DNA from: Terebella lapidaria
Lineage: Eukaryota; Annelida; Polychaeta; Terebellida; Terebellidae
Direction: 5' to 3'
Length of the DNA stretch: 64,000 nucleotides
Assembly: GCA_949152475.1 (NCBI GenBank)
Contig: OX424566.1
Location: 10,687,177 to 10,751,176, forward strand
Under the pieces are notes generated by a model. That model did no database searches and was not told the origin of the DNA. It was given only the letters and a program-made list of their open reading frames with translations. Of this stretch, positions 1 through 64,000 are shown piece after piece. The first letter of the stretch is position 1, and each line of letters starts with the position of its first letter. The position numbers and the translations under genes are program-made.

Positions 1-1010
1 GTTTATATTGGAAACGGGCGTGATTACGGCCATGGTGACTTGAAGTGTAGAACATGTAAATAGTTAAGATATAGATCACACTTTCCGGTATTAATGTATT
101 CAGAGACAAAATTGACTTATCATATGACAATAATATATCATGGTACTAACTAGTTACTAGAGCATGCAGGCACCATAGTGTCGTAGCCCGACTGCCGAGG
201 TTTAACGCCTGGTGATGATTCAGCATTGAGTACATTTGAGCACAATCGAAGGAGAAGATTTTGCTTTGCCAGAATGAAAACTCCAATTAGACTACTATAA
301 TTTGCCGGTGACGGATTCGAACCCAGCGATCTGAGATTCCTGGCAAACCTTCAAGAGCTACCAGTCCTTTATCCCCTCGGCCACGTACAGAGTGGGCAAA
401 ACTGAATTTTTTTTAAAAAATAGGCCTACATCATTTTTTAAAGTTGGAATCAATTTTAAAATCAGCCAAATTTAGCTTTTTTGTTTGTCACGGAAACTTG
501 AAAGTACATCTCGGGATAGTCAGGAATATATAGGAAATATGCACAGTTCGACACCAGATACTCGGCAAAATTGCCGTTGCCGTCAGTGATCAATTTCTCG
601 GGCATGAAAACAGTGGATAGAGAATGATCGGCCTGCCTACATTGCCGGTTGCCACTGTATCTAGACAAATACCAATGGCGTCATCAGACTGTGTATAGAA
701 CTCGCCCACAAAGCGGGCCGCTTTGAGAAAAAAATGATGCGAGATTGACTGGCCCGAATTTGAATCTTGATTTGGAAACTCACTTTAGGCACGTTATACA
801 CATTTTCAGACGATAGCTCGATCAAAATGCTGTTCACGGTGCTCCAGCCATGCCGTGTGTTAGAGGTAAGAGAATCGTGACGTCACGATAGGTTACGTTT
901 TCCATTCAGCTGTAAAGATACCTGAACGTTTTCAGCGGATGCTGTGATCACAGCGGTGAGGTCAAAGAATTTTCCTGCGATGAGATGGCGCTCATTACCG
1001 TGAAACTTAT
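1..1010. other. AT-rich DNA without a recognised gene
   Basis: Apart from the tRNA-like remnant at 304-390, I see no conserved protein, no convincing splice-bounded exon and no clear repeat here. A 68-codon open frame on the minus strand (462-668) has no ATG start and matches no family I know. Confidence 0.5.
304..390 (-). repeat. tRNA-derived SINE remnant or tRNA pseudogene
   Basis: On the minus strand a good B box (GGGTTCGAATCC, complement of 312-323) and an A box (GTGGCCGAGGGG, complement of 373-384) lie at tRNA spacing for a long-variable-arm (Leu/Ser type) tRNA. The T-arm stem and the acceptor stem do not pair, so a working tRNA is unlikely. A SINE head or dead tRNA copy explains it better. 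No poly-A tail was identified. Confidence 0.4.
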
Positions 1011-1011
1011 A

Positions 1012-1405
1012 ATAGACGCCCGGGTGTCTATTGATTTCAGTTACACTCTAGACTCGGCGTTTATTAGTACTCAGCGTTTATTAGAACCCGGCGTTTATTG
1101 ATTTCAGTCATTGTCTGGATCCGGCGTTCATTGGAATTGGCGAGGCCTGTGTTACGATATGACAAATCGGACGACAGTTTAGATTTTAAAAGCTGGAAAT
1201 ACCCGACTGGGACTCGTTGACGTTCTCAATTCAGGTCATTTTGACGGGAAGTTATAAACTAGTGTTAGCATGTATTGCTATGTTACACAATGTACGTAGA
1301 CCCGGCTCTATCAGAACCCGGCGTCTATTAATTTCAGTATACCTGAACCCCCGGCGTCTATTAGAACCCGGCTTCTATCAAAAACCCGGCGTCTATTAGA
1401 AGTTT
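1012..1405. repeat. Degenerate 17-18 bp tandem repeat (CCCGGCGTCTATTAGAA)
   Basis: Imperfect copies of CCCGGCGTCTATTAGAA and the variant GGCGTTTATTGATTTCAG cluster at 1012-1130 and 1300-1405, with about 170 bp of other sequence between. The clusters look like two remains of one short-unit array or of an element built from it. Confidence 0.55.
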
Positions 1406-1490
1406 TACGGTAAATGTTTGTAACACACCCATTCTTGGGCAGAAGGACATGAAAATTTGCCATCATGTTCAGGATAGCATATAGACGATA

Positions 1491-2759
1491 GAGCCCTGCG
1501 CGGGTTTTAATTTTGCACATTTACGCGGGGCGGGCCGGGCATATTTTCCAATCCGCGGGTGCGGTGCGGGTGCGGGTGCGGCCGCGCAACTGCGAGTGCG
1601 GAGCAGGTGCGGGTAAGAGCTTCATTTTCTGTGGGCTTTTTTATTCATAGAAGCCCGCATAATATATAGGCGTGTATCTTTGTTAAATAGTTGAAAGTGC
1701 TATGAATTTAGTGGATCAATATAATATATAGTACAATATTTTCATCTATATGATTTTTTATGTGATTTGTAAGTACTATGAATGTGCTCTATCATTTTAT
1801 TATTTCAGTACACAATATATGTATCTAGGATTACTTATATGATGCATTATCGTGTGATTTATGCTACAGCCAGTGTCTCATAAATGTAACTTGCAATACT
1901 TCGCAACTGTTGCGAGTTCTTTTTGATATATTACAAATGAATATATCTCTGACCAGGCCGTGTTTTCACACGATTAGTTGAAACAATCGACATGCATCTC
2001 ATATCCATTCATCACAGACAGTCGTTATAGCACCCCCACTCCTCGCCCCCCTAATTACCCCCACTGTGATCTCCCATTCTTGTTCCATCCCTCTCTTGCC
2101 ATTGATGCCCAGTACTCTCTCCCCACAGGTCACTTAACAGTAGGGTGTATAATCGAACATCCTGACCTGGGGGTTTAATCTTCAATCAAAACCTGACAAA
2201 AAATCTGTGATAACATGAGATCAGCAGATTCGGACCAGCTGTATCCATCATATATATCATCAATGACAACAATAAAGAGAAATAGTTTTCAATCTTTGAC
2301 GTCATGGTGCAACGTGGTTTGTTTAGTAGAGAACTGGTAGGGTATACTAGATATATAGTGACTCTGGTGATGAGGCTCATTGTAATTCTTTGTCTGCTAC
2401 TGAGCACATCATGGCTTTATCAAGACAAGAAGTGATTTCTGGACAACTGAAAATATACTGTATACATGTACTTCTATTATGCGGGCTGCGGGTTGGGTAG
2501 CCCGTGGGTTTATGCGGGCTGCGGGTTGGGCCCGCGGGGCGGGTAGCCCGCAGGTTTGTGCGGGCTTTGTATCGAAGCTGTGGGTGCGGTGCGGGTGCGG
2601 GCTCAGATTTGAAGGTGCGGGTGCGGGTAAACATTCAACACATGCGGGGTGATGTGGGTGTATCCAAGAAAATTTTGTGTGGTGCGGTGCGGGTGCGGGT
2701 TTTGGATATAGGCTCTGCGGGGCGGGTGTGGGCATGAAACTGAGGCCCGCGCAGGGCTC
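1491..2759. mobile_element. Non-autonomous G+C-rich inverted-repeat element with TA flanks
   Basis: The ends are perfect 14 bp inverted repeats (GAGCCCTGCGCGGG at 1491-1504, complement at 2746-2759), followed by weaker inverted similarity. TA dinucleotides flank both ends (1489-1490 and 2760-2761), as expected for a TA target duplication. Both ends carry degenerate GCGGGTGCGG tracts (1549-1615 and 2478-2740) around an AT-rich core. No transposase was seen. The superfamily is not certain; TA flanks fit Tc1/mariner-like insertion. Confidence 0.6.
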
Positions 2760-2761
2760 TA

Positions 2762-5028
2762 ATAGATGACACTGCTGTGGTGAAATGTATGGTTAACCTA
2801 AAAATATGCACAGTCCATGCCCTAACATGGTCTTTGAGCAGAAAATTTTTCAAGAGGGGTGACGAGCTATCACCCTCAGGCAAATATGTCTTCTTCAGAT
2901 TTTTCTCAAAATTTGTCAGATTATTATGTGATATGTTTAGTATGAAAATGTAACTGTTGATCAGAAATTGGGGGTCACCGCGTTGGATTTGTTGCAAAAC
3001 ACTTTTGAACGGGTTTAGCTATGCTTCGAAATCTGCCTTATTATCAAGTTCAGAATGAATTAACAGCCCCAGCAAAAAATCATACGGTAGAAACTTTAGT
3101 TTACATGAATAGTGGATTGTACACAGTCATGTAATTGATGTAATAAAATGTTGGGGTCACTGCGGCAGAATTTTCGCAATCTGTATTCGAATGCTGCATG
3201 TTGGAACAGAATTCGTGCGCTCGTTTGCCACCAAAACGTCCGAGGTTTACCTATCGTGACGTCACAACACTTGGTGAAAGCTTCTTGAAGGGGGTCTCCA
3301 CTACAGAGCGCCCACAGGACACCACGATGCATATCGTTGCTATCATTTCCAACTCATAGGACTCTATTATATAATGAAAAAAAAAAAAAAAAAAACCTGA
3401 ATATTATCCGTCGCCTTCAACGGTTTCTCGGGATTGTCACAGTCGTTTCCAGGATAGTCGCAATTTCCCGTGAAAGTCGTACGCAAGTTAGAAAGAAGAA
3501 ATTCATCTGCCAACGATAAATGTTTTTTTTTTCTCTCTCTCCACAAAAGGGTGGCGGCTTTGGCATGCATTTAGGAATGGGCTCCGTACGTAGTAAACAA
3601 CTCGCCACAGAGATATAGTATTAGATCTAGATCTGCTCTGATTTTTTTCTCAAACACCGTTTTAGCTGATGTTCATGTTATTCTGATATAACCGTTTGTA
3701 GGATTTCCTTTGTCAGAATTTTGCCCATCAAACTGAGGAAGTGAGCCAGTCTTCAGTGATCAATGATCCTATTCACAGAATTTCCCGCCGCTGGCCAGTC
3801 GAGTCAGGCGAGTATCACGGAAATATTTTGGTCTGCATGTCAACAGAGATTGTTTATGTTCGGCGCGAGATGGAAGAGTCCACTGGGGTGATCTGCGTAG
3901 GGAACGTGGGTAGGAATGGGTACTGCCTCGAATTTGAATAGTCCGTAAATCTAGGCCTATAAGCTATGGCAGCATACATGCTGTCTCATAGCAACACGAT
4001 CCCCTAATAGTGTATAATTTGAACTTGTCCTACACTTGAATAATGACAATGGCAGCCTGAGCTACTCCACCCCTCACCCCCCACCACAATACCGTCTAGG
4101 CCATTGAAAGGTGGCGTTCCGCACGTCTGGTCTGTTACCATAAACTAGGTAAACTAGACTCTCCGGTCGCCGACGACCACGTGGGTATCCTCCCAGATCA
4201 ACGCAGATCTATAGATAAGCCTAACTACTAGTAACCCCTGTTGCCCAAAATCCATATGCTACTGGTCAGTGTCACTCAATCTCGGTAAGAATATGTCCAG
4301 ACTTGAACCAGTAATATAAGTCATTGTGCGGCCTGCGGCCAGACTACTTTATCACAAAACGAAATGCTATCTGATTTTGCGACGCAAATCAGAACTCTGG
4401 TTGCACCGAATGCAATCCAAATGACACCATTTTACATAGATCAAAATCTTGAAAAGTATCTCGGATTTATGCGAATAGGTCTATAACATATTTATCATAT
4501 ATACATTCATAAGTGTATCATAATCATGTTCACATGTGTGGAAAGTAACTAATATTTTGCATACTTTTTATATTTTTGCAAAAAGATTTTGTAGTTGTGC
4601 AATCTTTCGGAATCAACATGTTTGTCTAGAATACACCCCATTGTATAACAATTATACTTAAAATTATGATTGATGTAAACAAGACTAAATCCTCTAATTT
4701 GCACAGATTCTCGAGATCCCGTTCTGGGCTGACATTCAACATTGAGGTAGATTGCTAACTTTCTCAATTTTCGCAAAAATGCCGTTTGATTCCCAGGTGA
4801 AGTATGCCAAGTTATAGAACGATACCATTTAAAGTCGAAGTCATCTGTCAGTGAAACACGCGTTTTGGCCAAAGTGTCATGCCGCAATTTTTCACCAAAT
4901 TCCAGAATTCTATTTGAAAAAATGAAAAAGTTTGCAATCTACCCCAATGTTAAATTTAAATCAATGTTAATTTGGTTAAATGCCCATGGCACTAGATCAG
5001 TGTCAGCTTGGAGAATTTATGGACCATC
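2762..5028. other. AT-rich DNA without a recognised gene
   Basis: I found no conserved coding sequence. A run of about 20 A residues lies at 3374-3393, and a related short passage containing GGGGTCAC occurs near 2970 and 3153. Open frames here, including 4549-4887 on the minus strand, are unlike any family I recognise and have no supporting splice or start context. Confidence 0.45.
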
Positions 5029-5031
5029 TTA
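5029..5031. repeat. Target site duplication, left (TTA)
   Basis: TTA lies immediately outside the left inverted repeat and matches 18697-18699. Because TTAA is present on both sides, TAA is an equally valid reading shifted by one base. Confidence 0.8.
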
Positions 5032-5076
5032 AGCTGCCGTCAGACTATGCGAGTCAGTCGCAGCGACCGAGTCGCA
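5032..5076 (+). repeat. Harbinger left terminal inverted repeat
   Basis: 45 bp beginning AGCTGCCGTCAGACTATGCG and ending GTCGCA, perfectly complementary to 18652-18696. It already contains several TGCGAC/GTCGCA-type hexamers that continue inward. Confidence 0.95.
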
Positions 5077-5123
5077 ATCCACTCGCATACGATCTGGTCG
5101 CTGCGACCGGCGCTGGTCACACT

Positions 5124-5158
5124 GTGCGATCGAGTCGCATGTCACGTGACAATATATT
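5124..5158 (+). promoter_or_regulatory. Left subterminal motif, E-box and TATA-like site
   Basis: TGCGATCGAGTCGCA (5124-5138) is a near-palindrome of the subterminal GTCGCA type. The perfect palindrome GTCACGTGAC (5141-5150) contains a CACGTG E-box 64 bp before the transposase ATG. AATATATTTG follows at 5151-5160 as a possible TATA-like element. A promoter role is inferred from position only. Confidence 0.45.
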
Positions 5159-5212
5159 TGAGCGCGAATTAGAAAGAATCGGTTGGTAGACGGGTGTTTT
5201 TGTAGTTCCACT

Positions 5213-5555
5213 ATGAACGAGGATGCGCGTCGGCGCCTTGTTGCCTTTTTGGCAACAAAAATTATGCGCAGAAGGCGAAAGAGAAGGCAGAAGCAAAGCA
5301 GAAAATACAAAAGGAGCGTGTGGGTGAAGCCATGGCTGGAACGTCGGAGCGAAAGTGGAGCCTACAGTAATCTGCTACAGGAACTTAAGGAGAATGATCC
5401 GAGCTCATTCACCAACTTCCTGCGAATGAATATCACTTCATTCGAGGAATTGGAGAAACTGGTTGCCGAGGAGATCAGAAAAAAAGACACCAGCTTCAGG
5501 GAAGCGATCTCCGTCGGAGAGAGGCTGGCCTTAACTTTAAGGTTTCTGGCAACGG
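5213..5555 (+). CDS. Transposase exon 1 (N-terminal region)
   Basis: Encodes residues 1-114 plus one base of codon 115. It contains the basic N-terminus and the conserved RLALTLRFLATG passage. The donor is GTATGT at 5556. The open frame continues past the donor to 5644, but there the sequence stops resembling the family. Confidence 0.88.
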
Positions 5556-8500
5556 GTATGTTACAGAGTCATTGTCTACTGGTCTGCATGATGGTGGTCT
5601 TGTCAGTACCTCGAACATACCCAGCCCACACACTGCCTCGTTGATGGTGTTGAAATCTTAATAGACCTAGTTTTCATACAAAATACATGCAAATAGTACG
5701 ACTATGAAGGTTCGTTTGTAAAATTGAGAGGACTTGTGTATGCAGGAGCTGAAATGTATATTCTAAAATTATCGCTGATGACTTTCTTCTTGATTTAGCT
5801 CATGTAGTTATTTATAATTGCCTTATATTGCAAATTAGTGTGTGTGTGTGGGGGGGGGGGGGGGAGATTTTCACACCTGATTAAAAAATAGCCAAAGGGC
5901 TAAGAAAGGTTACCGGACAATGTTTTACATCTTATATATTAGCTATTTTGTCCCGTGACCTTGAAAACAAGGTCAAAGGTCAAATTCAAGGTCACAAGAA
6001 TATTCAGCATATATATCATTTCATGTCCACAATTGATTCCTAAGCTGCAAAATCGACAATAGGCAAGATATTAACCATTTTGTGCTCTGACCTTGGAGAT
6101 GAGATCAAATTCAAGGTCATGAGAATATTCAGCATATATCATTTCCTATATCTGCTAAATTGATTGTAATTTTGTGCTTTGACCTTGAAAATGAGGTCAA
6201 AGTTCAAATTCAAAGTCATGACAATATTCAGTATATATTATTTACCATATGTTCACAGTTGATTATTAATCTGTAAAGTTGATAATAAGCAAGATATTAG
6301 GCATTTTATGCTCTGACTTGAAAATTAAATCAAAGGTCAAGTTCAAGGTCTTGACAATATTCAGTATACATATATCATTTCATTTCCTATATGTGCTCAC
6401 TTGATTGCAAAGTTGTAAGGTCGATAATAAACGAGATATTAACCATTTTGTTCTTTGACCTTGAAAATGAGGTCAAATGTCAAATTCAGGGTCATCTAAA
6501 TATTCAACATACATCACTTCCCATATGTTCCCATATTCCACAATTGATTCCTAAGCTTTAAAGTCAATAACAAGTGAGATATTAGCCATTGTGTTCTTTT
6601 ACTTTGAAAATGATGTCAAACGTCAAATTCAAGGTCATCAGAATATTCGGAATATATCATTTCCCATATGTCCAAAATAGATTCCTGAGTTGTATAGTTG
6701 ATATTAGGCGAGATATTAGCCATTTAATGCTCTGACCTTGAAAATAAGGTCAAAGGTCAAGTTCAAGGTCATGACAGTATTCAGCATATATCACTTCCTA
6801 TAACGCCCCAATTGATTTGTAAGGTGTGAAGTCGATAACAAACGAGATTTTAGCCATTTTTTCCTGTGACCTTGAAAATGAAGTCAAAGGTCAAATTCAA
6901 GTTCATCAGAATATTCGGCGTAAATCATTTCCTATATGTCGATAAGCGAGATATTAACCATTTTGTGCTCTTGACCTTGAAAATGAGGTCAGAGGTCAAG
7001 TTCAAGGTCACAACAATATATTCAGCATATATCATTCCCTATATGTCCACAATTGATTCATAAGCTGCAAAATCGATAATAAGCGAGATATTAGCCATTT
7101 TGTCCTGTGACCTTGAAAATGAGGTCAAAGGTCAAATTCAAGGTCATGACAATAATCTGCATTATATCATTTCCTATATGTTCATAATTGATTCCTAGGC
7201 TTCCTATAGGGCCCCAATTGATTTGTAAGGTGTGAAGTCGATAATAAGCAAGATTTTAGCCATTTTTTCTGTGACCTTGAAAATGAAGTCAAAGGTCAGA
7301 TTCAAGGTCATCAAAATATTCGGCGTAAGTCATTTCCTATATGTCGATAAGCGAGATATTAACCATTTTGTGCTCTTGACCTTGTAAATGAGGTCAGAGG
7401 TCAAATTCAAGCTCACGAGAATATTAAGCAGCTATCATTTCCTATATGTCTACAATTGATTCCTAGTCTCCAATCTCAATATTTAGTGAGATATTAGGCA
7501 TAATGTGTCCCATTATAAAGCATAGGATAATTTAACATGGGAAAGTCCCATTTGGGCCAAGTTTAGGCCAAAATGGCCCACTTCGAGCGATTCAAGCGCA
7601 ACGAAATTTATAGACATCATAGGAGTACATATGAGGAGTGTTATGTATCAAAAAGAAAAATATAGAACCGTAGGGCTCTGCGCTTACCGGACCCAAGATA
7701 TATGTTTCAGTTTTATGTAAGCTGAAAGCAATGTCATGAAGTCATGAGAATACTGTAAAAGTACTAATTTTCGCGCGGTACTTATTTCGCGTATTTCGCG
7801 GTAAGGGTAGATCCGCGAAATTAAATACCTCGCTAAAATAAGTCTCCCGCGAAAATTAATTTTGAGGTTTGTAAACGTCCATAGCACAATACGCTGTTGC
7901 TAATCATAACGCGCAGAATTACGTTAGTTACAGTGCCCAGATACCGGTCGCTAGCGTCTGCATGGCACGTGCTTGAACTTGGTGCCGATGAAATCTGCAC
8001 CAAGTTCAAGCTTTTGCAGACTAAGCATGACTTGTTTGACGTTTGTGTTTAAAATTTCAAATAAAATCTGATTTGATTTCCTGTGACTTTCCATTTCTCA
8101 CACCAATTGCATTGATATACTGTGATGTCCATCAACTGCAAATTCTTTACGCGATTACTGGCAATCACTGAACCGCGAAATTAAATCCCCGCGAAATTGC
8201 CTGGGGGTAAAACCCGCGAAATTTAATACCCGCGAAAAAAAGTGTTTTTACAGTAATTGCAAATCATTCACGTGTTAGAGCCTAATATACAATGATATGA
8301 AACTAGAATGGAACTGACTAATACTGTCAAAGATATTCTTTGCTTTTGTATCAGTTTCAGTTTATTGAGGTCAAATGTCAAATTTAAGCTCACAAGAATA
8401 TTTGGCATATATAATTTCCTATATGTCCACAATTGATGCCTAAGCTGTAAAGTCGATAAAAACCAAGATATTAGAGATTTTGTGCTCTGATCTTGAAACT

Positions 8501-11500
8501 TGGAATGTCCCATTGCTTTGAATGTCAAGGAGCCAACTGACCCACTGTTCAAATGCTCTAGCCCTCTCCCTGGATTCCTAAGCTGTAACGTCGATAATAA
8601 GCGAGACATTAGCCATTTTGTCCTGTGACCTTGAAAATGAGGTCAAAGGTCAAATTCAAGGTCACGATAATATTCAGAATAAATCATTTCCTATATGCTG
8701 ACAATTGATTCCTAAGCTGTAAAGTCGATAATAAGCGAGATATTAGCCATTTTGTGCTGTGACCTTGAAAATTAGGTCGAAGGTCAAATTCAAGGTCACG
8801 AGAATACTCGGCATATATAATTTCCTATATGTGCACAATTGATTCCTAATGTCTAATCCCAATATTAAGTGAGATATTAGGAGAAATGTGTCCCCATTAT
8901 AAAGCATAGGCTAATTTAACCTATCTGAGACACGTCGAAAAAATCAAAATGGCTGCCACACGCAGAGCGACGATTCAATGTAAACGAAACTTATACACAT
9001 AACAAAGGTATATCAGGGGAATCTTTTGAAACAAAAATCTCAGAACTGATCAGACATTTTTTGAGAAAATGGCCCCCAAAGTCCAAAATTGGCCATTTTT
9101 CGACAAAAATGGCCGCCATTTTGGAAAAAAAACGATTCAATCGACGAAAAAAAATTGGTCCGGAGATATGGGCCTATAGAACATATTTTGTGAATTACAG
9201 CAATATTCATCGAACAGATTTTTCCCAGCGTTTGACAACACCAACACCGACGCCGACGCCAACACCGACGGACGGACAACCTGACGACAATAGCTTATCG
9301 GACCATAGGTCCGGTAAGCTAAAAAGTTACTGAACAGATTTTGAGAAAATGGCCGCCAAAGTCCAAAATCAGGCATTTTTCGTCGAAAACGGACGCCATT
9401 TTGAAAAAAATGCGAAAATCAAAAAACTAACAAATACTTCCTTCTTGAATTATTTTTAAGTATTTTTGTGCAATATTTCAGAAAAGTTCGCCCGTAAGCA
9501 AAAAAGACAAAAATTAAAAAAATGTGGACGACGACGACGACGACGACGGACGACGACGACAGATGGAACGCCACGGCAATAGGTTATCGGACCAAAGGTC
9601 CGGTAACCTAAAAAGAGAAGACCGATATTGTCATACTATAATGCTAGTGAAGAACGGTCATCTAGATAGATAGGCCTACACCTGTTATAGTACAATGCCA
9701 GTTAAAACTGTCATTTAGATATATTCACCTATTATAGTATAATGCCAGTGAAAAACGGTCATTTAGATAGATACACCTGCTATAGTTTAATGACAGTGAA
9801 AAACGATAATTTAGATCTAGATAACCTGTTATAGTATAATGACATTGACAAAACTTGTACCTACATACACATACATTACTGTTTAACACATTTTGATATT
9901 TGAATGTTTTGATATTTGAATGTTGTTTGATATCAACGAATGCAACACTGTGGATAGGTATGAAGTAATAATTTGTAAAGAAAGGTCAACGGATGCTATA
10001 TTGATTACAGGGGAATCTTACCAAAGCCTCTCCTACCAGTTTCGTGTTGGAAGATCAACCATTAGCGAGATTGTTCCGGAGACCTGCGAGGCAATCTACA
10101 CAGTACTCCAAGGAACTTACATGAAGGTACTCACATCATGACTTCAAAAGTTATTATTTGGAGAATGAGTAGATGCCTATAAATTTATTTATTATGGGGT
10201 CTGACATCCCAATTAGGGTGTTTAGACTCATTCTGGATTAGATTCACTCAGATAAATCTTCACCATCGTGATATGTAATTGATGACTTGGACAATTGATT
10301 TAAAAGAAAGTATATTTTTATTTCAGAAACACACTTTTATAGAACATCCTAGTGTTTTTTATTTCCAACATAATAACAATACTGCAGTATATTATGATGC
10401 TTATATTTTATTCACATCGTTTCTTTTTTTTCAGCTTGGATCAGTCATATATAGGCTTATTGGTACAAACCTTACGAAGCAAACCAAATTACACAGATTT
10501 TTTAAATGCCTTTTTTATTATTCTACATACTGGTAAAAAAGGATTCATTACCCAAAGGTTTAAATGTAAATTTATCGAATTCTTTATAGTGCACGAAAAA
10601 AAAAATCGCGATTACATTGCTTGGTTTGATGCGATATTCCAGTTGAGGGTTAATCAAAACCCCGCGAAATTGCAACCACCAAATTCGCGAGATTTAGTCC
10701 TCGCGAAATAGTTAAGCTTACAGTATTCGAGACCTGAAATTCCTGTATTCGGAGTCCGTATTTGGTTGTGAGAGAAATATTGACGCGCGGTCAATATTAT
10801 AGATATTCACCCATTTAATTTCGCGACCATGGAAACACATTATAAAAAAGTAGTAGAAGCATATAATAATTTAAAGACAAATATTAATTTTGGTGTCGAT
10901 AAATACGTAGTTATATTTCCCTCACGATATAATGATAAATTATTAGATGGCTTCGCGCCTATTGGCTCACGAATGAAGTTTGAAGTATTTAAAACCTCCA
11001 GTTCATACAGTGTTGCGACAAATTTGTGATCAATACTTGGAAACTACATGTTTGTGGGCCACACCCGTGACCGAGGGCCATCTCCGAACAAATCTGTCTC
11101 CTGTGGATAATTGGACATCACAGGCGTTACAATAGCAGAAATACATAAGACCAGTGTATTTATGACATTAGTAACTGCATCGAATTTCTAAGCTAATGCA
11201 GTCACTATTCTCCAAAAAAATTTTCAATCATCATATATCAGCGCGAACTTCCAAGAAAAATAGCCTTACAGCGTTGACAACAAAATGACCTGACCCCTGA
11301 ACAAAATACGGTCAAGTCGGTCAACGCTGTATGCCATTTGATAGGATGAATTGGGACTACTGCAAACCCCTGAATTTTTCGCGTCCACTAATTTTCGCAA
11401 TTTTCGCGTTTTTATTATGAACGCCAAGTTTATGGAAGCAAATTTTCACAACCAATATAATTGATTTGCAAATGCAAACGCGAAATTAAAAGGCTGCAAT

Positions 11501-14470
11501 CATTTCCATTTCGTGAAAACACGAACTCAAGTGGACGTGAAATTAAAGAAGTTTACAGTATTTCTAAACAGAGAGAACGAACATGTAAAAGTCATTATTG
11601 CGAAGAAGTGCCAACATTTAATTGTCTCAGTTGCATTAGTATAAATTTAAACATTTGCAGAAATTTCATTCAATCCCCAGATGAAATATGCAAAGTTCAA
11701 AATAACATATAAACATTTATAATAATATGAGTAAAACACTGAAATGAACAAGATTGAAAAATCAGAGTATTTACCATTTTCTGTTCATATCATTGCAATA
11801 CTGAAAGATATCATGTTATAAACAAGCATAATTAGCCTGACATTCAAACCGCAATTCTCTACCCAATTTCATACTTTATCGCAACAATCGAAAAAGTTGG
11901 CAATCTACAGCATATTAAATTTCAGTCCAAAACGGCATCTCAGGAATCTGAGTAGGTCCATACTCCGCCAAGAACGGAACATATTGAAATCAAGACATTG
12001 CACAACTACAAGAACAATCAAATTCACTAAACCTTTTGCGGAGCTTAAAAGAAAAAGTTGAAGTTTGTCACGATATCATTCACCATCGCAATAATAAGAG
12101 CGAAAAATCAAGCATTATAATCATTAAAATGTAACACATTTACAATACCCACACTTACAAAGTTGACAATTACATTACAGGGGTATTTTTTCAGGTATGC
12201 ACTGACCACTCGTTGGCGCAGGTGTACAGGTGTAGGGAAATTGTGTTACAGGCTGCATTTGGTACATGCTCTGATTTCCGGAAGATAGATGAACAGGAGG
12301 CATGTGCGGAGCGAACAAAGCCTGTGTTATTTGTTGCTTTATTAACGATTTAATTACAGGGTCCTCCATCTGGCGCAATTCACTTGCGACGAAGTCGCCA
12401 AATGCCTTATCCGGGTCATTCGTGACTGGTATATGTACCTCCGTCACTGAATCGTTCAGTTTCCTAAGCATATCAATTTCTTCCTGCGAGTGTGTGAGGG
12501 CTTTCTTCTTCTTCCGCGGTGCTTTTTCGCTCTTTCTGCTGGATGAGGCGATCGTTCCGAGAGATTCACTTGCCGAGTCTGATTCGCTGGATTCGGATGT
12601 CGTCTGACTCCCCTCAGTGTCCTGGCTGAGCTGTAAAATATAATTATGCACTAGGCAAATTTTACTAGAATTATGATAAACGTTTCTGTGTATTACAGAT
12701 GCCATCATCGGATGAAGACTGGCAAGAAATTGCTAAAGAGTTTGAAGAGCGATGGAATTTCCCACTGTGTTTAGGAGCCCTCGATGGCAAACATGTTGCT
12801 ATCCGACCACCAGGAAACAGCGGTTCAACATACTTCAACTATAAGCAGTATTTCAGCATTGTTCTGATGGCGTTAGTTGATGCTGATTACCAATTCAGAT
12901 ATGTTGATGTTGGGTGCCAGGGACGGATATCGGATGGGGGTGTGTTCAAGCATTCATCACTCGGAAAGGTACGTATATAGGGCTGTAAAGCGGAAGTACT
13001 CATCGATGGGAAATTCCAATGAATTTATTCGCCCTGGGGATAAGCACCTGACGCCTCCCTATCTTTTAACATGGGGGTGTATTTAAATTGGTGATTTTAA
13101 GCATATAAACGATATCTTTAGTGTGTTTTAGTATCCATACATGATGTATATATACAAACACTGTTGTAAAAGATAAAAATTGTACAATTCCAGAGCTTAT
13201 GAACGATTCGAAGGGGTACTGAAAAAATCGGCACTTCAAATAAAACATTGCTATAGCTAAACTGCTGGCAGGCGGCCTGTTATTTGAACGAATATTGGCA
13301 AATGTGTACCTGCTTTGTACTTTCGCTACAGTTATTTGACATAAGACATGTTATTTCAGCAGTTATTGACGTTGTTAGAAATGAGCGATAATAAGGTTTA
13401 TCCCCAGCGACGCCTTATTCACGAAAATTTCATTGGAATTTACCACCGATCATACTTCCGCTTTACAGCCCTATATATGATGTGCGAACCTTTTCCATAT
13501 ATAGCGTCCAAAAAAAGAAAAAAATGAGAAACATATTTTTGAAATTTTAGATTTTTGAATGTTCGCTTTTTTCTAACTTTTGAGTTTTTGTTTTCTCGAT
13601 TTTTGATTCTGCAAAGGTTCGACTTTTCGTTTTTTCGAATTTTCGAAAATTTCGAAAGAAAAAGATGAAATCAAGAAGTAAAAAAAAAAAACAATTCAAA
13701 AATCAAAATTTGGAAAATATTTTTCAGGATTTTGAAAAAAAATAAATGTAAAAATGAAACACTTTAAAAAAAAGTAACTGGCCGTTCTGCGCTTCCGTAT
13801 ATACGGGATATTTATGGAAAACCAGTCCAAAATAAATTATGATCGATGTGAGAAACATATAGCATGTTCATTAGTTTGTCAGTTCCTTTACTGTGTTATT
13901 TGATAGGCAATCGAGAAAAGAAGTATCGAATTCCCATCACCAAAGAAGCTCCCAGGGATGTCAGATGCCTTGCCTTATGCCATAGTGGCGGACGACGCTT
14001 TCCAGCTGACAAAGGAAGTAATGAAGCCATTTTCACACAGAAAACTCACCAGAAAGCAGAGGATCTACAACTACAGGTTGTCACGCGCCCGACGCGTTGT
14101 AGAGAATGCGTTTGGAATCTTAGCTAATCGGTTCAGGGTCCTCCAGACTACGATCAATCTGCGACCAGAGACGGTTGAGAAGGTAGTTTTGGCTTGTTGT
14201 GTACTCCACAACTATCTCAGAGTGCACTCCAGTGCACGACATGTGTACATGCCCCCTGGCTCGGTTGACGCGGAGACGAATCAGCACCAGATCATCCCTG
14301 GTTCATGGAGGAGTGACAACAACAAAAGCCAGAAGACACCTTCTGGTTTAACGCCGCTACAGAAGAACGGCAAAAATCACTCCTCTGCTGCAAAAAGCAT
14401 CAGAAATGCATGGTGTGAATACTTTAATTCACCCCAAGGATCTGTCAGTTGGCAAAATGAGATTGTCTAA
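5213..14470 (+). CDS. Harbinger DDE transposase, four exons, 430 aa
   Basis: Exons 5213-5555, 10011-10126, 12699-12968 and 13907-14470 join in frame across GT-AG introns of 4,455, 2,572 and 938 bp. The product cuts and rejoins transposon ends in the nucleus through an RNase H-like DDE fold. A basic stretch (residues 19-34) may serve nuclear entry. A helix-turn-helix-like part follows (about 95-145). The likely catalytic residues are D182 (LGALDGKHVAI), D272 (YAIVADDAFQL) and E309 (RRVVENAFGIL), all present. Length is usual for the family. The ATG at 5213 was chosen as the first in-frame ATG after the left inverted repeat. No stop or frameshift was seen. Exons 3 and 4 lie within intron 2 of the opposing MADF gene. 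Splice sites are read from sequence and family alignment, not from RNA. Confidence 0.9.
5884..9613. mobile_element. TCAAGGTCA-array element(s) with terminal hairpin, inside transposase intron 1
   Basis: It starts with TAGCCAAAGGGCTAAGAAAG next to AGGTTACCGGAC. Degenerate tandem units of roughly 90-150 bp built around TGACCTTGAAAATGAGGTCA and TCAAGGTCA follow (5950-7490 and 8340-8880). A tail of AAATGGCCGCCA and GACGGACGG tracts ends in the hairpin CGGACC-ATA-GGTCCG (9299-9313). A second partial tail repeats the end at 9325-9613. Related copies lie at 44.6-49.0 kb. A 3' hairpin followed by CTAA recalls Helitrons, but the GGTTACCGGAC ends are also inverted, so the class is left open. No open frame for a replication or integration enzyme was seen. 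Confidence 0.6.
7753..8253. mobile_element. TA-flanked MITE with CGCGAAATT-rich ends
   Basis: The ends CTGTAAAA and TTTTACAG are inverted and flanked by TA on both sides (7751-7752 and 8254-8255). The inverted similarity continues imperfectly through several TTTCGCG motifs. It sits inside the TCAAGGTCA element, which itself sits inside the Harbinger intron. It has no coding capacity. Confidence 0.6.
9631..9850. repeat. Short tandem repeat, about 55-63 bp period, four copies
   Basis: Four imperfect units share TATAGTATAATGCCAGTGAA, followed by AACGGTCATTTAGATAGATA. They lie between the TCAAGGTCA element and transposase exon 2. Confidence 0.6.
10011..10126 (+). CDS. Transposase exon 2 (helix-turn-helix-like region)
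   Basis: Encodes residues 115-153, including SYQFRVGRSTISEIVPETC, the conserved passage that follows LATGES in Harbinger transposases. The acceptor ends TTGATTACAG and the donor is GTACTC. The exon restores the frame left by exon 1 exactly. Confidence 0.88.
10127..12174. other. Transposase intron 2, part upstream of the MADF last exon
   Basis: AT-rich non-coding DNA. It holds a CGCGAAATT-rich MITE fragment at about 10600-10727 and a complete small MITE at 11360-11558. Open frames here (for example 10352-10711) lack any recognisable motif. Confidence 0.5.
11360..11558. mobile_element. Small TA-flanked MITE in transposase intron 2
   Basis: Inverted ends CTGCAAAC / GTTTACAG are flanked by TA (11358-11359, 11559-11560). 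Subterminal TTTCGCGTCCAC and GTGGACGTGAAAT are mirrored. It is related in style to the 7753-8253 element. Confidence 0.5.
12175..12630 (-). CDS. MADF gene exon 3 (linker, basic patch, BESS)
   Basis: Encodes 151 residues with the Ser/Glu-rich linker, PRKKKK and the BESS motif. The acceptor is ATTTTACAG and the stop TAA is at 12175-12177. It lies wholly in transposase intron 2, with 68 bp separating it from transposase exon 3 on the other strand. Confidence 0.87.
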   Translation of the reverse strand, partial: LSQDTEGSQTTSESSESDSASESLGTIASSSRKSEKAPRKKKKALTHSQEEIDMLRKLNDSVTEVHIPVTNDPDKAFGDFVASELRQMEDPVIKSLIKQQITQALFAPHMPPVHLSSGNQSMYQMQPVTQFPYTCTPAPTSGQCIPEKIPL

Positions 14471-17400
14471 ATGACAATGTACACGACTTAGTGTACTGTT
14501 GCCCTACTGTTATGGAAAAATGCAGATTTTTATGTTCTATTGGTTGCGGGAAGGGGGGGGGGGGGGCACGAATACATTAATACACAGAGTTTGTTACTGT
14601 AAAATTCCACCCGATGACTATGTATCTGCGTGAGGCAAAATTTGTTAATCAACTGTTTCACGTTGGCCACCTGTTCCGCGTTGTTGCTGATTTCGTCAGA
14701 ACAACTGTGCTTGCAATTTTTAATGAGAATCTGAGGCCGTATAGCGTCCAGAAGGCCGGTTCGGAGTCAACGTTGGAGTTCCGTTCCAAATACTGCCTCG
14801 GGTTATGGCTTGCACTGGTTATCGCACTTCTGCTTTCAATCGAACTATTGCATGTACTGATTGTCGAGATTATTAAAATGATGATTCGACCAATAAATAT
14901 CAACTATTATCAATACACCACTGAGAAATTCCGATATTCTGTGGAACTATTGTTGTACGCAAATACTTTGTGTATCTGTATGAATTTATCGCATTTTACA
15001 AGGAACTCGTCGAAACTCCAGTGTATTTCTTACCATAATACCGCGGACCCTGTAAGAAACGAAGAATTATAATTTTAACCAACAATAACGCGGAATGGGT
15101 GGCCACCGTGTAGTTAGTGACAAATTTCAATGTAGTCAAATGCATTACTAGAATATGTACATGTAACACTATCTCCTCGTACGAAATTGATGCATTCAAT
15201 ATCTGTGTACCTATCGACACATATTGTGACTAAATACTTGCAATAAAATAACACTACTCACTTTCATGTTACTTCGACTCTCCTTGGCCACAATGTTCTT
15301 TTTCAAGAAGTTGAGCCTCCTGGTTAGCCATTTCTGACGCTCAGTCAATTTTTTTCCCTTTGACCCGCTCGGTTCAAACTTCAACGTCTTTGAGTACTGC
15401 GTTCGGAGTGACCGCATGCGGGATGTTATCTCCTTCACTGTGGAATAAAGAGGATTTATATTTCAAATGTTTTCGGTGATTAAGTTACGGTTTACCTACA
15501 GTACTCACTTAGTAAATTTTCTCCCCTCGTAAAAAATCAATTAGCCTGAGGTCTAAGATAGGTTAACAGTTATAACAAAACTGGAAAACTAATCAGAATA
15601 ATTGAATGCTTGAGAGATGGTTAATCGATACAGTATAATTCTTGGAGGAACATTTGGGGGGGGGGGGGGGGGGGGGTTGCTCGATCCGACCCTGATAATT
15701 GTGATGACATGTTCCATCATCCTAATATTTGTGATGACATGTGTGGAATTAAATTTTCACCACAGACCGTGATTCTACAGGGAAAGAAGCCTCTTCCATT
15801 TTTAATAGTTTATTTTATATTTTACCGTTATAAGTTATTGGTGCTGCATTTTTACAAAATATATAGGGTGGGTACTTCCTTACTGACATTTTACTACTAA
15901 ACGAAACATTTAAATAAATGCGACCTGTTTGCCTTTATATTGACAGAATATTGATTATCTCTTCTGAAACAATTGTTTAATCTCCCATGGTAATATGGAA
16001 TAATATTGTACAATTCAACATAAATTATATATATACGGCTTTACATTCACCAGTATTCTACAATCTGTGAAACAAAATAACGAGGTTTTAATACTAGTAT
16101 ACTGTAGTGGGCGAGGGTGCATCCGGTGCGCCAAGGGCACACATACAGTTGTAACATACACCTCATAAATCATGTTTAGTAAAGTACTGAAATCCACCAA
16201 TTTCTTCCGAGCTTTAAGGCGCCCCAACCCCTCAGTCAGGAATGTTAATATATTTATGAACATCTGAACTATACAAATATAGTAAAGAACGCCTGAAATC
16301 ATCTGAAATACTATGCCTAAAAATCCAACTCGGCTTACCTCCAGACCGAAATGAGTAAGCCTAGCCCCATAACAAATACAGCTGTACTTTGTACACTATT
16401 GTAAACTATAAACTACACCTAATAGATATCCTCTGGGATACCAGAATATCCAAAACTTTCCCAAGAAGCTTACTAATAATTACGGCCCCGAACCGAGAGG
16501 AGCTATAATCGCGTTTAGGCTTGAAAATATAAAATGCCCCCTCCACCATGCCAAATTCCTGGATCCGCTCCTGTTATATGGATACAATAGTAAGTTGAAC
16601 GAGATGTTGCATGACTACCTACTTAGCTCAGTTTTACTGTATCAGCAATACGTGTAGTATCTAAACGCACGGTAACTATGGTTACATCAGCGTAGCCGTG
16701 TATAGAAATGCGTGATCATCACGTGGCGTTTAGGGTACACTGGGACAACACAGTCCCGGCACATATCTCCCATTGATCTTCCCAACCAATATAGCTCATT
16801 GTTACCAACTTACGATATAGCCTAACATACCGATGCCGGCTTAGTCCAGTCTGGCCTTGGTGGATGACCATTAAAACTCGACATGTAGGACTGATTCAAC
16901 CAAGACTAATCAATGGCTAATATATGTAGGTCTACCTCATACAACTTAAATTATGCGTCATGCGTAGACAAGTTGTGTACATCAAGTTTAGCTTTTTGTG
17001 CATAAATCTAGATAATATTAAGCATATATGGTGTACGTATGGTACATGACACCTCAATTGCTAGCTTACATGTAGGCCTACTCGTCCACTGCACAAATGC
17101 ATTTCCAAAATGCTGGCAAATTATTTTCACGATGTGGGCAACTAACACTTGCATTGATTGTGGAAGAACACAAAATGTCTGTAATTTACAGCTCAACGTC
17201 GGGTGACAGAATTTTGAATTTCGAAAGCACCCTTCCGGATTCATACGGCACTCTGAATGCCATTCCTTCGACAGTCACGACCCTATCCACTCAGCCTTTG
17301 GAAATCTGACACTTTTTTGATGAGAAAAAATACTAATGAAATTTCCGGGCTCGCTTTCGTCGCACTTCACGCTGATCGACACCCCTTGTCCCGAATTCAT

Positions 17401-18451
17401 GGATCTACCCCTTATACTGTACCTGAGGATTTACAGATACCAGATATCGTTAATTTTTTAGTGATGTATTGTGGCATCATTAAACATGTTTTCTATCCAG
17501 GTCTACTATTTTTTTTAATGCAGACGATTTATAGAAAGGAAACGAATATGCATGTGTTGTAAATAAATTTTCTTGTTTATGTTAGCCTACTAACATGTTA
17601 GGCCTTATGTCAGCCTGAACCAAAGTCATTGGCTATGTGGAAATTTGATCCCCATGTAAAGTATGATATTCAAAATGAATGCCATTAAACCCGTCAGCCT
17701 TTTTTTTTTATCTCTGGCCAATATAAGGCTATTCAAATAGCCAGCTCCAGGTGGCTCTGATATCGCCCTGTAAGCCTACCATTGGTGTAGCATACACCTG
17801 GAGCTAACTTGGAGAAAGTTACCCTACACCTGTGTGAGGAACAGGAGTGGCTCATTTCTTTCGAAGGTTTTCTTATATTTTCTGTCTATTATAAAAAAGA
17901 AGAACTGCTGATAAATATCCCAACAAACATATGTAGCATGAACGCTGTGCCCGGGTCTCCCCTACATGGATGTTATTTGAAATCCAATGCACGGTAGGCC
18001 TATACGTATTGGGTAAATTGCCCTTTCCTTCATCAGATTTTATAACCTTACAGCTGGTAAAAATGCCTACATTTGAGGTGTCGGTTTATGGACTCACTTT
18101 CGTGAATCAACCTAGATCCAGATCGATATCAGTACTGCAGCATGGTGTGGGCTTAATATGTTAGTCGACGTTCGTGACTTTGGGCCTACATTTTAGAAAT
18201 GGATAATGCACTGGTCAACATCGGCAGTGAGCTCAGTGTACTAGTAATTAATATTTTAGTGAACCATATTTAGTAGATCTATGCCCACTCAGTTGTAAAT
18301 TACCAGATGTTTGTAGCTTCTCAGAGATGGTCGTCAGCGCCGAGGCTCTTTTGTCTCTGTTCCTGTATTCTGAACTGCTAACATCAAAGAGCGAGGGAGT
18401 CATTTCCCAGATGTCCACAAGATTATCGTCGGCAGCCTGTGTCCACTCCAT
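12175..18451 (-). CDS. MADF-BESS DNA-binding protein of the Harbinger, three exons, 259 aa
   Basis: Minus-strand exons 18304-18451, 15262-15437 and 12175-12630 join in frame over GT-AG introns of 2,866 and 2,631 bp. A MADF domain (about residues 8-105, starting DDNLVDIWEMTPSLFDV and continuing VKEITSRMRSLRTQYSKTL) should bind DNA. An acidic/serine region, a PRKKKK basic patch (about 146-151) and a BESS motif (about 182-214, FGDFVASELRQMEDPVIKSL) follow; BESS motifs mediate protein contacts. In Harbingers the accessory Myb/MADF-type protein is known to help the transposase reach the nucleus and the transposon ends. That role here is inferred. The first ATG lies about 200 bp inside the right inverted repeat. 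No stop or frameshift interrupts the model. Confidence 0.88.
12631..12698. other. 68 bp spacer holding two opposed splice acceptors
   Basis: The plus strand ends TATTACAG, the acceptor of transposase exon 3. The minus strand ends ATTTTACAG, the acceptor of MADF exon 3. Both branch regions must fit within these 68 bp or overlap the opposing exon. Confidence 0.75.
12699..12968 (+). CDS. Transposase exon 3 (first catalytic Asp)
   Basis: Encodes residues 154-243 with LGALDGKHVAI and DVGCQGRISDGGVF, both hallmarks of the Harbinger nuclease. The acceptor is TATTACAG and the donor GTACGT. Phase is 0 at both sides. A MITE begins 11 bp after the exon end. Confidence 0.92.
12980..13471. mobile_element. 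MITE in transposase intron 3
   Basis: Perfect 19 bp inverted ends (GGGCTGTAAAGCGGAAGTA and complement) extend imperfectly to about 75 bp. They are flanked by TATATA-type sequence consistent with a TA duplication. The 492 bp element makes up half of the intron and starts only 11 bp after the end of exon 3. Confidence 0.75.
13907..14470 (+). CDS. Transposase exon 4 (second Asp, Glu, C-terminus)
   Basis: Encodes residues 244-430 with LPGMSDALPYAIVADDAF and ARRVVENAFGILANRFRVL, then the usual CCVLHNYLR passage. It ends at TAA 14468-14470. The acceptor is read as TTTGATAG because AIEKRSIEFPSPKKLPG fits the family directly after HSSLGK. The polypyrimidine tract is modest, so the exact start is the least certain joint. 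Confidence 0.88.
   Translation, partial: AIEKRSIEFPSPKKLPGMSDALPYAIVADDAFQLTKEVMKPFSHRKLTRKQRIYNYRLSRARRVVENAFGILANRFRVLQTTINLRPETVEKVVLACCVLHNYLRVHSSARHVYMPPGSVDAETNQHQIIPGSWRSDNNKSQKTPSGLTPLQKNGKNHSSAAKSIRNAWCEYFNSPQGSVSWQNEIV
14471..15261. other. Downstream of transposase, within MADF intron 2
   Basis: Contains a G run at 14555-14567 and open frames in both strands that overlap each other and match nothing known. CAATAAAATA at 15241 is a possible distal poly-A signal for the transposase, but this is a weak call. Confidence 0.4.
15262..15437 (-). CDS. MADF gene exon 2
   Basis: Encodes the C-terminal half of MADF (RMRSLRTQYSKTLKFEP and KWLTRRLNFLKKNIV). The acceptor is TTCCACAG and the donor is the strong GTGAGT. 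Confidence 0.87.
15438..18303. other. MADF intron 1
   Basis: AT-rich DNA with a G run of about 20 near 15655-15676. No complete inner element or recognisable exon was found. Its base composition resembles the surrounding genome. Confidence 0.45.
18304..18451 (-). CDS. MADF gene exon 1
   Basis: Encodes residues 1-49 plus one base: the N-terminal half of the MADF domain (WTQAADDNLVDIWEM). The donor on the minus strand is GTAATT. The next codon is completed by exon 2 to give Val. Confidence 0.85.
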
Positions 18452-18496
18452 CTTGTCGATTCAACTGTCCGCATGTGGTCGGTCTATTTTGAAATT

Positions 18497-18526
18497 TCAC
18501 GTGACAATACTCACCATCGCGATTGG
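18497..18526 (-). promoter_or_regulatory. Right-end E-box and CCAAT upstream of MADF gene
   Basis: TCACGTGA (18497-18504) lies 46 bp before the MADF ATG, and CCAAT (complement of 18522-18526) just beyond. It mirrors the GTCACGTGAC at the left end, so both genes carry the same E-box close to their start codons. Function is inferred from position. Confidence 0.45.
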
Positions 18527-18534
18527 TTAATCAC

Positions 18535-18610
18535 ATGCGACTCAGTCGCATGAAATCGAACACGTTTGATACATGCGACTGAGTCGCACCTCACCTGCGA
18601 CTGAGTCGCA
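18535..18610. repeat. Right subterminal palindromes TGCGACTSAGTCGCA
   Basis: Three near-perfect 15 bp palindromes occur at 18536-18550, 18574-18588 and 18596-18610, with further GTCGCA hexamers inside the inverted repeat. Subterminal palindromes are the known kind of binding site for the accessory protein of Harbingers, so these are candidate MADF or transposase sites. Confidence 0.7.
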
Positions 18611-18651
18611 CGCCCATGTCACACTATGCGACCGGACATGCGACCGGGGAC

Positions 18652-18696
18652 CTGCGACTCGGTCGCTGCGACTGACTCGCATAGTCTGACGGCAGC
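18652..18696 (-). repeat. Harbinger right terminal inverted repeat
   Basis: 45 bp, the exact complement of 5032-5076, followed by the TTA target duplication at 18697-18699. Confidence 0.95.
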
Positions 18697-18699
18697 TTA
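18697..18699. repeat. Target site duplication, right (TTA)
   Basis: Matches 5029-5031. Joining the flanks gives CATCTTAAGATG, a perfect 12 bp palindrome. Confidence 0.8.
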
Positions 18700-19051
18700 A
18701 GATGAAATTCAAGTATCATTTGTGAATATATTTTGATACATATATTTATACATATAGATACATATATTTTGTGAGATCAGATCTGAACACGTGTCATTTT
18801 GTTTCTGTATTGTATTTGTTCATTAGATTTGTCACTGAAATTGTCCTTTGTTTACGAGAATCCAGTCATGGAAGATGACACTGACAATCAAACTGTACCT
18901 GTGGATCAACTCTCTGGTTATCATGTGTGACACACACATAGCTGGTGCGGTGTTGCTTAGGTCTATATTCATGTGTCAAATAACATAATATTGAGATCAC
19001 CTATAAATAAAGAAACACATATCTATAATATATAAGCTAATTATAAGGCCC

Positions 19052-21770
19052 TCACAACGAACAACAACTTCTTTTCACTCCAATACCGGGGTCTGTCGCG
19101 CTTTGGATCTGCATGAGATTACTAGTAACGGCACGGCATCGAAAGCCCCTATACGGTGGCTGATATATGCCATCATTTTTATTTTTCGACCAACAGCCCA
19201 CCCCCCCCCCCCTCCCCCTATAGATAAATTGAACAAATTTCGTACGTACGAAACTAGTAATGGTATGTACAAAACTAATTTCTCAGTGGATCAGACTTAG
19301 AAATGTATATTCAGATAAAACAATTTTCATTTATATTGCCTTGCCTGGGTTGAGAGGTGTTCCAAGAAATGATAATGATGGTATAATATCAGCCACCGTA
19401 CATCAAAGATGTTTTACTTTTACTACTGCTTGTGGTCCGCGGCTCTTCGACTGAAAGAAATATTGCTCGTATCGAATGTTTAGATAATATCGTCGAGTTG
19501 TTTTCTGTTATATTGATTCTGTTTCCTTGTGTCGGTTGTTTGTGTTGAATGTCGACACGGAATAATGTGCCTGAATTTATTGTCTCATAATATCTAAATT
19601 CAGAAACGACAGCGGGCACACGTCAAGACAAGTTCCATGCAACTTCACGTTTGTGATGAATCGATCTCAGTAGATCTATTCAGTTAATATACAGACTATT
19701 TTGCAATTGCAACTGATTCAAAGCGGATAATTTGTAGATATTGATAAAATATGCAGGTTGTTCAGATATCGAGTGACCTCATAGAATATGACAATCCTGT
19801 GAATTTTATTCAAATCTCTCGCGCTTTGCTCATCCAATGGGAGGCAATGTACAACCTTTCAGTGGGCCAAGCATGGTCGGATCTTACGTGCTTTATGGGG
19901 AAACCAATCACAAAGAAGAACAGTTCTGGCCTTTGTGGGTGGGAGTATGGTCCCAAATAAAATGATCCGGAATGTGTTGCTATGGCAACAAGGACAGGGT
20001 ATTCATGTTTGAGGAAAATATCGAAAGCATTATTCACATTGAACACCGTAGCTACACAGTACAAACCGTGAATTAGGCCTGTTTTCACAAATATTCACAG
20101 TGCTCGTATGTGGCAAAATCGCAAGTTGAATGTAATTATTTGCTTTATTTTTACGCGGTTTTCATGAGGGAATTACGCGTAGATCTACATGTTTTATCAT
20201 GAGTATGTGCATAAGAAATTTTTTGGGTGAGATTGCAAGGAAAAACGTCCTGATAACCTTCTTCTAGAAAGAAAAAAACCTCTTAGTATTACGAACTTCA
20301 AATTCATGGGAGATCTGGAGGAACATATTACTGGTAGTGATCATGAGGGAGTATAGTGAGTATGCCTACTCGAAGCATAGGCAGCCTCGAATCAATCTTC
20401 AAAAAATATATATGTATGTATTACCACATCTCCTATACCCGACCACGCTCACTAGCTTCCTCGTGCTGTAATACACAGGGGCGTCGCCAGATAATATTGT
20501 AGTGTTCTCAAAATTCTGATAAACCTGGTCTGACCTGGTCTGAGGATTGCACCAAACCCCTTAACAAAATCTCTAATTTTAGCACTTTCTGGAAGCTATT
20601 CGGAGTTAGCTTATTCAACATTTGTTTCTAAATATTTTGATTATTAAATATTAGAAGTATTTTTTTTAATTACACAAAATAATATATACTTTTCTCAATT
20701 TAGCATTTTCTCCAAATATCTTACAAGTAGGCCTATATAGAAGCACTTTTTAAAAATAAACTTGTACCCAATTTGAAGTCTACATTTAACTCAAGTCAAA
20801 GTGAATTTCAAGTTATCATGTTTTGTGTGATAACAAAATGATAGCAGAAAAAAATTTTGTACTGACTTTTGCAGATCTTTAATATCTTTAAACATTCTAG
20901 AGATAATAATAATTTTGTGTCAAGTTTTCAAAATATTTGTACTGAAATTATTTATCTCATGAGGTATAATGAGCATTCATGACGTCAAACCAATAAGTTG
21001 CTTTAATCTGCTACTTTTAGGGCCTTTTTCTGAATGATTCGTGCATAGTATCGCTGAATAATACGACTAAAAACATGATAATACAAAATATATCACACCC
21101 ATAAGATGTGTCTTGTCACCACTGCAACCATATTTTACCTATGACCACTGATTCAATCACCTAATTCAATATTCACAGTGTTTGGCCCCTATCAACCTCG
21201 TTTGCTATGGGGCATATCACGAGAATTGTTACCTTGGCAAACAATACTGGTATTCGAACAATGATTATATATCGTTTCAATCAAAATACATAGTAAATAG
21301 AGTACATATTGGTATCATATATGCTTGGAAATAGACGTTGCATTAGCTGCTACTTGCTTTACCCTTTCGATGTCATGAATATTCATTACAGTGATAATAT
21401 TAATTAGATAAAAAAGAAAGTTAGCCTACTAAAACTGCTATATGTTAAAAAATAATCAAGATATTGACATGCTGAAACTATAATAATCCATGACATTTAC
21501 TCTATCAGCTGTCAAGAATGAATATCCTGACTAGCAAAAATTGAAAATGTTGGCAAGGCAAAAAATAAATTGATTTGTGGCAATATTATAGTTTGTTGTG
21601 TAGTGTGTAGTTTGTACAGGCCAGAATGCTCACCGTGCGATTTCAGAACAGCCGAAATAGCAGGCAGCCCAATCATTCTCCTTTCTGTTAGTTTTGTAAT
21701 TGGCATTATAGTTATTGTACATGTTGTACAGGATGTCGTACATATGTACCTCTAAAATCAACTTCTCTTC
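19052..21770. repeat. Duplicated segment D1 (left of the minisatellite)
   Basis: Collinear and in the same orientation as 39880-43820. Shared landmarks include TTCACTCCAATACCGGG, GACAGCGGGCACACG, CAGTGGGCCAAG, the passage ACACAGGGGCGTCGCCAGAT and the end GTACAGGATGT. The two copies differ by many substitutions and by insertions in D2, so the duplication is old. I see no gene in it. Confidence 0.75.
19152..19400. mobile_element. Small inverted-repeat element with TACGGTGGCTGATAT ends (D1 copy)
   Basis: The left end TACGGTGGCTGATAT is mirrored by ATATCAGCCACCGTA at the right, followed by CATCAT-type inverted similarity. The same element lies at the matching place in D2, so it inserted before the duplication. 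The termini resemble those at 51091 and 60024. Confidence 0.55.
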
Positions 21771-21850
21771 CATGATGATTTTATCATTCTACGGCAATGA
21801 TATGTGTACGTTCTGATATATGCTACAACATGCGCAAAATATATGTTCCA

Positions 21851-24611
21851 TGTTGTGCGAGTACGCACACAGTCAGTGTGAGTACGCGTGTTGTCAGTGT
21901 GAGTACGCACACAGTCAGTGTTAGTACACGTGTTGTCAGTGTGAGTATGCACACAGTCAGTGTTAGTACACGTGATGTCAGTGTGAGTATGCACACAGTA
22001 GGTGTTAGTACGCATGTTGTCAGTGTGAGTACGCGTGTTGTCAGTGTGAGTACGCGTGTTGTCAGTGTGAGTACGCATGTTGTCAGTGTGAGTACGCGTG
22101 TTGTCAGTGTGAGTACGCATGTTGTTAGTGTGAGTACGCGTGTTGTCAGTGTGAGTACGCATGTTGTCAGTGTGAGTACGCATGTTGTCAGTGTGAGTAC
22201 ACGTGTTGTCAGTATGAGTACGCATGTTGTCAGTGTGAGTACGCATGTTGTCAGTGTGAGTACGCGTGTTGTCAGTGTGAGTACGCGTGTTGTCAGTGTG
22301 AGTACGCGTGTTGTCAGTGTGAGTACGCATGTTGTCAGTGTGAGTACGCGTGTTGTCAGTGTGAGTACGCATGTTGTCAGTGCGAGTACGCATGTTGTCA
22401 GTGCGAGTACGCATGTTGTCAGTGTGAGTACGCATGTTGTCAGTGTGAGTACGCATGTTGTCAGTGTGAGTACCCTGTTGTCAGTGTGAGTACGCATGTT
22501 GTCAGTGTGAGTATGCATGTTGTCAGTGTGAGTACGCATGTTGTCAGTGTGAGTACGCATGTTGTCAGTGTGAGTACGCATGTTGTCAGTGTGAGTACCC
22601 TGTTGTCAGTGTGAGTACGCATGTTGTCAGTGTGAGTATGCATGTTGTCAGTGTGAGTACGCATGTTGTCAGTGTGAGTACCCATGTTGTCAGTGTGAGT
22701 ATGCGTGTTGTCAGTGTGAGTACGCATGTTGTCAGTGTGAGTACGCATGTTGTCAGTGTGAGTACACATGTTGTCAGTGTGAGTACGCATGTTGTCAGTG
22801 TGAGTATGCATGTTGTCAGTGTGAGTACACATGTTGTCAGTGTGAGTACGCGTCTTGTCAGTGTGAGTACGCACACAGTCAGTGTGAGTACGCACACAGT
22901 CAGTGTGAGTACGCATGTTGTCAGTGTGAGTACGCATGTTGTCAGTGTGAGTACGCATGTTGTCAGTGTGAGTATGCATGTTGTCAGTGTGAGTACGCAC
23001 CCAGTCAGTGTTAGTGTGAGTACACATGTTGTCAGTGTGAGTACGCATTTTGTCAGTGTGAGTACGCATGTTGTCGGTGTGAGTACGCACACAGTCGGTG
23101 TGAGTACGCACACAGTCGGTGTGAGTACGCATGTTGTCAGTGTGAGTACGCATGTTGTCAGTGTGAGTATGCATGTTGTCGGTGTGAGTACGCACACAGT
23201 TGGTGTGAGTATGCACGGAGTCAGAGTTAGTACACATGTTGTCAGTGTGAGTATGCATGTTGTCAGTGTGAGTACGCACCCAGTCATTGTTAGTACACGT
23301 GTTGTCAGTGTGAGTATGCATGTTGTCAGTTACGCATGCAGTCAGTGTCAGTACACGTGTTGTCAGTGTGAGTATGCGCCCAGTCAGTGTTAGTACATGT
23401 GTTGTCAGTGTGAGTATGCACATAGTCAGTGTTAGTACGCGTGTTGTCAGTGTGAGTATGCATGTTATCAGTGTGAGTACGCATGCAGTCAGTGTTAGTA
23501 CACGTGTTGTCAGTGTGAGTATGCACCCAGTCAGTGTTAGTACACGTGTTGTCAGTGTTAGTATGCATGTTGTCAGTGTGAGTACCCATATTGTCAGTGT
23601 GAGTACGCATGTTGTCAGTGTGAGTACGCACCCAGTCAGTGTTGGTACATGTGTTGTCAGTGTGAGTATGTACGTAGTCAGTGTGAGTACGCATGTTGTC
23701 AGTGTGAGTACGCATGTTGTCAGTGTGAGTACGCATGTTGTCAGTGTGAGTACGCACCCAGTCAGTGTTAGTACACGTGTTGTCAGTGTGAGTATGCATG
23801 TTGTCAGTTACGCATGCAGTCAGTGTCAGTACACGTGTTGTCAGTGTGAGTATGCACCCAGTCAGTGTTAGTACATGTGTTGTCAGTGTGAGTATGCACA
23901 TAGTCAGTGTTAGTACGCGTGTTGTCAGTGTGAGTATGCATGTTGTCAGTGTGAGTACGCATGCAGTCAGTGTTAGTACACGTGTTGTCAGTGTGAGTAT
24001 GCACCCAGTCAGTGTTAGTACACGTGTTGTCAGTGTTAGTATGCATGTTGTCAGTGTGAGTACCCATATTGTCAGTGTGAGTACGCATGTTGTCAGTGTG
24101 AGTACGCACCCAGTCAGTGTTGGTACATGTGTTGTCAGTGTGAGTACGCATGTTGTCAGTGTGAGTACGCACAAAGTCAGTGTTAGTAAACGTGTTGTCA
24201 GTGTGAGTACGCACCCAGTCAGTGTTAGTACCCATGTTGTCAGTGTGAGTACGCACCCAGTCAGTGTGAGTACGCATGTTGTCAGTGTGAGTACGCACCC
24301 AGTCAGTGTTAGTACACGTGTTGTCAGTGTGAGTATGCACCCAGTCAGTGTTAGTACGCGTGTTGTCAGTGTGAGTACGCGTGTTGTCAGTGTGAGTACG
24401 CATGTTGTCAGTGTGAGTACGCATGTTGTCAGTGTGAGTACGCACCCAGTCAGTGTTAGTACACGTGTTGTCAGTGTGAGTACGCACACAGTCGGTGTGA
24501 GTACGCATGTTGTCAGTGTGAGTACGCATGTTGTCAGTGTGAGTACGCATGTTGTCGGTGTGAGTATGCATGTTGTCACTGTGAGTACGCATGTTGTCAG
24601 TGTGAGTACAC
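21851..24611. repeat. 21-bp minisatellite, block 1
   Basis: Head-to-tail units of GTGAGTACGCATGTTGTCA plus GT (21 bp) with variants GCACCCAGTCA, GCACACAGTCA, GCACGCAGTCA and GTGTTAGTACACG. A partial unit (CAGTTACGCATGCAG) repeats at 23327 and 23805, marking a 478 bp higher-order repeat. Four of the six frames of the consensus lack stops because 21 is a multiple of 3. The long open frames are a by-product. Confidence 0.95.
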
Positions 24612-25774
24612 CAGACATGGGGTAATCGTAATCATTAATCGTAATCAAACCCCTAATTACGATTACGATTACATAATCGTAATCGATTACATTTGAAAAT
24701 TTCATGATGTAATCGTAATCGTAATCGAATACATGGTAAAAGTAATCGTAATCATGATTACATCAATTGAAATATAAAAAAAAATTCTGTATTCGTGGAA
24801 GTTAAGAATTTAGTCATGACATAGGGGACATTTATAATATTGTCTTGCTTTTCACTCATGAAATCCACACGTCATTATGATAAAAAAAACTTGGCACAAC
24901 CACTTATTATATGACTCAACAAACTACATAGATTTTCTGCTCCATGTACAGGTGTATATACCAAATTATGAACACATGTGTTCGTAAGTTATCACTAAAT
25001 GAAATTTATGACCGGTTGACCACTGTGTTACATAGATACTCGGTTTGCATTGACTGCAGGAGGTATTACTGAATAAGATATCACTTGTGTTACAATGCTG
25101 TATCTGGACATCAAAGGAAGGTCTTGTACAAATCACCTTCCGCAAGCAGAGATACGTATCAAACTTGACAATTGCAGGGTGTTTGGCTGCCTCTCTTGAT
25201 TATTCCAGTACCGCCCGCCCCTCCCCCCCCCCCACCCCACTCCGATCTCTCCCTCCAATTCCGCATTCGATTGGCTCCCATTCCTCACCTCCTCACACCC
25301 AATAAAACTTAATTGTTAGACAGACCATTCATAACACTGCCATTGTGTAAACGCGAACAATCATCCAACAAAGGAAAGTCTGTTGTTTCTGTTGTTATTA
25401 GTATACGATGAAAGCGGCGTATGGTTCCAGGGTCGAATTCAGTCTTGCTATATTACAGCAGCTTTTGTTTTGAAAATATTTTTCCAACAAATATATCTAA
25501 GCAATTCCTCAAAAATAATTTCTCACTTTGATAGTTTTCTCTTGATGGTATATTTTCTCCTCAATCACTAGTTAGCGCTGACACCTACTTGTTTTTCACT
25601 CTACATCTAATACGAAAATAGTAATCATGATTGTAATCATAATTACAATGGATAAGTAATCGTAATTGTAATCGATTACATCTATATTTGCCTGTAATCG
25701 TAATTTAATCATCAAATGTGTGAGTAATCGTAATCGTAATTGATTACATTGACCTTGTAATCGCCCCATGTCTG
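24612..25774. mobile_element. hAT-like non-autonomous element, copy 1
   Basis: Ends CAGACATGGGG / CCCCATGTCTG are flanked by the 8 bp duplication GAGTACAC (24604-24611, 25775-25782), the pattern of hAT elements. Both subterminal regions are made of TAATCG/CGATTA repeats in inverted arrangement; the middle is unique and contains a C run at 25219. No transposase frame was seen. The target was a GAGTACACATG variant unit of the minisatellite. Confidence 0.8.
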
Positions 25775-28375
25775 GAGTACACATGTTGTCAGTGTGAGTA
25801 CGCATGTTGTCAGTGTGAGTACGCATGCAGTCAGTGTGAGTACGCATGTTGTCAGTGTGAGTACGCATGTTATCAGTGTGAGTACGCATGTTGTCAGTGT
25901 GAGTACGCATGTTGTCAGTGTGAGTACGCATGTTGTCAGTGTGAGTACGTATGTTGTCGGTGTGAGTGCGCATGTTGTCAGTGTGAGTACGCATGTTGTC
26001 AGTGTGAGTACGCACGCAGTCAGTGTGAGTATGCATGTTGTCAGTGTGAGTAAGCATGTTGTCAGTGTGAGTACGCATGTTGTCGGTGTGAGTATGCATG
26101 TTTTCAGTGTGAGTACGCATGTTGTCAGTGTGAGTACGCATGTTGTCAGTGTGAGTACGCACGCAGTCAGTGTGAGTACGCATGTTGTCAGTGTGAGTAA
26201 GCATGTTGTCAGTGTGAGTACGCATGTTGTCAGTGTGAGTACGCATGTTGTCGGTGTGAGTACGCATGTTGTCAGTGTGAGTATGCATGTTGTCAGTGTG
26301 AGTACGCATGTCGTCAGTGTGAGTACGCATGTTGTCAGTGTGAGTACGCACCCAGTCAGTGTTAGTACATGTGTTGTCAGTGTGAGTACGCACCCAGTCA
26401 GTGTTAGTACATGTGTTGTCAGTGTGAGTATGCAACCAGTCAGTGTTAGTACGCGTGTTGTCAGTGTGAGTATGCATGTTGTCAGTGTGAGTACGCATGT
26501 TGTCAGTGGAGTACGCACCCAGTCAGTGTTAGTACACATGTTGTCAGTGTGAGTATGCATGTTGTCGGTGTGAGTATGCACACAGTCAGTGTGAGTATGT
26601 ATGTTGTCAGTGTGAGTATGCATGTTGTCAGTGTTAGTACACGTGTTGTCAGTGTGAGCACGCACACAGTCAGTGCGAGTATGCGTGTTATCAGTGTAAG
26701 TACGCATGTTGTCAGTGTGAGTACGCATGTTGTCAGTGTGAGTACGCATATTGTCGGTGTGAGTACACATGTTGTCAGTGTGAGTATGCGTGTTGTCAGT
26801 GTAAGTACGCATGTTGTCAGTGTGAGCACGCACACAGTCAGTGTGAGTACGCATGTTGTCAGTGTGAGTACGCATGTTGTCAGTGTGAGTACGCATGTTG
26901 TCAGTGTGAGTACGCATGTTGTCAGTGTGAGTATGCATGTTGTCGGTGTGAGTACGCACACAGTTGGTGTGAGTATGCACGGAGTCAGAGTTAGTACACA
27001 TGTTGTCAGTGTGAGTATGCATGTTGTCAGTGTGAGTACGCACCCAGTCATTGTTAGTACACGTGTTGTCAGTGTGAGTATGCATGTTGTCAGTTACGCA
27101 TGCAGTCAGTGTCAGTACACGTGTTGTCAGTGTGAGTATGCGCCCAGTCAGTGTTAGTACATGTGTTGTCAGTGTGAGTATGCACATAGTCAGTGTTAGT
27201 ACGCGTGTTGTCAGTGTGAGTATGCATGTTGTCAGTGTGAGTACGCATGCAGTCAGTGTTAGTACACGTGTTGTCAGTGTGAGTATGCACCCAGTCAGTG
27301 TTAGTACACGTGTTGTCAGTGTTAGTATGCATGTTGTCAGTGTGAGTACCCATATTGTCAGTGTGAGTACGCATGTTGTCAGTGTGAGTACGCACCCAGT
27401 CAGTGTTGGTACATGTGTTGTCAGTGTGAGTATGTACGTAGTCAGTGTGAGTACGCATGTTGTCAGTGTGAGTACGCATGTTGTCAGTGTGAGTACGCAT
27501 GTTGTCAGTGTGAGTACGCACCCAGTCAGTGTTAGTACACGTGTTGTCAGTGTGAGTATGCATGTTGTCAGTTACGCATGCAGTCAGTGTCAGTACACGT
27601 GTTGTCAGTGTGAGTATGCACCCAGTCAGTGTTAGTACATGTGTTGTCAGTGTGAGTATGCACATAGTCAGTGTTAGTACGCGTGTTGTCAGTGTGAGTA
27701 TGCATGTTGTCAGTGTGAGTACGCATGCAGTCAGTGTTAGTACACGTGTTGTCAGTGTGAGTATGCACCCAGTCAGTGTTAGTACACGTGTTGTCAGTGT
27801 TAGTATGCATGTTGTCAGTGTGAGTACCCATATTGTCAGTGTGAGTACGCATGTTGTCAGTGTGAGTACGCACCCAGTCAGTGTTGGTACATGTGTTGTC
27901 AGTGTGAGTACGCATGTTGTCAGTGTGAGTACGCACAAAGTCAGTGTTAGTAAACGTGTTGTCAGTGTGAGTACGCACCCAGTCAGTGTTAGTACCCATG
28001 TTGTCAGTGTGAGTACGCACCCAGTCAGTGTGAGTACGCATGTTGTCAGTGTGAGTACGCACCCAGTCAGTGTTAGTACACGTGTTGTCAGTGTGAGTAT
28101 GCACCCAGTCAGTGTTAGTACGCGTGTTGTCAGTGTGAGTACGCGTGTTGTCAGTGTGAGTACGCATGTTGTCAGTGTGAGTACGCATGTTGTCAGTGTG
28201 AGTACGCACCCAGTCAGTGTTAGTACACGTGTTGTCAGTGTGAGTACGCACACAGTCGGTGTGAGTACGCATGTTGTCAGTGTGAGTACGCATGTTGTCA
28301 GTGTGAGTACGCATGTTGTCGGTGTGAGTATGCATGTTGTCACTGTGAGTACGCATGTTGTCAGTGTGAGTACAC
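25775..28375. repeat. 21-bp minisatellite, block 2
   Basis: Same unit and variants as block 1. The part after about 26885 repeats block 1 from about 23120 at offset 3,764. Confidence 0.93.
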
Positions 28376-29538
28376 CAGACATGGGGTAATCGTAATCATT
28401 AATCGTAATCAAACCCCTAATTACGATTACGATTACATAATCGTAATCGATTACATTTGAAAATTTCATGATGTAATCGTAATCGTAATCGAATACATGG
28501 TAAAAGTAATCGTAATCATGATTACATCAATTGAAATATAAAAAAAAATTCTGTATTCGTGGAAGTTAAGAATTTAGTCATGACATAGGGGACATTTATA
28601 ATATTGTCTTGCTTTTCACTCATGAAATCCACACGTCATTATGATAAAAAAAACTTGGCACAACCACTTATTATATGACTCAACAAACTACATAGATTTT
28701 CTGCTCCATGTACAGGTGTATATACCAAATTATGAACACATGTGTTCGTAAGTTATCACTAAATGAAATTTATGACCGGTTGACCACTGTGTTACATAGA
28801 TACTCGGTTTGCATTGACTGCAGGAGGTATTACTGAATAAGATATCACTTGTGTTACAATGCTGTATCTGGACATCAAAGGAAGGTCTTGTACAAATCAC
28901 CTTCCGCAAGCAGAGATACGTATCAAACTTGACAATTGCAGGGTGTTTGGCTGCCTCTCTTGATTATTCCAGTACCGCCCGCCCCTCCCCCCCCCCCACC
29001 CCACTCCGATCTCTCCCTCCAATTCCGCATTCGATTGGCTCCCATTCCTCACCTCCTCACACCCAATAAAACTTAATTGTTAGACAGACCATTCATAACA
29101 CTGCCATTGTGTAAACGCGAACAATCATCCAACAAAGGAAAGTCTGTTGTTTCTGTTGTTATTAGTATACGATGAAAGCGGCGTATGGTTCCAGGGTCGA
29201 ATTCAGTCTTGCTATATTACAGCAGCTTTTGTTTTGAAAATATTTTTCCAACAAATATATCTAAGCAATTCCTCAAAAATAATTTCTCACTTTGATAGTT
29301 TTCTCTTGATGGTATATTTTCTCCTCAATCACTAGTTAGCGCTGACACCTACTTGTTTTTCACTCTACATCTAATACGAAAATAGTAATCATGATTGTAA
29401 TCATAATTACAATGGATAAGTAATCGTAATTGTAATCGATTACATCTATATTTGCCTGTAATCGTAATTTAATCATCAAATGTGTGAGTAATCGTAATCG
29501 TAATTGATTACATTGACCTTGTAATCGCCCCATGTCTG
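28376..29538. mobile_element. hAT-like non-autonomous element, copy 2
   Basis: Same length (1,163 bp) and same flanking GAGTACAC as copy 1, at offset 3,764. It arose by segmental duplication and not by a new insertion. Confidence 0.85.
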
Positions 29539-32254
29539 GAGTACACATGTTGTCAGTGTGAGTACGCATGTTGTCAGTGTGAGTACGCATGCAGTCAGTG
29601 TGAGTACGCATGTTGTCAGTGTGAGTACGCATGTTATCAGTGTGAGTACGCATGTTGTCAGTGTGAGTACGCATGTTGTCAGTGTGAGTACGCATGTTGT
29701 CAGTGTGAGTACGTATGTTGTCGGTGTGAGTGCGCATGTTGTCAGTGTGAGTACGCATGTTGTCAGTGTGAGTACGCACGCAGTCAGTGTGAGTATGCAT
29801 GTTGTCAGTGTGAGTAAGCATGTTGTCAGTGTGAGTACGCATGTTGTCGGTGTGAGTATGCATGTTTTCAGTGTGAGTACGCATGTTGTCAGTGTGAGTA
29901 CGCATGTTGTCAGTGTGAGTACGCACGCAGTCAGTGTGAGTACGCATGTTGTCAGTGTGAGTAAGCATGTTGTCAGTGTGAGTACGCATGTTGTCAGTGT
30001 GAGTACGCATGTTGTCGGTGTGAGTACGCATGTTGTCAGTGTGAGTATGCATGTTGTCAGTGTGAGTACGCATGTCGTCAGTGTGAGTACGCATGTTGTC
30101 AGTGTGAGTACGCACCCAGTCAGTGTTAGTACATGTGTTGTCAGTGTGAGTACGCACCCAGTCAGTGTTAGTACATGTGTTGTCAGTGTGAGTATGCAAC
30201 CAGTCAGTGTTAGTACGCGTGTTGTCAGTGTGAGTATGCATGTTGTCAGTGTGAGTACGCATGTTGTCAGTGGAGTACGCACCCAGTCAGTGTTAGTACA
30301 CATGTTGTCAGTGTGAGTATGCATGTTGTCGGTGTGAGTATGCACACAGTCAGTGTGAGTATGTATGTTGTCAGTGTGAGTATGCATGTTGTCAGTGTTA
30401 GTACACGTGTTGTCAGTGTGAGCACGCACACAGTCAGTGCGAGTATGCGTGTTATCAGTGTAAGTACGCATGTTGTCAGTGTGAGTACGCATGTTGTCAG
30501 TGTGAGTACGCATATTGTCGGTGTGAGTACACATGTTGTCAGTGTGAGTATGCGTGTTGTCAGTGTAAGTACGCATGTTGTCAGTGTGAGCACGCACACA
30601 GTCAGTGTGAGTACGCATGTTGTCAGTGTGAGTACGCATGTTGTCAGTGTGAGTACGCATGTTGTCAGTGTGAGTACGCATGTTGTCGGTGTGAGTACGC
30701 ACACAGTCGGTGTGAGTACGCATGTTGTCAGTGTGAGTACGCATGTTGTCAGTGTGAGTACGCATGTTGTCAGTGTGAGTACGCATGTTGTCAGTGTGAG
30801 TACGCATGTTGTCAGTGTGAGTATGCATGTTGTCGTTGTGAGTACGCACACAGTTGGTGTGAGTACGCACGGAGTCAGAGTTAGTACACATGTTGTCAGT
30901 GTGAGTATGCACGAAGTCAGTGTTAGTATGCATGTTGTCAGTGTGAGTACGCATGTTGTCAGTGTGAGTACGCATGTTGTCAGTGTGAGTATGCATGTTG
31001 TCAGTGTGAGTACGCACCCAGTCAGTGTTAGTACACGTGTTGTCAGTGTGAGTATGCATGTTGTCAGTGTGAGTACGCATGCAGTCAGTGTTAGTACACG
31101 TGTTGTCAGTGTGAGTATGCACCCAGTCAGTGTTAGTACATGTGTTGTCAGTGTGAGTATGCACGTAGTCAGTGTTAGTACGCGTGTTGTTAGTGTGAGT
31201 ACGCATGTTGTCAGTGTGAGTACGCATGCAGTCAGTGTTAGTACATGTGTTGTCAGTGTGAGTACGCACCCAGTCAGTGTTAGTACACGTGTTGTCAGTG
31301 TGAGTATGCATGTTGTCAGTGTGAGTACCCATATTGTCAGTGTGAGTACGCGTGTTGTCAGTGTGAGTATGCACCCAGTCAGTGTTGGTACATGTGTTGT
31401 CAGTGTGAGTATGTACGTAGTCAGTGTGAGTACGCATGTTGTCAGTGTGAGTACGCACCCAGTCAGTGTTAGTACACGTGTTGTCAGTGTGAGTACCTGT
31501 GTTGTCAGGGCGAGTACGCACCCAGTCAGTGTGAGTATGTGTGTTGTCAGTGTGAGTACGCATGCAGTCAGTGCGAGTATGCACCCAGTCAGTGTTAGTA
31601 CGCGTGTTGTCAGTGTGAGTACGCATGTTGTCAGTGTGAGTACGCGTGTTGTCAGTGTGAGTATGCGTGTTGTCAGTGTGAGTACGCATGTTGTCAGTGT
31701 GAGTACGCACCCAGTCAGTGTTAGTACACGTGTTGTCAGTGTGAGTACGCACCCAGTCAGTGTGAGTATGCATGTTGTCAGTGTGAGTACGCACCCATTC
31801 AGTGTGAGTACGCATGTTGTCAGTGTGAGTACGCACCCAGTCAGTGTTAGTACACGTGTTGTCAGTGTGAGTACACACGCAGTCAGTGTGAGTACGCACG
31901 CAGTCAGTGTGAGTACGCATGTTGTCAGTGTGAGTACGCACCCAGTCAGTGTTAGTACACGTGTTGTCAGTGTGAGTATGCACCCAGTCAGTGTTAGTAC
32001 GCGTGTTGTCAGTGTGAGTACGCGTGTTGTCAGTGTGAGTACGCATGTTGTCAGTGTGAGTACGCATGTTGTCAGTGTGAGTACGCACCCAGTCAGTGTT
32101 AGTACACGTGTTGTCAGTGTGAGTACGCACACAGTCGGTGTGAGTACGCATGTTGTCAGTGTGAGTACGCATGTTGTCAGTGTGAGTACGCATGTTGTCG
32201 GTGTGAGTATGCATGTTGTCAGTGTGAGTACGCATGTTGTCAGTGTGAGTACAC
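29539..32254. repeat. 21-bp minisatellite, block 3
   Basis: Repeats block 2 up to about 30685, then continues with its own series of unit variants to the third hAT-like copy. The last 250 bp before the element match the ends of blocks 1 and 2, showing an older round of the same amplification. Confidence 0.93.
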
Positions 32255-33386
32255 CAGACATGGGGTAATCGTAATCATTAATCGTAATCAAACCCCTAAT
32301 TACGATTACGATTACATAATCGTAATCGATTACATTTGAAAATTTCATGATGTAATCGTAATCGTAATCGAATACATGGTAAAAGTAATCGTAATCATGA
32401 TTACTTTACATGATTACATCAATTGAAATATAAAAAAAAATTCTGTATTCGTGGAAGTTAAGAATTTAGTCATGACATAGGGGACATTTATAATATTGTC
32501 TTGCTTTTCACTCATGAAATCCACACGTCATTATGATAAAAAAAACTTGGCACAACCACTTATTATATGACTCAACAAACTACATAGATTTTCTGCTCCA
32601 TGTACAGGTGTATATACCAAATTATGAACACATGTGTTCGTAAGTTATCACTAAATGAAATTTATGACCGGTTGACCACTGTGTTACATAGATACTCGGT
32701 TTGCATTGACTGCAGGAGGTATTACTGAATAAGATATCACTTGTGTTACAATGCTGTATCTGGACATCAAAGGAAGGTCTTGTACAAATCACCTTCCGCA
32801 AGCAGAGATACGTATCAAACTTGACAATTGCAGGGTGTTTGGCTGCCTCTCTTGATTATTCCAGTACCGCCCGCCCCTCCCCCCCCCCCACCCCACTCCG
32901 ATCTCTCCCTCCAATTCCGCATTCGATTGGCTCCCATTCCTCACCTCCTCACACCCAATAAAACTTAATTGTTAGGCAGACCATTCATAACACTGCCATT
33001 GTGTTTCTGTTGTTATTAGTATACGATGAAAGCGGCGTATGGTTCCAGGGTCGACTTCAGTCTTGCTATATTACAGCAGCTTTTGTTTTGAAAATATTTT
33101 TCCAACAAATATATCTAAGCAATTCCTCAAAAATAATTTCTCACTTTGATAGTTTTCTCTTGATGGTATATTTTTTCCTCAATCACTAGTTAGCGCTGAC
33201 ACCTACTTGTTTTTCACTCTACATCTAATACGAAAATAGTAATCATGATTACAATGGATAAGTAATCGTAATTGTAATCGATTACATCTATATTTGCCTG
33301 TAATCGTCATCGTAATTTAATCATCAAATGTGTGAGTAATCGTAATCGTAATTGATTACATTGACCTTGTAATCGCCCCATGTCTG
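32255..33386. mobile_element. hAT-like non-autonomous element, copy 3 (diverged)
   Basis: Same ends and left GAGTACAC; the right flank is GAGTACAT (7 of 8). It differs from copies 1 and 2 by a short insertion near 32400, a 38 bp deletion near 33004 and small changes in the right TAATCG region, so it separated earlier. Confidence 0.82.
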
Positions 33387-36300
33387 GAGTACATTTGTTG
33401 TCAGTGTGAGTACGCATGTTGTCAGTGTGAGTACGCACGCAGTCAGTGTGAGTACGCATGTTGTCAGTGTGAGTACGCATGTTGTCAGTGTGAGTACGCG
33501 TGTTGTCAGTGTGAGTACGCATGTTGTCAGTGTTAGTACGTATGTTGTCGGTGTGAGTGCGCATGTTGTCAGTGTGAGTACGCATGTTGTCAGTGTGAGT
33601 ACGCACGCAGTCAGTGTGAGTACGCATGTTGTCAGTGTGAGTAAGCATGTTGTCAGTGTGAGTACGCATGTTGTCGGTGTGAGTAAGCATGTTGTCAGTG
33701 TGAGTACGCATGTTGTCAGTGTGAGTACGCATGTTGTCAGTGTGAGTACGCACGCAGTCAGTGTGAGTACGCATGTTGTCAGTGTGAGTAAGCATGTTGT
33801 CAGTGTGAGTACGCATGTTGTCAGTGTGAGTACGCATGTTGTCGGTGTGAGTACGCATGTTGTCAGTGTGAGTATGCATGTTGTCAGTGTGAGTACGCAT
33901 GTTGTCAGTGTGAGTACGCATGTTGTCAGTGTGAGTACGCACCCAGTCAGTGTTAGTACACGTGTTGTCAGTGTGAGTACGCACCCAGTCAGTGTTAGTA
34001 CATGTATTGTCAGTGTGAGTATGCAACCAGTCAGTGTTAGTACGCGTGTTGTCACTGTGAGTACGCATGTTGTCAGTGTGAGTACGCATGTTGTCAGTGG
34101 AGTACGCACCCAGTCAGTGTTAGTACGTACACATGTTGTCAGTGTGAGTATGCATGTTGTCGGTGTGAGTACGCACACAGTCAGTGTGAGTATGTATGTT
34201 GTCAGTGTGAGTACGCATGTTGTCAGTGTTAGTACACGTGTTGTCAGTGTGAGCATGCACACAGTCAGTGTGAGTATGCATGTTGTCAGTGTAAGTACGC
34301 ATGTTGTCAGTGTGAGTACGCATGTTATCAGTGTGAGTACGCATGTTGTCGGTGTGAGTACACATGTTGTCAGTGTGAGTATGCGTGTTGTCAGTGTAAG
34401 TACGCATGTTGTCAGTGTGAGTACGCATGTTGTCAGTGTGAGTACGCATGTTGTCGGTGTGAGTACACATGTTGTCAGTGTGAGTATGCATGTTGTCGGT
34501 GTGAGTACGCACACAGTCAGTGTATGTATGTTGTCGGTGTGAGTATGCATGTTGTCAGTGTGACTACGCATGTTGGCAGTGTGAGTACGCATGTTGTCGG
34601 TGTGAGTACACATGTTGTCAGTGTGAGTATGCATGTTGTCAGTGTGAGTAAGCACCCAGTCAGTGTGAGTATGCATGTTGTCAGTGTGAGTATGCATGTT
34701 GTCGGTGTGAGTATGCACCCAGTCAGTGTGAGTATGCATGTTGTCGGTGTGAGTATGCACGGAGTCAGTGTTAGTACACGTGTTGTCAGTGTGAGTATGC
34801 ACGAAGTCAGTGTTAGTACACGTGTTGTCAGTGTGAGTACCCACCCACTTGGTGTGACTACGCATGTTGTCAGTGTGAGTATTCATGTTGTCAGTGTGAG
34901 TATGCACCCAGTCAGTGTGAGTATGCATGTTGTCGGTGTGAGTACGCACGGAGTCAGTGTTAGTACACGTGTTGTCAGTGCGAGTATGCACACAGTCAGT
35001 GTTATTATGCATGTTGTCAGTGCGAGTACGCACACACTCGGTGTGAGTATGCATGTTGTCAGTGTGAGTACGCATGTTGTCAGTGTTAGTAAGCATGTTG
35101 TCAGTGTGAGTATGCACGCAGTCAGTGTGGGTACGCATGTTGTCAGTGTGAGTACCCATTTTGTCAGTGTGAGTACACATGTTGTCAGTGTGAGTATGCA
35201 CGCAGTCAGTGTGAGTACGCATGTTGTCAGTGTCAGTACGCATGTTGTCAGTGTGAGTACGCATGTTGTCAGTGTGAGTATGCATGTTGTCAGTGTGAGT
35301 ACGCACCCAGTCAGTGTTAGTATCTGTGTTGTCAGTGTGAGTACGCACCCAGTCAGTGTTAGTACATGTGTTGTCAGTGTGAGTATGCAACCAGTCAGTG
35401 TTAGTACGCGTGTTGTCAGTGTGAGTACGCATGTTGTCAGTGTGAGTATGCATGTTGTCAGTGTGAGTACGCATGTTGTCAGTGGAGTACGCACCCAGTC
35501 AGTGTTAGTACACGTGTTGTCAGTGTGAGCATGCACACAGTCAGTGTGAGTATGCGTGTTGTCAGTGTGAGTATGCACGCAGTCAGTGTTAATATGCGTG
35601 TTGTCAGTGTAAGTACGCATGTTGTCAGTGTGAGTATGCGTGTTGTCAGTGTGAGTATGCATGTTGTCAGTGTCAGTATGCATGTTGTCAGTGTGAGTAC
35701 ACATGTTGTCATTGTGAGTATGCATGTTGTCAGTGTGAGTATGCACACAGTCAGTGTGAGTACGCATGTTGTCAGTGTGAGTACACATGTTGTCAGTGTG
35801 AGCACGCACACACTCAGTGTGAGTATGCGTGTTGTCAGTGTAAGTACGCATGTTGTCAGTGTGAGTACACGTGTTGTCAGTGTGAGTATGCATGTTGTCA
35901 GTGTGAGTACGCACACAGTCAGTGTGAGTACGCATGTTGTCAGTGTGAGTACGCATGTTGTCAGTGTTAGTACACGTATTGTCAGTGTGAGTATGCATGT
36001 TGTCAGTGTGAGTATGCACACAGTCAGTGTGAGTATGCATGTTGTCAGTGTGAGTACGCACACAGTCAGTGTGAGTACGCATGTTGTCAGTGTGAGTACG
36101 CACACAGTCGGTGTGAGTATGCTTGTTGTCAGGGTGAGTACACACACAGAGTGTGAGTACGCATGCACTCAGTATTAATACGCATTTTGTCAGTGTGAGT
36201 ACGCACGTAGTCAGTGTGAGTACGCACGTTGTCAGTGTGAGTATGGACATAGTCAGTGTGAGTACGCATGCACTCAGTGTTAATACGCATGTTGTCAGTG

Positions 36301-39139
36301 TGAGTAAGCATGCAGTCAGTGTTAGTACCCAAGTTGTCAGTGTGAGTACGCACGCAATCAGTGTTGGTACGTATGTTGTCAGTGTGAGTGTGCATGCAGT
36401 CAGTGTGAATGTGCAAGTTGTCAGTGAGAGTACACACCCAGTCAGTGTTAGTATGCACGCAGTCAGTATGAGTACACGTGTTGTCAATGTGAGTACGCAT
36501 GTTGTCAGTGTGAGTACGCGTGTTGCCAGTGTGAGTATGCCTGTTATCAGTGTGAGAACGCATGTTGTCAGTGTGAGTACGCCTGTTGTCAATGTGAGTA
36601 CGCTTGTTGTCAGTGCGAGTACACACACAGTCATTATTAGTATGCAAGCCATGCTGTCAATGCAAGTTCGCATCCAATCAGTGTGAGTATGCATGTTGTC
36701 AGTGCCAGTACGCACCCAGTCAGTGTGAGTATGCACCCAGACAGTGTGAGTATGCACCCAGTCAGTGTGAGTATGCGTGTTGTCAGTGTGAGTATGCGTG
36801 TTTGCAGTGCGAGTATGCACCCAGTCAGTGTTAGTACACGTGTTGTCAGTGCGAGTATGCACGCAGTCAGTGTGAGTACGCGAGTTGTCAGTGTGAGTAT
36901 GCACCCAGTCAGTGTTCGTGTGGGTGTTGTCAGTGCGAGTACGCACCCAGTCAGTGTTAGTACTTGTGTTGTCAGTGCAAGTATGCACACAGTCAGTGTG
37001 AGTATACATGCAGTCAGTGTGAGTATGCATGCAGTCAGTGTGAGTGTGCATGTTGTCAGTGCGAGTATGCTTGCAGTCAGTGTTAGCACACGTGTTGTCA
37101 GTGCGAGTACGCACCCAGTCAGTGTTAGTACACGTGTTGTCAGTGCGAGTATGCACGCAGTCAGTGTTAGTACACGTGTTGTCAGTGCGAGTATGCACAC
37201 AGTCAGTGTTAGTACACGTGTTGTCAGTGCGAGTACGCACCCAGTCAGTGTGAGTATACATGTTGTCAGTGTAAGTATGCACCCAGTCAGTGTGAGTATA
37301 CATGTTGTCAATGCGAATATGCACACAGTCAGTGTGAGTATGCATGTTGTCAGTGCAAGTATGCACCCAGTCAGTGTGAGTATGCATGTTGTCAATGCAA
37401 ATACCCACACAGTCAGTGTGAGTACGCGTGTTGTCAGTGCGAGTATGCACCCAGTCAGTGTGAGTACACATGTTGTCAGTGTGAGTACACATGTTGTCAG
37501 TGTGAGTACACATGTTGTCAGTGTGAGTACGCATGTTGTCAGTGTGAGTACGCACGTAGTCAGTGTTAGTATGCATATTGTCAGTGTGAGTACACATGTT
37601 GTCAGTGTGAGTACGCACGCAGTCAGTGTGAGTATGCACGCAGTCAGTGTGAGTATGCACGCAGTCAGTGTGAGTACGCATGCAGTCAGTGTTAGTATGC
37701 ACGCAGTCAGTGTGAGTACGCACGCAGTCAGTGTGAGTACGCATGTTGTCGGTGTGAGTACGCATGTTGTCAGTGTGAGTACGCATGCTGTCGGTGTGAA
37801 TATGCATGTTGTCAGTGTGAGTACACATGCAGTCAGTGTGAGTACGCACACAGTCAGTGTGAGTACGCACGGAGTCAGTGTGAGTACGCATGTTGTCAGT
37901 GTGAGTATGCACGCAGTCAGTGTGAGCACGCACGCAGTCAGCGTGAGTACGCATGTTGTCAGTGTGAGTACACACACAGTCAGTGTGAGTACGCACGGAG
38001 TCAGTGTGAGTACGCATGTTGTCAGTGTGAGTATGCACGCAGTCAGTGTGAGTATGCACGCAGTCAGTGTGAGTATGCACGTAGTCAGTGTGAGTACACA
38101 TGTTGTCAGTGTGAGTACGTGTGTTGTCAGTGTGAGTATGCATATTTTCAGTGTGAGTACGCATGCAGTCAGTGTGAGTATGCACGCAGTCAGTGTGAGT
38201 ACGCATGCAGTCAGTGTTAGTATGCACGCAGTCAGTGTGAGTACGCACGCAGTCAGTGTGAGTACGCATGTTGTCGGTGTGAGTACGCATGTTGTCAGTG
38301 TGAGTACGCATGCTGTCGGTGTGAGTACGCGTGTTGTCAGTGTGAGTACACACGCAGTCAGTGTGATTACGCACACAGTCAGTGTGAGTACGCACGGAGT
38401 CAGTGTGAGTACGCATGTTGTCAGTGTGAGTATGCACGCAGTCAGTGTGAGCACGCACGCAGTCAGTGTGAGTACGCATGTTGTCAGTGTGAGTACACAC
38501 GCAGTCAGTGTGAGTATGCACGGAGTCAGTGTGAGTACGCATGTTGTCAGTGTGAGTATGCATGCAGTCAGTGTGAGTATGCACGTAGTCAGTGTGAGTA
38601 CGCGTGTTGTCAGTGCAAGTATGCACCCAGTCAGTGTGAGTACACATGTTGTCAGTGTGAGTACGTGTGTTGTCAGTGTGAGTACGCATATTTTCATTGT
38701 GAGTATGCACGCAGTCAGTGTGAGTACACATGTTGTCAGTGTGAGTACGCACCCAGTCAGTGTGAGTAAGTGTGTTGTCAGTGTGATTACACATGTTGTC
38801 AGTGCGAGTACACACGCAGTCAGTGTGAGTACACATATTGTCAGTGCGAGTATGCACGCAGTCAGTGTGAGTACGCACACAGTCAGTGTGAGTATGCATG
38901 TTGTCAGTGTGAGTACGCACCCAGTCAGTGTTAGTACGTGTGTTGTCAGTGCGAGTACGCACCCAGTCAGTGTGAGTATGCATGTTGTCAGTGTGAGTAT
39001 GCACGCAGTCAGTGTGAGTATGCGTGTTGTCAGTGTGAGTAGGCAAGCAGTCAGTGTGAGTATGGGTGTTGTCAGTGTGAGTACGGACCCAGTCAGTGTG
39101 AGTATGCACCCAGTCATTGTTAGTATGCGTGTTGTCGGT
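33387..39139. repeat. 21-bp minisatellite, block 4
   Basis: Longest block. Its left part resembles block 3 after the element; towards the right, units become more varied, with more GCACGCAGTCA and TGCGAGT forms. A local repeat of about 550 bp appears at about 37600-38160 and 38150-38700. The array ends at 39139 in unique sequence. Confidence 0.93.
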
Positions 39140-39880
39140 TGTGATTGATTCTGAGCTCTCCCCTGGCTCTCAATGGGTGATTTTCATCCCCCACAAGCAT
39201 GCAATTATCTTGTCATGTAGGTATTTATGTATATGTATCTCAAAACTATACAACATGTCACTGTACATACAAGTTTTCATCTCACATAACATAATTAAAG
39301 GATAATGACACTCAATTGTCACCACACACGTGTGCTAGATCGACACACTCCAGTCGACGCTGAGACATTCATTCCAATATCTGAAATATATATTACGATC
39401 ACTGACCTATGCATGTTATGTAATGCTGTACAGTACTGCAACTTGACGGATATCTGACTCAGGGAATTTTAGAAAAAAAATTGGGGAGGAGGAAGCAGCA
39501 CCGATCCCTCACCCACCCTCACTACCCCAATCCAGTATCCTGCGTCTGAGGCCCTTGAACCTTGAACTTGAGTCAGCAAAAAAGTATGATTCTGGTTGCA
39601 ATTCCTGGACATCGCCTTTACACAACTTCCGCTTGGGAATCCATATATTGTTGTCCATACATTTTAGTGTCAGTGTCAACACATCACGAAGCATGCAACA
39701 AACAGTTTCAAGCCGTATGATGCCAGTAAAATATATCGTTGAAACTTCCATTCATGAAATAGACGATTTTGATGTACTGGGATATTATATTTATAACCCT
39801 GCGGCTTCGTGGATTATTGCCCCCCCCCCCTCGTCAGGTACGCCAATGGACCTACATGATTGTATATAAATTATGCTGAT
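39140..39880. other. Unique DNA between minisatellite and D2
   Basis: No recognisable gene. A C run lies at 39821-39830. Open frames at 39509-39751 and 39555-39869 overlap on opposite strands and match nothing known. Confidence 0.45.
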
Positions 39881-39971
39881 TATTAACAACTGACAACAAT
39901 TTCTTTTCACTCCAATACCGGGCTCTGTCTGCATTAGATTACTAGTAACGGTATTCACACAAAAGGCCCCA

Positions 39972-40269
39972 ATACAGTGGCTGGTATATGCCATCATTTT
40001 TTATTTTTCGGAACACCTAGACAAAACAAGACCCCCCCCCCCCCCAAAATAAAAATAAAAAAATAAATGAAGAACTTGAGCAAATATTGTACATGTATGT
40101 ACGAAATTGGTAATATCTTATGTACGAAATTGGTATGGTATGTACAAAACTAATTTCTCAGTCGATCAGGCTTAGGAATGTATATTCGTATAAAAGAATT
40201 TTCATTTATTATCGCATGGCCTGGGTTGAGGGGTGTTCCGTGGAATAATGATGGTATAATATCAGCCAC
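39972..40269. mobile_element. Small inverted-repeat element with TACAGTGGCTGGTAT end (D2 copy)
   Basis: Counterpart of 19152-19400 at the same place in the duplication. The right end ATATCAGCCAC is shortened or changed. A C run and an A-rich tract lie inside. Confidence 0.5.
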
Positions 40270-41159
40270 GCTTCACAGAAAAGGTGTTCAACCATGACAG
40301 TCAAAAGGTCATTTGCTTGTGGACTGCGGTACAATGTCGATGGCCTGCGGCTTGAAAGGAATATTGCTCGTCTCGAAGATTTAGATAATATCGTCATGTC
40401 GTTTTCTAATATCTTGATTCTGTTTTCTCTTGTTGTTTGTTGGTGTTGAATGACGACACTGAATTATGTGTCTGAATGTATTGTATCATGCTATCCAAAT
40501 TCAACAACGACAGCGGGCACACGCCACGACAAGTTCCGTGCAACTTCATGTATGAGACGAATTGGCCCCAGTGGATCTATTCAGTTGATGTACAGATTAT
40601 TATGCCGAGGCCAACTTGATGTTGTGCCTGGCGCCTCTGATGACTAAACCTCAACTGTAGAATTTTGAAAACGATGCCAAGCGCAATGAAACGTTCTTTT
40701 GAATCACCTTTATTGGGTTGCGCATGTTCAGTCAAGCGTTGCAACTGATTTCAACCGGATAATTTCAAGATATGGATAAAATATGCAGGTTTTTCAGATG
40801 ACAAGTGATCTCATAGAATATGACAATCTCGTGAACTTCATTCAAATCTCACGCGGTTTGTTCATTCAATGGGAGGAAATGCACAACCTTTCAGTGGGCC
40901 AAGTCTGATCCGATCTTACGTGCTTAATGGGAAAACCAATCACAAAGAAGAACAGATCCAAACTGGCGTTTTGAAGTGGGACTATGGTCCCAAATACAGT
41001 GATCCAGGATGTGATGCTATGGCAATAAGGACAGGGTATTTATATTTGAGGAAAGTATCCATAGCCTTAGTCACATTGAACACGGTAGGGAATTACACGT
41101 AGGACTACTATCATGATTATGTGCACGAGAATTTATTTCAGCGAGATTGCATTATTTCT

Positions 41160-41440
41160 TTTTTTGTGCGCATTTTCGGCCCAAGTAGCGCAAAGTACTC
41201 TACTAATACTACTCACCTACTTAATGTATTTTATATTTAATCCGTCTGGCATTTTTAATCTTTATTGAATTTAGAAGAAATAGTAACCTGCGCTATATGG
41301 GCCGAATTGGGGCCTCTAGTTTGACTGCTCGCCAAATGAGGAAATAAATTCGGCCCAAGTACCGTACACTGCTCCTTAATACTACTCGTCCACTGAAAAC
41401 ATACCATTTAATCCGTCTCGCACCTTTTTAATCCTTATTG
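41160..41440. repeat. D2-specific insertion with an internal direct repeat
   Basis: TTCGGCCCAAGTA followed by ACTACTC and TTTAATCCGTCT recurs about 174 bp later (41175 and 41349). D1 has no matching sequence at this place. Confidence 0.5.
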
Positions 41441-42223
41441 AATATAGAGGAAGGCGCAGGATATGATACTTGGGCCATAAAGGGGAGTTCAAGGAATAAT
41501 GTCCCAATGACCTTCTTCGAGAAAGACAAAAACTCTAGTAAGACTCTTACTATTACGAAATTCAGATTCATGGTAGATCGGGAGGAACATACTACTGGTA
41601 GTGATAATGGGGGAGTATAATCAGTATGGTAACTTGATGCATACGCAACCTCAAATCAATCTTAAGAAAAATATATTTGTATGTATTACCACATACCATA
41701 CCCGACCACGCTCACTGGCATGCTGTAATGCACAGGGGCGTCGCCAGATAATATTGTAGTGTTCTCAAATTTCTGATCAACCTGGTCTGACCTGGCCTAC
41801 GAAGCGCACTAAACCCCATAACAAAACTAATCTAATTTTAACACTTACTAATAGCTATTCGGATTCAGCATTTTTTTAAATCACAAAAAATAATACACAC
41901 TTTCTCAATTTAGCATATTCCCCAAATATCTTACAAGTAGGCCTATATAGAAGCACTTTTGTAAAAAAAAAAAATACTTTTACTCAGTTTGAATGTAACT
42001 CAAGGTAAAATTATTTTCAAGTTGCCATGTTTTCTATGATAGAAAACAAAATGATGGCAAGCAAATAATGTGCTGGCTTTCACAGAACTTTGATCACGTT
42101 TAAAAAAAATATTTGTACTGGAATTATGAATCTCATGAGCTATAATGAGTATTAATGAGTCAGACGAGTCAGTTGCTTCAATTAGCTTCTATCGCTAAAT
42201 AATATGAATATAAACATGATAAT

Positions 42224-42641
42224 TATAGGTAATTGACTGGATACAGTGTTTGAACCCCGAGGTCGTGTCTGGGCCGTAGCACGCACGAGCTTGCGAGTGC
42301 GTCCGCGGCACAGACACGACCGAGGGCCTCAAACACTGTATCCAGTCAATTAACTTATTATTATATGCCGCATCATGATATGCATTACCCCTCGGGAGAG
42401 ATGTGATTACAAATGCTGACATTTTCTAGCCATTTTAGACCCTGAAAGTAAATAATTTTATGGACATTTTCATGTACTACAAAACCAAAAAACGTCATTT
42501 CACCAGCGCATGAATACGTAAACTTCAAAAGACCGTCGGTTGCTATGCGCGACGCAGGTCAATATGAAGGCGGTCAATACCGTAATATATCGGACCGATT
42601 GCACTCTGTGTAATCCATTGTAGCATTTTCGTAGGCATATA
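42224..42641. mobile_element. Fold-back insertion in D2 with a long hairpin
   Basis: D1 reads AAACATGATAATACAAAAT at the same place, so about 418 bp were inserted here, with ATAAT on both sides (42219-42223, 42642-42646). The left part is a hairpin: an arm starting TAATTGACTGGATACAGTG near 42230 is mirrored at about 42305-42354. No coding potential. Confidence 0.6.
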
Positions 42642-43847
42642 ATAATACAAAATATATCACACTCATATGATGCTTCTGGTCAACATGGCCACCATATTTT
42701 ACGTTTAACCCATATCAACGTGGTTCCTAGGGGGGTTTAATTCGGGACTGGTATGCAAAATTAGGTTTAACGTTTTTGATTGAATTTCAGAGAAGATTCT
42801 CGTCCACATTTACACCAATTTGTGACACCTAATTCAATATTCATAGTCTAGGGCCCCTAGCAACCACAGTTGCTATGAGACATATCTCGAGAATAGTTAC
42901 CTTGGCAAACAATCCTGGTAATTGAACAATGATTATATCTCATGTCAAACAGAGTACATATCAAATAAAGTACATATTATTGTCATACATGTTTTAAAAT
43001 ATACGTTATATTTACTTGTTTTACTCTTTTGATGTATATGTAACTATATCCCATACTCTATGGTGGCATTGCTCTGTCTGTTCACACATCATATGCGAGT
43101 TATTTGCGGCTTTTTAGCAGCCTACTGTCACGTTTTCCTCCAAAGATCTCATGCCCCCACTCCCAATAATTCAGGGGCGCCAATGTTCCTCCGAATAATT
43201 CGGGTACGCTTGACCCCCGTGAAATAATTACCCTGAGTAGCAAAAAATTGAAAAAGTTAGCAAAGCAAAAAGAAATCATTACAAGGATAGCGTGACATGC
43301 CTTTGTGGCAATATAGTTTATAAGTACATGTATATTGGCTCAATGCTAGTTCAATCACTGAGTGTACTAAAATAATTCATTCCCAATTTAGCAAATATTT
43401 GATACGGACATTATAATAACGTTCGCATGATAGTTCAGTTCGCCAGGATTTATCGAATACAGGATCACTCATTGACAATGGCAAATGTGTATACATGTAC
43501 CAGTATCATATTTTTAAACATCTTCCTAGAAAAAACGGGAATTTGGAATGACATACACTATTATAAAATGTATGACGTTATGTTCCATACAATGTAGTGT
43601 GATCATACTCCTATTGATGATATAAATCTGTAAATGTCCAAAGTGGCTGCATGTTTCTGCGCTAGACCTACTCGTTTTCTAATAATGTGTACAAGCGAGC
43701 ATGCTCACTAAACAATTTCAGAACAGAAGAAATAGCATTCAGCTCAAGCATTATCTTTGCTGCTATTTTGGAAATTGTCATTAGAGTTAGTGTACAGGAT
43801 GTTGTACTTATATAGTTATAAAACTACATAAAAATTACAGCAGTGCA

Positions 43848-44290
43848 AGCGAAGTGAGGGAAGACCCTGACGGAGACCCCGTTGATTAGTAACGGAGGTC
43901 TCTGACGTGCGGAGACACCCCAGTCTCCGCAAGTGACGTACACCCACACCCGCGGACGAGGGAAGTGACGTAGATCCGCAGTGACGATGAATCTATTTGG
44001 AGTTGCGGGACCTCCGCAGTGCAGAGAGAGGACTTTTTCCGTGCAGAAGACATCTGCAGGACCACAGGACCTTCGCAGAGGGGTGGACCTCCGACCGACG
44101 GCACTTCTGCAGAGGTCAACCATTGGTTTCCGCAGTGATTCACCTCCGAAGACAGAAGAGTGTGGAGCCAGGGACAGATCACCTCCGCATGGATGCAACA
44201 TGGGACGAGAACGACGCTAGATCAGTCGTTGACACTGAGCAGGGTTTTAGTCTGAACCTGGACCCGGTGTAACCTTTCTATATTGTTTAA
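43848..44290. other. G+C-rich patch of unknown nature
   Basis: Distinctly richer in G+C than its surroundings, with repeated ACCTCCGCAG / CTGCAGAGG motifs. Open frames run in several frames on both strands at once, so coding is not supported. It could be part of a dispersed repeat. Confidence 0.35.
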
Positions 44291-44626
44291 ACCGGTGACT
44301 CAGTCTAAACCTGGTCACTGTGTAATCTGTGAATATTCCAATATTTTGTGAATGATTATCTGATCGTCGTATATTGGTAGTAAAACATGTGTCTTTGAAT
44401 TTTTGTCTTCAGCACGTTTCTCTTATCAGGGAAATACTATAGAAATGCGGACGTCTCACCAATAATTGCCAATAGCGTTCGGGCACAGAGACGAGAGGTA
44501 CTACACAAGAACTACACAAAAAATAAACACAACGAGAGAAAACTAACATCATCATCTCTCTCATGACACCAACAACAACACAAAATTGATCCACCTATAA
44601 TGCAATTATGTGATATGTGCAAGCTT

Positions 44627-46738
44627 TTTAGCCCCAAGAGCCAATTTACACATTTCGTGTCAGACGTGACGTTGACATTCAACCCTCAAATCATCTGAGG
44701 TCAAGTTCAAGTTCACAATTAATTGTGTCATACACATTGTCCTATATGATCATCATACATACATAATCTCTATGAACATTTTGTCTGTTGAAGCCAATTT
44801 ACACATCTCAAGTCAGGCTTGACCTTGAGATTCAGCCTTCAAGGTCGTGGGGTCAACTTCAATGTCACCCAAAGGTATATGATCCCAGTATAAACCTAAG
44901 CTCTATCTACAAGCATTTTGTCTGTATAGGCCAATTTAAACTATTCAGGTAATCATGACCTTGACATTAAGTGTTCAAGGTCAATTTCAAGATCACCAAA
45001 GATGCACCATATCTGACTTCCTATAAGCTTATAATACAAAGCTAAGCACTATGTAAGGCGTTTTCGACTCATATGGCAATTTGTACATATCATTTTTTTC
45101 ACCTTTCATGCCCAAATATCGGCCCTCCAAGCAATTCTTCATGCATAATGACAATGACCCCAATTAACATAGTTTGAAACAAAAATAAACAAACGAAAAA
45201 ACAGCCAAGAACTGAAATTTGGGCCTTTTGGGGCCTTCTGAGCCTAGATTTTGGGGTTTTCAAGCCTAAAGTTTAACCTGAAGCCTAAGGAATAAGGGAA
45301 CTGACCGGAGAAGTGTGGATATAGTGTTTAACGGCAACTTTCTTTTTCGTTTTTACCAAAATTTCTGTTCCAACCTTTCAAGGTCACTGGAGGTCAAATT
45401 CAAGGTCACCAGTGAAATTAAATATGACTTTCTGTTTGAATGTGCCAACATTTAAGCTCTTCAGTGTGTGCTACGAGTTCATTTTTGGAGCTTTTTTGGT
45501 GTGTTCTATTAGTCATCAAAAGATGCGCCATGTATGACTCTCTTTATGCTTTTAATACAAAGCTAAGCATTATGAACAAGCGTTCTCGCCTCATTTGGCA
45601 ATTTGTGCATGTCAGTTTTTTCACCTTTCATGCCCACATATCGGCCCCCCAAGCAATTCTTCATGCATAATGACAATGACCCCTATTAACATAGTTCGAA
45701 ACAAGAATAAACGAACGAAAAACAACCAAGAAATGAAATTTGGGCCTTTTGGGGCCTTCTGAGCCTAGATTTTGGGGTTTTCAAGCCTGAAGTTTAGTCT
45801 GAAGCCTAAGAAATAAGGAAACTTACCGGAGGAACGTAGGTATAGTGTTTAACGGCAACTGTTTTTCTTTACCAAAATTTCTGTTTCAACCTTTCAAGGT
45901 CACTGGAGGTCAAATTCTAGGTCACCAGTGAAATCAGTAAACACAGCTCTTTGGTGTGTTCTATGAGTTCATTTTTGATGCTCTTTGGTGTGTTCTATTA
46001 GTCATTAAAGATGCGCCATATATGACTCTCTATATGCTTTTAATAAAAAGCTAAGCATTATGAACAAGCGTTTTCCCCTCATTTGGCAATTTGTGCATGT
46101 CAGTTTTTTCACCTTTCATGTCCACATATTGGGCCTTCCCAGCAATTCTGAAAGGCCTAATGACAATGACCCAAAATTAACATAGTTCGAAACAAAAATA
46201 TCAAAACTGATCAATGGTTTTCTTTAAAAAAAAGACAGAAAAAAAATGAAATTTGGACCTTGCTGGGCCTTCTGAGCCTAGATTTGGGGTTTTTCGCGCA
46301 AATCAAAACTTTCCATCTTTATACATCATATCAAGGTCCCAAATTAGCATGATTAGGAATGGAAATCTCAAAACGGATCAGAGAGCTTTCGAGAAAACAG
46401 CCAAAAACTGAATTTCGTGCCTTTGGAGCCTAGATTATTTTTTTGACTCATGGCATCCCATCTTTATAAACAATGTCAAACATCCCAACTAGCAAATTTT
46501 GAAACAAAAATTTTAAACTGATCTGACAGTTCTTGAGCACATGATCGTCAAAGTCCAAAAATGGCTAACATTTTGAAAAAAATGCGAGAATGATGAAGCT
46601 AAAAATACATCCCTCTCAAAATATTTCTCGCAATAAAATTCAGAAAGATTTCACTATAAACTCTGACAACGCCAGACGACGGATGCAATGCCATGCCACG
46701 ACAACAGATTTTCGGACCAAAGGTCCAAGAATCTAAAA
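44627..46738. mobile_element. TCAAGGTCA-array element, copy A
   Basis: Begins TTTTTAGCCCCAAGAGCC, has TCAAGGTCA units, two long internal repeats (about 45010-45420 and 45520-45960, sharing TTTCATGCCCACATATCG), and ends in GGACCAAAGGTCC followed by TCTAAAAA. It is non-coding. Confidence 0.55.
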
Positions 46739-47240
46739 ATTAGCCCAAGGGCTAAAAAAGGTTACCATACAATATGTTTTAGATATTAGCCTTTGTCCCG
46801 TGACCTTGAGAATAAGGTAATTGGTCAGTTCAAGGTCACGAGATTGCTCAATATATATAATTGATTCCTAAGCTGTAAAGTCGTGAATGAGTACGATAAA
46901 AGCCATTTTGTGATTTAGATCTTCAAAATGAGGTCAAGGGTCAAGTTTAAAATCATGAGAATATTCAGCATATATCATTTCCTCTATGTTCACAATAAAT
47001 TACTCTGTAATTAAGCTGTAAGTTCGATAATAAGCGAGATATTAGCCATTTTGTTGTTTGACCTTGAAAATGAGGTGGAAGGTCGAATACAAGGTTATGG
47101 CAATATTCAGCATATATCATTTTCTATATGCTTACAATTGATTCCTAAGCTGTAAAATCGATAATAGGTGAGATATTAGTCATTTTATCCTGTGACCTTG
47201 AAATTTAGATGAAATGTCAAATTCAAGATCATGGAAATAA

Positions 47241-47276
<36 letters not shown>

Positions 47277-47825
47277 CCTATATGTTCATAATTGATTCCT
47301 AAGCTGTAAAGTAGATAATAAGCGAGATATTAGCTATTTTGTGCACTTGACCTTGAAAATGAGGTCAGAGGTCAAATTCAAGGTCAAGAGAATATTCCGC
47401 ATATATCATTTCCTATATGTCCACAATTGATTTCTTAGCTGTAAAATCGATAAGTGAAATATTAGCCATTATGTCCTGTGACCTTCAAAATGAGATCAAA
47501 GGTCAAATTCAAGGTCATGACAATTATCTGCATATCATTTCCTATATGTTCATATTGATTCCTAAGATGTAAAGTCGATAACAAGCGAGATATTAGCCAC
47601 TTTGCCCTGTGACCTTGAAAATTAGGTCGAAGGTCAAACTCAAAGTCATCAGAATATTCGGCATATATCATTTCCTATATGGCCTAAATTGTTTCACAAA
47701 TATAACGCCATGTTTTTGAAAACATAGCAGATAAACCCGGCCCTTTTATGTGTAAGTGTTTTCGGTGGACCGACAATGCTGAATGTCAAGTACATTCTAA
47801 CACGCCGGTTAGACAAAAGTATGAT
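46739..47825. mobile_element. TCAAGGTCA-array element, copy B (no 3' tail)
   Basis: Starts TTAGCCCAAGGGCTAAAAAA followed by GGTTACC directly after copy A. It carries the satellite-like units with GATTCCTAAGCTGTAAAGTC and a (TA)n tract at 47248-47271. It breaks into other sequence near 47690. Confidence 0.5.
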
Positions 47826-48992
47826 TTAAAAATTAGCCAAAGGGCTAAGATAGGTTACCGGACAATTTTGGTTTTAAGCATTGGAGGTGACATATGATTT
47901 TGAGATTTACCAGTCAAGGTCATCTCTATGAATTTCAATGTCTCCTTTAGGTATGCTGCATATGACTTCATGTGTTCATAATACAAACATATAAGCTTTA
48001 TCAACAAGTATTTCGTGTATAGAGGCCAATTTCAGATTTTGGGATTTGTCCTTCAAGGTCGATAAGGTTAAGTCCAAGGACACCAAAAATGTGCCATTTA
48101 TACATGACTTTTTCATAGGCTCATACACAATCCTAACCTGTATTTGCAAAAGTTTATGCTTCAGAGGCCACTTTCAAGATTTCAAGCCAGACATTTAGCA
48201 CTCAAGGTCATCCAAGGTCAAAATCAAGGTCATCAAAAGTTGTTCCATATATGACTTCCTATATGTTCATAATGCAAACTGAAGCTCTATCTACATGCAT
48301 TTCATCTGTAGAGGCAAATTTGAGCATTTTTTACCCAAAAATGGCTGTTTTGACCTTTCAAGGTCATCCAAGGTCAAATTCAAGGTCACCACACAAGTCG
48401 CCATATATGACTTCCCATTTGAAAGTGCCAATATCTAAGCTCTATATTCAAGCGTACTATGAGTACAGTCATAGCAGCACCCATTATGAAGGAAAAAAGT
48501 GCCGACAATTTTTTTCAAAGGGTGAAAAAAAAAATTTTGCCTAGAAATTACCCAAAATGGATAGTAATGTGATTCGGGGCAAAACAAATTTTTTTTCGCC
48601 GATCCGTCAAAAATTCAAAATGGCCGCCACACGGAGACCAGCAGTTCAAGGGCAACAAAACTTATAACACATCATAAAGGTACATAAGGGGAATCTTTTG
48701 AAACACAAATCTCAAACTGATCAGACAGTTTTTGAGAAAATGGCCGCCAAAGTCCAAAATTGGCCATTTTTCGTAATAAATGGCCATCATTTTGAGAGAA
48801 ATGCGAAAACAAAAAAACTAAAAAAATAACCCCCTCTTGAAATATTTTTAGGCAGCTTTGTGCAAAATTTCAGGAAATTCCGCCTGTAAACTTTGAAGAT
48901 AAAAATGTGGACGGACGACGGACGGGCGACGGACGGACGATGGACGCATCGCGACGGCAATAGATTATCGGACCATAGGTCCGGTACCCTAA
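47826..48992. mobile_element. TCAAGGTCA-array element, copy C
   Basis: Starts with TTAGCCAAAGGGCTAAGATA and GGTTACCGGACAAT and ends in GACGGACG tracts, then GGACCATAGGTCC and CTAAAAA. It is the shortest copy here that appears to have both ends. Confidence 0.58.
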
Positions 48993-51090
48993 AAATACAA
49001 CGTACATGTGTTGACCTACGTCGATTTTATTTATCCATAGTCACTAAATTCGTGATCCGTAGTCCAGAGTGCATCCTTGATAATCGATTTTAGGCCTATA
49101 CTGATGGCCATTCATCTGTAGGTCCGTGTCTGTGATCTGTAGAATCCCCCCGGAAACGATTTTTACGCGTTACTGATGGCAGAAGCATGTGCAATAGTGT
49201 AATTTTGGTAAGAAATGGACATTATAGTTAGAAACAGAAATATAATCCCACAACTTTTGGAGATGTTTCTACTTGTGAGTGCCTTTATAGCCCTGGCTTA
49301 GTCCTAACTGCACAAGCAGATTGGATTCACCTAACAAATATTTTAATATTTATGAAGCATCTTGGCGAATATGTGAACTATACTCCCATTCTTGTAGTAC
49401 ATGTGTATGTCACAAATACTGGTAACTATTGAAGTGAAACAGACATATCAAGGTGTTACATTACACTGAAGAGTGGGCAATTATATATATATAGATCTAA
49501 TTTCCAACACACTTTTGACGCCCGTTGAAGAAGAAGAGAGTTGTGTAGAAATATCCTGAGATAACTCGGTGTAAATATCAAGTTGAAAGTGTCTAAATCT
49601 GAAGCATCCTCTTAAATTCAACTAATTTGCGTGAAAAAAGCAGTGTTTGAGAAGTTCAAATTTATAACTTGAAGCGTCATGGAATCCTCCTGCATTAGCG
49701 GAAATGGCTACAGGAAAAAAAGATTCAAAACGTGTCACGCACCACGCACTAGGGATGAACGTAAACGTACCCTAAAAGTGCAATATGTATGAACCGGATC
49801 TTCAGGGGACCAGGCAGAAAATTCGGTATGAACAAAACGTCGGTTCACTAGCATCGAGAATTTAAAGAGAGAACATCAATCATCTCGCCCCAAGCTAATA
49901 TCCAGCTGGTGAATAGATCACAACGAGTTTTTTGCACTTGGCTACAACGTATATAACTCAAATATATGTTTGAATATAAAACCCGGGCGTCAAATGACAT
50001 TTGAAACGAAAAAATCGGACTTCAAATGAAAATAACAGTATTCAGATTTACGTTTGAAATTGGGGCAGCACTCAATCACACAACTATGAACATTTCGTCA
50101 CCTCAGAGCAGAAAGGTCCTAATATCAATTTTGTTGAAACTCATTTTTTTTTGCATAATATGATAGAGATCGTAATAACGCATATTTAATTCTTATCAGG
50201 ACTTGAATATTATGATTATTGATCGAAATATCACTAAACACGAAGGATCGAGCTACACCTATATATGTGTAGATAGAATAGAAACGGCCTTTCTGTAAGT
50301 AATCCAGCAACCTATGATGTTGTAATACGTGCCAGGTTAGTTTATTTCGGCGAATGGATTCCATTCAGCAAACCGTTATTTTGAAATAAAATCATAATGA
50401 AAAACATTGTGATTGAAAGACACAAAGTATATAATTAAACAGATATTATCATCCCAATAAGGGCATAAGCAACACCTACGACCAAACCAATTTCTATGGG
50501 TTAAAAGGTCATATATCTGCAACTTCTCTGCAACTCATATATCTGACAATAATTCAGCTAGTCATTATGTATGATGACCAATATCCTTGCTGCTGTGGGC
50601 AGTTTTCTTTCAACGTCAAAATTCAAATAGATAAATGATATTCTAAAAAGGTATATACACCTCCTTTCAGGATACAATCAATGAGAATGATCCAGAGTTG
50701 AAATGTCCTATGTGCCAGTTGTGTCCTTATAGTTCTGAAAATTACCAATAGAGAAAAGGCCTGAGTGAAAATACGCGTTTATTTCTCTTCTGCTTATACC
50801 CAATTAAATGTTTTGCTCAATTTATACCATTATATGAGTTCACATGTTTATATTAACATGACAAAGTTAATCTGATAGATAGTTTAAGGGCTGTCCCCTA
50901 GTGATTAAGTAGATTTTATCTAATTTTAGTGCTGGCACCTAGTGAGTTTGCAGAGAGGTGATTCCCCCGTATAGGTTAAAGAAGTATGCTGAGTTGACTG
51001 TTCTGGAAAGATGTGAAAACCATGTTATTTTAGATTATAATAAACCATCTTCAAAAAGACATCTTCAAAACGTCTATATCATCAGAATAG
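48993..51090. other. AT-rich DNA without a recognised gene
   Basis: Contains the left copy of a direct repeat (49950-50110) whose partner is at 58310-58500. No coding sequence recognised. Confidence 0.45.
49950..50110. repeat. Direct repeat, left copy (partner 58310-58500)
   Basis: Shares GAAATTGGGGCAGCACTCA and TTCAAATGAAAATAACAG with 58310-58500 in the same orientation. The pair brackets the 51091-57951 element about 8.4 kb apart. Confidence 0.6.
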
Positions 51091-51129
51091 TACGGTGGAT
51101 CTTTACCGCCAATTATATTCGTGCATTTC

Positions 51130-51660
51130 TCACCCGGTCTATAATTTTCACCTCACAATATTCACCACGTTTATAATTTCCATCCCATCTATAATTATCA
51201 CCTCACAATATTCACCGAGTTTATAATATCCACCCCATCTATAATTACCACCTCAGAATTATCACCGCGTTCATAATTTCCACCCCATCAATAATTATCA
51301 TCTCACAATATTCACCGAGTTTAAAATATCCACCCCATCTATATTCATCACCTCACAATATTCACCGAGTTTATAATATCAACCCCATCTATAATTATCA
51401 CCTCATAATTTTCACCGCGTTTATTATTTCCACCCCATCTATAATTATCACCTCACAATATTCACCGAGTTCGAAATATCTACCCCATCTATAATTATCA
51501 CCTCACAATATTCACCGAGTTCAAAATATCCACCCCATCTATAATTATCACCTCACAATATTCACCGAGTTTATAATATCCACCCCATCTATATTATCAT
51601 CTCACAATTTTCACCCCGTTTATACGTTCCACCATGTTCATAATTATCACCTCACTTCAT
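51130..51660. repeat. 50-bp tandem array, left arm
   Basis: About ten units containing CCATCTATAATTATCACCTC, then ACAATATTCACCGAGTTTAT. The right arm has the complementary array. Confidence 0.88.
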
Positions 51661-52770
51661 GAACATGCATCCACAGCCCTAGAGCAACAAGATGCTTGTG
51701 TAAACGCCTCTATAGCTACCGCATTGAAGCGCATATAAGGACAGGTCCTAATATGCGCTTGGATTTGTGCGTTTTCACAATATATCGAAAATTCAAAACA
51801 TGTTCACTTATATGAAGACGGCATTTTATCCAGACACAAAAGATCCGTTCATTAATATATAAGGACACTATATGCACTACTATAAACTGAATAATTGGGG
51901 CCTAATTAAATTATTGGCGCAATTAATTTTGTCCCTTTGAGTAACACACAATTCCCTGTAGGTCTATAACACATACATTCAACATGAATACAATTTATTT
52001 CCAAGACCACAAGAATATTCGAGATTAATATGCTGAACATGGTATACGTAATGGTACATGCTACATGTGTTCTAGTTGCGTCATTTTTAAAAACTTATAA
52101 TCATCGACATGCAAAATGTCCTTATATGTGGGTCAGATGTTTTACAGGCAGTTTCTGAAGAAAGTTCAAATAATAAAGGACATGTTCTTATGTCCGGATA
52201 TAAGGAAGTTCTCATATATGAGGACATGTCCTTATATGCGCGTCAATACGGTACACAGAATGCCAAGAGTGTTCATACTAAGACTCAATGCACCAATTGA
52301 AATTCTGTACCCAGTAATGATTGTGATCAAATCATAATTATAAACTTATGGAGCAGAATTGGGGCCAAAATTAATGACATGTCATATTTTGCTATATTCA
52401 CTTTTTATTTCGAGATTATAGAAAGCTAAACTATCAATTGTAGACATGTGAACTTCAGATTGTAGAAAGCACGAACTACAATAGGTACATTATTTGTTTA
52501 AAACTCTAATATTTAAACTTTTTCGTCAAAATCAACAAACCATATGTGTGAAGAAAGAAAAATAAAATTTATATTTTAATAGTCTATGATTCAGTAAAAT
52601 ACAATAAAAAAACAACACTTTATATAAGTAGTTTTCTCCTTACGTAGTTCTATAGTTTATATGTTTCTGATTCACGTTCTGTCATTCATCCATTGACAAT
52701 TCGACATTCAGAAATCTATCTTCTGCATTTTGACATTTTGAAGTTCGTGTTGGAAAGTCTACAAATGACT

Positions 52771-55364
52771 CTCGCATGTGGAACAGAGGGCGCGTGAAGC
52801 GATAGGAGTTTTGTTAATGTGAAACCAAATACTCCCTCATGCTATGCCACCCACACACAAAGACGGTTCACTCGCGGGGAAAAACTTGAATGCCTATCGG
52901 TATGCATCATGATGATGATAGTGTTTGTGAATGGGAATAACCATGATAACTAGGCATATATTTCCTACATCCAAAACATTATATTTAAAAATTAATATAT
53001 CATTGTAAGTTATGCAAGTTACGTGTGTGCTTCTTCCTATTTTGTCATGTCCATTCATGTCATGTTCATTCCTTTATTCATTTCATTTTTGCAATACTTT
53101 TTGAAAGAAAAAGTTTTGGAGACATCTAATTTAGTGTATATCAACAACAACAACAACAACAACAACCGCAAGTTCACGACGAGTTGTTTTTTTTAGTTTC
53201 GCGGAAATATATTTATTCTGGATTCTATGCACATAATGGTGATAAGATGGCATATAAATATGGTCACTCATTGGGATTGGTTTATTTTTTTAAAAATCAT
53301 AATTCAGGGAAAAATATCATGTGCAAGAACATACTAAAAGTTTTGTGATGAGAAAGAATCACCAAAAATTGTGTGTTTACCACAATATTCATGACAAAGA
53401 ACCCTTGCGATGGACCGTGGAAAGATGTTTATTCCACAGTCAGACTCAACAAGACAAGCAATAATATCAGTACATTATAAAAATAGAATATATTTTCAAA
53501 ATTCAGTTACACTTCAATATTATCAATTAACAAGCTAACCCCTACACAAATGAATCATACAAGGGAAGTTTCAGACAACTGAGGCCAAGAGAATGAAGTA
53601 CAGTAAATAGCTGAACACGAATGAAATTAGGTTCATCCTACAAATACTAGCACATGTATAAATGCCTTGTCCACATATTCGTAAAAAACTGTTTATCAGA
53701 AAATGATAACTTACTGTGCTTATGTTATTAACTGAACCAAACTACATGTAAATTTCACAGACCACGCAGGTCTGACACACATACATGTCTAAGCACGCTG
53801 CTAACACAGCTTGGAAATTCATGAAGTCCAAAATAGCTATTTAAATGTGTTTCTGCACTGAATACATTGTCTGTAATAGATATATTGTTTGAATCAGGTA
53901 TATTATCTCTACCATAGCATTCCAACATATTACTGCATATATCACAAACATATTAGTCTGTTATGAATGTGATCAATGTGTATACATGTTCTTGGAAAAT
54001 TTCAACTTTAAAACTTTGTGAAACCATCATTGAGCATCAAATCCTATACTACATGTATGGAATGCTTCTGAACATGAACAAAACATACTTCATCATACCA
54101 AGTACATACCGGGTATGCATTTACATTTTTACTACCAAACTCATTATTTATCACACTATCAGCTCAAAGTTCAAGATGTTGAAGACAACATCTTGAGTGT
54201 CACCCCCTTTCAGTCAGCCTTCGATCAGGAGCCATGCCTCCTTCAGTTCGCCTGTGATCTTGAGTCTTGATGCTGATTTCAGTCAGTCGATTATCTTGAC
54301 TTCAGGCCATAACATCAGTCATCACCTAACAAAAATTTGAAAGAAACATTTTGAATTCCAATACACATGTATGCAACTATCAGGTCATAACTTGATCATT
54401 TTATTATATTTATATAACAAAAATGCAGAATATCTTGGATGATAAACTTTAACAATTTGTAATTCACCTGTCAAAAATCATCAATTGCAGAGTTAATGCG
54501 TCCAATGGCGCCCCCACTTGCACCTGAAAAGTGGAAAAAAAAATATCCAGTACAAATGTATATTTATAGGCTATTACTATGTGGCGATTTCACCCAAAGA
54601 TCACGGCAGGAGATTCTTTGTAAACACTACTCTTGTTTTGGCCGCTTCGTATTCGAAGCATGTGCGCTACATAGCAACGCCCTCTAATCCTCTCGCTCCA
54701 TTGTACTGTAACAATGGTCTTACGTCATCCCTCGTGTCTCGTTCCTTTAGGGGTTATGAATACTCTGAAGCCGTCTTGTTCAGTGGAGTTGTCTCAGTGC
54801 TGGCAAGGCGAGAGGACGACGGAGGGCTCGGGTATGAGCTCTACGTCCGTACTCACTGGCTGAGGCCCGCGGGGGCCCTTGGGACTATTCCCATAGGAGG
54901 CCCAGGAGGGAGACCGTGATGATTTGGGGCCCTGTGATCACCGATCTCTCGCCCTGGGATGGTGTGACACAGGCTCCGGCAGACCGTCGGGCTGTCCAGG
55001 GTTCCACCCCTGTGGCAGTGCCGTCGGCGAGGCCGGCGAGCAACATGCCCACGTGTGCGAGTTCTGTGGTGCCGCTCCCATGGCATCTCAGGCTCTGCAT
55101 TCGGCAACATTACCACAACTAATGTATATGTTGTATGTGATGATGTTGATAATGATGTGTTATGATGTGATGTAGATCTATGATCGGCTGGACTCGTCTG
55201 GACGGACTGTTACCTGGTTGTGGTTCTAGTAATTACGACGCCCGCCGCGTGCACCCTGTGTGCTGTGGGCGTCGAACGTTACAACTAGTACATGGATAAA
55301 CAAATAGTAGTATTTTATTTTCAAAATCTACAGAATGGATCTAAACATATAATGGGCACAAGAT
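52771..55364. other. Centre of the fold-back element, left part
   Basis: AT-rich to about 54690 with a (CAA)n tract at 53142-53167, then a G+C-rich stretch (about 54690-55270). That stretch contains frames on both strands; one plus-strand frame has GCPGFHPCG and HVCEFCGAA, a possible zinc-binding Cys pattern. Its end (about 55225-55295) folds as a hairpin around CGACGCCC / GGGCGTCG. No gene model can be supported. Confidence 0.35.
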
Positions 55365-56566
55365 CATGGTGGCTAGGCATTACGCGTTATTCAGGGAGTG
55401 CCGTGTAAAATCGCGAGTATTACGCGTTATTCGTGAGGAAATTGCACAGGAAACGACATAGGTCCCCATTTCAAATGAGGTGAGTTCATGAAAAAGTTCA
55501 TTTACTTCCTAAAATTCTGTATCCACGGAACATCCCAATGAGCAAACATATATCCACGAAAATGGACACACAGTTCGTGACATCACCCGCATGCTTGCGA
55601 CTTGTTTGTGAAATATCATCGGCTGTCAATTGAAACCAACAAAGTGCATGTTGGTAAATCATAGAATGCTCGCAGATAATCTTTCTTTATTGTTACATCA
55701 TGCAACCAGTTGTTTTTATCGAGTATTTTATGAAATGAGAAGCTTTTTATGGTTTACGCGTATCAGCCTGAGGGTGGAAATCTACACACGCGTCACAGCA
55801 TGAGGAAACATGTGAGTGTTGTCGGGGATGGTCGAGGTTGCAATGCATACACAAATATTTTTAAGTATGATTTGAGGCTGTACATGTTCCAATGATGATA
55901 CTTCTCACTTATCGTTATCCTCCATATGTTCCTCCCAATCTTCATGAATCTGAAATTGACAATACTAAGAGCTTTTCGTGTCTTTTACACAAAAGCTCAC
56001 CAAGTGAAAACAATATCCCTTGAACTTGAATTTATCCCATCAATTGAGCAGTAAAAACTGGAGAAAAATTCGCATTAAAAAAGAAATATCCCAACCATAA
56101 CAAAATATTTACTCATGCACATACGCGTAATGCCCTCACACAAATCGCGTGAAGTATAGCAAATAAACAATTGACACATTCAACCTAGATTAGTGGCACT
56201 TGCGACCATTGTGAAACATTTTCAAGACAGGCACACGTGAAGCCCATAATATCAATATTATAGAACTCTCATTCTTTTCACAATAATGCCGATATATAAC
56301 ATTTTTCAACCCCAAAACCGAGGAGAGCGGCTGTCGAAGCAACATTGACAGATATTGTGCAGCCGAAGGTATCGCTACTCAACAACAATCATGAATAATA
56401 TTCCGTGCAAAACCAAATCCGACATTTCAAAACCGTAAAATTAGTGAAATTGTATGTATTTCCTGCTAGAAGTTAACCAGAGGCTGCCATTTCCTCATGA
56501 ATAATGCGTAATACTCATGATTTTACGCGGCACTCCCCGAATAACGCGTAACGCCTAGCCACCGTG
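55365..56566. mobile_element. Inverted-repeat element nested in the fold-back
   Basis: Ends CAYGGTGGCTAGGC are mirrored, and the inverted similarity runs for about 75 bp, including ATTACGCGTTATTC and GAGTGCCGYGTAAAATC. Interior is AT-rich and non-coding. No clear target duplication. Confidence 0.72.
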
Positions 56567-56708
56567 ACGATGGACGTTCGCTTCGTTTTCGCCTTCGCCG
56601 ATTACAAGCCTATAAGCCCTAATTATCGCCCAGACACCACATTTCGGAGATTAAATTCAACAAAATAAATTGATTGAGTACTTCGAAAACGTGAAAAGTA
56701 GAACTCAC

Positions 56709-56879
56709 CGTTAATTTTCTTTTCATTAAGTATCTTTTGGCGGAGTAAAAACGGCTGGTAGATGGGTACAACATGAAAGTTTTGTCGAAGTCGGCTGTGC
56801 AGACACTATTGACAATCCATCGCCAGCCAGGAGCTTTTGCGCCGGCAGGGAGGCAGCATAAGGGAGCATTTAGTTTCAC
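56709..56879 (-). CDS. Possible exon with an MBD-like pattern
   Basis: Minus-strand frame of 57 codons ending at a strong donor (ACG|GTGAGT). It reads PGWRWIVNSV and then FMLYPSTSRFYSAKRYL, which recalls the methyl-CpG-binding (MBD/TAM) pattern of a GW start followed by a P....F.S...L ending. The domain would be short. No ATG or convincing acceptor precedes it, and no downstream exon was found. It could be a relic of a gene carried by the fold-back element, a host exon, or chance. Confidence 0.25.
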
Positions 56880-57374
56880 ACTCCTCTAACATACTTCGCG
56901 ACATACTTCATGACATACTTCGTGACATACTTCAAGACTTCCAAATACGAACTTTCAAACATGAACTTTCAAACACGAACTTTGGAAATACAAAAGATAG
57001 ATTTGTGAATGTGGAATTAGCAATAGGTAAATGACAAAACCTGAATTATACACATGCAAGGTGTTGAAATACGGAAGAAGAAAACAAGTTATATAAAGTT
57101 TTCTTTGTATTTTACTGGATTGAACAATGAAATATACATTTTATTTTCCTTTCTTCACACATGTGGGTTGTTTATTTTTGAAATGTTTAAACATTAAAGT
57201 TTAAATGATAAAGTTTCAAACAGAGAATGTGCCTATTGTTGTATGTGTTTTCTACAATCTGAAGTTTACATGTCTTTAATTGATAGTTTAGCATTCTATA
57301 ATCTCAAGGTAAAATTGAATATAGCAAAATATAACATGTGATTAATTTTGGCCCCAATTCTGCTCCATATAAAC

Positions 57375-57925
57375 TCGGTGATAATTCTGAGGTGTTAATT
57401 ATAGACGGGGTGGAAATTATGAATGGGGTGAAAATTGTGAGGTGATAACTATAGACGGGGTGGAAATTATAAACGGGGTGGAAATTGTGAGGTGATAATT
57501 ATAAACGGGGTGTAAATTATAAACGCGGTGATAATTATGAGGTGATTATTATGAACGGGGTGGAAATTATAAACGGGGTGAAAATTGTGAGGTGATAATT
57601 ATAAACGGGGTGGAAATTATAAACGCGGTGATAATTCTGAGGTGGTAATTATGAACGGGTGGAAATTATAAACGGGGTGAAAATTGTGAGGTGACAATTA
57701 TAAACGAGGTGAAAATTATAAACGCGGTGATAATTCTGAGGTGATAATTATGAAGGGGGTGGAAATTTTAAACGGGGTGAAAATTGTGAGGTGATAATTA
57801 TAAACGGGGTGGAAATTATAAACGCGGTGATTATTCTGAGGTGATAATTATGAACGGGGTGGAAATTATAAATGCGGTGAATGTTATGAGGTGGTAATTA
57901 TAAATGGGGTGAGAAATACACGAGC
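57375..57925. repeat. 50-bp tandem array, right arm (inverted)
   Basis: About eleven units built on GAGGTGATAATTATAAACGG and GGTGGAAATTATAAACGC, complementary to the array at 51130-51660. Confidence 0.88.
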
Positions 57926-58057
57926 GTAATTGGCGGTAATGAGCCACCGTAGAACAGTGCACTTAGGCCCTTTCTGTTCTGAGGTGACGATTTATGATTG
58001 TCTGCTTAGCGTCCTAGTAATCGATAATAATATAACAATAATATGATTTTTTTGTGG

Positions 58058-58152
58058 GTGATATGGTTATGTGAGGCCCGTTTTGAATGATCTGAAGCCC
58101 GACATGGAGGGCTTCAAATCATCCAACAGGGCCTCAAATAACCATAATGCAC
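58058..58152. repeat. Long hairpin (fold-back)
   Basis: Arms of about 43 bp, GTGATATGGTTAT through CTGAAGCCC (58058-58100) and the mirrored GGGCTTCAAATCATCC through CCATAATGCAC (58109-58152), separated by 8 bp. Resembles a small fold-back MITE. Confidence 0.7.
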
Positions 58153-58309
58153 AAGAAAACATATTTTTCCTATTATTACCGATCAACCAAGTTTTATTCG
58201 GTGTCGGGTATATTTATATTCTTTTTATTGAATGAAACAAGACGAAACAAGCCTTATATGGTGAACACTGAACAGACTGCATCGTGGCGTTCTTTTCGGC
58301 TTGTCTTCG

Positions 58310-58500
58310 CCGTAATTAGCTCACATACACGTTTGAACATAAAACACGGACGTCAAATGTAATTTGAAACTTCAAATGAAAATAACAGCTTGCGGGCATC
58401 AAATGACGTTTGAAACGAAAAATCAGACTTATGAAAATAACGGCTTATATCTTTATGTTTGAAATTGGGGCAGCACTCATTCACACAGCCATAAACAGAC
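58310..58500. repeat. Direct repeat, right copy
   Basis: Partner of 49950-50110, with an internal partial doubling of the TCAAATGACGTTTGAAACG part. Confidence 0.6.
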
Positions 58501-58763
58501 ATGATTGCCTGCTTAGCGTCTTTTTAATCTGTAATACTGTTCATTCGATCATTCTTAAAAACAATAGGTTTCGTGTGACGGTCTTTCTCATCGAGCCTGT
58601 GCGATTTCTTCATCATTCACATAGAGGGCTCACAATCCATGTGTGCTGAACAGGCTAACTTGAGCAGAAAATGTGTCGCCAATCGATCAATGTGGTAGCT
58701 ATGGCAACCCAAACAGATTGGTGTCGGGATGGGGGCGGTTGGTGATGGGTGAGGGGTTGGTGG

Positions 58764-59649
58764 CAGAGGCGGATCCCGGAATTTTGATTATGGGGCGCAA
58801 ACAAAATACATGCGGTCCGTACGCCCCCCCCCCCCCGCCCCCCCCCCCCGAGAAAAATTAGCATTTTTGTTTTTGTTTTATGAGAGCATAATTGGGGTGG
58901 TTTCTGGAGACGTTTCTGGAACTCTTGGATGCCTATTTCGTGTACTAATCAGGGACGAGTACAGGGTGCTTGGTTCCAGGTTGTGTGTGTGTGTGTGTGG
59001 GGGGGGGGGGGGGGTGGTTGCGTCGTAAGCCCCCTTTAGTAATTGAAGTAGTATGAATGTATATCATACTAAATGCAAAAAGTAGTGCATCCAGGGGGAG
59101 ATCCAGGATTTAAAGGAATGGACCAATGCGAGCCCGGCAAGCACCTCGCGGCTGGGGGTCTGGGGTCCGCTGAAAGGCCCCAGAAGACAGTGCCCTTTTC
59201 ATGTTCTGTAGTAGCTTCGTGGCCTCTCCTGAGTATAAATTTCACACAAACTCACTAAAACCACCTTTTTTAATCAAGCAATTTTTTAATCAAGCAAATC
59301 CAGACTAATTATTTTTATCACCACAATACCGAATAATGCCAATGCCAAATTTATCATATCTCACAGCATTTGGTGACAAAAATGCATCAGAACTAATATT
59401 ATATTCCCCATACATGTGCGCCATATCGCAATCAAGTATTTGATTTTTTCTGTATTTGACATTTCTGTACCGACACTATATTTATACTATATTACCGATA
59501 CTATATTTATATTATCTATATCAAATCTAGGGCCTTTTTTGTTACCTCTGTCTCTCTCTCACTCTCTCTTTCTTTCTCTCTCTCTCTTTTTCTCATTTTA
59601 GGGGGGGGGGGGGGGGCGCCGGGGGCACCGCCCCCTGGATCCGCCTATG
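58764..59649. mobile_element. hAT-like non-autonomous element, CAGAGGCGGATCC ends
   Basis: The left end CAGAGGCGGATCC is mirrored by GGATCCGCCTATG. CAG-starting ends with GGCGGATCC are common in hAT-like elements of animals. An 8 bp duplication is not clear. Long G/C runs (58825-58849, 58999-59015, 59601-59616) and a (CT)n tract lie inside. A fragment near 59090 (GGGGGAGATCCAGGATTT) suggests a second related insertion. Confidence 0.5.
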
Positions 59650-60017
59650 GGTGGAATGTGGGCCAATGAATACGGGGCAGCCGAAACCATGCATGGCGAA
59701 TCATTCAATGGCATTGAATAGAAATAGTCTATTTATATTTCGTAGCTGATAGCATTGAAATAGAAATGATGAGTGTGGCTTCTTTCATTCGTCTCCCTGT
59801 ATCACGGTGGTAGGACCACACGCGTTGTTGCAGCCGAGTGTTCTTATTGTACGCATTCTGGAAGTAAGCAACGCATTCTTGCATCGAATTCGTAGCAAAA
59901 AGAATGTGTTGATATCCGTTTAAATTATTCTTTTCCAATCAGTAAATGAGCAGCTTGAGCAAAAATAACTAAACCACGTCTTGTGACAATCATTAATCAA
60001 TAATTATGACATGCATT
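59650..60017. other. AT-rich DNA without a recognised gene
   Basis: Nothing recognisable on either strand. Confidence 0.45.
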
Positions 60018-60023
60018 CGTATT

Positions 60024-60700
60024 TACAGTGGCTGATATATGCCATAATTATTTTTTTGGCAACATGCTTCGCAGCATGCAAAAAAAGAAAAATATTCAAG
60101 TTCAACAATTTTGATCACGTTCGAAATGTTTCCTACGTGTTCAAAATGTTTTGCACGCGTTCAAAACTTTTAAGTCACGATCAAAACTATTTCTGCACAT
60201 CAGATCACGATTTTAATAGTTTTGAACGCGTGCAAAACATTTTGAATGTGTAGAAAATATTTTGAAGCGCTTAATATAATTATTTACATTTTTCTTACTG
60301 GCGGCTCACACACATTCTTTTTCAAATTAAAATAATTAGTTTCGTACGTACACGTTCATAATGTTTTCTAGGCATTCAAAATATTTTGCACGCATTCAAA
60401 ACTATTGAAATTGTGATCAAAACTATTTCTGACGTGCAGAAAAACTATTTCTATCATTTTGAGTTTGATCAAAATATTTTGCACGCGTTCAAAACTATTT
60501 AATTCGAGATCAAATATGTTTCTACACGTCAGAAGTAGTTTTGATCGCGATTTCAATAGTTTTGAGCGCGTTCAAAACATTTCGAACGCATAGAAAACGT
60601 TTTTAACACGATCAACATTATGGAGTTAGATTATTGGTTTTTTTGTATATTGTGAAGCGTGTTGCAAAAAAAATAATTATGGCATATGTCAGCCACCGTA
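60024..60700. mobile_element. Fold-back MITE, TACAGTGGCTGATATATGCC ends, 6 bp flanks
   Basis: Inverted ends of about 45 bp (left TACAGTGGCTGATATATGCC, right complement TACGGTGGCTGACATATGCC) are flanked by CGTATT on both sides (60018-60023 and 60701-60706). The inside consists of mirrored GCGTTCAAAAC / GTTTTGAACGC motifs, so the whole element can fold on itself. Confidence 0.78.
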
Positions 60701-60706
60701 CGTATT

Positions 60707-61380
60707 GAATGATAGTTACTTTAAAAGGATTTGTGTGACGTCACGTACGGTTGTACTAGACAGACTCGGATCATTAAAAAAGACAATTGTTTTCACTCAG
60801 TTTCGTGTTATTTTGGTTAATGGGGTTTATGGGGAGTGACTTGGCCTCCCCATCAACATGATTTTCCCCATTACATGATTGTCTTCCAAGAACGCGTATT
60901 GCATACCCATTTCCAAGCCTAAAAGGCGAACATTTTCTTCAAGAACACGTTCCGATCTACCACCATGTGCATGGTTTTTGGGATGGCTTCGAGCGATAGG
61001 GGAGGAGAAGGCGCTGCGGAGTAGTGAGGAGTTGAATCGCAGTGAAGCCGAGCCTACTGACTAATGCCTAAGTCACATTTGCACCGATGCTTCCTCGGAT
61101 GTGGTTACGATGCATGAAAAGGATGAAATTTGGCCATTTTGGCCGGTCACCCACCGAGCGCCGGGGGGTTATCCGTGACTATCGGGCAGCAATCGGACAT
61201 GTAGACACGTCGGTGGAGGCATCGGAAGAAAATAACTCAGAGTTATTTTCTTGCGGCGACCGGTGGAAAAAATGACATCGCCAGTTCATCGTTATCACAC
61301 CTGCCGGCGACCGATCACAGCTCCTCCATGTACCCACTGGGCGCCGAGGGGATCGACCAAATTTATCGGCCGATTGATAT
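60707..61380. other. Non-coding DNA, becoming CpG-rich
   Basis: No recognised gene. From about 61080 CpG and GATCGG-like motifs become frequent, leading into the short tandem repeat at 61405. Confidence 0.4.
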
Positions 61381-61404
61381 GAGTAGCTCACCAGGTGATC
61401 ACCG

Positions 61405-61562
61405 CAGGGTATCCTGTCATGCGCCGATGGATGTGCGGTGGGTGTTTTTCAGATTATCGATCGATGTTGACATACGAGATGGTCAACGCAGGGTATCATG
61501 CCAGGCACCGATGGATGTGCGGGAGGTGCTTTTCCGATATTCGGCCGATTTGTACATACGAG
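61405..61562. repeat. CpG-rich tandem duplication, about 76 bp unit
   Basis: Two units share GCAGGGTATC, GCACCGATGGATGTGCGG (GCGCC in the first unit) and GACATACGAGATGGTCA-type sequence. The frame is open through both, but the protein matches nothing known. Confidence 0.6.
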
Positions 61563-62035
61563 ACGGTCACCTAGCAGTTATCTGTAGGGTACTGTGGGGT
61601 CTCCGGTAGGGCGTGATTGGTTGGCCGGTCGATACCCATTATGTTATGGATAATATTTATTAATTATTTTTTTGTCTATTAATTAATTTTCAATAATCTT
61701 TTTTTTTTGTGTATTAATTTGTCTATTAATTATTTGTCTTTTATTTTTTGTCTAAGCTATTTGATAATAATTTGTATCAACTGTTATATTGTCTAAAATT
61801 GAACAGGGTCTCCGAAAGTACTGTGAAACCATCTATTCTAGAAGTGATATAAACCAAATTTGGATATTAAAAAATTCCAAATCTTTATTGGAATATCTAC
61901 ATGCTCACACACTTGGATATCATATATCCTAAGGAACTTGAAACTAGACGCTTCCGGTTGCCTACGACCGCTTGGGTGTATCCCCCGTAGCCCTATCATC
62001 TCTGTTGCCCCAAATATATCACTGTCAAGTGTGAA

Positions 62036-63050
62036 AAACTAGAGCAAGGGCTAAAAAAGATTACCCGAGAAATGTTAAATCCCAAGTCACAACTGTTTTC
62101 TTTTCCCCACCAAAACTGCTGCACTGATTTTCCGAGGTTATTGAAGGTCAAATTCAAAATCACCACTGAAATCTCTTTATATGAATTTCCATTCGACATG
62201 TTTGATAAAATAAGGAAATACAGACAGATCAATCTTTTCACCTATTTATATTTCAACTCAGAATATTTTACAAACTTGGTTCCAAGTTGAAATTCAAAGT
62301 AAAATTTGACCAAAAATACATTTCAAGATGACGAAATTGGAGCTAGATTGAACTTCTCACCATAAGTTATATTTCGATTCATAATACATGTATGTGCCAA
62401 ACATGGTTTCAAGTTGAAATTCAAAGTAAAAGTTAATCAAAACTGCATTTCAAGATGACAAAATTGGAGCCAGATCAAACTTTTCGTCATAAGTTATATT
62501 TTAACTCATAATACCTGCCCAACTTGGTTTCAAATTGAAATTCAAACTAAAAGTTGACCAAAACTGCATTTCAAGATGGCAAAATTGGAGCCAGATCGAA
62601 CTTTTCACCATAAGTTATATTTCGACTCATAATATGTGCCAAATATGCTTTCAAGTTGAAATTCAAAGTAAAAGTTGACCAAAACTGCATTTCAAGATGA
62701 CGAAATTGGACCCAGATCAAACTTCTCGCCATGAGTTATATTTCAACTCATAATATGTGCCAAACTTGGTATTAAGTTGAAATTCAATGTAAGAGTTGAC
62801 CAAAACTGCATTTCAAGATGACGAAATTGGAGCCAGATAGAACTTTTCGTCATAAGTTATATTTCGACTTATAATATGTGCCAAACATGCTTTCAAGTTG
62901 AAATTCAAAGTAAAAGTTGACCAAAACTGCATTTCAAGATGACGAAATTGGAGCCAGATCAAATTTTTCACCATAAGTTATATTTTAACTCATAATTTGT
63001 GCCAAACATGGTCTCAAGTTGAAATTCAAAGTAAAAGTTGATCAATGTTT
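62036..63050. repeat. Satellite of about 120 bp period
   Basis: Begins with a GCAAGGGCTAAAAAAGATTA start like that of the TCAAGGTCA elements. From 62276 about seven units of about 120 bp follow, sharing TTGAAATTCAAAGTAAAAGT and GCATTTCAAGATGACGAAAT. The element end is not reached before the next array. Confidence 0.8.
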
Positions 63051-63059
63051 TCATAAAAA

Positions 63060-63945
63060 GCTATTGTGATCAATAATAGACTTAACTAGCAAAAAAATAA
63101 TGTTAACTTATTTGGTCACAAACATAAAATCTCTACTGGACAAAGCCTTCACCTTGTTGAGCCCAATAATAAATATTTCTTGTCTTAACTATTTTCATTG
63201 TGGTCAATAATAGACTTAACATGTAAAAATAAAGTTAACTTATTCAGTTACACCCAGAAATTTCTACCGGACAAAACCTTAACCTTGTTGAGCTCAATAA
63301 TAATTGTTTCTCATCTTAACTATTTTAATTGAGGTCAATAATAGAACTAGCAAAAAAAATGTTAACTTATTTGGTTACAGACATAAAATGTCTACTGGAC
63401 AGAATCTTTACCTTGTTGAGCCCAATAATAAATATTTCTTGTCTTAACTATTTTTATTGTGGTCAATAATAGACTAAACTAGTAAAAATAATGTTAACTT
63501 ATTCAGTACACCCATGAAATCTGTACTGGACATACTTTCACCTTGTTGAGCTTAATAATAAATATTTCTCATCTTAACTATTTTTATTGTGGTCAATAAT
63601 AGACTTAACTATTTTTATTGTGGTCAATAATAGACTTAACTAGTGAAAATAATGTTAACTTATTCGGTTACACCAATGAAATTTGTACTGGACAAAACAT
63701 TTACCTTGTTGAGGTTAATAATAAATATTTCTTGTCTTAACCATTTTTATTGTGGTCAATAATAGACTTAACTATTAAAAATAATGTTAACTTATTCAGT
63801 TACACCCATGAAATTTGTACTGGACAAAACCTTTACCTTGTTGAGCTTAATAATAAACGTTTCTCGTCTTAACTATTTTTATTGTGGACAATAATAGACT
63901 TAACTAATAAAACTAATGTTAACTTATTCAGTAATATTGTCCTGT
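63060..63945. repeat. Satellite of about 130-140 bp period
   Basis: About seven units sharing GGTCAATAATAGACTTAACT, AATGTTAACTTATTCAGTTA and TTACCTTGTTGAGC. A 36 bp piece is doubled at 63575-63620. Runs almost to the window edge. Confidence 0.85.
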
Positions 63946-64000
63946 TTTCACTGAAAACTTCAGTTCTCCATTCTGAACAAGAAACCAGTGTCATCACCTT

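Follow-up and report, generated by a model that had tools for sequence, protein, structure and literature searches.

The window analyzed here is a stretch of 64,000 nucleotides of Terebella lapidaria (OX424566.1), and a DNA transposon of the two-gene PIF/Harbinger type makes up its segment from 5.03 to 18.70 kb. A transposase paired with a MADF or Myb-like protein is the known gene pair of two-gene PIF/Harbinger elements of animals. The initial annotation had named this family, and the assignment was borne out by DDE_Tnp_4 and MADF domains, inverted repeats, and a TTA duplication. The features are listed by position; exons and introns are from the gene models, and MADF exon 3 is abbreviated M3.

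5025..5076, plus strand: 5' inverted repeat; the arm takes in a few flanking bases, the element proper starting at ~5032 as judged from the second copy
5029..5031 (left) and 18697-18699 (right): TTA target-site duplication, flanks read by eye
5213..5555, plus strand: transposase exon 1
7753..8253: insert of ~500 bp in transposase intron 1, missing in the C1 copy
10011..10126, plus strand: transposase exon 2
10127..12698, plus strand: transposase intron 2 (joint YMK|MPSS), hosting MADF exon 3
12175..12630, minus strand: MADF exon 3, C-terminal, including the stop; frame conserved in relatives
12631..12698: spacer of 68 bp with two back-to-back acceptors (M3 on minus, transposase exon 3 on plus)
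12631..15261, minus strand: MADF intron 2, hosting transposase exons 3 and 4
12699..12968, plus strand: transposase exon 3 (also Pfam)
12974..13477: MITE-like insert of ~490 bp with 25-nt inverted ends in transposase intron 3, missing in the C1 copy
13907..14470, plus strand: transposase exon 4, including the stop (also Pfam)
15262..15437, minus strand: MADF exon 2 (also Pfam)
18304..18451, minus strand: MADF exon 1 (also Pfam)
18653..18704, minus strand: 3' inverted repeat, from the repeat listing

Gene models and the interlock

The predicted spliced transposase (1293 nt, 430 amino acids) and MADF protein (780 nt, 259 amino acids) each have a single terminal stop, both frames are open, and all 10 intron ends read GT/AG. 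Pfam analysis of the spliced proteins gave PF13359 (DDE_Tnp_4; 2.8e-35, residues 181-345) for the transposase and PF10545 (6.2e-15) for the MADF protein. The transposase motifs ALDGKH (at 180), VADDAF (at 270), and VENAFG (at 308) presumably hold the catalytic D, D, and E residues. A PDB sequence search with the transposase returned no relative at E 0.001, and no match was found for the whole transposase in phage records or for its exon 4 in viral contigs.

The initial annotation had described two genes interlocked through each other's introns, and all of its coordinates were reproduced when the gene models were recomputed. The nesting is mutual, with M3 on the minus strand inside transposase intron 2 and transposase exons 3 and 4 on the plus strand inside MADF intron 2. 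The genes thus converge and cross without exon lying on exon, as had been proposed; this holds for the seven predicted coding exons, which are mutually disjoint, and the two coding spans overlap by 2.3 kb (12175-14470). The further proposal, that the mature mRNAs would have no complementary sequence in common, can be relied on only for the coding exons, because poly(A)-like hexamers occur at 1.7-1.8 per kb across the element anyway, too frequently to fix the 3' ends. Those at 14872, 14892, and 15242 on the plus strand and the nearest on the minus strand (11617 and 11411) are at positions that fit non-overlapping mRNA ends, and at the related locus C17:23.23 none was found from the transposase stop to MADF exon 2. 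The hexamers were dropped as evidence for 3' ends, being too common.

Ends, copies, and mobility

The terminal inverted repeats (5025-5076 versus 18653-18704) have 52-nt arms that are 100% complementary, as seen in a repeat listing of 1-24 kb. The TTA was present on both sides in four of the five copies whose ends were read (window, C1, C7, and C11), with 1-3 additional bases at a junction; the C6 derivative, one of whose ends is degraded, is without a flanking TTA pair. The element ends were also found on short relatives.

A near-identical copy with unrelated flanks, a sign of mobility, lies on another contig (C1:76542741-76555416, minus strand) and is 99.5-99.7% identical to the window element. 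It has the same seven exons and GT/AG sites with both frames open, and it differs from the window at 3 of 2073 coding nt. Among the matches listed, the window family had no full copies beyond these two.

Relatives in the same genome

Fourteen related loci were read from 144 listed matches, 150 of 270 candidates having been scored. Four loci were interlocked, six were not, and four were not classifiable; loci were chosen because they ranked high in the list or had MADF matches nearby, and this split is therefore not a frequency. Three pairs of the loci read each represent a single family (C4:31.36 and C2:38.5; C3:55.28 and C9:12.5; C13:23.06 and C16:7.07).

The window exon order was observed in all four interlocked relatives. 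At C17:23.23, the transposase (T) and MADF (M) exons T1, T2, M3, T3/4, M2, and M1 were all matched in that order, with an in-frame stop and frame breaks. The order is also present at C1:72.09, which has a stop inside the first transposase exon and stops in the MADF match, and at C2:54.72, where transposase residues 1-154 and 374-430 were unmatched and the 5' transposase exons were not found. C17:23.23 and C1:72.09 have the joint YMK|MPSS at the corresponding position, and in C2:54.72 its acceptor side only was seen. C12:20.48 has the same order, and three further copies of its family are interlocked by coordinates, all three having the end of exon 1 upstream. The transposase of the C12 family may be dead, since the exon-1 donor reads AT where GT is expected in all four copies. 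Given these stops, frame breaks, unmatched residues, and the AT donor, no intact interlocked pair was seen among the relatives read outside the window family.

The non-interlocked relatives are C4:46.87, C16:7.07, C5:14.9, C4:31.36, C2:38.5, and C9:18.6. For C16:7.07 and C5:14.9, this score reflects the absence of introns from the part of the transposase that was matched (residues 29-430 and 22-430, respectively), and no MADF tail exon was identified; for C4:31.36, C2:38.5, and C9:18.6, a long frame behind MADF was taken as the tail exon by its position and not by M3 homology. In all six, with the MADF domain located, MADF also faces the transposase, and convergence itself is common among these relatives. 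The loci not classifiable are C3:55.28, C9:12.5 (a MADF fragment only, ~9.5 kb away), C13:23.06, and C15:25.1. Further M3-like matches lie at C4:28.92 (two places, the nearest listed transposase match being on the same strand 4-10 kb away), C15:4.07, and C7:6.59. Another place with MADF and transposase is C1:72.14, where a search with the M3 of C1:72.09 gave no match.

The initial annotation had posed the question of whether this layout has become fixed in a lineage. The layout is present in the two recent copies and, with evidence of varying strength, in the four divergent relatives of the same genome; C4:46.87, a member of the same clade, is not interlocked.

Is the crossing real?

The assignment of M3 to the MADF gene is the point at which the models could most simply fail. 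If they were wrong, the MADF gene would end near exon 2, the frame at 12175-12630 would be foreign or unused, and the crossing would be smaller or absent. The models are predictions from sequence, and M3 had no Pfam match above cut-off (one hit of E 0.039 scored 15 bits, where 25 are required); its predicted structure is mostly of low confidence (mean pLDDT 57.8), the usable part being a putative two-helix hairpin at exon residues 73-106. Against this, when the M3 stretch was compared in six frames with the M3 regions of two relatives, the MADF frame gave E values of 5e-10 and 4e-9 and the others at best 0.006, so that the predicted frame is the one clearly conserved of the six. In profile tests with the tested row omitted, M3 homology was found for the window family (C1 copy, E 3e-7), C17 (2e-7), and C2:54.72 (3e-11) and was weak for C12:20.48 (0.33) and C1:72.09 (4.5). 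Both the window and the C1 copy have a phase-0 M3 joint with GT/AG, as does, by eye, C17:23.23. Finally, in non-interlocked C4:46.87 an M3-like frame follows directly behind a MADF exon and on its strand, which is the arrangement to be expected of an exon of the MADF gene. Wrong models are accordingly considered decidedly unlikely. It is hardly credible that two unrelated transposons, one inside the other, merely look interlocked: the element does carry later inserts, but a single inverted-repeat pair encloses both genes, which occupy the same places in the copy on the other contig, and they form a known Harbinger pair whose order is repeated in divergent relatives. No second terminal-repeat set around one gene only was found among the longest pairs in the repeat listing of 1-24 kb. 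With the exon order recurring in divergent relatives and the predicted M3 frame alone clearly conserved, the predicted interlock is more than chance.

Proposed mechanism and maintenance

The best explanation, which we consider probable as a whole, is that the element is a PIF/Harbinger transposon that moved recently and that its transposase and MADF genes are transcribed toward and past each other. We read the interlock as genuine and inherited, a variant of the two-gene Harbinger architecture, and the related elements suggest that the layout was inherited and is not an accident of one copy. We infer that each primary transcript would carry the partner's exon or exons in antisense within an intron, and that splicing would remove them to give two separate mRNAs and two proteins. 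The two Harbinger proteins are known to act together on inverted repeats in the superfamily, according to the sections of PMC9179366 considered here, and by analogy the MADF protein may help the transposase to locate the inverted repeats.

The layout probably arose by internal rearrangement from ordinary tail-to-tail genes inside the element. One possible route begins with a partial tandem duplication of the tail region, after which reciprocal loss would have left one transposase tail and one MADF last exon. Its upkeep would probably come from each intron carrying the partner's exon: clean loss of a housing intron, or deletion of the tail of one gene, would cut the other gene, and the interlock is proposed to persist because of this ratchet. 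The idea that interlocked families have never lost one particular intron, the one that houses M3, was rejected as circular, these families being defined by having that intron.

A real interlock might instead be kept for regulation, the overlap of the primary transcripts acting through, for example, nuclear antisense pairing or polymerase collision and limiting the transposase under strong MADF expression. The shared 2.3 kb of coding span, which the poly(A)-like hexamers would permit to reach ~3.3 kb, and the recurrence of the interlock in several families are consistent with such a role. Six relatives are not interlocked, however, which argues that overlap is not required by all, and the ratchet alone also predicts conservation; this alternative is thus deemed unlikely.

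Comparison with known systems

The window element shares its DDE_Tnp_4 transposase, MADF/Myb-SANT partner, inverted repeats, TTA duplication, and short end-sharing relatives with animal two-gene PIF/Harbinger elements. Unlike for the window element, gene interlocking is not mentioned in the sections considered here of two papers on such elements (PMC9710019 and PMC9179366), and the words "opposite" and "overlap" are absent from the main text of both. Overlaps of intron with exon are known between host genes. The sections of PMC2151771 considered here count 160 intron/exon overlaps that are not nested, in a total of 1,766 human gene overlaps and not split by strand, and those of PMC2330155 class pairs as convergent, nested, and embedded and describe overlap of coding sequence with introns as frequent in zebrafish, fly, and worm. 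Such pairs, as far as these sections go, share with the window pair an intron/exon overlap without exon-exon overlap; they are host genes, whereas the window pair comprises both genes of one mobile element and its layout moves along. In Giardia, an antisense gene over an intron has been proposed to block intron loss, an "overlap constraint" (PMC6545626, in part), and the ratchet put forward above follows the same logic. As described there, the antisense gene covers the intron of one gene, whereas in the window element each gene occupies an intron of the other. Our literature search found no report of such an interlock for a transposon's own two genes.

A mobile element's own two predicted genes are here physically locked via introns, in a layout recurrent in divergent relatives. 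If RNA confirms the models, the element would offer a natural test of whether small gene pairs suffer from convergent overlapping transcription or are regulated by it, of whether occupancy protects an intron from loss, and of the way in which two-gene transposons retain both genes. Such genes would presumably be missed or truncated by annotation pipelines that bar overlap between opposite strands.

History of the trait

In a first transposase tree, the interlocked rows fell on one side of a branch (100/99). This single grouping was broken once C4:46.87 was added, and holding the five interlocked rows together was rejected with an AU p of 0.003, in a test run after the tree was seen and with long branches. 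As read from the transposase tree, the trait must have changed twice, having either originated twice or originated once and been lost once. Since C4:46.87 belongs to the same clade yet is not interlocked, the ratchet would have been escaped once or the trait would have arisen twice. It is conceivable, if somewhat doubtful, that the interlock arose at least twice in one Harbinger clade via different transposase introns, at YMK|MPSS in the window type and at LR|FLATG in the C12:20.48 type. If so, the interlock would be a recurring state, favored or hard to leave, and no single accident.

Anatomy of the element and its genes

The element at window 5.03-18.70 kb is bounded by 52-nt terminal arms that are perfectly complementary and enclose two genes facing each other. 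Spliced according to the initial annotation, the plus-strand gene yields a transposase of 430 amino acids that matches DDE_Tnp_4 (2.8e-35) and, below threshold, HTH_Tnp_4, and the minus-strand gene yields a protein of 259 amino acids that matches MADF_DNA_bdg (6.2e-15). Considered as a transposon, the element belongs to PIF/Harbinger and is unremarkable within it. All intron ends of both models are GT/AG, and the order of the transposase exons (T) and the MADF gene exons (M) on the DNA is T1, T2, M3, T3, T4, M2, M1, with a 68-bp spacer from which M3 and T3 start in opposite directions. The last MADF exon, M3, was correctly placed by the initial annotation within transposase intron 2, as were T3 and T4 within MADF intron 2, and the claim that no exons overlap holds for the coding exons, none of which touches another. 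This mutual housing of exons in introns is referred to here as an interlock. Transposase intron 1 contains, at 5900-9620, repeated 134-143-bp units of the GGTCAAAGGTCA type; these occur in both element copies, with repeats like them also at window 46861-48995.

A second full copy was found in the genome (761.6 Mb, 438 contigs) at C1:76542741-76555416, minus strand, with flanks unrelated to those of the window copy. Their alignment has 30 mismatches over 12,693 columns, its three blocks being 99.5, 99.5, and 99.7% identical; the coding bases differ at 3 of 2073 positions, with one amino acid change per protein. The C1 copy has seven exons and every splice site intact with both frames open, so that the seven exons and joints predicted initially are present at the DNA level, as open frames with GT/AG ends, in both full copies. 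Two inserts, both in transposase introns, are present in the window copy and absent from the C1 copy:

7753-8253, insert
12974-13477 (12980-13471 as the stretch lacking in C1), insert resembling a MITE, with inverted ends of 25 nt, some ten bases past the T3 donor

A TTA target duplication was the best reading of the flanks in four of the five copies whose ends were inspected. When the first 126 bases of the element were used as the query, 40 matches were listed (the best 40 of 167 candidates scored), two of which are the full copies. Three others (on C6, C7, and C11) are internally deleted derivatives that keep both element ends, with main end pieces 92-97% alike and no match to the interlocked middle at window 10.0-15.5 kb. 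The other 35 listed matches, 83-88% alike, are probably short non-autonomous kin.

M3 as a MADF coding exon

The assignment of M3 was examined by comparing all six frames of 12175-12630 with the M3 regions of two related loci, named by contig and megabase. The predicted frame gave E-values of 5e-10 (C2:54.72) and 4e-9 (C17:23.23) and the best other frame 0.006, these values referring to a search space of about 1 kb. Profiles built with the tested family left out recovered the window family (the window and C1 copies) at 3e-7, C17 at 2e-7, and C2:54.72, the best M3 homology among the families, at 3e-11. M3 homology was weak in two of the five interlocked families, namely, C12 (0.33) and C1:72.09 (4.5, and not the best frame of that locus). 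The M2/M3 joint of the window is in phase 0, as is that of C17 by inspection. The conserved part of M3 (residues 73-106) is predicted to form a helical hairpin (pLDDT block means of 85, 90, 91, and 73), which resembles C-terminal motifs of other MADF proteins.

Recurrence in the same genome

Searching all six frames with the T4 protein yielded 144 matches from the best 150 of 270 candidates scored; among these, identity was at most 60% everywhere except in the two full copies. Fourteen related loci, a non-random choice, were inspected. As to whether the layout is fixed in a lineage, a question posed by the initial annotation, it recurs at four of these same-genome relatives and is missing from six. 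In C17:23.23 every part was matched, in the order of the window element (T1, T2, M3, fused T3/4, M2, M1), and intron 2 is at the window's joint, but a stop and several frame breaks disrupt this copy. C1:72.09, also broken by stops, shares this joint, and its intron holds an M3 frame of 123 amino acids, stop to stop. In C2:54.72, M3 and T3/4 lie at the same acceptor as in the window with MADF downstream; the 5' exons and last part of its transposase were looked for and not found. In C12:20.48, M3 lies in a transposase intron further upstream (LR|FLATG), and three more copies have the same order by coordinates. All four copies of this family carry AT in place of the expected GT donor after transposase exon 1 (near 1278 in L037; also L040-L042); their transposase frames further downstream and their M3 frames are nonetheless open. 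Both the DNA anatomy of the interlock and its recurrence are directly observed. Since C17:23.23 and C1:72.09 are broken and C2:54.72 is incomplete, no intact interlocked pair was found among the inspected loci beyond the window family. The interlock is firmest in the window family, with two intact copies, and in C17:23.23, with all parts found.

The non-interlocked loci are C4:31.36, C2:38.5, C16:7.07, C5:14.9, C9:18.6, and C4:46.87, each with a MADF domain downstream on the opposite strand; C16:7.07 and C5:14.9 were so counted without an identified MADF tail exon. C3:55.28, C9:12.5, C13:23.06, and C15:25.1 were not classifiable. At C13:23.06, two tandem transposase genes (L015/L016) about 2 kb apart fall almost together in the catalytic-region tree. 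At C4:28923616-28933649, a transposase match shares its strand with two M3-like matches at a distance of 4-10 kb, a layout different from both types described.

One origin or two

Before C4:46.87 was added, the catalytic-region tree separated the interlocked rows from the others by a branch with support of 100/99. C4:46.87 has an M3-like frame (26% identity to the C12 M3; E of 2.6e-5) on the same strand as, and directly behind, a MADF exon, a position in keeping with M3 being part of the MADF gene. Since this non-interlocked locus groups with C12:20.48 (support of 100/99) and a tree forcing the five interlocked rows together was rejected (p-AU of 0.003), the trait is deduced to have changed at least twice. 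As read from these sequences, the interlock was either gained twice or gained once and lost once, and the C12 type, which uses another transposase intron, suggests two gains. With long branches, relations within the clade that the tree does not settle, and a weaker C12 case, two origins are a tentative reading to which we give somewhat less than even weight.

The layout itself probably arose by partial tandem duplication of the gene tails followed by reciprocal loss. Once formed, an interlock would be difficult to undo; for introns of Giardia, a comparable "overlap constraint" has been put forward (PMC6545626).

Expression and relation to known overlaps

Both genes are probably transcribed. 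The two primary transcripts would then each hold the partner's exons, in antisense, inside an intron, and two ordinary mRNAs would result from splicing. Antisense pairing of these transcripts is a possible regulatory role, but such a role is unnecessary to explain the layout. MADF or Myb-like proteins are described as entering the nucleus with the transposase and binding the inverted repeats (PMC9179366, PMC9710019).

Non-nested intron/exon overlaps, which are akin to the interlock, are known between host genes and account for 160 of 1,766 human overlaps in one survey (PMC2151771), a figure not divided by strand, whereas here both genes are one transposon's own. No interlock between a transposon's own two genes was found among the titles and abstract openings listed by searches of the open-access literature (subscription journals and Repbase reports lay outside this search). 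Since the transposon is ordinary, host-gene overlaps are known, and the open-access searches listed no transposon case, we regard the interlocked pair as a new layout within an otherwise known kind of element.

Other features of the window

Tandem units of 21 bp start at 21.75 kb (the repeat search covered up to 24 kb), and repetitive open frames like those of this repeat, of up to 1428 amino acids and with breaks, extend to 39.17 kb; the frames across 21750-39170 look like products of the 21-bp repeat. GC skew is strong and opposite in two single kilobases, 51000-52000 (-0.46) and 57000-58000 (+0.48).
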